A stretch of 64,000 nt of DNA from Isoetes taiwanensis (lineage: Eukaryota > Streptophyta > Lycopodiopsida > Isoetales > Isoetaceae): contig JAJEKV010000338.1 of assembly GCA_021234155.1 (NCBI GenBank), forward strand, positions 62,001 to 126,000, written 5' to 3'. The notes under the pieces are model-generated. The model made no database searches. It was not told the DNA's origin and was given only the letters and a program-made list of their open reading frames with translations. Positions 1 to 64,000 of the stretch are shown here, piece after piece (position 1 is the first letter of the stretch; each line of letters begins with the position of its first letter). The position numbers were made by a program, and so were the translations under genes.

Positions 1-1030
1 ATCCTAATTAATGTGGTTCCTCTGATTTGCAGTTTATGCCATTAACATATCTTTCTATCCATCAGGACTGTAAGTTATAAACTAAGGGTTCTTCTCCTCC
101 AGACACGTATTTAAACCATTAGTGACTCTATAGCTTTAAAATAAAACGTGGTACGACCCTTTATTACAGTAATACTGTAAGCAAAGTTCATTGCAAAAGC
201 TTCAAAGATAAGAACTGGAATAACTGTTTGAGCAACATTAGAGCTGGTAGACCTAGCTTGATTGTTTTGGCTCCCTGCTAACTTGTCAATATATAGTTCT
301 GACGTTATCAAGCTAGTTAGTCCGTTATGACTACGGTTTAAAAACTAGAATATTATCCTTAATAGATGCTTAGTTCAATAATTCCTTCATATTTAATTAA
401 CACTCAATCGCACTTTAAAGAAGCAATTTAGCCCTAAAGCTAAGAAAACCAAGACGCAACACTTCACTTCAAGATTAATTAACTTTCAGATAAATTTCTG
501 TGCAGAGGTTTCCTCTTAAAGAAGTTGGGTAGGCCAAGTATTAATAACCGAAAACTCAAACCTTATTATCAACCCTCCAAAGCATCAAATAATTCTTAAC
601 AAAAAAACCTTCTTTTAAACAACAACGACGTTTAGGGCTTTGAATTTTCCAAAAGGGATTTTTTATTTTTTATTTTTTTTTTCCACCGAACACTAAATTT
701 CAGGGCAGAAGAAATACAGCCTCAAAGCGGCTCCTATGCTTCAGAGACAGACCGAATTCTAGCTTAAAAGTTTGCAAAATCGATTAGGACTTGGCTTCGG
801 TTAGATCCACAAGTGTCTAGGAAGCAGTTTGCGGCCTGCTTTTTTTCAAAAGCCAAAGAGGTGAAAGCTTATTCTAGTTTCTGCCTTCTATAGGCCTACC
901 ATCTTAAGAAGAGCTGAACCTCATTTAGTAGCTAAGTTTGTCAATCCGACCAGGGACAGTTCCAAACATTCTATTCAAGCTGGTCTATCCAAGTTAAAAG
1001 ATACCCACAAGCTCCATGTGAAAGAAACGC
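1..1030. other. AT-rich stretch without a recognisable gene
   Basis: No exon-like open frame, RNA gene or clear repeat is visible. The right edge abuts a minus-strand retrotransposon primer-binding site, so at least the right part could be the decayed interior of that element, which would run leftward. No gag or pol residues can be read here. Confidence 0.4.
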
Positions 1031-1031
1031 A

Positions 1032-1043
1032 GCTCTGATACCA
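1032..1043 (-). other. LTR-retrotransposon primer-binding site (initiator Met-tRNA type)
   Basis: The plus strand reads GCTCTGATACCA, the reverse complement of TGGTATCAGAGC, the usual plant primer-binding site that pairs with the 3' end of initiator tRNA-Met. Two bases further right is TGATAC, which would be the 3' edge (reverse complement ...GTATCA) of a minus-strand 5' LTR. The LTR therefore extends rightward from about 1046. Its far end could not be fixed and no coding remains are visible. Confidence 0.55.
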
Positions 1044-1045
1044 CT

Positions 1046-3590
1046 TGATACAAAACATGAGTTAGCCAGAAATCAGAAGTTAAACATGAAACCTTAACCA
1101 TCCTAAATACCAGACCTTTAGCCCAAAGCTCACCACCCAACCGGGTCCAGGCTCAGCAAGAAATCGTTATCTTGCCTTCCCAATCACATCCAAGTGTTCA
1201 ACTTCAAAGAACAGGTTCATCTAATCAAGACCACAAGTAATACAGAAGGACTCAGCTCCAGCATTCAATCGAAAACTCCGTATATGAAATATGAGAAACA
1301 GCTACTTTTATAGACATAGATCGAACTAATTCCGGAAAGGCCTTTTTTCCAATCCAAGAATATCTGCAAAAGGTAGTCAAAGTTTCGGCTAAAAATATCA
1401 AAAGGTTTCCCCTTTAAAATTTAAGCCGATCGCCCTTTATCCCCAATTAGGAGGTATTATCGATCTTGGCCTCATTTAGCAGACAAAGGTCCATGAACGT
1501 TATCAACCATTGTTAAAAAGTTTTTAATTCAATAACCATTGATTCTTTGTTTAAACATTTTATTGTCCCATGACCCTTAACATCATAATTCAAGACCATA
1601 TTTTAAGCCCTAATTAATCTTGACACACTAATTTCTAATATTTAACTCCGGATGCGTGGACCTGAACCGCTCCCCCGAGCACCACCATATCAGTTACAGA
1701 CGAAAATGGCATGAGAAAATGACCGAGAAAACATGGGACAGAGCAAATAGAATGCGTTAATTGGGAGGAATCAACCATGTGTATGGCTGTGCCTTTGTCG
1801 CCATTGCCATAGCTGGCCTTCGACGTCTGCCCGGGTCGAATATCTTGGACGGGATGAAGCTCTATGGAAGCACCTTTGCCTCCGACAGTGGGATTCATAG
1901 CATACAGCCGGATTCATGGCCAGTAGCCCGGCAACCAATAGTCGACTACCTTACTGCTGTCCTACTCCCAAGCCGACTCGACTTACAAAAAAGCCGGATA
2001 GCTTTGGCTATGGGGGCCCTTGAAGCTATGCCTATGGCTATGGCTGGGGACCATAGATGCTTCTAGCTCCAAGAAATGGCAAAGCTTCATTGGCAAAGCC
2101 AGAGTCCTGAAGGGGGTTCGGGCCGATAGTTTACTGGCAACAGCCAGTTTGGAGCAGTCACTGGCATATCCTAAGCATATGCCGACATATACTTGGATAT
2201 GCCATAAACCCACATAAACAAGGGTTTGACCCCCTAGGGGCAACCCAAAAAAAAGGGATGTAGACAAATTAGATGCAATTCAAGGCCTAACACAAAAGTT
2301 CCATGACAACATCGCCTAGAGCACATTTAATTCATGACAATTTTACTGTAGGAAAAATTCATGACAATTTTAATGTAGGAAAAATGGTGCTCCTACCAAA
2401 ATAAGCTGGAATATGCTAAAGTCTACTCCATGAAACACAATTGGCTTGAAGTCATGTTTCCTATTATTCTTTTCGCTGCATCCAGCCATACAAGAGATGA
2501 TGAATGCAACACTTATCCACTTTGTATCTCCCCTTCCTTTCTGATACCACTTTTGGTTAGCATCTTTTAATGAAGTGCTTGTTTGCCCACAAGGTTCTGC
2601 AACCTGTTCAGCAAGTCATGAGAAAGATATGCAAGTAAGATAGTTGGATAGCGAGCACACATCATCATGCACTTCTTATACAATTCAGACTTTATTTCAT
2701 ACTCCATGCAAGATTATAATTTCATACTCCATGCAAGATTATAAAGTAGTGGTGATCTAAAATATTAGGTAGGGATAGAAGCATATGATCAGGATTCAAA
2801 AGCAAAATGATTCCAGTGAAAAACATGGCATATTAAGGAAAACAACATAAAGATTGGAAAGACCAGGGGATGCATACTCTTGCTAACTCGACTTCAAAAT
2901 ATTGAAGCACCTATATTCCCTACTGATTTGCTGAGAATAAGGAACTATAGCATGCCAACATTTTGTTGTATTAGAACGGCATGCAACACTGAAGGCTGTA
3001 TGATGAGAGTCTGTAAAATTAAATAATCTAATGTAGCACTATGTCACTTCAATATACAAGATTTCCAAAAAAAGGCACAGGACAGTAAGGCCTTGCATAA
3101 AGAATCATAGATTTCATGGAAAATAACTTATTAAACATAATTTGGATTCATGACTTGACTTAACGACATAATATGAATAAAGCACCCATTCATATGAACA
3201 ATGGAAAAAAGATGTGGCTTAATACAGATCAGACTATTAATAAAAAGACTGAATGTATAGACTGAATTGGATACGTGCAGCAACTCTGGTTTATGGAGAA
3301 TGCACCAAAGCAATTAGATGCCATTATAAGCATTAGCGATTTATTGGTCAAAGGATCTTGGCAGAGAACAAAGCTTGCATATTCCTATAAGTCTAGGGTC
3401 ATGTAAATGCTGCATTCTATCTACCAGACCACTAAACTAGCCAGGCATTGAATGCAAGAATAGTCTGATTTATGAACAGAACTATATCAACTGGGATGGA
3501 GACAACAAACTAGAAATCCTGCACATTTATGTGCCCACAATTGAGTAAACACTAAGCAGATACTCACATTTTTTCTCGTAGCTCGGGGCT
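1046..3590. other. Non-coding region, possible LTR on its left edge
   Basis: The first several hundred bases probably belong to a minus-strand LTR whose inner edge is at about 1046. The rest is AT-rich. A more GC-rich block at 1650-2250 has overlapping open frames on both strands, but their composition is repetitive and resembles no protein I know. No RNA gene seen. Confidence 0.3.
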
Positions 3591-3593
3591 ATC

Positions 3594-3640
3594 CTTAGTT
3601 GTTCCCACCAGGAGGTATCCTTAGTTGTTCCCACCAGCTG
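3594..3640. repeat. Short tandem duplication of about 24 bp
   Basis: The phrase TATCCTTAGTTGTTCCCACC occurs twice in a row (around 3594 and 3618). It lies just left of a region at 3640-3900 with a TATA-like TATAAAA (about 3728) and a CACGTG-type G-box near 3865. That could be a promoter, but no reading frame on either side supports a gene. Confidence 0.4.
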
Positions 3641-4157
3641 ATTATAAGGCGCTTAAAGAAGCGGCGGAGGTGTTAATTTGGAAAACGCATGCAGCAAGAG
3701 CCTGACTAGCAGATCGCCTTTTATAGGTATAAAACGATCGGAAGGAGGAGCCCTAGGAGCCAAACTCCGGCAGAGAATTACTTGGGTTTTCTAATTTCCC
3801 CGGCCATAGGATTCGAAATTAGAGAATCAAACGGCTCAAAATGATTTCAGGTGACGTGGCAGGACACGTGGCATAGCTAGAATTGCAGCAAAGTGTGCAC
3901 CGAGGGGTAGGCAACTCTGCTAAAAAATTGGTTTAATATTCATCCGTAGATAAGAAAATATTTCTGGCATTATCACTGTTAAGCCGCAATATTTGGCGTT
4001 AAAACAAAATAAGCGTCCGGAGAAGATGATGTCGTTAGGATTGACCATTTTAGAATGAACGATGTGATAAACACAAAGGAAATCACATTATGAACTTATG
4101 AACCATCATCATTTGCATGGAACAAAAGAAAGAATGAATTAGTTCAAAAGAAAAACA

Positions 4158-4231
4158 TGGCCTATGCAAGTTTCAAACCTGCGGCCTTCGCGTTATTAGC
4201 ACGATGCTCTAACCAACTGAGCTAATCACAC
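4158..4231 (-). pseudogene. Decayed tRNA-Ile (anticodon AAU)
   Basis: Read on the minus strand, the D arm (TAGCTCAGTTGGTTAGAGC), the anticodon arm with loop CTAATAA (anticodon AAT) and the T arm (GCAGG-TTTGAAA-CTTGC) all match a plant tRNA-Ile. The 5' acceptor strand GTGTGAT does not pair with the 3' strand ATAGGCC beyond about three pairs, and the T loop has TTTGAAA where TTCGAAA is usual. The internal A and B boxes are nearly intact. I read it as a pseudogene rather than a working tRNA. Confidence 0.7.
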
Positions 4232-4249
4232 ACCTATTGTAAAACACCA

Positions 4250-6400
4250 ACACCTATTATAGATGGGTGTGTAATATAGGATAGGCTAATGATGTCAAAA
4301 TTTTTGATTTAAATCTTATAGTAGGTCTAAAAACCGCCCGCACCATAGGGAAAGAGCGTGAAGGTGGTGGTGACGATGGAGGCCCCTGCTGCTGCTGAAA
4401 TTCTAGCCACAGTAGGCACGGCCACATGATGCTTTCTTTTTGTACCCCGTCCACATGAATGCCGCAGTGAAAAAATCGTCTAAAGAATCGAATTTCAAGG
4501 TTAGAATTTGCATGATTATCTATCATTAACGGCTATGGAGCTTTAAGATTTAGAGATTTAGACGTGGAGATTTAGAGATTTAGGCTAACAGCAAAATTTA
4601 AGTTACTAGGTTCATGACTCTGCAAGAAGGCCCCTTATAAAATACTACGCCCTGTCTCACCTGCAATTCAGAGCATGTTTTCTTTATTTACTGGGTCTTA
4701 AGTTGTCTGCTTGTGCTAACCTATGATCACATGCATCTTAACATTTTTTGTTCCAACAGGACCATCCCTCTCTCATAATTAAGCATGCCATGGAGTAATA
4801 TGCAGAAGTTAACATGGTTGCATGAATTCAAGATGGCAAAACTTGGATGTGAGAAATAAAGATGCTGCCTGAGGCAATTAAATTGAGGATGTATGCCACA
4901 TTGTGGCATACAGGTTCTATTTCCAACATATCCCGTAGAAGCATGCTTTTGCATTAAAATTAATTAGCCCTGGGAATCTCCTCAAGCAGATAATGACAAA
5001 CCTCATTTCACTCACTGCAGATAATTTATCAGGGTGCTTTGCAGTCCACCACTTATTAAATTCTTTCTTTAAAAAACAACGTTCTTCTAGAAATGGGATA
5101 TGCAATCCCTTCTACAAATAATATGAAGTATTAAAGGGGATATGCAATCTCTTTTACAAATAACATTCATTATCTAGGAAATCAAACATCAAAATGCATG
5201 CCTGACTGTAATCTTCCTTATGCCTTGGCTGATAGTTATATTTTCATAGTCTGGAATACAGGCACTTAATGTTGCTCCCAGTCCAGCAAGCTTTCAATTT
5301 CTACAACGTGAATAGCTGTTACACCCTTACAGCTTTAAGATTAACAGATTTGAAAGAGGATGCACATTCGTAGTAAAATTAAACTTGGCAAAGACATGTC
5401 TGTTATCAATGCATTAATTAGGATGGATATTATTAAATTGTTGTTGCCTAATAGAGGCGGAGGAAGTCCTTAGCCAGATATCTTTGGTCCTACAACTCTC
5501 TCATTGTGTACGTTGAAAATGGGTGTGGTCATAAAGCATTGCTTTGTTACCACAAATGCAAGATGAGTGCTTATTGCCAAGTGCCCTCACATTTGTTTGC
5601 ATCTTAAAAGCTTGTAATAGATTTGCATATATAGCTAGAGATCAAGGAGTTCATACAGATATTCATTCTGCAAGATCGAAGTGTTCATACAGATATTCAT
5701 TTTGCAATGAAATTTGATAGATATACCTTGCATATGATATGAAGAAGATGAAGATGTGAGCCTGCATATGATATGAAGAAGATGAAGATGCCTATTGGTA
5801 TACCAGAAACACGATTAAGAGCAGATTATGAAGGCTCATATATGCTACCAGATGTTTCAATCGGGGCCATGCTACTGGTAAGTTCTGCTACTGATATAAA
5901 TACTAACCTAGCTGAAAGCAGTTACTGACAAGTACTTGTACAAAAACGTTAAGAGTAGACTGGATAAACGTGGATTTGAACCACATACTAGACAGGCCAT
6001 TTACTTTAGTATAATAACACAAATATGTCACACCATTTACATTGCTGGAGCAGATAAGAGCATACCTCTGAATATCCCCACTCCAGTGCATGCTCATAAG
6101 TCTGAAACCTCTATTTGCATTTGAAGAGAATAAAAGTTAGCAAATGTAACTCAAGAATGTTTCTTTGATGGATAAAAGTAAAAACTTACCTATGAGAATC
6201 CGAAATCTTGGCCCTGGTGCTCCAACGCATGCTCAAAACCCTGCCCAGAACCCTGCATTATTTGTGCATTTGACATAAGTAGATTTTGCAACCAGAAGAG
6301 AAAATTTCAAAGAAACTAACTTGTTCTTCAGTGGTAACAGGTGGGCCGACTTGTCTGAATGGAGAAAGAGACAATCTCTTCATGCCGCTCCGTTCAAAAC
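4250..6400. other. Intergenic or large-intron DNA upstream of the dynein exons
   Basis: AT-rich, with small direct duplications at 5090-5170 (GGATATGCAATC twice), 5640-5710 (TTCATACAGATATTCATT twice) and 5735-5790 (CATATGATATGAAGAAGATG twice). I looked for the conserved N-terminal part of the DNAI3 family here and did not find it. The missing first exons may be left of the window or too divergent to see by eye. Confidence 0.35.
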
Positions 6401-6406
6401 TCTCTC

Positions 6407-6526
6407 CGTTCTCCAAATTTCGTAGCTACTCTTAACAGGTTGGTAACCAAATGGTTAACAAAAATACGTTCTCCAAATTTCTTAGCTACTCTTAACAGGT
6501 TGGTAACAAAATGGTTAACAAAAATA
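6407..6526. repeat. Two tandem copies of a 60-bp unit
   Basis: Units 6407-6466 and 6467-6526 are 60 bp each and differ at only two positions. Each contains GTTGGTAACCAA- and GGTTAAC-like motifs. The 60-bp length keeps frame, so the copies give a repeated peptide in the ORF starting at 6359, but nothing supports that ORF as a gene. They probably lie in the intron before the first visible dynein exon. Confidence 0.8.
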
Positions 6527-6585
6527 GTTAAGAGTTGGAGGCCCCATCCTCTCATGCATAAAAATAATATACGAAGACTCTACAG

Positions 6586-9500
6586 AGGGGGGATCGAAAA
6601 AGTTACATCTGGCCGTGCCTAGTGATCCGACCAAAGGAGAGATGAATCAGATCGACGAAACTCCAGTTGTTGACACCTTGAAGGAGCCAAAGTCGCGGGT
6701 ATGGGTCTCGCAGGGAAGTGACCGGGATATGGAAGACGAACAAATCAAATTAAAACGTGATATAGTAAGTCTTTTTCTATCGGTTGCAAGTCATGTTAAC
6801 TCTTTAACATGTGTTCCTGAATTCAATCTCTCTTACTTACAATGGTATACCTTGTTACTTGCTCATTTGTTAGTCTATTTATTTGGCTTGTTGGCTATTA
6901 GATTGCTGTAAGAGCAACAAGGAAAAGGAAGGAATTTGGGTTGCAGTGTACCTTCAGTGATAGAAATGCAATGGTAACTCTTTACTTCTTTTGGGATCAC
7001 ATATGTACTCAGCTCAAGGTTTATATTTATTTATAATTGGATTCTGCAGGAAACTTTTAATAGTGGCCAAATGGAATGCCGGTCTTTTAAAGATCCTTCT
7101 TATGATAAATTTGTGATGGAGCAAGATGTGGCAATACAAGCAATTCCTGCACAAAAAGACTCTGGGTGCCAGACAATTCAGTGAGAAATCTACCACCCTT
7201 GGCATTTGTATCATATGCAGTTAATGTCATAAAAAATTTCTTTACTAGGAGAAGCATCTGGCATTTGACTATGGAAAGAGTGTTTGAAGTACAATGATCC
7301 TTGTTCATGTCATATGCAGAGAGATCCCCAGGAATAGCTGTATACAGTACAAACCTCTTGATATTGAGGAAGATGCAAAGGAAAAGTTGCTTCAAAGTGA
7401 AGAAATGTGCTCCTTTTTGAAGTCGGCAAAGCCAAAGTAGGCATCCTATTGACTTTAAGTTTACGGCTTGTAGAACAATCAACAGGAATGAAGGCCAAAG
7501 CATTTTTTATCCAACTCTCTGATTCCTGGACTTCAATAGGTACACTGATGCATTGCAACAAAATGAAATAATGGATTTGTTTCAAGATGACTTTGCAAAC
7601 TTAGGAGACAATGAAGAACATATTGGGCAGAAGTCAATCAGCGTAATTACAGTAAGTTCAATGACTGTCAAATGCATGACACGTATAGGACTCCTATTGA
7701 AAACAGAAAATGCAAAAGCCATACCTTTGTTAGAGTTAGAGGCAAAGGTGATGTTCAGCAGCATCAGCACATTTCATGCCAAGTAGAATGGAAACTGATC
7801 CTTAGCTATAGTATGGGGGCTTCTAAGATACACAGGAATATTGCCATTGTTTTGATGACTTGAATGGGAATGTTGGAACAAATTATAGCAAGCTCCAAGA
7901 GATTCATGGGACTTGTAGATGGCATGCCAAAATTTTGAACTGCATTCATTATGGCCCCATGGATCTTGACATAACAACGTGGATACATGCATGATGAGGG
8001 TTGAATAGCATTTGAAAATACAGTCCTTTAGGATTAAAGATGGCTATTCTTTTTGGTTTTATGCAGGAGTATCAGTCATTTTCAGACTTGGTATACAGCA
8101 AAGGCAAGATGATATCCGCAATTGACTGGATGCCTGAGAAAAAGGGTATTGTAGCCGCAGCATGTTCTGAATCTAAGTCTTATGATGAAAGATTGCAGAC
8201 TTCTGGAAGGCCCAGCAGCTTCAATGTTTTAATATGGAGTTTTGCTGACCCCATTCATCCACAGGTAGCCAAACTGTTCAGACATTTCTACCACTTGTCA
8301 GTCATTATTTGACGATGTTGTGCAAGCTTTTTGCCTTTCAAAGTAAATCAAAATTTAACAAACAAGCAAGGGAGAAGAACGGGGGGTTTGAAACTTGATA
8401 GGTTTGTAGGTTGCATCTCTTTTATAATAATAAATTGAGATCATATTTTACCGCGAAGGGAGAAGATGAAAGCAGGCTATTATAAGGATCATTGATCCAT
8501 CAGAGATAAGTTTATTATAGTCGTAAGAATCTTTGTTATTTACATTGCATGGCTAAAACCACCAACAGGCAATCCTTGAAAGAACGCTCAGATTGCATGA
8601 ATACATGAAAACTTGTCTGTGCATCTTACATAGCCCATGAAATCAATGCAATGTGTGAGAAACATGTGCGTTCAAGAAGTCTTTCCTAGTGATGTTGAGC
8701 ACAATAGAATTTTTGGTTATATCCTTGCTTCATTTGTACAGTGTTGCATTAATCTAGATTTACCGCTAATGAGGAAAAGACAAAAGGAGGCTATAAAGAT
8801 CATTCTTAAGAATCTTTATTATCTAGATTGCATAGCTTAAGCCACCTCCATTGCAGAATGCTGAGATTGCATGAATGCATGAAAGCTTGCATCTGTGGAA
8901 GGATAATCCCTGCATCTTTCAAAAAAAGGTTACTGGACACAATTGTCGTGGAGATCCTTGCTCCATCTCTATCTAGTCCTTTACATTGTTGCATTAATCA
9001 AGATTTAAACGTTGGACTTTGGAGATGTGGTTTTTGTTGATATGCTTCAATGCGATATATGGACAATTATTTACCTTAGCCGCCCGAGTGTTTTTTCAAT
9101 ATTGGAGTCTTCTTTAGCTTCTTCCTTTTAAGCATGCCATGGCAGTGTAATTTCTCATAGGTCCTATATGGAACAATTGCTTGGTGACTTATGAGAGCAT
9201 TTTCTTTGTGAGTATATTTTCAATTTAGGTTTTTTTCTTCCTAACAATCAATCTCATGATTGTATTTGAGTTTGCAGATTATTCTTGAGAGCGCTTTTGA
9301 TGTCTTTAGCTTGCGTTTCAATCCATCAAATCCTTCATTCATAGCTGGAGGTTGCTACAGTGGGCAGGTTTGTGTGCCTTCCATCTTATCATATTGGGAT
9401 TGCCTCCCTTTTACCATTTGTGATAATGACTAGAGACAAGGCTTGCAGCCTTACTCCAGATGGACTTGCAGAAGTTGCTGAGACAATACAAACGTTAGTG

Positions 9501-12500
9501 AAATTAGGTGCAGCTTGGGACTAATTGGGATGTGCAATGCAAGTCCCATGAGCACGCTGTTTTTCTGGTTGGATTCTATATTATGCCTGCGGACACTTCG
9601 TCGAGTTCAAACATTGCAAAATTCTGGTGATTGCGATATTTACTTAACAGACGAGATTGTCATCTGGTTTGACAATATTATTAGGTCATAGTGGACTGAG
9701 CATTCTTAAGTCTTAATGGTTGCGCCATTGGATGACTACATTTTTTGTTAGAATTTCTATTCTTGTTCTACCAGAAGGCCACCATACTTGGGTCTCTATG
9801 GGATAAAATAGCAGGCGGGGATATACAGGTCCTAATACTGAGATTAAACACTTTCTCCTTAATGGGCTCACTACCCAAGCCCTTAACATCCTGTCCCAGT
9901 GTCCCAGTGCATGTGCAAACTGTGTCCATTATTATCGTCTCAACCCCCCATACAGCCCTTCTGGTGGCTTGCAGCCACCAAGTGATACTTTGGCCGTGAT
10001 ACCATGTTACAAACAGAGGTTGGGCCAGTTGAGTATCAAACCTTTCCTACTTGAAACCAGGTGCTCTACCACTGAACTGAACCGACTCCTCGCCGAAGAG
10101 GGTCTTCATACAGAATCTTGTCAATTATGGTGCATTGCAACAATGACAGCAAAGAGAAAACATTTCTTATATGTCCTTGTTTGTCGCCACGTGTACCTAT
10201 GATTTCAATTTATATATTTATGAAATATGGATTATCAATCTTTGCTTGCTTGTTGCTATGCGATTCTTTAAGCAGTGTAATAAGGCACCTAGTGTAATAA
10301 GGCACCTGTACATACATTACGGATTAATCTTGAATGTAGATTTTAAGACTTAATAATTGATAATGTTGAGACTTTATGTTCAACAGGTAATTTTATGGGA
10401 TATAACTGTTGCTCTTGAAAGCATGGAGAGGAAACAGAAAGAAGAAGATAAGGACAAACACAAAAAAAAGAAAGCACCAACCTTATCATGTGTTCTTCTC
10501 AGTTCTGCCGCAACATCGCATAATGCTTTGGTGTCAGATTTGCACTGGCTTCCAGATGACCTCCAGGTGTGATTGAGCATACTATCAATATTTAGTTGAA
10601 GGACAGGCATTATTCCTAGGTTCATTATTAGTTGACACTCATTAATGCATATGATGATATAATAAATAAGTGCTCAAATTTTATTAGTTTTCTTTGATTT
10701 GTACTAATGTTATATATTGTTCAGATAGGCCAAAATGGGAAATTTGAGAAAGGACATAGTCAGAAAAGGAATATCCTTATCTCTGTTGCAGCCGATGGCA
10801 ATGTAAGTAGGGCTATTCGTACTGTAATTTATAGGTATCGTTGTCCTGTCGCGACCATGAGGATTGTGTAAATTTTGTCATATTTAAACAGATTGTCATT
10901 ATTGAGAGTAGAAAAAACCAAAGGGAGGGAGCGGGAATGTGTTTTGGGATGGGAAGCGACCCTTGCGTGGGGAGGGAGCAAGAAGAAGGGAGGATTTATT
11001 AACATCTATGGAATACCATGTCGTTTATGAGCTGGAAATAAAGAAAGATCTATGAGCATCTATGAATACCCATACAGTCTATGAGCCCAAAAGCATAACA
11101 AAATTTTGGGCCTTTTAGGATGGCCTACTCTCCAAGACACTTAAATAGTCTAGCGGTGAAAACAGCTGTCCAGATTTCACTGCAAATTTCCTAGGAAGAT
11201 GTTCCATTTGCCATCGTATCTGCTCCAAGAATGCCCTGATATTGGGGAACTGTCCTTCATTACATTCTGATCATTGAGGATGCTCGTTTTCATGAACAAA
11301 TAAAGCTACACATTTTTTATCATAAAACTTCGTGGAAAAGAAATTGTAGCAGTTCACACAGTTGACCATGTATGCTTTAATTCTGACCATGTATGCCTTA
11401 ATTCTTAATTCTGTTAGGACCAGATGGTTGGATATGGAACCTTAAAAGACATTATGATGAACAACGTTTTCTATGAGAACCTGGATTGAACAGGCATCTT
11501 TCGGAATAGTACATTAATATATTTTAGTCGTTACAGCTTTCTTTGTCATGTTATCCTTCTTTCACTTTAAAGTGCTGCAGTTGTTTTAGATATGCCATTT
11601 ATATTTGCAGTCAGTCATGCTAATTAAGATATTAAAGAGTGAAAGTTTTGATTGTTACGAAATTTGTAGGTAACGTTTTGGGACATAACCATCAAAAAAC
11701 AAGATCCTAACCCAGAGGATGATCGGAAATGTGCTGCTGCTGTTTTTGAAAAGTACAGATGGAATCCAATCATTCAGATATCTCCTACATCTAACGACCC
11801 CTCCAAATATATTGGGATTTTGAAGATGACGTTTTCAAATGATACAAAATTTTTCTTCAGTACGGAGGTAACGAACTGTGCTCAGTTCTAGCTGATAATT
11901 CTCTCAGTGCTCCTTTCTCTGTTGAGCTAGGACATAACCAAACATTAAATAAGTAGTGTAGCCATAGGGTATTAAATTATACCTCATAGGGTATTAAATT
12001 ATACCTCACAGTTGGCCAATTGCTGGATGGCCGAGGTTAGAGCAGGTTAGACCTTTATGACTTGGCAGAAACACATGGTAATCTTACAGCATTAAGATAG
12101 GGGCACCAAGAAATTGGAAAAATGGTTTTTATTCAGAGCTTTGAGTTGTCGTAATGACAGAGAAATCCAAAATTGGGGTTTCAGTGTTTACATTTTTAAA
12201 CTTATCTTTTGTGACAAACAACCAATTATATTTGTTCAGTTTGGAGAAGTTGCAAGAGCAAATCTCAGCTCACCAAACAACAATTGTTTGATAGAGAATA
12301 TTATGGAAGCACATTTTGGACAAGTACGATCATTGCAACGGTCACCATTTTTTGAAGATATTCTACTTTCTGTTGATATCTGGACGTTTGCTTTATGGAG
12401 AGAAGGATTTAAGGTACCTTTTTCCCATTTCTCTGTTGCTTATGTTTTCTCCCATGATGACGAGCAGGTTTTCTTCTCATATTATTTTCTTTTTATGTGC

Positions 12501-15390
12501 AGAAACCAATATTTATTTCAAGGTCAGCTGAAGGTTACTTAACCACTGGCTGCTGGAGCCCATCTCGGCCTGGAGTTTTGTACATTGGGAGAATAGATGG
12601 CAGCATAGAAGTATGGGACTTGCTAGATCACAGTCATCAGCCTTCAACCACGGCATCAATTGGCTCTTGGCAAGTGACATCAATGGAGTTCTACAATGAT
12701 GGAGGTCGAGATTCAACTAGGGGTAATGAACCATCAGATTTCATGGTTACTAGTTTTCATTTTGTCTATTATGTCAAGAGTGAGAGATAAAGGATAAGCT
12801 TAGATAAGGAAGCAACTATCACTAAAATGCCGCAACTTCGTTTGGAAAGTACAAATATGGCATAGAACGCTCTAGTATCATTCTCTTATCAAGGAAAGCC
12901 ATATGCAACGTCATCTAATGTTATATAACCAATCTAAAGGCAGGTCACATCATGAACTCTGGTAATTGTTATGATCATGGTTGGGTATGTCATGGCTGAA
13001 TTACTTGGTGCAGCCTGGAACTGGGAACTAAACTTGCTGAAGAACAAGAACCATGCTCAGTGTTGTACAAATTTCTCGACATGCCATTTAACATGCTCTA
13101 GTACAGCTATATGTAGCAAAGTATGGAATATATGGAATTGCATGCAAGAATGTAATTCTACAATGTCCATCTATCACCTAATCTGATTGGGGAACTCAGG
13201 GGTGGGTGTCACCTTATCAGCTAGAGATTAAAGCTGAGGTGCTCAACACAGGCTTTGTCAAATATGCAGCTCATCTTGTGTACGCCATGATCTGATTAGT
13301 GCCCACAAAAGATACAAGCGGAAATCTTCCCTGCAACAACCAAACTCAAATTTCCAGAAGAGAAGAGTAAAACAGGAAAGGAAAGGGCATTATGATCTCA
13401 ATCGCCATAAGAGAGTGCTTCATATTCTGCCTCAAAAGCTGGGTGAAAATAATCCAAAATCTGTTAATTTCCTTAATCTTTGAACTTGGTTCTACCTTAT
13501 ATTCACTTTTCTGATATTATGCAGATCCCTAGGTGTGCATAGGTTAATGTAATAAGGTCTTATAGACCACAGTCGTCGTTGGATGCAATCATTTTTTGAC
13601 CCTAATAAGGGAAACATAGTACATTATAACGTGCGAAAGATATGTTACCAGATTGTAGTGTCTTAAGTTCCTACTTCCTGAAATGCTGATGTCATTAATG
13701 AATTGGATATGCACACACGAATAACATTAGAGCAAGCCAAGAAGGCAAAGATAGGTAGATCCGCAAAGAATTATGCCGATCTCATCACTGAATTGGATAT
13801 GCGCAAATGGCTACAACAAGTCAAGAAGACAAAGAAAGATGCAGGTAGACATGTCAGCTCCTGAACATAAGACCTCGCAATCCAATGGCATTACAGCAAG
13901 CCAAAAAGGTAAAGAAAGGAGCAGGCAGATACACAAGTCAATTATTCCAAAAGATAAATAGCATTTTTTGTGCTAGGACACGCAAAAAATTAGGCCGAGG
14001 TCATCATGAATTGGATATGCGAAATAACATTACATCAAGCCAAGAAGGCAAAGAAAGAGGCAGGCAGATACACAAAAAATTATTCCGGAAATTAAAACAT
14101 TTTATAATGCCGTATCACATGGCAACATTCAATGAAGTGTCAAGCCAAAAAAGGCAAAAAAGGAGGCTGGCAGATACACAAATGTGTATTATTCTGGATT
14201 GTGCATTCACGCTAGCATTCATGTCCATTAGGTGTCCCTAGTGGGTCTTGAACAGAAGACCTCTTAGTCGCTAGTCAAATGAACTAGCCACTAAACCACG
14301 TGGAAATATTTAGCTGCTTGAAGTTATCTATTTTATCAGATTGCCAAATTATAACATTCTTATCAAATAAAAGCAATAAGGAAAAAAGCATTAGAAACAA
14401 AAACAATTGGAATAAGAACCATAGGTTAGCGTCTTTGTTTGTGACTTATTATGATCCAGCTTCATTTCTTTCTCTTTCCTTCTCCATCTCTCCCACCCTC
14501 TCTCTCTAGAGCTCTTACTTTCGTTTTGGTTAGTTGTGACTAAAAGTTTTTATGCTATTGGCAGCAAGTCAGCAACTATTGGCAGTTGGTGACATTCAAG
14601 GTTTTTTGCATATTATGGAGATACCAAGGCGGTTACGCAGAATAGTCCACAGGGAGGTATCTATCTTTTTTCCTCCCAAGATGACTACATAAAATGTCTT
14701 TCTTACCAAGCAAGTGGCACATGGCACTTATATTCTTCTCCATAAAACCATTGGCATCCAATGACAGGTTTGGTTCTATTCCAACAGTTCTGTTCTTCAA
14801 CGTTCATTTTTATTGCGCTATGGCATGACTTTAAAATTTCATAACATTTATAGAACGAAACTACAGCTCGTTCATGCTATCATTAAATTGTTTTTAATTC
14901 CATTCCATCTCGTGTAGAAAATAATGATAAGTAAGCTTTTCGATCGGCAGCAAGGCTGGGTTAAAGATATAGAAACCAGAGAGAAATTCAGAATGGACGA
15001 AATTGAAAGGAGACGCCAGCAAGAAGCCAGCACAAAGGTGCATACCTCAATAGGAGGGTACCTAAAATAAATTGTAAATTAAGAATATCAAAACTAGCAT
15101 GTTTAGCATCAGCTTGTAACTTCCAAAGTAGAGAAATAAGGAAAATATAGTTGTGAAGCATTCTTCCTGGTATTCATGCTTTATGACGTTTTATGAATTC
15201 ATCTTTGTGGTTGTATTATCTTATTTAGTTTGTGTGTGTGAAGGAACGAGAGGAACAATTGAAGAAGTGTTGTGCATGGGATGATGAGAAAGAGAACGAT
15301 TATCGAAGGTTTGAGCAAGAATGTAAACTGAAATTTGGCAATGATGATACGTTGAAAAGGACTTCAACATTGCTGAAGGTGCAAAATTAG
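6586..15390 (+). CDS. DNAI3: Axonemal inner-arm dynein intermediate chain, WDR63/DNAI3 family (N-terminus not found)
   Basis: This WD-repeat intermediate chain belongs to the I1/f-type inner-arm dynein of motile axonemes (Chlamydomonas IC140, animal WDR63), so in a plant it should act in sperm flagella. Exons read by eye: about 6586-6764, 6902-6973, 7050-7180, 7320-7436, 7540-7651, 8067-8264, 9278-9367, 10387-10566, 10725-10802, 11670-11867, 12240-12413, 12503-12722, 14565-14656, 14918-15037, 15229-15390 (TAG). All have GT-AG borders and consistent phases, giving about 706 residues. Family signatures include RVWVSQGSD, ALQQNEIMDLF, EYQSFSDLVYSKGK, WSFADPIHPQ, GGCYSGQVILWDI, VTFWDI, CWSPSRPGVLYIGR and a charged C-terminal coil rich in R, Q and E. 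Relatives have about 890 residues, so roughly 180 N-terminal residues are missing. The GTG at 6615 is not a credible start. The last exon could begin at 15229 or 15244; both keep frame. Confidence 0.88.
8460..9015. repeat. Diverged direct duplication inside a dynein intron
   Basis: Two similar blocks, about 8460-8760 and 8780-9010, share the order AGGCTAT..AAGATCAT, AGAATCTTT, GATTGCATGAAT..CATGAAA and GTTGCATTAATC. They lie in the intron between the exons ending at 8264 and starting at 9278. Many substitutions separate them, so the duplication is old. The overlapping short open frames are not genes. Confidence 0.5.
9790..10105 (-). mobile_element. tRNA-derived SINE in a dynein intron
   Basis: On the minus strand a tRNA-like head carries an A-box-like TTCAGTGGTAGAGC and, 30-odd bases later, a B-box-like GGTTTGATACT, at the spacing of a class-2 pol III promoter. 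A body of about 230 bp without coding sense follows. The anticodon arm cannot be folded into a proper tRNA, which favours a SINE over a tRNA gene. The boundaries are approximate, and no target-site duplication was identified. Confidence 0.5.
13684..14210. repeat. Intronic minisatellite, units of about 115-130 bp
   Basis: The phrases GAATTGGATATGC, CAAGCCAAGAAGGCAAAG and CAGGCAGATACACAA recur in the same order four to five times with substitutions and small gaps. The array lies in the largest late intron of the dynein gene, between the exons ending at 12722 and starting at 14565. Lysine-rich open frames over it are a by-product of the AAGAAG composition. Confidence 0.65.
14233..14304 (-). other. 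tRNA-like sequence, probable tRNA relic or SINE head
   Basis: The minus strand reads GGTTTAGTGGCTAGTTC, then about 30 bp later GTTCAAGACCC, resembling pol III A and B boxes at tRNA spacing. The acceptor ends do not pair well and no clear anticodon loop can be assigned. It sits in a dynein intron just after the minisatellite. Confidence 0.4.
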
Positions 15391-16329
15391 TAATGCAAGA
15401 AATAATGCAAGAAAAACCAAATTGAAGGCTAGGAGACAACGTCTATGGAAACAAAAGTCTTATGCTTGTAACGTGTTGATTGCAACAGGAAACTTTTTAT
15501 TATCGAAAAATTTCTTACAGTTCCATTAAGTTAGTCGTTATTTCAAGTTTACTATCGGAAATAGTACAGTCCTCGAGAAATATGCGTCAAAATTTATCAC
15601 TAAATCAATCAGAATTTTTGTAATTTCAACGGGAAAAATCTTTTTACCCCTTTCTTTTGCCCCTAACAATGTACAAGATGCAACTAGTTTTGCCACATGT
15701 CTAAATCAAGACCATGCTAGTTCCAGCACTTCCGAAAAAAATCAATAGGAAGCAATCAAGACCAGAAAAAAATCAGTAGAAAGCCATCAAGACCCGGGCA
15801 TTTGTTTAAGAGAACCACAATTGCTTTTAAATCCTCCTCTATCATATTAGACTCAAGAAGCAACCTCTGCTCTTCAGAAATAATATGACGCACCTTAGTC
15901 AACTCAGTTGATTGCATGTTTTTTTTAAGGCCAGTAAGTGTTGTGCAAAGAATGAAGAAAAGTGCTAATGAAGATATTAAGTCGTATTTAATTAAAGTGG
16001 GTCTCATTCCATTCCCACTTTTTTTCGGAACCCTGTTATTTTACACAAAAAGGAGAGCTCCGACTCGAAAACTGTCCAATATTCGAAAATTTGTCTCTTA
16101 ATGTGGGTTCGAGCTTTCTCCCAGTTTTCTCGGATAGCGAATCGAGAACAAGAACAATACAACTCAAACAAAGGAAATTCATTAAAGATTGAAGATTCAA
16201 TAAAGAGGAAGTTCTAGTTGAAAAAGATTTTTTATTAATAAATTGAATAGGTACAATGTATTTTACATCGGACGCAGAGACCATGGCGGTCTTCTTTGTC
16301 ACTACTGATTATCATCGTGGTAGGTGGTC

Positions 16330-16740
16330 CACCTTAGGGGATTAACTTGCGGGGCTTCTTCATGCCGTCAGAAGCCTTGGGGGGCAACCTGAAGAGTGTG
16401 GAATGCCTCACGAGGAGGTGCCTCGAGGAGCCACCGTTTGACTGTCCACCCGGACTTCTCCACTCTCCTCCCACGACTTTTCATCGAATATGCTCCTTCC
16501 CCAACCTCCGTGGATGTTATGCAATGCTTGCAAGATGCTTTGAGCTTTCGATCCGTCTCAAATTTCTTCCCTCTTCTTTATCCCGGCGTGTGCATGGTGT
16601 TCGCGATTCACGAGCAACCTTATCCCAAAGGTCGTAAGATTGTGGCGTGGCGGATCCGCGTGCGAAACGGTATCTCTTCCGCCTTGAGCGGGATCTGTGC
16701 CGCCTTGAGCGGTCTCTGTGATGCATGAACGGGATCTGTG
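16330..16740 (+). pseudogene. Unrecognised GC-richer coding-like fragment
   Basis: A plus-strand frame from about 16396 to 16728 reads as ordinary protein (for example RLFIEYAPSPTSVDVMQC and YPKGRKIVAWRIRV), unlike the AT-rich surroundings, and ends in a repeated GCCTTGAGCGG..ATCTGTG motif. It has no clear start and no family I recognise. It may be a gag-like fragment or the 5' part of the transposon gene that follows. The minus-strand frame across it (16517-16999) is arginine-serine rich only because of the repeat. Confidence 0.2.
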
Positions 16741-17824
16741 CTGCTACGGGATCAGTGCCAAGAAGGTAGTATACAAATGGATATGATATAATTACGAGTA
16801 TTGCAAGCAGAGAATGCCGAGGATCATCAAGGGCGGCCGACCAAAGTCGAATATCAAGCCTCCACCACCTCGACCCAGCTCTCCGAAGAAGGTCCGCCAG
16901 GGGCCAAATTCCAAGTATAGTAGAGCTTTTTGGAAGATCCGGCACTTTCAACAATGCACCAATTTGTTGATTCGGAAAACAAACATCGGAAAGTGCCATG
17001 CAATTTCAGCACTTAAAATGGAATGTTGAGGATGCTATCGAGCAAAAGGAATCAAGAATGCAGGATCAGGCTGAGCTGCAGAAACATATTGACATGAATC
17101 TTTTCAAATTAAAACATGTAGATGCAAAGATTCAAGCTACATATGTTGATATGAGCTCAGCTGAGGTAGGAGACAAAAAAATAATGAAATTGAGGGAATG
17201 TTTAGAGCATTCCTCAATCCTTACTTTGCAGCCTCCTCCTCTTCAGTCTACAATTCTTACAAATCAGATTATTGTTCAGCCTTTTTCTTCATGTACATAT
17301 TGTGAGCAATCTTTTAGTATGAATCCAGTGCTTTGCAGACATCCTTATTGTCTCTTGTGTATATCCTATCTTGCTAGTACAAAGATTTCATGTGTTGATC
17401 TGGATTGCTCATGGAATAGCAATTTGCCTATAGCACTTGGACTATTTGCAACAAAAGGTTAGTACATATACATTTGAATTACAATTTATTTTCCTTTTTT
17501 AATAGTTAAAGATTCTTTTTTGCAAGAAGGTTTTAGGCTTACATATACATTGAGCATTTAGATACATAGTCTTTGTAGTTGAATAATGTAGGTTCACTCA
17601 TATATGATCTGCCAAATGGACTACTTATTTTTAATGATGGGGTTTTTAATTTCATGTGCACATCAGGTAGAAGTAATGTAAATAGCTGATTACTTGTTAT
17701 TGAGAACTGTATAATGTAGCAATTGACAGATATATTTCTATTATGCTATCAAAATTACATTTTGATTTATGTTGAATACCTCATGACTCATTACCGGGTA
17801 GAGTGCAATATCAACTAACTTTGT

Positions 17825-18005
17825 TTACATTGACTGTACTTTAGAACAATGAGTTTCAGAGTACATTCAGTACATTTAAAGGTTTAGAATAGATTGTTCA
17901 TCGTACATTGAGTACATTGTGAAACTGCTACATTGCAATATATTGTCAGTAATTTTATTTCATTGACTGTACCTTGTAGAGTACATTAAGAATACATTTC
18001 TTAGT
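17825..18005. repeat. Cluster of GTACATT / GAGTACATT motifs
   Basis: Within about 180 bp the motif GAGTACATT or close variants (CAGTACATT, CGTACATT, GACTGTAC) occurs at least seven times. The reverse complement AATGTACTC clusters at 21,800-21,960, beyond the 5' end of the facing minus-strand ORF. The inverted arrangement resembles subterminal repeats of a DNA transposon, but this cluster lies inside intron 1 of the Ulp1-type gene, which weakens that reading. Confidence 0.4.
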
Positions 18006-18186
18006 TGATGATCTGATATACTTAATGTTTGACTGATGCAGATGACTTTGGTAGCATAAGGAAACCAGAAAAGGGTATGATATTGTAGTCTTATTAATCA
18101 GGCATATTCCTTTTCTTATTTCAACTCTTTTTCTACTCTGTACTGTAGATGACAACAAAAAGCCAACAAAATTTTCTACCAAGGTA

Positions 18187-18424
18187 CCCGGGGGATGCAC
18201 TTATACATAAGGGGGGTATGGCATCTGCGTTCGGAGGGTAGCAAAAAACCCCCCTGTATACGCAATTTTAAAAGGCAATTTGACCCCTCTGTGTATAGAT
18301 ATTGCTCCAAATCAGTGCCTAAAAACACCCCTAACCCCTAAGTATACGTACGCAAATGGTCCAAAAAACACCCCTCCGTTGAACTCTCATGGGTTATATG
18401 CTGATCAAAGGTGAATCCCCCGGG
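18187..18424. mobile_element. MITE-like element with CCCGGGGGAT terminal inverted repeats
   Basis: CCCGGGGGAT at 18187-18196 and ATCCCCCGGG at 18415-18424 form perfect 10-bp inverted repeats around 238 bp of non-coding DNA. The interior carries repeated runs such as ACCCCCCTGTATACGC and CACCCCTAACCCC. It sits in the intron following the exon ending at 18183. A clear target-site duplication was not seen; GGTA occurs near both ends. Confidence 0.55.
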
Positions 18425-20649
18425 CCACGGTATTGGATTTGATAGATGATCAGGAAGATTTGGGAATTACTTCTACATGGGCACACCTGTAAACCTTGTA
18501 AAGTCTTTTGAGGAACCAGTGAAGTCATTAGATACATGTAAGTAACTATCACGTTTGATCGATTTACAATCCCTAGGATTTAATTTTCATGTCATATGAG
18601 CTTGATATGTCACTTGTAATTCCATGTAGCCACGAGCAAACTGATTCAAACATTTGTGGATTATGCAACCGAGGTTAAAAAGTTGAAGCAGAAGGCAGTA
18701 ACTAATACTGCAGGTATATTGCATCTTCTATTTGCTTGTGTGTACTGTATTTATTAAACACTATTTTTTCCAGGTTCTTAAAGCTTTTCTTCATAGTATA
18801 AAGTTCTAGATTCCTCAGATCTTTCTGCACAGTATAAATTTCCAGAGAAACCAATTTGGAAACCTATTAAGCCAATGCCATCATTTCACCAGGAAATTCA
18901 AATGCTATTGAGTGATGATTCAACAGGTATAACATCAACTTAACTTAAAATTAGAAATGACAATACATTGGTTAACTTTGGTGACTAATTTATGCATAAG
19001 TGTTAGAACTTGGTGATTCTTCTGTAGCCTTTGTTCAGGCAACTATTGCAAAGATAGAGGATAGTGATCCTATTAAAGGAGAGGAAGAGGTGGTGGAGGT
19101 ACAAGAGATCCAAAAGGGTGATGTAGTAGTGGAGGAAACCAGGGTTGAGGAAACAAAGGTTGAGGAGACCAAGGTTGAGGCAACTAAGGTTGACGACACA
19201 GAGGAAACCAAGGTTGAGGAAACCAAGGTTGAGGAAACCAAGGTTGTTAAACTAGAGAAGCAGACATGAAAAAGGAAGGAGTTTATGCAAAATAGAACTT
19301 CAACCAAGAGGTGAATATATATTATTTTACTTGAAGCTAATGTAATATATGAACAATCTTATGACAACTTCTGCAGGAGTAGAAGCCAAACATCACCTGA
19401 GAGTGCTCGATCTTATGCATCTGCAGATGACCCCATATGAGAGTAAGTAAGGTGCTATTGTAGTTGCAATTCGTTTGTTTCTCACTAATGCAAGTTTGGT
19501 TTACAGAGAGCTGGAGAGCTTGTTGAAAATAGTTCTATGCTACCCTTTCCAGCAAAAAACTCTAATCAAGGCGACTAAATTTCTGTGTGGAAGGTCTGTG
19601 CAGAGACAGGCACATGTCCAACAGGCATATAAATATATTTGGAAGGTAATTTGATCAGCTTCTTCTTTGCATTATGGTTATAATTGAATATCTAACCTCA
19701 CCTGTTTTATGAATAGGTACCTGATTAGCATTATGCTGCATTTTATTTCTTCCCCTCAAGAGAAGTTTTTAGCCTACAGAACAGCCTATAACAAACTGTC
19801 ATCTAATGCAACTTCAATGGTGCAGTCTAGACTAGTTATAGTTCAAAACGAGCTTCAAGGAATGATCTTACGCAAATGCCAGTACATTATGATTCCAATC
19901 TAGATTGTGGATCCTATGCACCATGCACTGGTCATCATTGTTTTAGATAAGGCCAAAAACTGTAGTAGCACCCCTTTGTCTTCTCCACCTATCCTTATTC
20001 TAAACTCTTAAAGAGTGTGCAGGTTGACATGAGGATGGTTATGATGTAAGTGCATTCACTATTAATTGAGTTTAATGTTGCATAATTCCGACGTTATTTT
20101 CTATTACAAGCTTCATAAAGACATCATTATAGCATTGACTAATTCTAGTTCTTGTGAGATTGATATTTATGTTTATGTGAAGAATTCAGTGCAAAACGAA
20201 ATTAGAACTGAGGTTCCACAACAAGATAACATGATCTCTTGTGGTCTTTATGTTATGGTTTATATGCAAGCCTTTGTGGATGCCCATGTGCAGGCTAAGA
20301 GCATGGTGAGAATTACATACTAAGTATGCTTTTTATATAAAATTCAATTCTAAAAACTGACTTTTTCGATTCCTTAAACAATTCTCTTCAGATTGGTTTG
20401 ATGCAGAGTATGCACAGTCCAGGAGACATGTGCTCATTAAGGCCATGATGAATTATAAGAACGATCTCATCGAAATAGGCACTACCAGCACCTCGCATGA
20501 GAAGCATCGTAGTGCTTAACTTCTTTTATTTGATGATATCAAATGAGGTCGATTGGCTTTTTTCTTGTTGGAAACAAAACTAAGCCATTTGGCTTTACGT
20601 AGTCTTGATAATGTAATCAATGAATGGTTGCAATCCTAGTGCTATTGTA

Positions 20650-21826
20650 TGTTAATTACATTTTGCTTCCTTATAGACCTCCTAATATTTAAGATTCAAG
20701 GTGTTCTAGGTTACTTTTATATAACTCCAGGAATCAATATTTCCTCTTACAAGCCCATAATTACAGAACATGGAGTTTTCTACTACAGACCAACAATGAA
20801 AGCAATGCTTCAATATGCCTCCTTTCATTGGAATTTGGCCTATCAATTTTGGACAAGCTCTATGAAGATGCCATCCCAAAATTTAAACATATTTATGGAA
20901 AAGAGATATGTTGGGGACTTCCTTACACAAATTCAGTTGGTGTAAACCCTCAAGTAGTACCTATGAATAGCCTTCTCATTGAATATCTTCTGTCATCAGA
21001 AATATACAAGTGAACAATCTTCTTTAAGATGCCATTTACCTTTAGCATGGTAATCTTATAGTAATTTGGTCTGCATTCCAATGCTCTGGCTGAACCTCTT
21101 TGAAAGGCTTCAATGTATAGTTTTCTGCAAAGTCAACCACTAATATCATTGTCTCAGTTTTTGAACACATCTTCTGAATTCTTTGCTTCACCAGTGAGCT
21201 GCAAAGTTGTGATGGAGAAATATTTACATGTGACCAAATATGGCATCCAGCATTACAAGTGCATTTGTTGTCTTGTCCATCAATCTGAGTCTTCTTGAGA
21301 CTCATTTTTTAGACTTCTCATCCACATAAGAATATATTTGCTAATTGACTTTATTTACAATGTCATTTTCAGTTTCTTTTGGATACAAGATAATGTTCTG
21401 CTTACCACAGTTCTTGCAATCACTTGCAATACAATTTATTTTATGCCACCATCACTATCCCGTTTTGTTCAAACCATACTCCTCCATAGAGTGCTGACAT
21501 TACAGTATGCATGCTTGTGAGCCTGACAAATTCCATCATTATTGTTAGCAGCATAAACATCACAATTGCAGCTACAATTGATGTGGAGCTTAGGCCCTCA
21601 TAGAATTAAATGCCTTCCTGAAGCTCTCTTCTTACTCATGCTTGACACAACATGTGTTTCTTCCCTTCAGCTTTCTTACACAATCAGATTTGAGGTATTT
21701 GAACAATCTAATGCCAATATTTGCCTTTGGGTGTTGCTCCACAAAGTTCTGGTACAGCTCAGCCGGTAAATTCAAACCATCATAGTTAAAGATTTTGTAT
21801 GTGCAATTGAGTACATATGGAGTCAA
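20650..21826 (-). pseudogene. Cys-rich transposase-like protein with a DFAENYT motif
   Basis: Minus-strand reading starts near 21826. Segment 1 (about 21826-21635) has LYQNFVEQHPKANIGIRLF and ends CCVKH before a GTAAGA donor. Segment 2 (about 21600-21470) has CSCNCDVYAANNNDGIC and QAHKHAYCN. Segment 3 (about 21440-21060) has CIASDCKNCGKQ, then ETMILVVDFAENYTLKPFK and PEHWNADQITI. A last piece near 21010-20960 reads KIVHLYISDDRRYSM before stops. From memory, the same order (EQHP..IG, Cys clusters, DFAENY..HW, ISDD) occurs in an uncharacterised protein family abundant in animal genomes, which suggests a transposon protein. It faces the Ulp1-type gene end to end. A competing plus-strand open frame at 20828-21013 is possible but has no recognised family. 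Confidence 0.5.
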
Positions 21827-21960
21827 AATGTATTCACAATGTACTCAAATGTACTAAGGTGTACTCACAATGTACTTACAATATACATACACATATACAT
21901 TAAATATATGTGGCATAATAAAGAAGCAATGTGGGTACATTACTGTAGCCTAGAGCATAT
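21800..21960. repeat. Cluster of AATGTACTC motifs, inverted relative to 17.8-18.0 kb
   Basis: AATGTATTC, AATGTACTC, AATGTACT, GTGTACTC and AATGTACTT occur in quick succession. They are the reverse complement of the motif cluster at 17,825-18,005. The cluster starts at the 5' end of the minus-strand Cys-rich ORF, where a promoter or a transposase-binding subterminal region would be expected. Confidence 0.4.
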
Positions 21961-22206
21961 TAATGTTCCAGAGTAAATTCTTGAAGTCCATAGGTAGTAT
22001 CTGAAAGTCTGAGTACAAGATATGTATTCTATCTACATGTATGGATACAATATTATGCAATATCTAATCTATGTATTGGTTAAGAAATATGGAGTCACTA
22101 CATAAATAAGAAAGGAAGATTTAGTATAATATACATGGTCAATAAATGTAAGCAGACCAACAAAGGTGATTGCATATGTATAACTAACTAAAAGTGAATA
22201 CATAAA

Positions 22207-23587
22207 TGATAGATCAATCACTAGAAAGATTGCTGAATTATATGAATGTATCCACGTGCAATGATCATTGTATGGCCTCTAAGACCCACATGGCATGCAT
22301 GATAATTTATCCTTCATTGGGTTCATTGAAACAAGGATTGGAACATTGAACATTCTAAGTTTAACTCCATATGTGAGTTCAAGTTTGTAAATATTAGGAT
22401 ATATATTTATTTCAATAGAACTATTTCAAAATTGATCATATAAAATGAGCACATATCTCTCGAAGGGCCTTTACTCATTAAATAGGTAGAATGTCCATCT
22501 ATTCTTCAGCATTCAACTAGCTTATGGAGGTAAAGTCTAGAAAACTTTTTCTTTATAGATGGATATCATCAATAATAAGAGGAGTTCATTTGTTTAAACC
22601 GCTAGTTAGCCAAATGCAAGTACACTGCACTGCAAATAAGATACTGGTATTCTCTAGGGTTCTGTTTTGTAGGTTAGAAAGAAGCTGCTTCACAAAGTTT
22701 ATAATGTAGATGCTATAGTCGATGCCTTCGTGTTGTTGTGGAAGATCCAACACAATGAAAGGCGTGTTGTATTGCCACCACTTTTTGCCTCCATCTCCAA
22801 AGTAGATCACTTAAGAACCTGAAAGACCATCATTTAGGTCTCAATTTACAATTCCAAGCTGTGTGGAATTTCAAACCGCTTACAAAGTTACAAACTCGCC
22901 TAGTAAGTGCATGTGAACCTTCTAATGAGTAAAAGTGCAGTATACAAGGACATGGTTGAAGAGAAAATGTTCATATTATAATCATAAATTGCTAAGGTCA
23001 GAGATGTACTTATGCAGGGCTAGGTGATCACATAATATGAGAAGGTGCAGAGATATGAAAGTCTGGAGGCAAATTAACGTTAGAACTTAAGTTTTTCTAT
23101 GGTCTGAAGTTCATGAAGTTAAGAAGTTAAAGGTTAACCTTGAGGTAAGACGTTTGAATGGTTATATGAAATAAAGAATGGTCTATGGTTAACCATTGGA
23201 AAATGGGCGGTCAAATACTATTCAAACAGCTAGCATGGACCAACTTGGAAATCGAAGAACTAGAGCGAATCTGGTGCCGATTTGTGATGAATCGGTGCCG
23301 ATTGATTATAATATAATGAGTATGAAGTGTTATGAGCTTGCAGGCTGAATTCCAGAGTGCCGGATCCATGAATACATGGATGCTTGGGCTATCGGAGGTC
23401 CTATAAGCTTAACTTGAATATTTCGATGTAAAAGAAGCTTATCTATTGCTACAGTTGGGCAATATAAGGTCGAACCATTGGTGCATTGTTTTGTTAATAG
23501 CTTAAAACTTGTTCAATGGTTTAATGCAATTGAGTATGCTAAAGCCTTGAGTTTGCTAAGTAAAATAGACAATTGTAAATCCTATCA
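22207..23587 (+). mobile_element. Possible 5' LTR of a plus-strand LTR retrotransposon
   Basis: The right edge is firm: ...CTATCA ends one base before a primer-binding site at 23589. The left edge is a guess. The nearest upstream TGATAG, which would make the matching terminal inverted repeat, is at 22207 and would give an LTR of about 1.4 kb. The interval is AT-rich and has no coding frame. It does not resemble the LTR at 33.9-35.3 kb, so it belongs to another element. Confidence 0.3.
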
Positions 23588-23588
23588 G

Positions 23589-23600
23589 TGGTATCAGAGC
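23589..23600 (+). other. LTR-retrotransposon primer-binding site (initiator Met-tRNA type)
   Basis: TGGTATCAGAGC matches the 3' end of plant initiator tRNA-Met in reverse complement and follows CTATCA, a plausible 5' LTR end. About 600 bp of non-coding DNA follow before the LINE begins at about 24,235. Whether the gypsy pol at 27.06 kb belongs to this element cannot be decided, because its 3' LTR looks different. Confidence 0.6.
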
Positions 23601-24234
23601 ACCAGGGAAAATTTTAAGGGACCTATAATTTTGTATAAGTATAATGAATTGGCCATTCCTTGTAAAATATGCCCCCAAAAGTGTAGCCTAAACTGGCCAT
23701 TTTTCCTATTTTTTTCTAATGTGGCTGCAACCCAATTGGCGATTTTTGAATTAAATATCTAATAATGTGTAGCTCAAATGGCGATTTTTAGCTACATTCT
23801 TATTAACTATAGAGCTAGTTGCCCAAACATATAGAAGTCGCTACCCTATATAAATGTGTTAAGTTACATGTTGTATGAATTTGAATTCATACCTCATGTA
23901 TTTCAATAATGCACAGCTTGCTAGTAGGGAGAATCAGAAATCGGATGCCGGAGTCTTCATAAAGAGGATTGAAAAGTGCCTCGACATTTGATTTTCCAAA
24001 AGAGCGGGATTATTTTTAGTTGGTAGATATATATAGGAATAAAAATTTCTAATAATGTTGCCCCCCCATAAGTGAAAATTTTTGAGGGGGCCTCTTAATG
24101 GGTTAAGATTTGGCGAACTTAAGCCAGTACAGGATTTGGCCAAGTGGCCTAAATGGCTATTCCATAAGCACATCTAGTCCTCACTTGGGACTAAATTGGC
24201 CCTAAAGTCAATACCACTCCAATTAGCAAACATC

Positions 24235-27060
24235 TAATTGGCTATTCTAATGTCGTAATAGGCAATAAAGTGCCGCAAAAATGGCAAAAGGGGCAGCTGG
24301 GAACGCATGTAGAGCTGTGGGCCCTGGGCTAACACGGGGTTGATGTGCTCCTTGTAATGGGCCATTTTGACCTGCTCTAGAGAGGGGTCCCGTGAGCTTG
24401 CCAAGGAAACAAAGCGTCTAGGTACTCTCGCAGAGCGGTCCACGATCGGCCGGCTGTGGTCCACCGCGACGATCTGCATTATCTGCCGCGTTCCATCCGG
24501 GCGAACCACCGATCTCTCTTACCCCTCCAGCGGGCCCTAAGCGGCTGGCGGATCCATTGCCACATTGTAAGCCCGGTCGCGGGAGCCGAGCATCACCCAT
24601 AGTAACCACTTTCTTAAAATAGGCGATGTGTCTATTATTATGCCCGTGAGCGGCAAGAATCGATTTTCGCAGCCGAGAACCGATAGGGGATTTGAAGGTT
24701 TCACCAAGTGCCAGGTGCCAAAAATGCATACGCACCTGCTCCAAGTCATTCCAGTGTCGCCAAAGAGACGCATCGCCCCAAACCTCGACCCGTCTGCATG
24801 TAGCGACGGGCTCGACCGGTGCCCGAACAGATGTGGACTGATGGCCCCAATCATAGAGCTCGCACGGTGATCTGTTGTTCGCATGGCATAAAAGCGCTTC
24901 CAACTGCTTTGTCACCCAAGCGGATATAGCGCCTCCCGCCAGAGCGAGGAGGGGAACTCCAACCCTAGGTACTTGTAGGTGGGCGTGACGCCCACAGGCT
25001 GTCCCCGATATGTGAGTGCGGGAGGCATGGGGTGGCGTGAAGAGGATATGAGAACCACCACGGTCTTGGCCGATTCACGCGCAGATGTTCAGCGACAAAA
25101 TGTGTCTAGGGCATCTAGGTGAGACTACATAGCTTCGGTGTGTGGGCCCGAAGGCCAACATCGTCGAGATAGATGGTGGGCGGATGACCCGGGTGCAAAA
25201 GGCGTATGCCATTCCCCATGCTCGCAGAAGCGGGGCTCTGGCCCGATTAATGTAGAGGCCAAAAAGTGTTGGTGAGAGGGGGCAACCCGGGACCGATACT
25301 TCATCTGGTGAATGCTTGGCCTGGTCGGTTGCGATCCACGCCAAAACAACTCTCATACAACACGTATATGGCATGCTCGCGACGTGCAAGGGGAGCCCGG
25401 TTGACTTGATCTAGCCCACAGCTTTTCCCGAGAAACCGTATCAAAAGCCTTCGCGAAGTCCACAAAGCATTAATACAAGTCTTTGCCGATGATGATTCCT
25501 ACCGTCTTCAATCGCCCGCCGATTAAAGATATGGTCAATCGTTGAGTGGCGGGGCGTCTAAAGCACGCTTGTGTGAGGGCTTCTCGCGACATCTCACGCC
25601 GCCCGCCCGGTCAACTGCCGCCGAGAATGCCGGCCAACAGTTTGGCAAATACCGAACCGACCATGATCGTCCGGTAATTGGCGACACGGTGTGGGGTCGC
25701 CCGCCTTTGTGAATGGGAACAACCACGCTTGTGGTCCATTGTCTGGGAGACCTTCCTGCAATGCTCGTTGAGCGAGGTAGTGAGGACCAAACAAGCGCGC
25801 ACGCCCATTTGAGTAACTTCGGCCTGCACATACCATCGAGGTCGTTTGCTTTCCCATTGGGGCCGTTGGTGGCCCTCCTCAACATCCTCCTCCACGAGAA
25901 CCAATGGGGGGGCCATCCTGGGGGGGTATGGGCGTCGGGCGTCCACGGTGGGTCATGCCGCAGCAATCGCATTTCCCCCCGCCCGGGTGTGATGTCCCCC
26001 GAGGCTGGGCTGGCCTTCAAAGCACTCTAGCGCCAAAAGGTTGAGGATGAGTGTCGGCAGGTATAACAACATCTCCCCGATGCACGGCAAGGTACCGCCT
26101 TTGTCTCCTTCGATGGGATGGGCGCTGATGCGTGTGGTGGCTGGCGGGTACACGGATCGAGAATGTGATGGAGCTGCGGCTTGCATTCTTTACACTCGCA
26201 TCAAACCATCGGTTCTGGCGGGAATGTTGCTGACCCCGGCGACACGGGGAGGGGGGTGGGCGCCAAAGCACTCCGGCCATCCGTAATCCCGAATAGAAGT
26301 CACCGGTCCTGTCACGCTTGCTACCGTGGAGGTCCAGATTAGTGGGAGGGCGTCCATGAGCATCTACAGAAGTCCTCTGCCTGCTCATAATCTAGTCTCA
26401 ACCGAGGGGGCGAGGGGCTGGCATAGTGGGGGGGCGGCTTGCCAAACCAGGTCCAAATAAAGTGGGAGGTGATTCGAGTCGACCTCCTCATCCCGAATCG
26501 CGTGTGCCCACCCGGAACGGCCGATGAGATGCATATCTTGCGCAACTATGAGCACATAGTCCACCACACTAGACCCTCCCCGATTGTCACCGGGCTGCAT
26601 GTGCACTTGCGAGAATGAGGGCCACCTGCGGAGGCCATTGCAAATTATCAAGTCAAAAATACCACATAGCAGGGGAGGGCTATGCAAAGCGCAGTGACCT
26701 GGCCGTCATCCGATCCTCATTGGCGGGGTTGCTTCTGGGCGAAGGAAGGCTGCCGAGGACATCGTCGGCGAGGGGTCAAGTCGCATGGGCTGCTCTACTC
26801 CTGTCCGTGCATTGAAATCTCCAAGAATAACGACCCTACCCAACTGCTGGTGCTGCTGTATGTCATCATATAGATCGACATAAGGGTCCATCCTATCTGT
26901 ATCGGGGTGGCTGCGATAGAAGGTGCTCTCTGCGTGAGGGAAATAACAGGCGGCCAGAAAAAGAGGGTTGCCACTGGTATTATGCACACGAACCCACAAG
27001 TACCGGTTGGTAATACATCGATTACGGAGGGTGGCAATGTGCCAAGGTTGTCCGGTAGTA
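24235..27060 (-). mobile_element. Non-LTR retrotransposon (LINE) with endonuclease and reverse transcriptase, broken
   Basis: Read right to left, an APE-type endonuclease (NRCITNRYLWVRV, ACYFPHAES, VVILGDFNARTG) lies at about 27,000-26,770. Reverse transcriptase follows: NGPNGKANDLDGM and VVVPIHKGG near 25,900-25,700, NYRTIMVGSVFAKLLAGIL near 25,650, and FVDFAKAFDTVSREKLWA near 25,450. A C-terminal region with LEQVKMAHY and HINPVLAQGP ends near 24,250. Several frameshifts and stops break it. It is clearly GC-richer than its surroundings. Compared with the copies at 36.2, 47.9 and 57.0 kb it lacks the 3' tail. Its endonuclease end abuts gypsy pol at 27,060, so one element probably inserted into the other. 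Confidence 0.8.
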
Positions 27061-28450
27061 GCAATTGCCAAGTTTTGTAGAGAATGTTTTGAAAAGCTCA
27101 AAGAAGCCTTGACAACAGCACCAGTGCTCATCCTACCAGATCCAAATAAGGATAAGCTTGCAAGTATACTAGCAACGGGTGGAGTCCTTATGCAAGAAGG
27201 AAGAGTAATGGCGTATGACGCTAAAAAGGTGAATGGCACCGAACAACGTTATCCAACGTGCATGATCAAGAACTTCTAGTTGTTGTAAGAGCTCTTCGTA
27301 TTTTGAGGCACTATTTGCTTGGTAGGAAATTTCCGGTTAGAATCGATCACCAAAGCCTCCAATATATTTTCATGCAACCACTCCACAATTTGAGGCAAAG
27401 ACGCGGGATGGAATTCCTCGAAGAATATGACTTCGAGATAGTCTATAAGTCAGATAAATTAAATGTGGTTGCTGACACACTCTCATGATAACCATTGGAG
27501 ACTCGAGTGCATTGAAATGCCATCTCCACCTTGTTCAATGAGTTCAGCAAAATGATTGAGGAAGTTTTACCCTCAAGCAAAGAATTCACGGAAGTATGGG
27601 CTAGTCTTTGGTCCTTGCAAGAAAGTAAAGATAGACAAAGGAAGAGAAGCCTATAAAAGATATAAAAAAGAAGGCAAACTCTTATATCATAAAGACAAGC
27701 TTTGCATTCCAGAGTAATCAAGAGTAATGAAATTAATTCTCCATGATACTTGATAGCCGGCTACGGGGGATTCATGAAAACTTACTTCAAGATAAGGAGT
27801 AGTTACTTTTGGCCTGGCATGAAGAAAGACACCGCCAACTAGCAAACAAAAGCAGAGCAACTCCGAATCCCAGGAACCCTAGAACCTTTAGAGGTTCCAA
27901 ATGCCAAATGGGAGCTTGTAAGCATGAACTTTATAACTAGGCTCCCAAAAATAGCAAGGGGCCATGACGCCTTAATGGTAGTGGTTGACAAACTATCAAA
28001 GATGGCGCACGTTTTGCCATGTCGAACCACAGATATGGCTTTAGACACCGCGTTGCTTTTTCTAAAGGAAATATTCAGATTGCATGGGATGGGAAGGAAA
28101 ATTATCTCCAATAGAGACCCCAAGTTTATAAATGCCTTTTGGAAGGACTTCTTCAACACGATTCAGACAAAGTTATCCATGAGTACAACATATCACCTCT
28201 AAACAGATCGGCAGACTGAACGTACAAGGCAGATAACAGAAGACATATTGAGAACTATGTGTGGAATAAGTCAAAGTGGGGAGACTATATTTACTTGGTA
28301 GAGTTTGCATATAATAGTAACAAACAAGAACCCTCGCAAATGTCCCCCTTTATGATAAATTATGGTTATCAATGCTTAACACCAGACAATTGGCATAACC
28401 GAGTGTCCAAGATAGAAGTTTCTCAATAAATGTTGACTGATATGCAACAA
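27060..28450 (+). mobile_element. Ty3/gypsy pol, first part: RT end, RNase H, integrase
   Basis: The plus strand reads FEKLKEALTTAPVLILPDP (end of reverse transcriptase), then RNase H with GVLMQEGRVMAYDAKK and the DHQSLQYIF and LNVVADTLS motifs, to about 27,488. The integrase core follows from 27,890, with MNFITRLPKIARGHDALMVV, KLSKMAHVLPC and the IISNRDPKF motif, up to EFAYNSNKQEPSQMSPF near 28,350. A degraded stretch at 27,490-27,890 corresponds to the integrase zinc-binding region. Stops and frameshifts show it is dead. Upstream gag, protease and most of the RT are absent, replaced by the LINE. The reading stops at about 28,450, where a duplicated module begins, and resumes near 30,480. 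Confidence 0.85.
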
Positions 28451-30478
28451 ATATCTAGCATAATGACAGGGGGTCATTTTTGTGTTTTTGTACGATATTT
28501 ACAAAGGTTTTTCTATGATTTCATTGCCGTATTCATCTTGGTGTCTTGAAGAGCGGTATTTCTAGAGTGCAGCTTATCTTGACCATTCATTTTTATGAGA
28601 AGCGACATAAATCTGGTCCACGATTAAATTTGTAATGTTTTTAGCACTTAAGTTTTCTTAAAAGGTTTGGAATTGGGCATGCGACCATCGAGGCCCTATG
28701 TAGTTAGGGTTTTTTTTTTTGTTTGAAATGGAAGCAAAGCACGGCAAGGTTTATGTTTTACGCCAAACCCGAGATGCCCCGCCTGGGATGCCCAAGGCCG
28801 TTGAGTTATGATCTGAGGAGGTCTCGTTTGGGCTTCTTTGCATTCGACCGGGGTCTCTGCCGCTTTCAAAACACGGGGTGTGAGGTAAGCACAATTTTGT
28901 GCCCTTGAGCTAATCGGGTCTACAATTTTTCCTACGATTTGGAGATTGGCATTTTGGGTTATCTCGTCCCGGGTTCTTGAGGATTCTCGGGGATTTCTTG
29001 GCATGTAAGCCATTTAACATGATCGAGGCTTTTCCATTCTATTCTATTATCCATCAAAATATTGTGTGTTCAGAAAGATATTTGCTTGCTGTTGATTTGT
29101 GGCAGAGGTGATGCTCTTGATTACAGCAGATGAAGAATAAATTCTCTTTATGAATTGTGTAGTTATCTTTGGCCCATCTTATTTGGTCGATGAGTTGTGG
29201 ATGGGGTTTTTTATCTTTGGAGGTGCAAACTATATGTTGAGAAGCAGCGAGATTCTGGAATCAGTGTATCCATATAGACAGCAGTAAAATATCTGAAACA
29301 TCTCTGTTAGAATATGTAAGAAAATGCAGCTTCCTGTTCCGAGGTCATCCATCTCATGCATCCTTTTTCTTGATATTTTGTTATAGGTGTCTAAAGGAGT
29401 AGTTGAGAAGGCAAAGCCGGGAACGATATGGAACAGCATGGCCATCTGGGATCCTGGTTGCCATGCTACTTCTCAAGCATTGCCATATCACAGATTGCTA
29501 GATATTCTAAGGGTTTTATGCTATCAATGGTTTCTTGCAGACACCCTGTTAGCCTTCTGCAGATTTTATATTTGGAAATGCCATGCTTGTTCTCAAGCAT
29601 TGCCTCCAATTATGGTTACAAATTCGTCCTAAATCCTCCAGGAGGAGACCATAATGTTGTTAATCTTACAACATTTGAAGCCATTGAGAAGCTAGCAGGT
29701 TGTATACACATTATGTGTTCATCTCAATTTCATGTCTGCACTCTTTTCTGCAATATGTGCGCCTGGCAAGAGAAAGCTTGTTGCATATTAAAGACTTAAG
29801 GATTCACACACAATCCTGTTCAAGTTCTGGCCATTTTATAACAGCATATTTGCATATATTTGAGTGGCCTTTGCTATGCAATGCAAGAAATATTCATCCA
29901 GCCCTTGGTATCTGTGCAAGGTAAAGCGCAAGGCACACTTTGTAATAGAAGAGACTGTGGCAAACGCTCCAAACAGATGCATGTACATAGTGGTGTGGAC
30001 ATGTATGGCATGTATAGAAACATGCAATATAATGTATTTATTTCTATTCATGTTTTTATTACATGCAATATTGTACTTGGAACAAGGTTATTTTGCACCT
30101 GGAGATATATATATTTGGAATTTGCTGCTCCTCAAAATTTAACTACGTTCTCTTTTCTTAGGGCCCGAAGGGCCCAAAAATTTTTTATATGTATATAACA
30201 TCCACCATTGGCAATAATTAACAAAACCATTATATCCTACATGTTAAAATTAAAATCCCCCTTGGACCCCCTTTGGTTTGGGTGCATATTCACACGGGGG
30301 GTCACGTAGGGCAGCGAGAGCCCTCGGATGAGCATATATGCCTTATATTCCTTGATGTGGACCGTAGATAGCGATCCTCGTTTATGGGGTATTCTTGTAC
30401 AAATTTTTATATACGGTATATGCAGGTGTGCGAAATACTATAAGATTTGAGTTAATATATTATATGGTGTCAATTAGT
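28450..30478 (+). mobile_element. Unidentified duplicated module, copy A (inserted in gypsy pol)
   Basis: This block begins AATATCTAGCATAATGACAG and matches copy B (31,419-33,277) almost throughout. It interrupts gypsy pol, which resumes at once on its right. It looks partly gene-like: an ATG near 28,729 opens MEAKHGKVYV, ending at a stop after about 27 codons, and exon-like edges occur at GTGAG|GTAAGC (28,882) and TTATAG|GTGTC near 29,387. No recognisable protein emerges. The last 340 bp (30,140-30,478) form a separate repeat that recurs inverted at 33.3 and 45.6 kb. It could be a non-autonomous element carrying a captured gene fragment. No terminal repeats typical of a known class were found. 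Confidence 0.6.
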
Positions 30479-30479
30479 G

Positions 30480-31418
30480 GGAGAAGTTCAAGGCCATCTC
30501 ATGGCAGCAAGACATCGACAAAAGAGCATAGCCAATAAATACAGAACCAAAAGAGAATTCCAAGTACGGGGTAATATTTGACTCAAAATAAAAGTCAAAC
30601 ACGCTAAGCTCTGCATCGGCAATTTAAGAAACTTTCTTCAAGGTGGGCGGGACCATTCAAAATCATTCAAAGAATAGGTAACCAATCCTATAAGTGAGTT
30701 CTCCGCACACTTGAAAATTCATAAAGTCTTCCACATAAGCTTGCTGAAAAAGCATACTCCCAACCCAGAGGAGATATTGGAGACACCAACTTTGTTGGAA
30801 ATGACCAAAGAACAACTTGAGATTGTTTCAAAAGCTCTTCTCGATAAAGCATATAAGAAAATAAGAAGACATCAATCCTCCAATATCTAGTCAAGTGGAC
30901 AGACTTGCAAGTGGAAGACGCGACATGGGTGCTTAAATCTGATCTCGAAAAATAGTACCCACAGTTTATGGAGCAATGCAAAGGCCAGCTCATCAACGAC
31001 ATCGTCAACAATGATTCGAGAAGGTGAGTGCATTCACTCAATAGAGATTTGGCCGAGACGAATCAAAGAGTGCATGCAATCACTTTTATGAGCCAAGATG
31101 TATATAAGTTATGACGCATGAGAGCATGGGCGATGATGGGATCATCCTTAATGTTCCCTATGCAATGATATCATGCCTATAGGTTAAGTATGTATACATG
31201 GGTCCTAGAATAGGGATCATGGATAGGTGCATGATAGGGAACCACCTAGAGTCTATGTCCGTTATGGAGGATAAGCCACCTCCTATGCCAGAGCTGACAA
31301 AAGGTGTAGGCATTAGACATGTAAGCAATAGGCATGTCATATGCATGTAGTATAATGTAATGTAAATTAAATAGGGGGTGGACCCTTAAAACCACAAATT
31401 ACTAATTAAACTAACGTG
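30480..31418 (+). mobile_element. Ty3/gypsy pol, second part: C-terminal region with chromodomain-like end
   Basis: Right after copy A the gypsy reading resumes. KIHKVFHISLLKK (near 30,720) is the conserved FH.SLLK motif that ends gypsy integrases. After a gap, LVKWTDLQVEDATWV (near 30,885) matches the chromodomain-type ending, followed by YPQFMEQC. Stops interrupt it. The 430 bp after that are non-coding and belong to the element's 3' region, up to copy B at 31,419. Confidence 0.75.
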
Positions 31419-33277
31419 AATATCTAGCATAATGACAGGGGGTCATTTTTGTGTTTTTGTACGATATTTACAAAGGTTTTTCTATGATTTCATTGCCGTA
31501 TTCATCTTGGTGTACTGAACAGTATTTCTAGAGTGCCGCTTATCTTGACCATTCATTTTTTATGAGAAGCAGCATCGTACGGTCACGATTAAATTTGTAA
31601 TGTTTTTAGCACTTAAGTTTTCTTAAAAAGGTTTGGAATTGGGCATGCAGCCATCGAGGCCCTATGTAGTTAGGGTTTTTTTTTTGTTTGAAATGGAAGC
31701 AAAGCACGGCAAGGTTTATGTTTCTGCCAAACCCGAGATGCCCTGCCTGGGGATGCCCAAGGCCGTTGAGTTATGATCTGAGGAGGTCTCGTTTGGGCAC
31801 TGCTGCATTCTGACCAGGGGTCTCTGCTGCTTTCAAAACCTGGGGTGTGAGGTAAGCACAATTTTGTGCCCTTGAGCTAATCGGGTCTACAATTTTTCCT
31901 ACGATTTGGAGATTGGCATTTTGGGTTATCTGTCCGGTTCTTGAGGATTCGGCGGATTTCTTGGCATGTAAGCCACGAACATGATCGAGGCTTTTCCATT
32001 CTATTCTATTATCCATCAAAATATTGTGTGTTCAGAAAGATATTTGCTTGCTGTTGATTTGTGGCAGAGGTGATGCTCTTGATTACAGCAGATGAAGAAT
32101 AAATTCTCTTTATGAATTCGTAGTTATGCTGGCCCATCTTATTTGGTCGATGAGTTGTGGATGGGGTTTTTTATCTTTGGAGGTGCAAACTATATGCTGA
32201 GAAGCAGCGAGATTCTGGAATCAGTGTATCCATATAGACAGCAGTAAAATATCTGAAACATCTCTGTTAGAATATGTAAGAAAATGCAGCTTCCTGTTCG
32301 AGGTCATCCATCTCATGCATCCTTTTTCTTGATATTTTGTTATAGGTGTCTAAAGGAGTAGTTGAGAAGGCAAAGCCGGGAACGATATGGAACAGCATGG
32401 CCATCTGGGATCCTGGTTGCCATGCTACTTCTCAAGCATTGCCATATCACAGATTGCTAGATATTCTAAGGGTTTTATGCTATCAATGGTTTCTTGCGGA
32501 CACCACAATAGCCTTCTGCTGAATTTTATATTTGGAAATGCCATGCTTGTTCTCAAGCATTGCCTCAATTATGGTTACAAATTCGTCCTAAATCCTCGGG
32601 GAGGAGACCATAATGTTGTTAATCTTACAACATTTGAAGCCGATGAAGCTAGCAGGTTGTATACACATTATGTGTTCATCTCAATTTCATATATGCACTC
32701 TTTTACGCAATATGTACCTGGCAAGAGAAAGCTTGTTGCATATTAAAGACTTAAGGATTCACACACAATCCTGTTCAAGTTCTGGCCATTTTATAACAGC
32801 ATATTTGCATATATTTGAGTGGCCTTTGCTATGCAATGCAAGAAATATTCATCCAGCCCTTGGTATCTTGTGCAAGGCAACTGCAAGGCACACTTTGTAA
32901 TAGAAGTGAGGCGTGGCAAGCGCTCAAACGGATGCATGTACATAGTGGTGTGGACATGTATGGCATGTATAGAAACATGCAATATAATGTATTTATTTCT
33001 ATTCATGTTTTTATTACATGCAATATTGTACTTGGAACAAGGTTATTTTGCACCTGGAGATATATATATTTGGAATTTGCTGCTCCTCAAAATTTAACTA
33101 CGTTCTCTTTTCTTAGGGCCCGAAGGGCCAAAAATTTTTATATGTATATAACATCCACCATTGGCAATAATTAACAAAACCATTATATCCTACATGTTAA
33201 AATTAAAATCCCCCTTGGACCCCCTTTGGTTTGGGTGCATATTCACACGGGGGGTCACGTAGGGCAGCGAGAGCCCT
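31419..33277 (+). mobile_element. Unidentified duplicated module, copy B
   Basis: This is a second copy of 28,450-30,327, in the same orientation and again inside the gypsy element, after pol. Identity looks high over the whole length. Differences are mostly one- to three-base changes, many where one copy has CG and the other has CTG, CAG or nothing. The right end stops at GAGAGCCC (33,277), about 150 bp short of copy A, and is followed by an inverted stretch of the same module end. Confidence 0.6.
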
Positions 33278-33570
33278 TAAATTATATTACACACGTATGA
33301 AATTGACACCATATAATATATTAACTCAAATCTTATAGTATTTCGCACACCTGCATATACCGTATATAAAAATTTGTACAAGAATACCCCATAAACGAGG
33401 ATCGCTATCTACGGTCCACATCAAGGAATATAAGGCATATATGCTCATCCGAGGGCTCTTGTTGCCCGGAGTGACCCCCCGTGTGAATATGCACCCAAAC
33501 CAAAGGGGGTCCAAGGGGGATTTTAATTTTAACATGTAGGATATAATGGTTTTGTTAATTATTGCCAATA
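33161..33570. repeat. Foldback: inverted repeat of the module end
   Basis: The left arm 33,161-33,277 (TTGGCAATAATTAAC.. to ..GAGAGCCC) pairs with the right arm up to 33,570 (..GTTAATTATTGCCAA). The inverted arm as a whole, 33,300-33,570, is the reverse complement of 30,200-30,475 in copy A, including the 150 bp missing from copy B. The arms are nearly identical. Confidence 0.85.
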
Positions 33571-33868
33571 GAGGAAAGTGACCGTAAAGAGGGAGTGCAT
33601 CACACAAGGAATATGAGCTTATAACATTTTGTCTTAGTTATAAAACTCCTCAGGATGTTTCAAGTTATCATAATGTAAAAATTGCTGAAACTATATAAAT
33701 TGTATAAGAATGTGAATATAGCTTCACACTCATATTCAGGTAATTAACACCGGAAGTTATGGTTGTGATAAATTCTAAGTGTTAATGTGAATATTCTTCT
33801 TTTATATTGTGCAAGTTCGTTTCACCTTATGTAATCTTGAGGGATGACATTATCCTAAGGGGGGAGAA
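33571..33868 (+). other. Gypsy 3' non-coding region ending in a polypurine tract
   Basis: AT-rich non-coding DNA ends with AAGGGGGGAGAA at 33857-33868, a typical polypurine tract that primes plus-strand synthesis, directly followed by TGTGGCG, the LTR start. Confidence 0.65.
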
Positions 33869-35282
33869 TGTGGCGTTCCCCTGGAATATACGATATAAAT
33901 ACGTATATCCCACAGCCACATCACCATACAACTCTACATAAGTAGACTTGCATACACCTAATGTGGGGGAGATGACTAAGTTATCTACATAACTTAGCCA
34001 ACCTAAGGTAAGAAGCCATTTCCACATGGCCTCACCTTATAGGCGAACCGCCACATAGATGCACCTATGGGAGCCAAGTGGCATTCATGTAAACCCTAAC
34101 ATATAAAAGGCTAAACCCATAAACCCTAGCCACTTTTGGCTCCACCAACCTCAGACCCACCAGTTCGCGATCAGAGCTCCGACTCGAAGACCGTCTTCGA
34201 CAGCCTGAGTTGCAGCAGCAGAGGGGGATCATCTTCTCCAACACTTGCTGGAGATGGAGAACCAAGGAGTTAGCAATAGCGCGTCAGGGGTAGGTATTTC
34301 GAATAGATTCCAGTATTGCAGTAGAGCCATTCTAGAACCTATTGTCTTGAACATGAACCCTAATCAATGAACCCTAACTATAAGTTAGATGTATGTGATT
34401 AGGATTAGTTGTTATTCTCATTTATTATCAAGATTATGTTGATATGATGTTGGTTGATCTCATGTTTGCACCTCTTGTGTATTGGGAAGGGGGTAGAGAC
34501 CTAGTAGCCACTAGTAGATGATGCTCCTAGTTTAGACCCATTAGTTCCCATTATTATGCGGCCTGTGCATAGAGCCCACCTGGCTACGGAGTCTATGGAG
34601 TGACTGAGCACCACATAACGGGGTCAGTGGCAAAGTGGAGGGAGGTCCCTGCTGAGCGCGGCTACTGGGGACCCATAGCGGGCTAGACTCATAGTCGGTC
34701 ACTTCATGTGGGCCGGGTATGGGTCCGACACTTCCTGGGTCAATGGTGTCGACCTGACTCTCAAGAGCTGCAGGTGTCGGCCTGGCTCTTGTTTTGGGGA
34801 GTTGATTGGGCAGGTACGGGACGTGTGTCGCCCACGATCCTCTAGCGCCTATGGAACCACTTGCACTCAGAAGGGGAGATGCAACCCTTCCTACCTCATC
34901 GGACAGGGAGATGCAACCCGGAGTAGTCTCGTTGGGTGATACCATGAGATTACGTCTCCCGGAGGTTCTGATCATGCGAGCGGCTGATTTGAAGCCTATC
35001 CGCAAAGTATGCATGGGAGGGGGATGGAGTGGTCAACCCTAGCCATTGTCTATTGCCACCCCCAAGTCATTGCCATAACTCTTCGATTCTGTTTCTATCT
35101 GGAGGCCCCGACCATCCAGTCGACGAGTTTGAGCCCCGGTAGGAGCCTCTATTTGATGTATTTGATGCATTCATTGTATTGTTGTATTTGATGACATGGA
35201 TAGATGGATTATCACTACCCTTCGAGGTAGTTTGTTGTTATTGTTGCTAGTGCTTATGTTGTATATTTTGCTTCCGCTGACA
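33869..35282 (+). repeat. 3' LTR of the Ty3/gypsy element
   Basis: Starts TGTGGCGTTCC directly after the polypurine tract. A TATA box (TATAAAAGG at about 34,102) followed by a GC-richer leader is the usual LTR promoter layout. The right end is placed at ...TTCCGCTGACA (35,282) because it gives a CA end; this is approximate. The length, about 1.4 kb, fits gypsy LTRs. No matching 5' LTR occurs in the window. Open frames inside (34,541-35,042) are not genes. Confidence 0.6.
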
Positions 35283-36150
35283 TAGGGACCCCTAGAGGAC
35301 GGGACGGAATGACACCTCTGTGTCCTCTACTCGATCGTCTGGACCCCAGACACGAGTTAGACAGAGGGCCCATACGACGGGTGCCGTTGGATGGGGAAGG
35401 TCCTTCGATGTATACGGCGGGTTGTCGTATATAGCGCAAGGAGCGTCACAGGGGACAGCAGGGGGCAGACGGAAGCAGGGGACGGAGGCAGGGGCCGACG
35501 GATTGAATCGACTCAATCTCGACTCTGTTTTTCGATTTGAAAAAAGCTGTTGTTTAGCCCTGTAATTTCAGGGTCCCGTTTTTTTCGTTCTCCAGGATTG
35601 CAATCTCCTCATGTCGTGCACGCAGGAATTGTAGAAGGCCATATTATTTATAGACTGCACGTGGCTTGCTAGCATTGGAGCACAATGGAGCACTACATTC
35701 AATCGATGGATTAGGTGAGATTATACCATCACCGTGCATTATGCGCACATTTGGCTAAGAACATCTCCTTTGTTTTGGATATCAATACGTACTAGTTCTT
35801 GTGCCAACAAAAATATCAGCGGTGACTGCTAGAAACTCTATCAGCTTTTGAACTCCGCTAGAGCATTTTGACAAATTGATGCAAGCTGGTAGATGGGGTG
35901 TTATCGCATCTGCCGGGATCCCTCAGGTTACGATCCATCCTATGGTAATGAAATCTAGAGTCGCTCAATTCTTTTGTACAATGTATTTAGTACTTAAAGA
36001 TTTGGGAGACATGCATCTTAAGCATTACAATTATAGACCTAGATGGTATGCATGCAGAGTTGCTCAATTGGGAAGGGCCATCTATAGCACCGATGCTAAC
36101 TGCCATGTTCAACAGGGTTGTGTAGGAGGATTTCCCCGTGTCGTTGACCA
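35283..36150. other. Unassigned region between LTR and LINE
   Basis: The first 280 bp are GC-rich, with open frames on both strands. The rest is AT-rich. No recognisable protein, RNA or repeat. It may include the 5' part of the LINE that becomes readable at about 36,165. Confidence 0.3.
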
Positions 36151-37985
36151 CTAGTAGGGTTGTCTCCATCTAGAAGGCAAGTGACTGGCACTACCCGGCC
36201 AATTGCCGCACAATTATGGTCAGCTCAGCATTCCCAAAGCTATTGGCCATGATCCTCGAGCAGCAGTTGACGAGCTGGATTAGAGGCAGGAGAAGTGCAG
36301 GCCCTCACGTAGGGCCTCATCACTCAACCATTGATAATATCTTTACACTGCAGATTTTGGTTGAGGACAGCATGAACCATCGGCAAGACCTGTATTGCTG
36401 CTTCGTAGACTTCGTCAAGGCTTTCGACATGGTGCGTCGAGAAAAGCTTTGGGCAAGGTTGCAACAGTTGGGGGTCCTGTGGAGTTGCCGAATGCGGTGA
36501 CAGGCTACATGAGACATGCTGGGGCCAGTTGCAACCAATAAGCCAGCCATTCGAGAGCAATATCAGGGTTTGCCAAGGATGCCCTCTCTCTCGCATACTG
36601 TTTGGACTGTACATTGATCAGTTAGAGAGCTGGCTTGCTGCCCACAGAGACAACGAAGCTCAACTTTTGCACTAAATCACCAGTTAACTGATATATGCTG
36701 ATGATGTCGACCTCTTAGCTACATTCAGGGTGACATACAACGCTATCTCGATGCCCTGGACATATTCTGCCAGGCAACTGACATGCGCGTCAACTTGGTC
36801 AAGACCTCATATCATTCGCACGACAGACAAGAGCTCCCACCGTCGCTTATCGGGGCCAGAATCTGAAAGTGGTACCCGCATACAATATTTGGGAGTGGAG
36901 TTTTTGTCTACCATGTACTGGGTCACTTCCATTCGGCTACGAGCAGGAGCAGGCTGGAAAGCACTCTATGCCATACAGAACAATAGCCACAAGGCGGAAC
37001 TGTCTGATTGGGCCTACCAGTTGCACCTATTCAGGGTATTAATGGAGCATGTCCTTTTATATGGGATCAAAGTCTGGAGCCCGGTGGTATCCATTGCCAC
37101 CTGAAATGATTTGGAGCATGTGCAGAAAGCTTTCTTAGCATCGACAATGGGGGTGAAGTCCACAATGCCATATCAAATACTATTACTATTACAGGAGACA
37201 GGCTTCTTGCCTCTTCAGTGAGAGGCCCTTGACTGCCACATCATCTACTTCCAAAAGGTGATCAGTATGGATGACGCTTGCCTTCCTAGCCTAGCTTACA
37301 CGGTAGCAATGGGGCCTCAGCATCTGAAGGCATGCAGGCGAAAAGAGAGCTCAGTGATCTGCTAGATGGAATTGCAGGAGTGCAGGTGCATCCAAGTAAA
37401 AATGGAGGTCGTTTGCCATCTTGAGACAGTATCTTGACACATGCTTCCTCAGCAAGCTCTGGAATGCCAGCACTCTTAAACAAGTCAAGACAACATATTA
37501 CCAGTGTCATATAAACTCCACGTTGGAGCGAGACACAGAACCCATCTGCCCATGAAAAAAGCGCAGATCCATTGCCTCAATTCATGTAGGTGTCTCCGAA
37601 TTGAGAAGGGGAGCCGTGCCAGGATATACTTTGTCAACGCTACCAAGTGGGGGCAGTGGAAGAAGAATGCCATACCCTTCAGGGCTATCCAATGTATGGA
37701 CAAATCCGAGTACGCTACACTGAATTGGTCAGGCCTGCCCCCTTGTTACATGCGATGTTCCTCAGTACAGAAGCTGGAATCATATCTTTAAGAGGTCATG
37801 GATCGGCGGAATCAGCTACGTCTTCGGGCACTCGCCCGACGTGTATATATTTTTCTCATGGTGTGTGTTTGTACAGTATGACAACATTCTTATTTTTGTC
37901 ACAGGTTTTTCCCTAATAAGCACACCAAGGCGGGGTTTATTTTTAACCCAGACAGTAATAAGTCTGTTGCGCCATTTTGTTGGGT
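36150..37985 (+). mobile_element. LINE copy 2 of the (TATTC)-tail family, reverse transcriptase part
   Basis: The plus strand reads NCRTIMVSSAFPKLLAMILE at 36,190, HSTIDNIFTLQILVEDS, then the polymerase motif CCFVDFVKAFDMVRREKLWA (36,400) and LIYADDVDLLA (about 36,690). YLGVEFLSTMYW and a C-terminal region with RQYLDTCFLSKLW follow. The 3' end reads GACAGTAATA..CTGTTGCGCC to GGTCCTATAGG, the same as the other copies, but the simple-repeat tail is gone. Frameshifts and stops are frequent. The endonuclease part is missing, as usual for 5'-truncated LINEs. Confidence 0.85.
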
Positions 37986-39872
37986 CCTATAGGCGAGAAT
38001 TCATTTGAGAGAATTCAACTATTTTTATTACTTGTCGTCATGATTAGCTTCTCATTTTTGAGTAAAGCTTGGTAATTGTTTAATATTTCATACATTCCAG
38101 ATTAGAAAAAAGATGCCTCCTAAACATTTTGAAGATGAGTTTTTTGCATGGAAAATTATATCAAACCCAGGAACTGATAGAATATTATCGAACCAATTTC
38201 ATTTGGAGATGGTACATTCTTTTGAATGCTGCAAGCTAATAATGCAAGTCTGCTCGATGGAAGATTGTGTGGTCACTTGAGGGACCCGCGTGACTTTAGG
38301 AACTGAATTACTTCTCATAGTTGACACAGCAGCACTCCACTCCCTTTCCTCCTGCTTGGCTGGAATGTCATCTTTACCAGGCTTCATGACACCGAGTCTT
38401 CACTCTTGCTTTTACATGAAATTGCTGGTCATGATCGGGATTTTCTTCGCGCTATGGATTTTCTTTCCTCTATTCTCCAGTTTTTGAGAGAATCTAGGCG
38501 AGTATAGATTATCCAATCAAAATCAAGCTATTCCCAATTGGGATTGAGTGAAATGCGCTGCTGTCAAGTAGCATTGCAAGTGAGATCGTCAGCCTCCAAG
38601 GTTGCAACATGAGAGAATTCAAGATTTGAATTGCAAGGTGCCATGTTTCTGCCGAAAGGGTTGGATCCTCCTCCCAATGATATCGTACATCACTGATGAA
38701 CTCGACAAGTAGGATTTCAAAAAGGATGATGGTACGGGGGATAACACATTGTGCTCTCGACATCTAGGATTGCTAACTTGACATTTCCAGATATTTGAAT
38801 TTTAAGTTGGGGATGCCAGGACTTGATGTCACGTTAGGTACTTGGAGATCCCGATTTTTAGTTAGAGATCCCTAGCCACGGTATCACGTATGGGTGTTTG
38901 CATTGAGGGCTACGATGCTCCGACGAAGCTGAGGATGTGGTCGACTACGCATCTTACACAAGTCAGGTACAACGTGGCGGGAGGGGAGGGAGGGGCCGGG
39001 CTCCATATAGAGGACATGCGAGGGATCCCCAGGGATCTCGGAGCGGGGAGTTTTCTGTTTTTGCACCGACATCATCAAACTCGGAGTATGACCCACTTGT
39101 TCAACTTGAATCTCGAATAATAATAACACGTTCTTATTATATTTCTTAAAACTATGGCCCTTGCATGTGCCGTCCCATAACCCGTTGGGTTCCCGTGGAC
39201 CTAAAAATTCTTATCTTATCTTATCTTTAACTTTTCAAACATTTAAAAAGTCTATTGACAAATTTATTTTCTTTGGTTGCAATTTGCAAGTCAATTTGGT
39301 AAAGTATATATTTGAATTTGTAATGTACATGATATTTACCCCCATACATAATTATTTTAATATAGTGGGAGCAAGAGCATGAATGCATTGCAACGTGCAT
39401 ATTCAACTATCCACATTACTCGTTGCAACATTTAGTTTTAGTTCGTGTCAAAGTGACCACCACAATAAAGCAATAAACTTATGTATATAAAATTTAAGCC
39501 AGTTCCATATATGTGATCTTGTTGGTACCACATGGCTCTTTGCTGAGTTTTCAACTTCCTCCTTGTTAGGGGAGCCTTGGATGCCAATTGAATGCTTCAT
39601 TCAACTTGAAAAGGAATATGATTAGGTTCAGAAGTTTCTATGAACGACCTAGTTTGTTTAATGTTAGTCATATATACCAAATACTAGTGCAACTTGATAT
39701 TCAATATAAAATGCAACAACATGGGGATAAACAAAAAGCGAACAACTTGAGAAAGTTTATTAGATAATGACATGGGAAGACTTGAAAATTGACAGTAATA
39801 GTCCCAATAAAGTCAATCGATTTCTATGGTAAGACGATCTCTAGACTGGGGCCTATGTAACACGTCGACCTA

Positions 39873-40010
39873 CAAAGTCAATATTCCGCATTAGAAATAC
39901 AAAGTCAATATTCCCCCTATGTGTTACAATATGAAGTCAATATTCCCTATGCATTAGAAATACAAACTCAATATTCCCCCTATGTTTTACAATATGAAGT
40001 TAATATTCCC
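39873..40010. repeat. Short tandem AAAGTCAATATTCC repeats, first cluster
   Basis: Five copies of (A/G)AA(G/C)T(C/T)AATATTCC begin at about 39,873, 39,901, 39,933, 39,963 and 39,996. The spacers include CCCTATGCATTAGAAATAC and CCCTATGTGTTACAATAT. The reverse complement contains TTGACTT, a W-box core. Confidence 0.8.
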
Positions 40011-40298
40011 TATGCATTAAAAATATATCATGGATTCATAGCAGACCCAACATATTTTCTGATGAAGCAGCACTCCACTCCCTTTCCTTCTGCATGGCTG
40101 CAATGTCAGCTTTGCCAGGCCTCATGATATCAGAGCCTTCATTTCTTACTTTGGTGAAGTCGACAAGCAGGATTTGAAAAAGGATCATGGTACGGGGGAT
40201 AACACACTGTTCTCTCGACATCCATGATTGCTAACTCAAGGTTTCCATATATCTAAATTTTAAGTTGGTGATCCCAGGACTCGATATTGCAGAAGGTA

Positions 40299-40622
40299 AG
40301 GGGTAGATAACGCCCTGGTCAGAGGGCGTTATGGGAATAAAATTCTCGGGCAATATGGCCATGGCCAAAATGGCTCTGGTGCATATTGCCCGAGAATTTT
40401 ATTCCCTCCCGCATGCCCGAGCCATTTTGGCCATGGCCATATTGCCCGAGAATTTTATTCCCATTAACGCCCGAGGGCCAAGGCGTTATCTTCCTTAACA
40501 CCCTGCTCTGAGGGTGTTATGAGCCTTCGTGATAAAACCCTAGGGCGTTATGAGCCTTTGTGATAACGTCCTAGGGCATTATGACTGTTTTAGCCATAAA
40601 AACCCAAGGAGCAGGGTGTTAA
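40299..40622. mobile_element. Two adjacent foldback/MITE-like elements inside one target-site duplication
   Basis: Element 1, 40306-40490, has the ends GATAACGCCCTGG and CCAAGGCGTTATC. Its long near-perfect arms are 40329-40376 and 40419-40467 (CTCGGGCAATATGGCC and its complement). Element 2, 40495-40622, has perfect 14-bp ends TTAACACCCTGCTC and GAGCAGGGTGTTAA. The pair is flanked by AAGGTA at 40293-40298 and 40621-40626. Unit A of the tandem duplication has no insert here, confirming insertion. No coding sequence. Confidence 0.8.
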
Positions 40623-41532
40623 GGTACTCGGAGATCTGGTTTTTTCAGTTGGGGATCCCTAGCCGCGGTATCACGTATGGGTGTTTGCATGGATGGCTAC
40701 GATGCTTCGACAGAGCCGACGGTGTGATCGACTACGCACCTGACGTAGGTCAGGTTCAATAAAATTAAGGGAGGGGGGAAGGGACGGGCTCCATGTAGAG
40801 GACATGCGAGGGATTCCCAGGGATCACGAAGCAGGGATTCTTTTTTGCACCGACATCATCATATTCGGGGCAATGACCCACTTGTTCAACTTAAATCACG
40901 AATAATAATAACATATTCTTATTACATTTCTTAAAGCTATGGTCGCATTCATTTTACCTTTTCAAACATTTAAATGGTCTATTCACAAATTCATTTTATT
41001 TGGTTGCAATTTGCATTTTGACAAGTCAATTTGATAAAGTATATATTTGAATTCAAATATACATCATATTTACGCCTATACATTAATGTAGTCGGAGCAA
41101 GAGCACGAATGCATGCAATGTGCACATTCTTACTAGACTTCTGTATAAAATTTAAGGCAGATTCATATATGTGGTCTTGTTGGTACCACATGGCTCTGTG
41201 TTGAGTTTTCAACTTTCTCCCTATTAGGGGAGCATTGGATGCCAATTGAACGCTTCATTCAACTTCAAAAGGAATCTGATTAGGCTCGGAATTTTTCGTG
41301 GACGGCATAGTTTGTTTTACCGTTAGTAACATATACCAAATAGCGGCAACAACTTGATATACAATATAGAATGCAAGAACGTGGGGATAAAAGAAAGCGA
41401 ACAACTTGAGAAAGTTTATTAGATAATCACATGGGAAGACTTGAAAATTGACAGTAATAGTCCCAAAAAAGTCAATATATTTCCATGGTAAGACTGTCGC
41501 TAGACTGGGGCCTATGTAACACGTCGACCTAC

Positions 41533-41635
41533 AAAGTCAATATGCCCTATGCATTTTATACAAAGTCAATATTCCCAGTGCGTTAAAGTGTAAAGTCAAT
41601 ATTCCCAGTGCGTTAAAATATAAAGTCAATACTCC
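41533..41635. promoter_or_regulatory. Four AAAGTCAATATTCC repeats 200-300 bp upstream of MYB gene 1
   Basis: Copies start at 41,533, 41,562, 41,592 and 41,622, spaced 29-30 bp apart. On the opposite strand each reads TTGACTTT, containing the WRKY-binding W-box core TTGAC. Their place just upstream of the MYB start makes a regulatory role possible, but the cluster could equally be a passive remnant of the tandem duplication. This is an inference from motif and position only. Confidence 0.4.
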
Positions 41636-41835
41636 GTATGCGTGAAGAATACGTCATGGACCCATGCATGGTGGACCAGAGAATTGTTCCAGCTGGCCCA
41701 GAGAATCCGGTCGTACGAGGAATCTCGGTGATATGGGCCAGACTTATTAGGTTGACTTGGCAAGTGAAGCCAGGTCGTCATGGGAACCCTAATAAATATG
41801 TTTGGGGATCTGCTCTTTTTTCTAAACTCCAAAAT

Positions 41836-42884
41836 ATGAAAATAAGTGTCGATTTTGGGGCAGCCAAAACCTGTTCTTGCTGCTCTGCATCTACAAACAT
41901 AAGAAGAGGTCTCTGGTCTCCCGATGAAGATGCTTGTCTGAAAAACTATATTGAAACTTATGGCATTAAGCGCTGGAGCATTGTTCCCATTGAGGCTGGT
42001 AAAAAATCTCATTTTTTTTCCAGGCATTTTTTTTTCATGCATTTTTTTTTCCTGCACCATATCTTTGCATATAATCTTCAATGCCTCTTCTTATTTCTTA
42101 TATATATTCTTCATATAATCAGGTCTCCAGCGCTGTGGTAAAAGCTGTAGGCTTAGATGGCTTAATTACCTTCGTCCTCAATTAAAACGTGGTAGCTTTT
42201 CTCTTCAAGAACAGGAACTCATCCTTAACCTGCATTCTCGCCTTGGTAACAGGTACTTTAAGATCTACATTGTTTTTTGCATAGTGGTTTTTTAGACCAG
42301 AATGTTGCTGAAAGTTCTGATTTTTATTTTACAGATGGTCCCTTATCGCCAAGCAATTGCCAGGCAGAACTGATAACGAGATAAAAAACTTCTGGAATGT
42401 TCATTTCAAGCGCATCCCTAAATCTCAGAATAGTGCCAGTTCTAAGAAATGTTTAATTCTGGATTCTTCAGAACATAAAAAAGAATGGCAGTCTAAGGTA
42501 ATTGTTGCAAGTTCTAGTGAATCAGATTTGTCAAGTTGCGGCGAAGAAGTTCCAATTAATTCAAGAACACCAGTCTTTTCAACATGGTGGTCTGATCTTG
42601 AACTTGATCTTGATCTTGACCTTGATTCAAATTCAAAAATTAAGGATGCACCACAAACAATGTTGCAGGATCATATTCATGTTCATCAACGTGAACAACA
42701 TGCTAATTCTTGTGCATTAGAAGAGCTACTGCAGGCTTGTGAAAGTGGTTCATCAGATTCATCATTTTCTTTCCACGATGGAAGTTTCAGCTCTAATTCC
42801 TCTGACCATTCTAACTCAAATTCATTACAATGGTCTGGTGATCTTGTAGAAGATTTGGATTGGAATAAACTGTGGGTAGATTGA
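41836..42884 (+). CDS. R2R3-MYB transcription factor, gene 1
   Basis: A nuclear DNA-binding regulator of about 280 residues. Exons 41836-41998, 42123-42252 and 42335-42884 (TGA), with introns in phases 1 and 2, the classic positions for R2R3-MYB genes. R2 has [37 protein letters not shown] and [16 protein letters not shown]3 has [31 protein letters not shown] and [10 protein letters not shown]. The N-terminus CSCCSAS is cysteine-rich. The tail is serine- and acid-rich, with [11 protein letters not shown], an LDLDLDLD run and a final [10 protein letters not shown], which looks like an activation domain. The ATG at 41836 gives the family's usual short N-terminus, although the frame stays open to 41638. 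R3 lacks the bHLH-interaction signature. Subgroup not assigned; the Arabidopsis LAF1/MYB18-like clade is one possibility. Confidence 0.9.
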
Positions 42885-43047
42885 TGAGCAATTGTACAGA
42901 CATCTAGCTCTGATTTCAACCTGTTGATATTCTGACTTTAAAACACTTACAAATCTTTGATATGTTATTTTTATTTGAAATTCATGGCATTTGTAGACAC
43001 TAGGCAAATGAAATTCATACTAAATACATTTAGTCAAGGGGCATTAT

Positions 43048-43183
43048 CCCCCTTTTTTTTTTCTTGTTTTTGGAAGGACTACAAGCTTTACTCACCAATA
43101 AAAAAACTATAACAAAAGAAAAAAAATAAATAAATGCAAAGACAGGACTATAACTCCATTGGACAAACCGATCCAACTGAGCC
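43048..43183 (-). mobile_element. Short 5'-truncated copy of an L1-type LINE 3' end
   Basis: The minus strand reads CTCAGTTGGATCGGTTTGTCC, GTCCTGTCTTTGCATTT, GTAAAGCTTGTAGTCCTTCC and then an A-rich tail. The same series ends the L1 copy at 51,640-51,760. The flanks CAAGGGGCATTAT (43035-43047) and CAAGGGACATTAT (43183-43195) match at 12 of 13 positions, as expected for a target-site duplication. It lies about 150 bp past MYB gene 1 and may affect that gene's 3' end. Confidence 0.75.
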
Positions 43184-43199
43184 AAGGGACATTATTGTA

Positions 43200-43580
43200 C
43201 AAAATCAAGTCTAATAATATATATCCATCCGACTTCCACGAAGTGCAACTGCAATTGCGAATGATGGCTTTGTATATTTGTATATATGAACCTTAAATTA
43301 TCACCAATAATTATTTAAATAAGAAGAGATAAATTATCATCAATAATTGTTTTAATAAGAAGGGACATTTTAGTGTTAGGTCAAAAGCAAAAACTATCTA
43401 AACATGTATAATGATTCTACACAATCTTTACTCCATTATTCCTTGCCTAGTTCTCAACACATGTTGATAATATTCCTTGAAATCGTCATTTCTAACAAGT
43501 TGAAATCAATATATCTAAGTCAAAATATTCAGAGGCTCCATATAAAAAAGAAAAAAGAACGCCTTCTATCACAAGAATTG
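43200..43580. other. AT-rich intergenic DNA
   Basis: Contains a diverged direct repeat of AATTATCA(C/T)CAATAATT..TTTAA(A/T)AAGAAG around 43,295-43,365. Nothing else recognised. Confidence 0.3.
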
Positions 43581-43584
43581 GTCT

Positions 43585-43745
43585 AATTTGAGAAATGCCT
43601 TACGAAGGCATATGACAATGTTGAATCTAGAAAACACCCGTATAAGAGATTGACATTTGTAGAACTCAATGCACTAGGGTTTGACATATGGGTGAACTTA
43701 TTGTGGCTCACTCCAATTGATGTGCACCAACTCTGGACACACATT
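43585..43745 (+). pseudogene. Small reverse-transcriptase relic
   Basis: One frame reads FEKCLTKAYDNVESR, resembling the motif FEKAYDNV of LINE reverse transcriptases, followed by LNALGFDIWV, matching the usual LGF..W motif. The open stretch is about 50 codons with nothing recognisable on either side. Confidence 0.4.
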
Positions 43746-43749
43746 TTCT

Positions 43750-45330
43750 AGTCATTATTTTACGAGGTTTTCTTTATCAAAGTTGCCTATTTCCCCATAC
43801 AACAATTCCTGCAATTCTAGCATGTGCACGTGATAAGCAACATCGTCTAAAAGTACGTTAGATCCTTATAATTTTCTAATGGTTGTGAAAATTAGAAAAA
43901 ATCCACATCATTTCCTTCTCCTTCATTTGTATTATTTTCATGGCTTCTTCTTCTTCCCGACTGCGTCCTACACAGGCCATTACGTTGGAGGCCCTCTAAC
44001 TCAAATGATGTTAAACTGGCAGATATGACAAAGCAAACTTGTAGTCATGAAGATGCCTTGCTTGCAGAATTTGCCCTCTCCGTTGTCATTGCTCATATGT
44101 CTAATTCTTCATGCAGCTAATGACAAATCATTCTATAATAGATCAAGTGCAGAAGAGTTTGAGTTGTACCCCAGACAAATCATATTAGTAATTAAATGTC
44201 CACAACAAAGCCATTACGCGGGAGTCCGCCAGCGTGTTTTTTAGTAGCCGTTGGTTACAAATTCACATTTTTTCAAAAATAGTCGGCCATGCTGGAGTAG
44301 GATGCATTCTCATTACGACCAAAGGGTAGTGGGCAGTTCAAATACCAACTTATTACTCTCACTCTATAAGTGGCCAATTTGATATTTGCTACCTTTAGAC
44401 CCATAGGGCGTAGTCATTTCAAAATATCAGATGCACAAGCAACTTGTTGGGATGGCCATTTAGAACATACAATAGTTTTAATTGTTTCTAGAAGTGTGGC
44501 CAGCCTCTATATTAGCCACAAGTAGGGACATAATATTATTACTTAGGGTGCTCTAAAATTTGTTTCGAGTCTAGCCCTATAATTCTAATGGTCTTTCTAA
44601 TAATATAGTAGTTTTCCTTCTGATGACTCGGTTCAATTTTTTTTATTCGATTTGCAATTTGCATCCCAAATCTGCTCGTCACATCCTGCTTGAATTTGCT
44701 CTTCATCTTTCCAACTCAAATCAGGGTTTCCAAATGGTTTTTGGTGAGATTCATCCTATCGAAACCATTTGTGCTTCTGTCTAAGACAACATGTCAATTG
44801 ATTTTACAGTAAGTGAAGCATAGCATGTATTTGTTTGTGATAACTATATAGAGCATCATAGATAGACATACCAATTTTAAAGGTTAGATGTATAGGTGTA
44901 GCCAATTTGATTGTTCTGACAAAAAAAAAAAAAAAAAATAGTTTCTTGATTTTGCCAGTTAAGTTACAACCCCTTGGCATAACAATTCAAAAATGGCTAG
45001 GTCAAACTACCTTAGCAATTTCTCCAAGATAAGTAGTGGTCAATATTTCATGCCTCTTCAAATATGTAAGGAGATTAAAAAACACCCTAAAGTCCGCTTG
45101 GGATGCTGGAATTCATGCTAGGAAAACAAGAAATAGATGTGGAACAACATATGCTTATTAAGCACAATTTTATTATAGTAGAAAATTTTTAGTAAACTGG
45201 AACTTTTTTATTGTAGACCTTCCGTAGGTGTTGTGTACATGTGTATAGTACATATGTATCGTTCTTATGTTGTATACACTACATGAATATTTAGAAAATA
45301 TATTAATACGTATCATACACCCACCTTCTG
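43750..45330. other. Intergenic DNA without recognised content
   Basis: AT-rich, with an A-run of 18 at about 44,922-44,939 that could be the tail of a retroposed sequence. No body belonging to it was recognised. Short open frames are not convincing. Confidence 0.3.
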
Positions 45331-45339
45331 AACATAGTT

Positions 45340-45865
45340 ATGTATGATACAAAACCTTATAAAATATATGGACATGATATCATGCATACACATGCTACAG
45401 ATAGCAGTAAAGGTAATAGTTTATAGAGGTTTAGTTTGGCTACATATTCACACAAGGGGTGTCTTTGGGCATCGAGAACTGTTAAAACGAGCATATTCGG
45501 GAGTTGTGCCACACTATGGGTTAAGTAGATAATTGGTCTTTTGTCGTGGGGTATGCTTTCATAGGTTGAGGTATACCATATAGCGATTAGCAAAATACTA
45601 TAAGGTTTTTAGCACCATACTTAATGATGTTATTCAATACATGTATTGTACAACTGGAAGGAGGGGAAAGAAGAGGTTCTCACTGCCCTACATCATCCCT
45701 TGTGTGAATATGCACCCAAACAAGAGGGGCTCTTAGGGGGAATTTGATTTTAAGTATAGGGATAATGATTGGGTCTATGATTTTAATATTGATGTCTATT
45801 ATTTTGTAGTACTCAAGTGGTTCAAAAATTTTGGACCCCCTTCAGGGCCCTTTATAAAATGAGCC
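45340..45865. mobile_element. Inverted-repeat element related to the module ends at 30.3 and 33.3 kb
   Basis: The left half contains TTTGGCTACATATTCACAC (about 45,437) and AATACTATAAGGTTTT (about 45,595). The right half contains the inverse, GTGTGAATATGCACCCAAAC (about 45,703), GGGGGAATTTGATTTTAAG, then CAAAAATTTTGGACCC..GGGCCC near 45,825. These match, with divergence, the order GGGCCC..CCAAAAATTTT, TTAAAATCCCCC, TTTGGGTGCATATTCACAC and AATACTATAAG in copy A. The structure is a module end joined to its own inverse, as at 33.2-33.6 kb. Confidence 0.65.
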
Positions 45866-45869
45866 CAAA

Positions 45870-47190
45870 GGAAAGGGAATAAATATAGAAATACAATAGA
45901 AGGGATTATAAATCATGAAAAATCACGTTATGATTATTTCTCAAATTATATCTATGAAACTATTGTATTAGACATAAGCAATTACATGAGCATCATAGAC
46001 ATAAACAATTGCATGAGCATCAGGGAGATGCCATAAGTGCATAACAGTACATATAGGTACAATTGTTGATTGTTGTTGAGTTTTCTGTGGAATAGAAAGG
46101 ACTAAGAAGAAGATAATCAGAGCATCTTATGGGACTTGAATCCATCCTATGCTTGTATGGCCTGTCACTGTTGGCGGCTTCATGGCCATATGTACTCCAA
46201 TGTCGAGAAGCTTAAAATAAAAAAATGACAAACCATCACTTGCAAGAAGCTTCACGTCAATAAGCCACCATCATTTGACTCTACATATAGCATCACCATA
46301 AATACAAAGAATAGACCCACTGAAGCCTCTATAGTACTATCCTTCAATAGGCTAAGACCTATCTAATTGCAAGAAAGTCGTATTGAATTCAAATAGCTTG
46401 ATAACCTTATCAGCAATTATTCAGTCCCCTTGCTTTAGAAGCTCCCACAGCTTGCAAGAGGTGGCTTGTCAACTTCATCTGTAATGCAATTCATTAGGCT
46501 TTGTTAAATATACAACACAATAATAAAGAACAAAGAAAGCCCATGAATGAAACCCTTATAGCTCAATGTCACCCTTTATTTTTCCAAGATTGTCAATAAC
46601 TTTTATCATCTGAATCCATTTTCATCTCTCTGTCAAGGATGTGAGAATCATAAGCAATAGCTTGTGGACCTTTTTCCAAGTCTAGTGTTAAGCTGTCGAC
46701 CTCTTCAAAAACACGGCCTGTGCTTACAAACACAAAGAAAGTACTAAATATCTCTCCAAAGAAAGTTTTCAAAAGATGGATAAGCTACCTTAATGGAAAA
46801 ATTCCAATCCCCATGATGCATAGAGCTCAAATTGAGTTATACCAAGACCTAAAGTAGCTATCTGGGATTGTCACCTTGCATCTGCTTTTGAAACTTCTAA
46901 TTTGATGTTTAAGCGGGCAAGAGCTTTGATTTGGAAGGAAAATGTAGAGATAGTCCAGCGTTAAGAAAAGATCTCACAAGCAACTTGACTTCCTTGTTGT
47001 TGAGCTTTTGCTGCTGTAGCTGTCAATTCCTTAAGAAATACTAATTTAATATAGAAACAAAATACAATCTAAAAGTCCTAAATGAATCCCTCATCAAACT
47101 GGCATTAGAATCGGTTGCAGATTCTATCATCACTGTGAGCAGGCTGCCGTCTCAGAGAGAAGAGTGGAGGCTCGAAAAAAAATAAATAGA
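45870..47190. other. Intergenic DNA, nothing recognised
   Basis: AT-rich. Several short stretches on the minus strand around 46,440-46,500 and 46,980-47,030 look mildly exon-like but cannot be joined into a frame, and no family is recognised. Confidence 0.25.
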
Positions 47191-47192
47191 AT

Positions 47193-47240
47193 AGAATAGA
47201 TTTTTTAGCGTCCAGGAGACCGATGGACGGAAAAAATGGG
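47193..47240 (-). mobile_element. 3'-end fragment of the (TATTC)-tail LINE family
   Basis: AATAGAATAGAATAG is followed by TTTTTTAGCGTCCAGGAGACC, the same junction of simple-repeat tail and 3' end seen at 47,888-47,940 (TTTTTATCGTCCACGGAGACC). Only about 50 bp remain. Confidence 0.6.
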
Positions 47241-47887
47241 CGAAAAGTTGGCCGAAAAGAAAAAAGGTTTTCCAAAACTCAACTGCTCACGCTAGAAAAA
47301 AGTCCATATTAGCGTGAGGAGCAAACCCCAAAGACTTTTTTAGTAAGTAGATATCAAAATACCAATGATGGCACTGGTCTAAGAAGTATGGGGCCAATGA
47401 TGGCAATTTGTGAAATGTGATTGTTGTTATTTAATTTGATCTAAGACTTGGAATAGTTAGGCAAACAAAGGCAACATACCGTTTGGCATATGTTACGTAT
47501 TTCGTCATCTCTTTAATCTCCAATATCTGGTCCTGATTTTAGACTCATGAAATATTGAGATATTCCATGTCTTGTGTCAACACGGGCAAGGCCTGTCCAT
47601 TCAACATAAATATTTGTGAATAAATATGGTATGTGTTCTCTTTGTGTTTACAAAAAAGGAAGTATGTCGATTTCAACCTAAGCTTGGTACAGTTGGTGGG
47701 AACATTTGGTGATCTACTATATAACACTTGGTTGCAGCATGTAGGTTCCCATTTGCATGAGATTGACTTGGGCTATTCGAAAGCATTTCAGATAGGATAC
47801 TTTTAAAAGCACACGTTTATTTTTGTTGGCAATGGTAAAGAGAAAGTCAATTACTTTTAAGAAATCGTTGTGCTCTAATATGTTCAT

Positions 47888-48715
47888 TTTGTATGAGAAT
47901 AGAATAGAATAGAATAAAGTTTTTATCGTCCACGGAGACCAATGGCCTATGGGACCCAAACAGGAGGCGCAGCAAGCGTATTACTGTCCGGGTCCCCCCT
48001 TACCCTGAAGGGTTGTTTGGGAAAAAAACCGTGACAGGAATAGGTTTGCTGTCAAACTGTACAAATACAAATACAAATATATATCATGGGGGAAAGAAAT
48101 ATGTACACGTATCAGGTAAGTGCCCGAGGACCGAGCTGATCTCGACGATCCATGATCTCTTAAAGGTATGATCCCAACCTTCGTACTAAGCCCGTGCTCA
48201 GCATCTCATGCAGGGGCTGGCCAGGACAGAGCAGCTCAGCATAGCGTATCCGAATGCCATTATAGGCCAAACAACTCTGAAGGGTGTGGCATTCGTCTTC
48301 CACAGCTCCAACCTGGCAGTGTTGACAAAGCCTCCTAACGCGGCTCCCAAATCCAGCTTTCCCATCTCAATCCGGAGATGGTGTGCACCTGTGCGGATAG
48401 AGGCAATGGCTCTGCGCTTTTTCATGGGTAGATGAGTGCGCAGGTAGCATTGCAGGCCCCACTCTAACATGGGATTTATCTAGCATAGATAATGTGCCGT
48501 CTTGACCTGTTCAAGGGTGCTGGCATCCCATAGCTTGTTGAGGAAGCATGTGTCAAGGTACTGTCTGAGAGTGTAGCGACCTGCCTCCGTTTGCACTCGG
48601 ATGCACCTGCGCTCTTGCACATTCCATCTGGCCAGCCATTGAGCTCTCTTTTCCCAGTAGCAAGCTTTTAGGCATTGAGGCCCCATTGCCACCGTGTAAG
48701 CGAGGTTATATGTGA
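47888..48715 (-). mobile_element. LINE copy 3 of the (TATTC)-tail family, 3' part
   Basis: On the minus strand, 48,715-48,480 reads LAYTVAMGPQCLKACYWEKR, RRCIRVQTEAGRYTLRQYLD and TCFLNKLWDASTLEQVKTAHY. 48,470-48,200 reads INPMLEWGLQCYLRTHLPMK and the ELWKTNATPFR region. A 3' untranslated part (GACAGTAATACGC) and a (GAATA)n run at 47,888-47,912, i.e. a (TATTC)n tail, follow. It matches 58,200-58,957 closely, making it a 5'-truncated copy. What lies upstream on its own strand (48,720-48,900) is not LINE-like. Confidence 0.85.
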
Positions 48716-48901
48716 GCACCAAAAATAACCATGGCACGATATGGAAGAAAGTTAATTTATGTGCCCTTTCCACTGGATCACATGATTCAATTACAGAAAA
48801 CAAAAAAAAAACAATCGATTGGTACGAAGCAATGTTTGGCATAATAAATACATATAGACAACATTGTTTTGCTCCCATGACCGACATGATGAGCTAGGTA
48901 A

Positions 48902-49260
48902 TTACCATTCCGCCCTGTAAAGGGCTTTGCATCCCTGCCAAATGAGGCGGTGCATCAGCAGCAGAGCCCGAGTGTGCAGCCGATTTGGCAGTGCCCCCAT
49001 GCCTTTTACAGGCGGAATGCCCGACTCATGGCAATATACTTTGCCCAATTCATTTGGATAGCGGGAGGGCGTTTTGGCAGTGGTTAAGGCTATGATTGCC
49101 GTATTGCATTGTATTGAAAATAATAGTTTTTGCCATGTGAGAGGAGCTAAATTGATTGTTGCTATTTTGGGTGTTGTTTGCGGTTGTTGTATGGCATGCC
49201 ACCCAATGCATTTCAAAGAGTCATTTGCCCTAGTTAGACCTTCTGAAATGATTCCATCCA
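48902..49260 (-). pseudogene. Unrecognised open frame, possibly retroelement-derived
   Basis: A 119-codon minus-strand frame includes SRYPNELGKVYCHESGIPPV and GALPNRLHTRALLLMHRLIW. The second phrase loosely resembles the GLG..N....N.ALL.K..W segment found after the reverse transcriptase in plant L1 elements. That is only a resemblance. No start, neighbour or family supports a host gene. Confidence 0.25.
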
Positions 49261-49649
49261 TATTTTGTCCAAATATGCATGTTCTATTAGTTATAAATAT
49301 TGTGTTTTGGAGCTACTGTGGTATTATTGCTCATATAAATTTGTTAGATATTTTGGTCAAGAGAATTGAGCTTCAAAAAACTCCCCCTTATTTTGCTATT
49401 TCATATCATGGTTAATCTAAATAAAGTTTTTACAGATTTAGCTGAATCAACAAAGAACTAATTTATCTATGACGCCAGTAAGCAATCACTTGTTGCTAGC
49501 TTATCTTGATTAATTGTTTTTTTTTTTAATGGGATGCTTTGCAAGCAATTGTTTTCTCAAATCAGAAACGATGCAGACTCTTTTTGTTCCCACAGAACAG
49601 TACTGGAGGCCAGTGCTACAATTCAAAAGATAAAAACATTTCAAAAGAA

Positions 49650-51760
49650 TAACTTCATATTTTGCTAAAGCTTGCGATAGTGTTGATTGGGGCTTCTTGG
49701 AGAAGTGTCTTCTTGCACTTGGGTTTGGGGAATCATTCACAAGGAATGTCATGAAGCTCCATACATCGCCCGGATCATTGTCCTTTTCGAGGCGAGCCAT
49801 CATCGGATATTTTTGTAGTGGGTAGAGGAATTCGACAAGGTTATCCCTTAGCACCCTTGCTTTTCACAATTGTGGCAGAAGTATTGTCCCAGCTCTTCTC
49901 TGTGGCTCCCCAAGATGGCGTTATTCAAGGCCTCCCAATGGACGATGGTTCTCAAGAGGTATGTAACCAATATGCCGATGACACTTTTTTGTTCCTAATT
50001 GCCGAGGCTGAGAATCTTCGTAATGCTAAGCTATTATTAGACACATTCTCCTTAGCATCAGGAGTCCTTGTAGGGTGGCAAAAATGTACAGCTTTGTGGA
50101 CGTTGGACAGTCCCATCCCTCCCTGTATCCATGGAAGATTCTTCTGCATGGCAACACCACAAAGCTGCTTGGTATCCCAGTTGGAATTCACGTCTCTGCT
50201 TCAGATGCTTGGGATGAAATCATTAGTGGGTTGCAAAAGCACTTGTTTTGGTGGAATCTGACTAAACCGGTCCATGCACGGTAGAATCACTGTGGCTAAA
50301 TGTGTTCTTAGTAATACTCATGTCTACATGGCGTCTGCTCTATTAGCTCCGCAGTGTAAGATGGAGGAGATTGTGCGTATTGTCAGATATTTTATTTGGG
50401 GTGGAAATGAGTTAGGAGCGGTGGTCAAGGTAGCTTGGGCTGAAATGCATTAGACCTAAAATTTGGTGGTCTTGGTATGTTGGATTTTCACCTCCAAAGC
50501 AAGGTGATGATATCAAAGTTCATTTGGAGGATTTTCATTGGTAAGGATGATTCTCCTGGCCTGAGGTTGTTGGTGCAGTCGATTCAGCATTGTCTCCCAT
50601 TTCATAAGGCCATCATTAAGCCCCTCCTTCCTTGGGCTTTGCTTTATCATATGCATCCATATCATAATGCTTCTCCCTTTCTAAAGGGGTTGCTTGCTGC
50701 TTGGGACACTATCAGGTCTCTTTTCCATATTAATCCTGAGGCATGTCTTCAGTTGTCCACTCCATGCTGGTGGATTCCTTTGCGGGGACACTTGGAGAAT
50801 GTGCCTCTAAGTGTGTTGTTGTTCATCCAAAGACACAACGACGATGGGTAGCATTTGGTATCGCACTATTGCAGACTTGGTATGAGTCCTGGTCATCTCA
50901 TGTCATGGGAAGCATTTAGAACAAAGTTCTTGTTGTACAGATGGGACGAGTAACTGAATCGTATTGCCGCATTGTTGCCACGGGATTTGGTCCCGATTGA
51001 GGTAGTCGTATGGGGTTGCCATCGGGATATCCGGCCAGGCGGTTTGTGTCTTCTCAGGTATAAATTGCTTTTGCATTCGACTGAAATCCTGCCCCCATCT
51101 AATAGGTGGCATCTTGGTCCCTCGGCCACAATGGAAAAGTGTTTGGATATGGGTATGGGATAAGTCGCTTCATCCCAAAGTAGTAGTTTTGTGGTGGCAA
51201 GTGATCCATAGATGCCCTCGAGTCAACGGGTTAGTTCATAAAATGGATAATCGGATTTCAGAGCTCGTCCTTTATGCCAGCAAAGGGTTGAGAGTATTGA
51301 GCATTGTTTTTTTCTTGTGTGAGCGGCTTGGTGGGCATGGTCTTGGTTGTTGACCCTTTTTTTGGCACGTCTCGATCTAGCCGGCAAATTTTGCTTGCTA
51401 TCTATCCCGATGCTTGGCCCAAACTACGGAAGCGAGCTTTTCATCTCGCATGTGGGCGGCTTTTATGGTCAATCGGAAGAGGAGGAGGTTGTTTATCTTT
51501 AAGGGCGTTAGATATCTGCGAGATGAGATTGTTCTTTGGGTGCAAAATAAAATTGTTATGGCTTACAATTGTTCTTCTCTTGATCAAGAGAAGAAAGTAC
51601 TGATCTGGCATACTCACCTTCAGATTCATTCTTTTGCATAGGCAGGTGGTTGTGCTCAGTTGGATCGGTTTGTCCATTGGGGTTATAATCCTGTCTTTGC
51701 ATTTTATGTTGCTCTGGTTTTTAGTTGGTGAATAAAGCTTGTCGTCCTTCAAAAAAAAAA
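49650..51760 (+). mobile_element. L1-type LINE, reverse transcriptase to 3' end, broken
   Basis: The reading starts mid-RT (YFAKACDSVDWGFLEKCLLA at about 49,665). After a frame change it continues RGIRQGYPLAPLLFTIVAEV at 49,824 and NQYADDTFLFL near 49,970, the catalytic YADD motif. Later segments carry HGRITVAKCVLS, RYFIWGG, and a C-terminal zinc-finger-like RVT region near 51,120-51,350. The 3' end reads GGTGAATAAAGCTTGTCGTCCTTC and an A10 tail at 51,751-51,760. Frameshifts and stops make it non-functional. The family differs from the (TATTC)-tail LINEs. Confidence 0.85.
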
Positions 51761-51769
51761 GGGGGGATA

Positions 51770-53400
51770 AATTCATATTTGCTTCAAAGCAATGTTAGTG
51801 CTATTTTCAAATTTCTCAATGTTAAGGAATGTGCATGCTGAACAGGGGTCCATCACATTTGTCGAGTACTTGGATTTGCAAGAAGAACAACAATGATCGC
51901 ATCATGTTGAGGCTTGAAGCAAGTGTTTAAAGAGGTTTACTTTTCTTTTCCTTTTTTTTTTTTGGTTATATTGTAGAAAATTTGCACTCGGGGATTATAT
52001 GCATAGATATTATTTAAATTATTGTGGCAATCAGAGAGAATGTCATCCAAACTTATCATTGCATGCTTTAATGCCATTTTTGCAGGGCATAGCAGTTTTG
52101 CAATTTGGAAGACATCTAAAGCCATTGTATAATCTGTTGTAATTGTATAGATTTTCCATTTACAACATCGACTGGTGTAGAGGCTTATGACAATTTGAAA
52201 CCTCCAATTTCTGCGGAATCTTAAACAACTGCACGAACAAAGGATGAGTATTTCGATGAATTCTACGTGGAGGAATCACAAGATAAGTGGAATGCTACTT
52301 TCTTTAAATTTCTTTGCTATCCTCTTTTCTTCTAGCAGTTGCATGATTAGATTATTGGGAGGATTGCCACAACAATGATGGGTTTGAAAGAACTTAGATT
52401 TTGCAGTGCTTAATAGATGATGATGCAAAATATTCATCAGGAGCTTTTAAATATAGTTTCAAATGGGAGAGAAAGCTAGGATAAAGAAGGGATCAAAGGG
52501 TAAAAGCACATTGTAGTGGATCACTTGGCATGTCCCCCTTGTCCCCCTTTTTCGTGATGCAAGGCTAGTACCAAATTGTGGCGTGAACCATAGTGATTGT
52601 AAAAAACATAGTAACTGCCAAAAAGATTTAGTAACTGCCAAATTTAGATTCGATGATCCAATTTAAATTCCTAACAAACCAATGGGAATGCATTTAGTTT
52701 AATTCTAGTAGTTTATTCAGTAGTATAAAGTTTATTTTCTGCACAGAGATATTTGATTTGTTGCAGAAAATCAATCAAACAAGTTTTCTCAGAAATTTAA
52801 GTAAGAATAATGTTTATTTTCAGATTTCTTCATGTACCAGTTTTCTGTGAACTGCAGGATATTTGTTTGAATGACAGCTATGGTGTGTGCTCCTAGATTT
52901 AGCTGATGAAGCAAACATTGAATTCTTTGATGATCCTTGGCCAGTTTTACCAACTCTAAATACCCATACATAAAAAAAAATCTTAGCATTGGTAAGATTG
53001 GCTGGAGAGAATCAAAGGATTTCAATGCTCATCTCCATTCCTCCATGACTCCTTCAGATGCGTGGGTTCAAATTTCATATGCAAAGCCAAGTAATATCAT
53101 AGCCAACTGGTAATTCTAAAGTTTAATATCAATAATCTTCTTTTTTTTGGGTACTGAGAGTTATCGTACCTTTGTGATGATGCCAAAAGATTATATTCTA
53201 GGACAAAGTGTGGTATATTATGAAGTGCCAAATGATCTAAATGATTTGACATGCATTCAATTTGGCGAGGCGTGAAACTCCTAGGTTATAAAGCTTATGC
53301 ATGACATCTCTTCCAATTTTTTTCTCATCCCATGAAGCGAAGCGCTACTCAAATTCTTTAAGAAGAACCCGAGTCTCTTCCAAAAGACCTTGGGTTGAGT
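51770..53400. other. Intergenic DNA with a few exon-like scraps
   Basis: Two short plus-strand phrases look protein-like: RTKDEYFDEFYVEESQDKW near 52,235 and ANIEFFDDPWPVLPTL near 52,910. They cannot be joined by clean splice sites and I recognise no family. They may be relics of a pseudogene running into the acidic stretch at 53,455. Confidence 0.25.
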
Positions 53401-53444
53401 TCCCCCTCTAGAATTTTTTCTGCAAAAGACCTTTGATTCTTCTG

Positions 53445-53645
53445 ATTCTGATATAAAGGATGAGGAAGAAGATGAAAAATCTGAGAAGGATGAGCAATGA
53501 TGGATTACAGTGGTGCTTCAAGGTTGGCTGGGCTGTGGGGCTAAAATTGAGTGGTCTTAAGAGGAAGAAAAACATTCAAAAAATTCAAAAGAAGATGCCG
53601 ATGAAGAAGCAGACATTGAAGAATTTCTTTTTTTGGATTAAAGAT
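53445..53645 (+). pseudogene. Acidic coding-like fragment, unrecognised
   Basis: With one stop the plus strand reads KDEEEDEKSEKDEQ, WITVVLQGWLGCGAKIEWS and, after another stop, KEDADEEADIEEFLFLD. The acid-rich flanks and well-ordered middle look like a decayed gene. No start, splice sites or family were recognised. Confidence 0.25.
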
Positions 53646-53649
53646 GACA

Positions 53650-54890
53650 CCCCCGATAAATGTACTTTTGATTTCCTCTCCTTTTAGTAATTTATTTTTT
53701 ATTAATTGTTTTAACTTAATATTTATGTTACGGATTATGAAAAAGAAGGCAGCTCGGGTCCAATTTTATTTTTCTGTAAATTTCTTTTTTCTAAACATGC
53801 CTTCAGGCTTTTTTTTGTAAAAAAAAATTGGTGAAAAGGCTTTGGGCCTCTAATTTCAAGCCTCTGGGCTCTTGTAATGAAAAGCCTTTGGGTGTGAGTC
53901 TTGAAAGCCCTTGAGCAGAAAAAAGTTTTAATATATGATCTTTCATCCATCTATCTTTAAATTTTGTTTGATATAATAGACTTTAATATATGATCTATCC
54001 TATCTATTTATTTTCAAACTTTGTGTAAATTGTAATCATTCATGCAATTCACAAGGTTTAGAGTTCACTTCATTTTGCAATTCATAGGGTTTAAGATTCA
54101 CTTCTTCCTGCCATTTTGCATCAAAATTTGATTGCGTCATAATTTTGGAACCCACCACGTATACAACTCAAAAATCATATGCCAACACATCATATGCCAA
54201 CACATCCACTGTCAACCCACAATAATTAAGAGGACAAGAATAGTAATTGGCCAATTGAGATAATCACCATTAGTTAATTCAAATTCCTAACAAGGTGCAT
54301 CTTGTGATACAAACTGTGTTGTCTTCTCATTACTTTACTTTGTGACGAAAATTGTGTTTTTTACATAGGAATTTACAATTAAGTCTAAATTTGTGAGAAA
54401 ACTGTACGTAGTAATATTAATCTGCTCAAAATTTTACAAATTCGTTTTGAAGGGAAATATAACCCTGGATTTACATTTCAAAATTTATATTTTTTTAGGA
54501 AAATATAACCCTATATTTGTTCAAACAAAATTCTCAGAGGTCGTTAAGAAACAAGTGAAGACTCAAATAATGGTGGTATATTATAAAATTGGAAATCTCT
54601 TTCCTGAGTTACATGGGTTTAAGTGGCAGAGGTCATCTGGGCCAGTTCTGATCCATGGATCAGGAATAGTCCCAGGGACAGGTCTAGTATTAACGTTTTG
54701 AAGGGATCCTTAGATTATAATTCAGATGATGATGATTCAGTTGTTGATAATAGTAACATGATTAATCCAAGGTGCCATGTTAGGAACATCTTCTAAAATG
54801 TCTGGTCTAACATGCAATCCAACTAGGCAGGACTACAACCTGAAAAATCAACCAATAAATTGGTTGTGGCCTTAATATTTCCGTCAAAAT
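53650..54890. other. Intergenic DNA, nothing recognised
   Basis: AT-rich. Contains small local duplications (AAGCCTTTGGG/AAGCCTCTGGG around 53,860-53,890; ACAACACATCATATGCC-like repeats near 54,180-54,200). No gene or RNA seen. Confidence 0.3.
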
Positions 54891-54891
54891 A

Positions 54892-55013
54892 CTTCTTTTC
54901 TTCCTCTTTTTGTTCCTCTTTTTCTTTTTCTTTTTTCTTTTTTCTTTTTGGTGTGTTATGGGAGATGTTTTTTTTTTTTTTTTTTTTTTTGGGAAAAAAA
55001 AAAAAAAAAAACT
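54892..55013. repeat. Low-complexity pyrimidine tract with a T-run/A-run hairpin
   Basis: A TTC/TTTC-rich tract is followed by a long T run, GGG and a run of about 19 A (about 54,968-55,011), a near-perfect hairpin. Lysine-rich open frames on the minus strand come from this composition and are not genes. Confidence 0.8.
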
Positions 55014-55335
55014 CAAAAAACATTGGCAAATTCATGAATAACATATAAACTATCAAATATAGCACAAATCCCATCACACACAAAACAAAAGGTTCCATTT
55101 TTTTTCCGATGCAAAATGCGGCCACGATAACATTATCTCTTCAATATCTTCATAAAAGTTTTATGCACTACAATGATGCAGGACAAAGGGCATGACCAAA
55201 ATGATCAGCTGGGCAGAGTTGTTTTTTTTCCGATGCGATAACATTATCTCTTCAATATCTTCATAAACGTTTTATGCACTACAATGATGCAAGACAAAGG
55301 GCATGACCAAAATGATCAGCTGGGCAGAGTTGCTA
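55013..55335. repeat. Dispersed repeat plus a tandem duplication of about 105 bp
   Basis: 55,013-55,140 (CAAAAAACATTGGCAAATTC.. to ..GCGGCCACGATAACATTATC) recurs at about 63,837-63,975 in the same orientation. Within it, the block GATAACATTATCTCTTCAAT to GATCAGCTGGGCAGAGTTG occurs twice in tandem (about 55,126-55,220 and 55,237-55,331) with three or so differences. Confidence 0.75.
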
Positions 55336-55339
55336 CTGT

Positions 55340-55860
55340 GCAAACCATGTTTTAGTCAACTAGTGGGGTGTGAAACCCTACCAAATCCGCCTGGAAATTT
55401 ATTGTTTTGACCTAGAAAACTTAGCCAAATATGATGGATATCATAGATCATCAGAAAGATCCCAAAGCTTTACCATCAAATATGCATGGCATGCACTTTG
55501 CAAAAAGGTATCCGGATTGAAAAGTACAAAAACTAGGTACCTATCTTAATAGATCTGAGTCAGTCCAGGAAATGCGAAAGGCATTTTGTTACAAAACCCT
55601 TGTCCCCATATAAAAACAAACATGTGCATAAGTAATGGACACAACTTCTCTAACACTTCCTTTGTATTGAAAGTAGTTATAGATGACCATGTAGCCAAGT
55701 CATAGTAAACACTTACCTTGTTTAAGAATTTTGTAACACCAGGCCTGAATAAAAGTATCTTGTATTTTTGTATACTCTAAAGTGTGTAGGCCAAGTATTT
55801 CAAGTTTTTTCAGACTTTGAATATGTTTTAATCAAAACACCATTGAGGTCCATAATCAAT
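55340..55860. other. Intergenic DNA, nothing recognised
   Basis: AT-rich, no convincing open frame, RNA or repeat. Confidence 0.3.
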
Positions 55861-55864
55861 AGCT

Positions 55865-56645
55865 TTCTATTCACAATCATATCTCTGTTGTGTGCTGCTT
55901 CACTTGTTTCTTCACGTGTTTCGAATGTCTTTGCAACTATCTCAACGCTTATTTCAAATGTCTTGGTAACTGGATCAACACAATATTGGCTGAATTATAT
56001 TTACCTCAACTATAGTTTCTCCCACAAAAGTTGACTCAACACTTATTTCAAATGTCTTGGCAGCTCTATCAACACAATATTAAACCATTGCTGTCTGAAT
56101 TATATTTGCTTCAACTATTTTATCTCCCACAAAAGGTAACTCAACTATAGTTTCTGGAGCTAATGGTTGTTGAACTATAGTTGCCTTACGTATATTTTTT
56201 GGAACTAAAGGTGGCTCAACTATAATTGATTGAATCATATTTGGCTCAACTTGTTAAGCTCTACTTGCTGCCTCAACTGCTGATGCTGATGTGTCAAATG
56301 CTTGAGTGTCGTGGAAATTCAAGAGTAATTGGCTTCACTTTTGGTTCTTCTCTCCTTTTCTTCACTTTATTGATGACCTTTGATTTCTCCTTTTCATTAT
56401 CAAATCTGTTTGAATTTCGTGTAGACCTACATTAGAACAAAACAAATTCAAATAACACTGCAAAGCAATTTAAAAATTATTGATTAATAACAATCAAAAG
56501 ATCAACCTTCTAATGGCTACAACACTTCCTTTCACTAATATGGAAATATCTTCAATTGGTATAGCTTGAAATAGATTACCTTCTTTTGGAGTTGGGGCCT
56601 GATCTTCTTCAACAACAATGTTAGTGGCAGCAGATTGAGTGTAAC
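55865..56645 (-). pseudogene. Minus-strand repetitive acidic/valine-rich coding relic
   Basis: On the minus strand, 56,640-56,508 reads SAATNIVVEEDQAPTPKEGN, LFQAIPIEDISILVKGSVVA. A GT..AG intron leads to STRNSNRFDNEKEKSKV and KKRREEPKVKPITLEF. After a stop, 56,255-56,090 carries a degenerate repeat: SIIVEPPLVPKN, TIVQQPLAPE, TIVELPFVGDK, KIVEANIIQ, then ETIVEVNIIQ further on. The repeat recalls the VEETK array of the Ulp1-type gene at 19.1-19.3 kb and the basic patch that follows there. I suspect a diverged relative of that transposon gene; no protease motif was found. Confidence 0.35.
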
Positions 56646-56974
56646 TATTGATTATGTATGAAAAGTACATATAGACATATATACAATAAATTTAGCATGT
56701 CCTGCGGTGCAAGTTCTAGTTACCATGTTTCTACGATGCAATTTTATACCGGTGCATGTTTCAGGATATTATCAAGAATTAGAAAACTTTTTATTTTGAT
56801 CATGAGGTGCTTACTCATGTTATTACTTTAGGTATGTGGTGCTTGCGCACTTGTATATAAAATTCTGGAAGATACTTTTGAAAACTTTCTACTTTGAGCT
56901 TGAGGTGCTTATTCATGGGTCTCTAGAACATGATAGAATCCTCTATAATATTCAAAGACATTCTATTTTGACTA

Positions 56975-58957
56975 TTTGCAGGCTTTCAAAAAAACTTTCG
57001 AGATCCTCGAGCAGCAATTGACAGGATGGGCAAAGGCAACAGAAGTGCGGGCACTCATGCAAGTAGGATTCAGGCCGAGACACTCAACCATAGATCATAT
57101 CTTCACGGTGCGGACTCTGATTGAGGACAGCAAGAACCGTCGGCAAGATCTGTATTGGCCAAGGCTTTTGACACCGCGGCCTCGAAATGCTTTGTTGGCA
57201 AGATTGCAAAACGAGGCGTCCGCCCCGGCTGCGGACGCGCGATTGTACAAAAGTTATATAAGACATGCACCCGGCCGGCCGCAAGAAGCGGGGCCAACCA
57301 TTCGAGAGCAGATTGGGGTCCGCCGGGGATGCCCTCTCTCCCACATTATTTGGCCTCAGATATTGATCAGTGAAGAGATGGTCAGATGGGCCCATGGTAG
57401 ACCGCCGAAGTATTCGGATCCTTGAATGTGCCTCGGTATGTTCGACACACCGCATAAATGGGTAGAAGCGACTACTCATGAACGTCTAGACGGTTTTGCC
57501 CAGCCGGTTAAGGACATGTCGGTTAGGAACGTTACAATGGCTCGCTGATAATGGGGGCATTGGGGCTCACCTCCTACACCAAATCATCAGGAAAGCTGAT
57601 CTATGCTGACGATGTGGACCTCTTAGCACACGCTCAGGCAGACATATAACGCCATCTCGATGCCTTGGACATATTTTGCCAGGTAACTGACATGCGCGTC
57701 AACTTAGCCAAAACCAAGGTAGTTCTGGTATCGTCTGCATGCCAGCCAAGGGCCCCAACCCTCACTTATCGTGGCCAAAACGTTGAAGTGGTGTCTGGTT
57801 ACAAATATTTCGGGGTGGAGTTCCCGTCGGCCATGAACTGGGACAATTCCATCTGGCTGTGAGCCGCAGCAGGTTGGAAGGCACTCTATGCAATGTAGAA
57901 CAATAGCCACAAGGCAGAGTTGTATAATTGGGCCCACTAGTTGCACCTATTCAAGGTGCTAGCAGAATCGGTGCTTTTGTATGGGGTCGAGGTCTGGGCC
58001 CGGTGACTTCCCTCACCACTTGGAATGACTTGGGGCAGGTGCAGAAACCTTTCTTGGCATGGGCCCTGGGGGTGAAATCCATAGTTTCATACCAGATACT
58101 GTTGTAGGAAACAAGTTTCTTGCCTCTTCTTGGGGGGGCCCTTGATGCACAGACACATCGTCCACTTCCAGAAGGTGGTCAACATGGACGATACTCGTCT
58201 CCCTAACCTCGCTTACACCGTGGCAATGGGGCCTCAATGCCTAAAAGCCTGCTGGCGGGAAAAGAGAGCTCAGTGGTTGGCCAGATAGAATGTGCAGGCG
58301 CATAGGTGCATCCGAGTGCAAACGGAGGCAGATCGGCACAGTCTCAGACAGTATCTTGACACATGCTTCCTCAGCAAGCTATGGGATGCTAGCATCCTTG
58401 AACAGGTCAAGGCGGCACATTATCAATGCCACATAAATTCCATGTTGGAGCGGGGCCCGCAATGCTACCTGCACACTCATCTACCCATGAAAAATAGTAG
58501 ATCCATTGCCTCTTATCCGCACATGTGCACACATCTCTGGTGAGACGGGGAGATGGATTGGGGAGCCGCGTCAGGAGAGGCTTTGTCAACTCTACCAGGA
58601 TATGCTGAGCTGGTCCGTCCTGGCCAGCCCCTGCATTAGATGTTGAGCACGAGCTCGGTACGGAGGTTGGGATCATACTTTTAAGAGATGATGGATCGCC
58701 GAGATCAGCTCGGTCCTCGGGCACTTACCTGATTCATGTACATATTTTTGTCCCCCATGGTATATATTTGTATTTGTATTTGTATTTGTATAGTTTGACA
58801 GCAAACCTATTCCTTTCACGATTTTTCCCCCAAACAACCCTTCGGGGCGAGGAGGGGGTTTTTTAACCCGAACAGTAATACGCTTGCTGCACCTCCTGTT
58901 TGGATGATAAAAACTCTATTCTATTCTATTCTATTTTATTCTATTCTATTCTATTCT
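56975..58957 (+). mobile_element. LINE copy 4 with intact (TATTC)n tail
   Basis: The plus strand reads FEILEQQLTGWAKATEVRAL, GFRPRHSTIDHIFTVRTLIE, then a fused or deleted motif A (FDTAASKCFVGKIAK in another frame), RRGCPLSH, LIYADDVDLLAH near 57,600, DIFCQVTDMRVNLAKTKVVL and YKYFGVEFPSAMNWDNSIWL. The C-terminal part is QTEADRHSLRQYLDTCFLSK and ILEQVKAAHYQCHIN. The 3' end GACAGTAATACGCTTGCTGC, GATAAAAACTC and a (TATTC)n run (58,917-58,957) are complete. Stops and frameshifts break the ORF and there is no endonuclease region. It is the best 3' end in the window for defining the family. Confidence 0.85.
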
Positions 58958-58959
58958 CA

Positions 58960-60520
58960 CTTTCAATACATGTGTAGATTATAAGTTCATGTTATACAAA
59001 AAGTGTAACTAGATATATTTTTAGAGACAAGATTTTGACCTTTTTTTTCCATGTACTTACAATCATTTCTTTTTAACATATGGGCAAACCCATCAGGAAA
59101 CAACAAACTATTAATGCGCAGGACACTCAAGGGACCAGGAAAATAAAAGCCAAAGAACAAGTATCGAATTCCTATATGAGAGAATTGAATTAAAAATTTT
59201 ATCGACTGCAAAAGGACGTCCATGGAATCCAGTACAACAGAGAGGATAATAAATCTATGGAATCCAGTACAACAGATAGAATAATAAGTCCATTATTGTG
59301 CAAAATTTAGAAAACCCCACCCCAAACAATTTTCAAGAGAAAAGACTCAAGAGTGATGAGCTTATCGAGATAAATATATATGTATCAATGTGTTGGCTAT
59401 TGATCTAGGTGGGGAAAATTGGACGAGCAACTCCATGATATAAGATGTAATACCACCACCTTTGACATCTACAAAGTATAACTGGTTATAGGAGTAACTA
59501 ACACAAATTTAATAGTCTCAAACGCTAGACAAATTTGAAAGGTACAGTATTCATCTTCAAGTGCTCCTATATTTTGTAACATTGGCATATCCTTGTCTAC
59601 ACAAATAGATGCAATTGTGTATCTCTTTATAGGCAAGTGTGCTTACATGTATGTGGCATGATCAAGCATAGTTTCAAACGAGTGAGATGGACATTGCTAT
59701 TCAGAGGAGATTAACAAAAACAAGTCTAGATTTAGATTTTTCTAGATAGTTGTAAGCTGCATGATTGGGACAAGTTAGTGTGTGCAACATAGACTTGTCC
59801 TACTTAAATAGGAGATTGAACTGCAAGGTGAACAATTTCCATGAATTTCATAGGGCTACAGTCCAAAATGTTTGTATCTTTGCATACTTCCACTTTGTTA
59901 AAATATATGGTTTTGATGATACATTTGACAAGTAATTTGATAGCATCGTGTGCGAAAACATTTTGCTTTTAGTTCATTCTCCTTCCCCCCTTCCCCTTGA
60001 CTATCCCCAAAGTAGGCCTTTATTGAAAACAAAACACATGGTGGGGGCTATGCACGAGTATGGACTATTATGGACTATTACAATTAGTGTATTCAACATG
60101 CTAAGCATGGGCTATTTGTGCAGTAGATATAGAGGCTATGCACCTAGAGTGATAGCGCTATTCGACTTTGAGGTGAATAGCTGGTATTGATCCATGATTT
60201 TGTTTTAGCCCACAAACATATACTTCACATGGTTTAAGAATGCAACACGTGCATATGATATTCAGATTTGTTGGAACTTTAGTAGAAAATATGTATTTTA
60301 TGATACGTTAGTTAGAGCGCCTTTATGGGCTATATGTTGACCATTGAATGGCAAGTCATTTAGACTATAGAATAGAATAGAATTTTATGCTATGGGGAGT
60401 CTAATGAAATTCCCGACTTGCAATAAATGGTAGAAGGAAGGACGACTAGTATAACTAAGAAGAAAGATGAGTTGAAGACAGTCCTCTTGTTTACTCGCAA
60501 ATTAGGCCATTTTTTGGTGG
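58960..60520. other. Intergenic DNA and MYB gene 2 upstream region
   Basis: AT-rich. A short (TAGAA)n run at 60,366-60,380 resembles the LINE tail in reverse but has little LINE sequence beside it. A tandem duplication TATGGACTATTA occurs at 60,060. No promoter element stands out upstream of 60,524. Confidence 0.3.
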
Positions 60521-60523
60521 AAT

Positions 60524-61517
60524 ATGAAGGGTTGTTCTTGTTGCTCGAGTTCTAGAAAGGTTAGAAGAGGTCTATGGTCTCCAGATGAAGACGCTTGTTT
60601 GCAAAGGTTTATTCAGGCTAATGGGATCAAGTGTTGGAGTCACATTCCTCTTGAAGCTGGTGATGGTCCGCGCCATTTTAATTCAATTCAACTTAATATA
60701 GTCATTGAGTTTCATTATATTTTAATTCAATTCAGTTGAATTAAACTAGACCTATTTTGCTTTACTTCTATATATAATAAATATATGCATTTGTCTTTGC
60801 TTTTGTGACAAAATCATGATCTGAATTGTGGGCAGGACTAGAGCGTTGTGGAAAGAGCTGCAGACTTAGGTGGATCAATTACCTCCGTCCAGACTTGAAA
60901 CGGGGCAACTTCTCTCTTGAAGAACAAAAGGTCATAATTAACCTGCATTCTCAATTTGGCAACAGGTAATCAGCTTAATATGATCTATCCATGCGTTCCT
61001 TTTTTTTTCTCAATAATTCCAAAAGCTTTTATATTGCAGATGGTCTTTTATTGCCAAACAACTACCAGGCCGGACAGATAACGAAATTAAAAACTTCTGG
61101 ACTGGCTATGTCAAGGGCATATCCAGAATTCAAAACATTAGCAAAGTCTTAAATGTAAAAAAAATCTCAAATTTAGATACTGCAACGCACAGACAAGAAT
61201 CTCAATCCCAGTCTGAAGGTACAGCAAGGTCCAGTTCATCATATATATCGAGAAGTGAAAAAATTACAGGTAACACGAGAACACCATTGTTCTTAACATG
61301 GTGGCCAGATTCTGATCCTATTCCGAAACATGATAATTATGCTGCAGCACAATCCCAACACCATCATTTAAGTATTTCGCATGATGATGCAGATCGGTCT
61401 TCTTCGGATGCATCATCTCCGTGCACACTGGAGTTTGCAAATTGGTCTAATAGCATTATGGAAGACATGGACTGGAATGAACTTTGGGATCAATTATGTG
61501 ATGAAAATTTTGCTTGA
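60524..61517 (+). CDS. R2R3-MYB transcription factor, gene 2
   Basis: A paralogue of gene 1, of about 247 residues, presumably nuclear. Exons 60524-60659, 60836-60965 (130 bp, the same length as exon 2 of gene 1) and 61040-61517, with the same intron phases 1 and 2. It opens [16 protein letters not shown] at a clear ATG. R2 continues [35 protein letters not shown] and [16 protein letters not shown]3 has [31 protein letters not shown] and [10 protein letters not shown]. The tail keeps [13 protein letters not shown] and ends [13 protein letters not shown], echoing gene 1 ([21 protein letters not shown]). Between them is a serine- and histidine-rich linker. No bHLH-interaction signature in R3. 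Gene intact by eye. Confidence 0.92.
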
Positions 61518-61698
61518 CAACAATAATGTGAAGATTTATGTGCTGTGCATATTTTACATATCTATTGCCATGGTTATTTTCATTGCTAATTTATTGTACC
61601 TATTAGATTGTGGTACATATATATACATATTTTATAAATCAAACGTCAATGTAGATAAAGACCTTTGACAGACTATACTTGCTGCTACAATTCCGGCT

Positions 61699-62095
61699 CG
61701 TACCTTTGTGGCAAGGCCAATTCTTTTCTTTTGTCCCATTTCGCTGTAGTTTCTGTTCTTCAATCACGAGCCGAACCCTCTTAGTATGGAGGTTGGGGAG
61801 CGGGTCACCTGGAAACCGGAATGGAGGCCCCAACCTCCATTCCCCTATATATATCATATAACTTTCAACACAACATGTTTTGGAATGGTAAAAAATTTCG
61901 CTTGATATTTTTAAGAATGCCAAAACTAATTCGGCCGTTCTCTCCATGGTAGGACCCCAGAATGGTACCGAACACTTTAAATTTAAGGCTTGCTTGCTTT
62001 CGTACCTTTGTGGTAGGCCAATTCTTTTCTTCCATGTCCCATTTCGCTGTAGTTTCTGTTCTTCAATCACGAGCCAAACCCTTTTAGTATGGAGT
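61699..62095. repeat. Direct repeats of about 95 bp, 300 bp apart, with an inner hairpin
   Basis: TCGTACCTTTGTGG..GGCCAATTC to AACCCTCTTAGTATGGA at 61,699-61,790 recurs at about 62,000-62,092 with few changes. Between them, ATGGAGGTTGGGG (61786-61798) pairs with CCCCAACCTCCAT (61828-61840). The layout resembles a very small LTR element (TRIM) or a partial tandem duplication; no primer-binding site was found. It lies just past MYB gene 2. Confidence 0.6.
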
Positions 62096-62454
62096 TCTTC
62101 TTGACCAAAAATAGTGCGCAATAATGGAGCAGAGGATCGACAATGCCTTGTTAGAGCAAATATTTTACTGTTTCTTTCTTCAAGATGGTCTCGTAACTTT
62201 TCAGTATTAATTCATGTTGCTTTATGTTTTTCTTGGCTTGGTCGGTTCTTATTTTCTTCAAAAAAAGTGTCGGACTCTCATACTCTTGCTTTTGAGTCTT
62301 TCTGATCTTCCTCAGCTGGATCTGAAAATTAATCTTTGAATTTTGCTAAGTCCGTTGTTGCCCCAGAACTCATATTGAACCCTAGAACGTCGTATAAATT
62401 CATCGGTCTCTTCTGAAGCTTTAATAATGCTCCCTGCTTATCCATGGCACTAAG

Positions 62455-62536
62455 TACCAAGCAGAAGAGATTAAGGAGAAGGGCAACGTATTTTAAATGG
62501 GAAAAACTGGGAGCTGCTATTGAAGCTTATACTGAG
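62455..62536 (+). pseudogene. TPR-like exon with a frameshift
   Basis: One frame reads YQAEEIKEKGN (from 62455 to 62487). The next frame reads YFKWEKLGAAIEAYTE (from 62489 to 62536), followed by a GTACCC donor. Together they match a tetratricopeptide (TPR) helix pair of the co-chaperone type (KGN..F/YFK....AIEAYTEAI). One extra base, or two missing, at 62,488 breaks it. Alternatively the ATG at about 62,444 starts a different protein in the second frame (MALSTKQKRLRRRATYFKWE). No further TPR exon was found before the window ends. Confidence 0.35.
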
Positions 62537-62938
62537 GTACCCTTCAATCTATGTTGGTGCATATATATTGGATCCTCTGTACATTGTTAACCGTAGATTT
62601 TTTGTCCCATAAAATATGTGTCTCAAGGATGCATCTTATGGAGTAGCCTAGCTCTGATAATGTTTTAAGCTTGTGTACTTCTGACCCGTTTCCCCTGAAT
62701 CCATGGTTCGTCAAGCAGTTTTAATTTATTCATGTGCATTGGGATAAAGATTTGGAGATGGTGTAAGCAGCAGATTTTTTGTTGTGGTTTTATGGCTTAT
62801 GGCTTATGGCAGATTTTTTGTTGTGGTGTATTGCTACCTCAAGAAATGAGAACACCCAAGACATTACTTTCTTGATAATTTAGTGGCTTTGGATTTGCTT
62901 GCCTTTTCTTTTTAAAAGTGTTGGACAGATGATCCAGG

Positions 62939-63197
62939 CAGGCTTTGATGCCAAAGATAGAGCTACCGTTGGATTCTACTGCATTCTTGGCATCCTGGGA
63001 CTTGTGATTGTTTTATTTCTTGCTACTATATGGCAAGTTGCAGCTTCAAATGCATCTGATGATATGCCCTATGGATCAGTCAGAGCAACTTTAGTGGAAA
63101 ATTTGTTGCTTTGGAACCCCATTGCTTGTGCATTGAGCCATCTTGTAGGGTTGATTCCTGAAGTTAGGAAGTTCTTCCTTCCCAGCCTCCATCACCT
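62939..63197 (+). CDS. Probable exon of a small membrane protein, unrecognised
   Basis: An open frame is bounded by a CAG acceptor (62,936-62,938) and a strong GTGAGT donor (63,198). It reads MIQAGFDAKDRATVGFYC, a hydrophobic segment LGILGLVIVLFLATIW (one transmembrane helix), then NASDDMPYGSVRATLVENLL and GLIPEVRKFFLP. Composition and codon flow look like real coding sequence. I recognise no family. It may belong with the TPR-like exon upstream or be a separate gene continuing beyond the window. If the donor is not used, the frame ends at TGA 63,199-63,201. Confidence 0.4.
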
Positions 63198-63204
63198 GTG
63201 AGTT

Positions 63205-64000
63205 ATTTTTATCGTTTTTGCTAGGAACCCAATATGTAGTTTCAGAAGGTGTAAATCTTGGTTTTTATCTGGTCCTCATAAAATTACAGTCATATTCTTA
63301 CATTTATAGCGGTCTTACCCTGTTCTTCATGCTCTAGCATTTTATTTGATGAAACTATATTTAGGCATTTCAATGTAATTTCACAATGACTTGCATTCTT
63401 AGAGTTCTATTTGCTTCATCTACTTTGGTAGATATCCTTTTTTATTGTCTTCTCCATTACTGGCCTATCTCTGCTGTTGGTTACTATTGTTACGTTATTG
63501 AGAGAGTCATGTGGCTTTCCTCAGTTGCCATAGTCTGCCATGTTTTGTTTGAGGGCGTCACTTCTGAATTCATTTGCCCATTTTATTTTCTAGTTTTATT
63601 GTTCAGCATGCTCTATTCAGTTATCCTTCGCCATTGCACTAGACTTCCCTTGGATGGATCAGGACAGTTGTGGAATTGCCAGAAAGCATTTATTGTCATA
63701 TTCATTTCATTTTCATTTTCATTTATTGTCGAGCTTCAAGATCTATAATAGCTGGAATTGTCTATATTGGCTTTTTTTTTAGTGTTTTTTTGTTTTTGCT
63801 TAGAGATGTTTTTGGTTTGAACAAATAAATAAAAATTCAAAAAACATTGGCAAGTTCATGAATAACATATAACGTAAAGCACAAATCCCATAACATACAA
63901 AAACAAAAAATTCAAAAAAAAAAAAACATTGATACAAAATGCGTCTAATAAAGCGCGGCCACCATAACATCATCTCCCAAAGTAAGGAATGAAAGAGGCC
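63205..64000. other. Probable intron or intergenic DNA with a dispersed repeat at its end
   Basis: T-rich plus strand. A 120-codon hydrophobic open frame at 63,386-63,748 reflects T-richness and shows no protein signature. From about 63,837 to 63,975 the sequence repeats 55,013-55,140. No further exon was recognised. Confidence 0.35.

Follow-up and report, generated by a model that had tools for sequence, protein, structure and literature searches.

A plus-strand gene with multiple exons converges on a decayed minus-strand gene within the window (the whole 64-kb stretch of DNA analysed here), and each gene has a cluster of short repeats just 5' of coding sequence (Table 1). Exon 1 of the plus-strand gene encodes a basic and proline-rich N-terminus (GGRPK..), a predicted long helix, and then a RING-like Cys/His cluster, whose last cysteine pair has the spacing C-x4-C.

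Table 1. Features of the block, in window coordinates
Feature	Position	Strand	Remarks
Multi-exon gene	about 16814-20520	+	RING-like Cys cluster, VEETK array, Ulp1/C48 domain
Exon 1	16814..17457	+	presumed start ATG at 16814; donor CAAAAG/gttagt
Intron 1	17458..18041	+	phase 1; GT..AG and register; holds left AGTACATT cluster
Left cluster	17826..18000	+	AGTACATT at 17860, 17869, 17911, 17980
Exon 2	18042-18074	+	between introns 1 and 2
Exon 3	18149-18537	+	contains nested insertion and frame change
MITE-like insert, 242 bp	18187..18428		inside exon 3; ends CCCGGGGGAT.../...ATCCCCCGGGCCAC
Exons 4-7	18630..19445	+	stop in exon 6, stop in exon 7; exon 7 end provisional
VEETK array	19132-19246	+	within the span of exons 4-7
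C-terminal exons with Ulp1/Peptidase_C48 domain	19507..20520 (approximate)	+	HHALVIIVLD; QQDNMISCGLYVMVY; exon limits provisional
Decayed minus-strand gene	20934..21829	-	EQHP, CCVKHE, CNCDVY, C..CG clusters, DFAENYTLKPFKEVQPEHW, YISDD; five frame pieces
Right cluster, inverted orientation	21809..21970	-	AATGTACT at 21838, 21848, 21869 on the + strand

Two decayed genes

All six junctions examined in the plus-strand gene (exons 1-7) are canonical GT-AG introns. Introns 1 and 2 are canonical and in phase 1; read from the frame that is open at the end of exon 3, introns 3-5 are also in phase 1 and intron 6 is in phase 2. Because exon 3 has a frame change, the exons past it are mostly closed in the strict register of exon 2. 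Toward the C-terminus, the read-through translation passes the Pfam cut-off for Peptidase C48 (PF02902; E 2.6e-7, 31.1 bits against 20.7), and the uninterrupted 85-aa ORF at 20066-20323 also exceeds it (E 5.1e-6, 26.9 bits). With this significant domain and the six GT-AG junctions, the claim of an earlier note that a plus-strand, multi-exon gene with Ulp1 motifs lies here is borne out, and the C48 domain and most of the gene structure are directly established. In the PDB, the region has three weak sequence matches, two to SENP7 and one to Ulp2 (E 0.087-0.15). Within the catalytic set, the His (HHAL) is visible and SENP7 aligns with the Q..C segment, in a stretch interrupted by stops; the catalytic Asp could not be placed in the C48 frames. 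The VEETK array that the note had listed is present. Its RING-like cysteine cluster was found as a cysteine cluster, but not as a significant RING domain, the match to zf-RING_UBOX in Pfam falling below the cut-off (E 0.066, 13.7 bits against 25.2). An AlphaFold model of the exon 1 product, which places the helix at residues 4-56, is of low confidence (mean pLDDT 43.7) and little informative.

The reading frame of this gene is damaged along its length. With 16814 as the start of the gene, exon 1 holds one frame change, located near 16971-17025. The ends of the insert in exon 3 show inverted similarity, 4 nt out of register, and GGTA flanks it on both sides (18183-18186 and 18429-18432); behind it, the reading register of the exon picks up again unchanged. 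Given the frame changes in exons 1 and 3, the nested insert, and the stops that interrupt exons 6 and 7 as well as the open frames of the C48 region, the plus-strand gene looks dead.

Four frame changes split the minus-strand gene, which runs from about 21829 to 20934, into five open pieces. These adjoin or overlap one another, each ends at a stop, and three contain an internal stop; indels and point mutations account for them better than introns, and the pattern looks like decay, with an intron possible at one junction. The frame is convergent on the Ulp1 gene, as had been claimed, but the intron-containing structure claimed with it is not convincing in view of these abutting or overlapping, stop-closed pieces. 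The cysteine clusters, EQHP, DFAENYT, and ISDD all lie where the note had placed them. The frame ends shortly past ISDD, a motif found once elsewhere in the window (near 49810), and the gene looks dead and cut short. On the same strand, upstream of the DFAENYT frame, an ORF at 22589-22810 with LPQQHEGIDYSIYIINFVKQLL resembles a degenerate Ulp1 Q..C segment; it has no Pfam match.

Profile searches assigned the minus-strand gene to no family: the read-through had no match in Pfam, its 88-aa piece had one match below the cut-off (E 0.068), and two matches in NCBIfam were far below their cut-offs (E 8.7e-4, 18.5 against 100 bits; E 0.016, 15.5 against 86 bits). Its motif order would match that of an animal DFAENY/DFSENY family, presumed to be a Cys-rich region, DFAENY, six residues, E-V-Q..HW, and ISDD; unlike that family, the window copy is without its C-terminal half. 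The motifs presumably to be expected downstream of DFAENY are SDG..QYK and HGK..CDG.GG. Neither appears in family-like form in any of the six frames of the 64-kb window, and this motif scan gave no backing to the idea that the lost half sits in another part of the 64 kb. In a single comparison with a putative animal relative, a short match had 11/32 residues identical (E 0.001), the animal sequence being a provisional one, written out after the window was read. A presumed animal member of the family drew only a match to SAM_PNT below the cut-off in Pfam (E 0.13).

Inverted clusters and the search for ends

On the plus strand, AGTACATT occurs seven times in 64 kb, with four occurrences within 17860-17987 and the other three single; its complement occurs four times, three of them within 21838-21876 and one outside the clusters. 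Local alignment of the stretch 17750-18060 with 21780-22100, the latter reverse-complemented, reaches a score of 38, a value matched by 0/1000 dinucleotide-shuffled pairs (mean 22.3, s.d. 3.0) and by 0/2000 randomly drawn pairs of real sequence (mean 18.9, s.d. 2.7), for two regions that were picked on the basis of their naming in the earlier note. When each was compared with the rest of the window (788 comparisons each, 320-bp stretches, step 160, both strands), the inverted GAGTACATT-type clusters proved to be reciprocal best matches within the 64 kb: outside the partner cluster, the left one scored at best 33 (against an unrelated stretch at 63521), and the right one reached 30 when a score of 31 in the stretch next to the left cluster, on its upstream side, is not counted. 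In direct orientation, left and right score 32, as expected because the short repeats are partly palindromic.

The relatedness of the two clusters in inverted orientation, above chance, is thus a direct observation, and this part of the proposal that they are subterminal repeats stands. The subterminal position is doubtful: the left cluster lies in intron 1, as the note itself had stated, about 1 kb from the presumed gene start, and it is therefore not terminal if exon 1 belongs to the element.

Terminal inverted repeats (TIRs) with target-site duplications (TSDs) were sought on both sides of the gene pair, using 18-nt arms with at least 13 matching positions and a TSD of 2-10 nt, on the left in 14500-18050 and on the right in 21700-25000. 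This yielded 67 candidate pairs, compared with 23, 41, 127, and 90 when the search was shifted to each of four control placements. The top candidate, 17680/24247 (13/18 matching, with the 6-nt direct repeat TAATGT), was not above the tops of the controls; no TIR and TSD enclosing both genes stand out from the control placements, which, for one decayed copy, is a weak negative. By eye, no TSD accompanies the inverted pair at 16950/23477, whose 14 nt match perfectly, and we attribute this pair to chance. By blastn, no second copy of the block was found inside the 64-kb window.

One element or neighbouring relics

The block may be a dead, truncated copy of one land-plant DNA transposon that combined a putative RNase H-fold transposase gene with a Ulp1 accessory gene; we would give this account an even chance. 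In it, the minus-strand DFAENYT gene would encode the presumed transposase, with a DD(D/E) domain of RNase H-like type that has lost its later portion in this copy. The DFAENYT piece, modelled with AlphaFold from its single sequence at low confidence (mean pLDDT 58.5), agrees with such a core: a strand at residues 54-59 ends at the D of DFAENY and two further strands come after it, an order resembling that of the RNase H core; a fold search with this low-confidence model returned 0 matches at E <= 0.001. On this account, the aspartate of DFAENY would be the first catalytic acid, and the second and third catalytic motifs that would be expected are absent from this truncated copy. We infer that the protein could bind the AGTACATT arrays, which face inwards on either side and may be transposase-binding or shared regulatory repeats, and would cut the ends with its RNase H-like core. 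The plus-strand gene, in turn, would encode an accessory protein with a Cys-cluster N-terminal half, possibly zinc-binding, and a C-terminal Ulp1-type SUMO/ubiquitin-like protease, which may strip SUMO or a similar tag from proteins of the host or of the element.

The union of both genes in one element is the leading reading, with the balance of probability close to even. It gains support because the inverted clusters at the 5' sides of both genes are reciprocal best matches, and because a significant C48 domain is present and such domains ride on DNA transposons, among them Ginger1 and Mutator, including plant Mutator (PMC2836005). Among the points against it are the search for a TIR with TSD, which gave nothing above the control placements, the intronic left cluster, the score of 32 for the clusters in direct orientation, and the score of 33 at 63521. 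The claim of a single autonomous element is strengthened by the clusters as to unity but finds no support as to the autonomy of this copy, in which both genes are broken and the minus-strand gene is cut short.

The same association of C48 domains with plant Mutator elements (PMC2836005) also suits a different history, in which two relics of unrelated origin ended up as neighbours. One would be a ULP-type gene, either a host gene or one that a Mutator-like element carried; the other would be a piece of some further element, which contributed the DFAENYT gene. Both genes are degraded, no ends were found that enclose the two, and a reverse transcriptase piece elsewhere in the window attests to other mobile debris. 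Against such a juxtaposition stand the inverted clusters, which link the 5' sides of both genes, and we consider it possible but rather doubtful. Less probable still is that the plus-strand gene is simply a decayed host gene, with a RING-like region and a ULP protease, and that the AGTACATT clusters represent a dispersed AT-rich repeat of ordinary type, with no tie to transposition. The introns, canonical and mostly in phase 1, would fit a host gene, as would the intronic place of the left cluster, and AGTACATT is also found singly outside the clusters (three plus-strand places, and one for its complement). An ordinary dispersed repeat sits poorly, however, with a score of 38 between the two clusters when elsewhere in the window the left one reaches at best 33 and the right one 30.

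Likeness to known elements and other features of the window

Ulp1-carrying Mutator-like elements of plants are known under the names Kaonashi and KI-MULE. The single element proposed here would resemble them as a plant DNA transposon bearing a C48 domain; it differs in the presence of the DFAENYT gene, in that long TIRs were not found, and in that the pieces scanned gave no match to a MULE transposase family. In Ginger1, the Ulp1 domain is likewise tied to a transposase, which here is presumed, and in one family it occurs with a PHD finger (PMC2836005). There, a Gypsy-integrase-like transposase carries the Ulp1 domain at its C-terminal end (PMC2836005), whereas here it belongs to a separate, convergent gene; no integrase core was matched in the pieces of the block scanned with Pfam.

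More tentatively, the block may point to a superfamily without a Pfam model, common to plants and animals, in which a DFAENY transposase is accompanied by a separate convergent Cys-cluster/Ulp1 gene, with inward AGTACATT-type arrays 5' of both; we regard this as somewhat unlikely. The sharing between plants and animals is presumed, both in the earlier note and here. C48 proteases turn up repeatedly on different transposons. A role of these proteases in transposition or repair is suggested by the authors of PMC2836005. If the reading is true, the pairing of Ulp1 with a Pfam-less transposase family in plants and animals would add another independent case, and a class of repeats that now lack annotation would gain a name; the dead window copy serves only as a pointer to them.

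Relatives of the minus-strand gene were sought in several collections. In viral contigs, a protein search gave five pattern matches, none confirmed, and of three DNA patterns two were without a match and one led to two loci (L001 and L002), which were set aside because their listed ORFs of at least 100 aa look unrelated by eye. A stricter pattern found none in prokaryote genomes, and a looser one led to eight loci, every one of which was put down to chance when its frames were inspected by eye (local alignment scores 30-40); plasmids gave 1 match, at E 10. Absence from these viral, prokaryote, and plasmid collections is expected for a eukaryotic element and so has no bearing on plants and animals. 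In literature searches, no such element appeared in the titles or abstract starts among the matches listed; the available part of PMC12730594 does not mention Ulp.

The Myb DNA-binding pieces of the window and its reverse transcriptase piece agree with an origin in the nuclear genome of a land plant. The window holds further repeated sequence. A near-identical direct duplication (28450-30324 and 31419-33277) is 95% alike over 1.88 kb, with an inverted piece at 33301-33575, and arrays with a unit like AAGTCAATATTCCC occur in two places within 39871-41651. Myb DNA-binding pieces lie at 41.6-42.9 and 61.0-61.5 kb, in two Myb gene copies (41617-42881 and 60833-61514) that are partly 71% alike in DNA.
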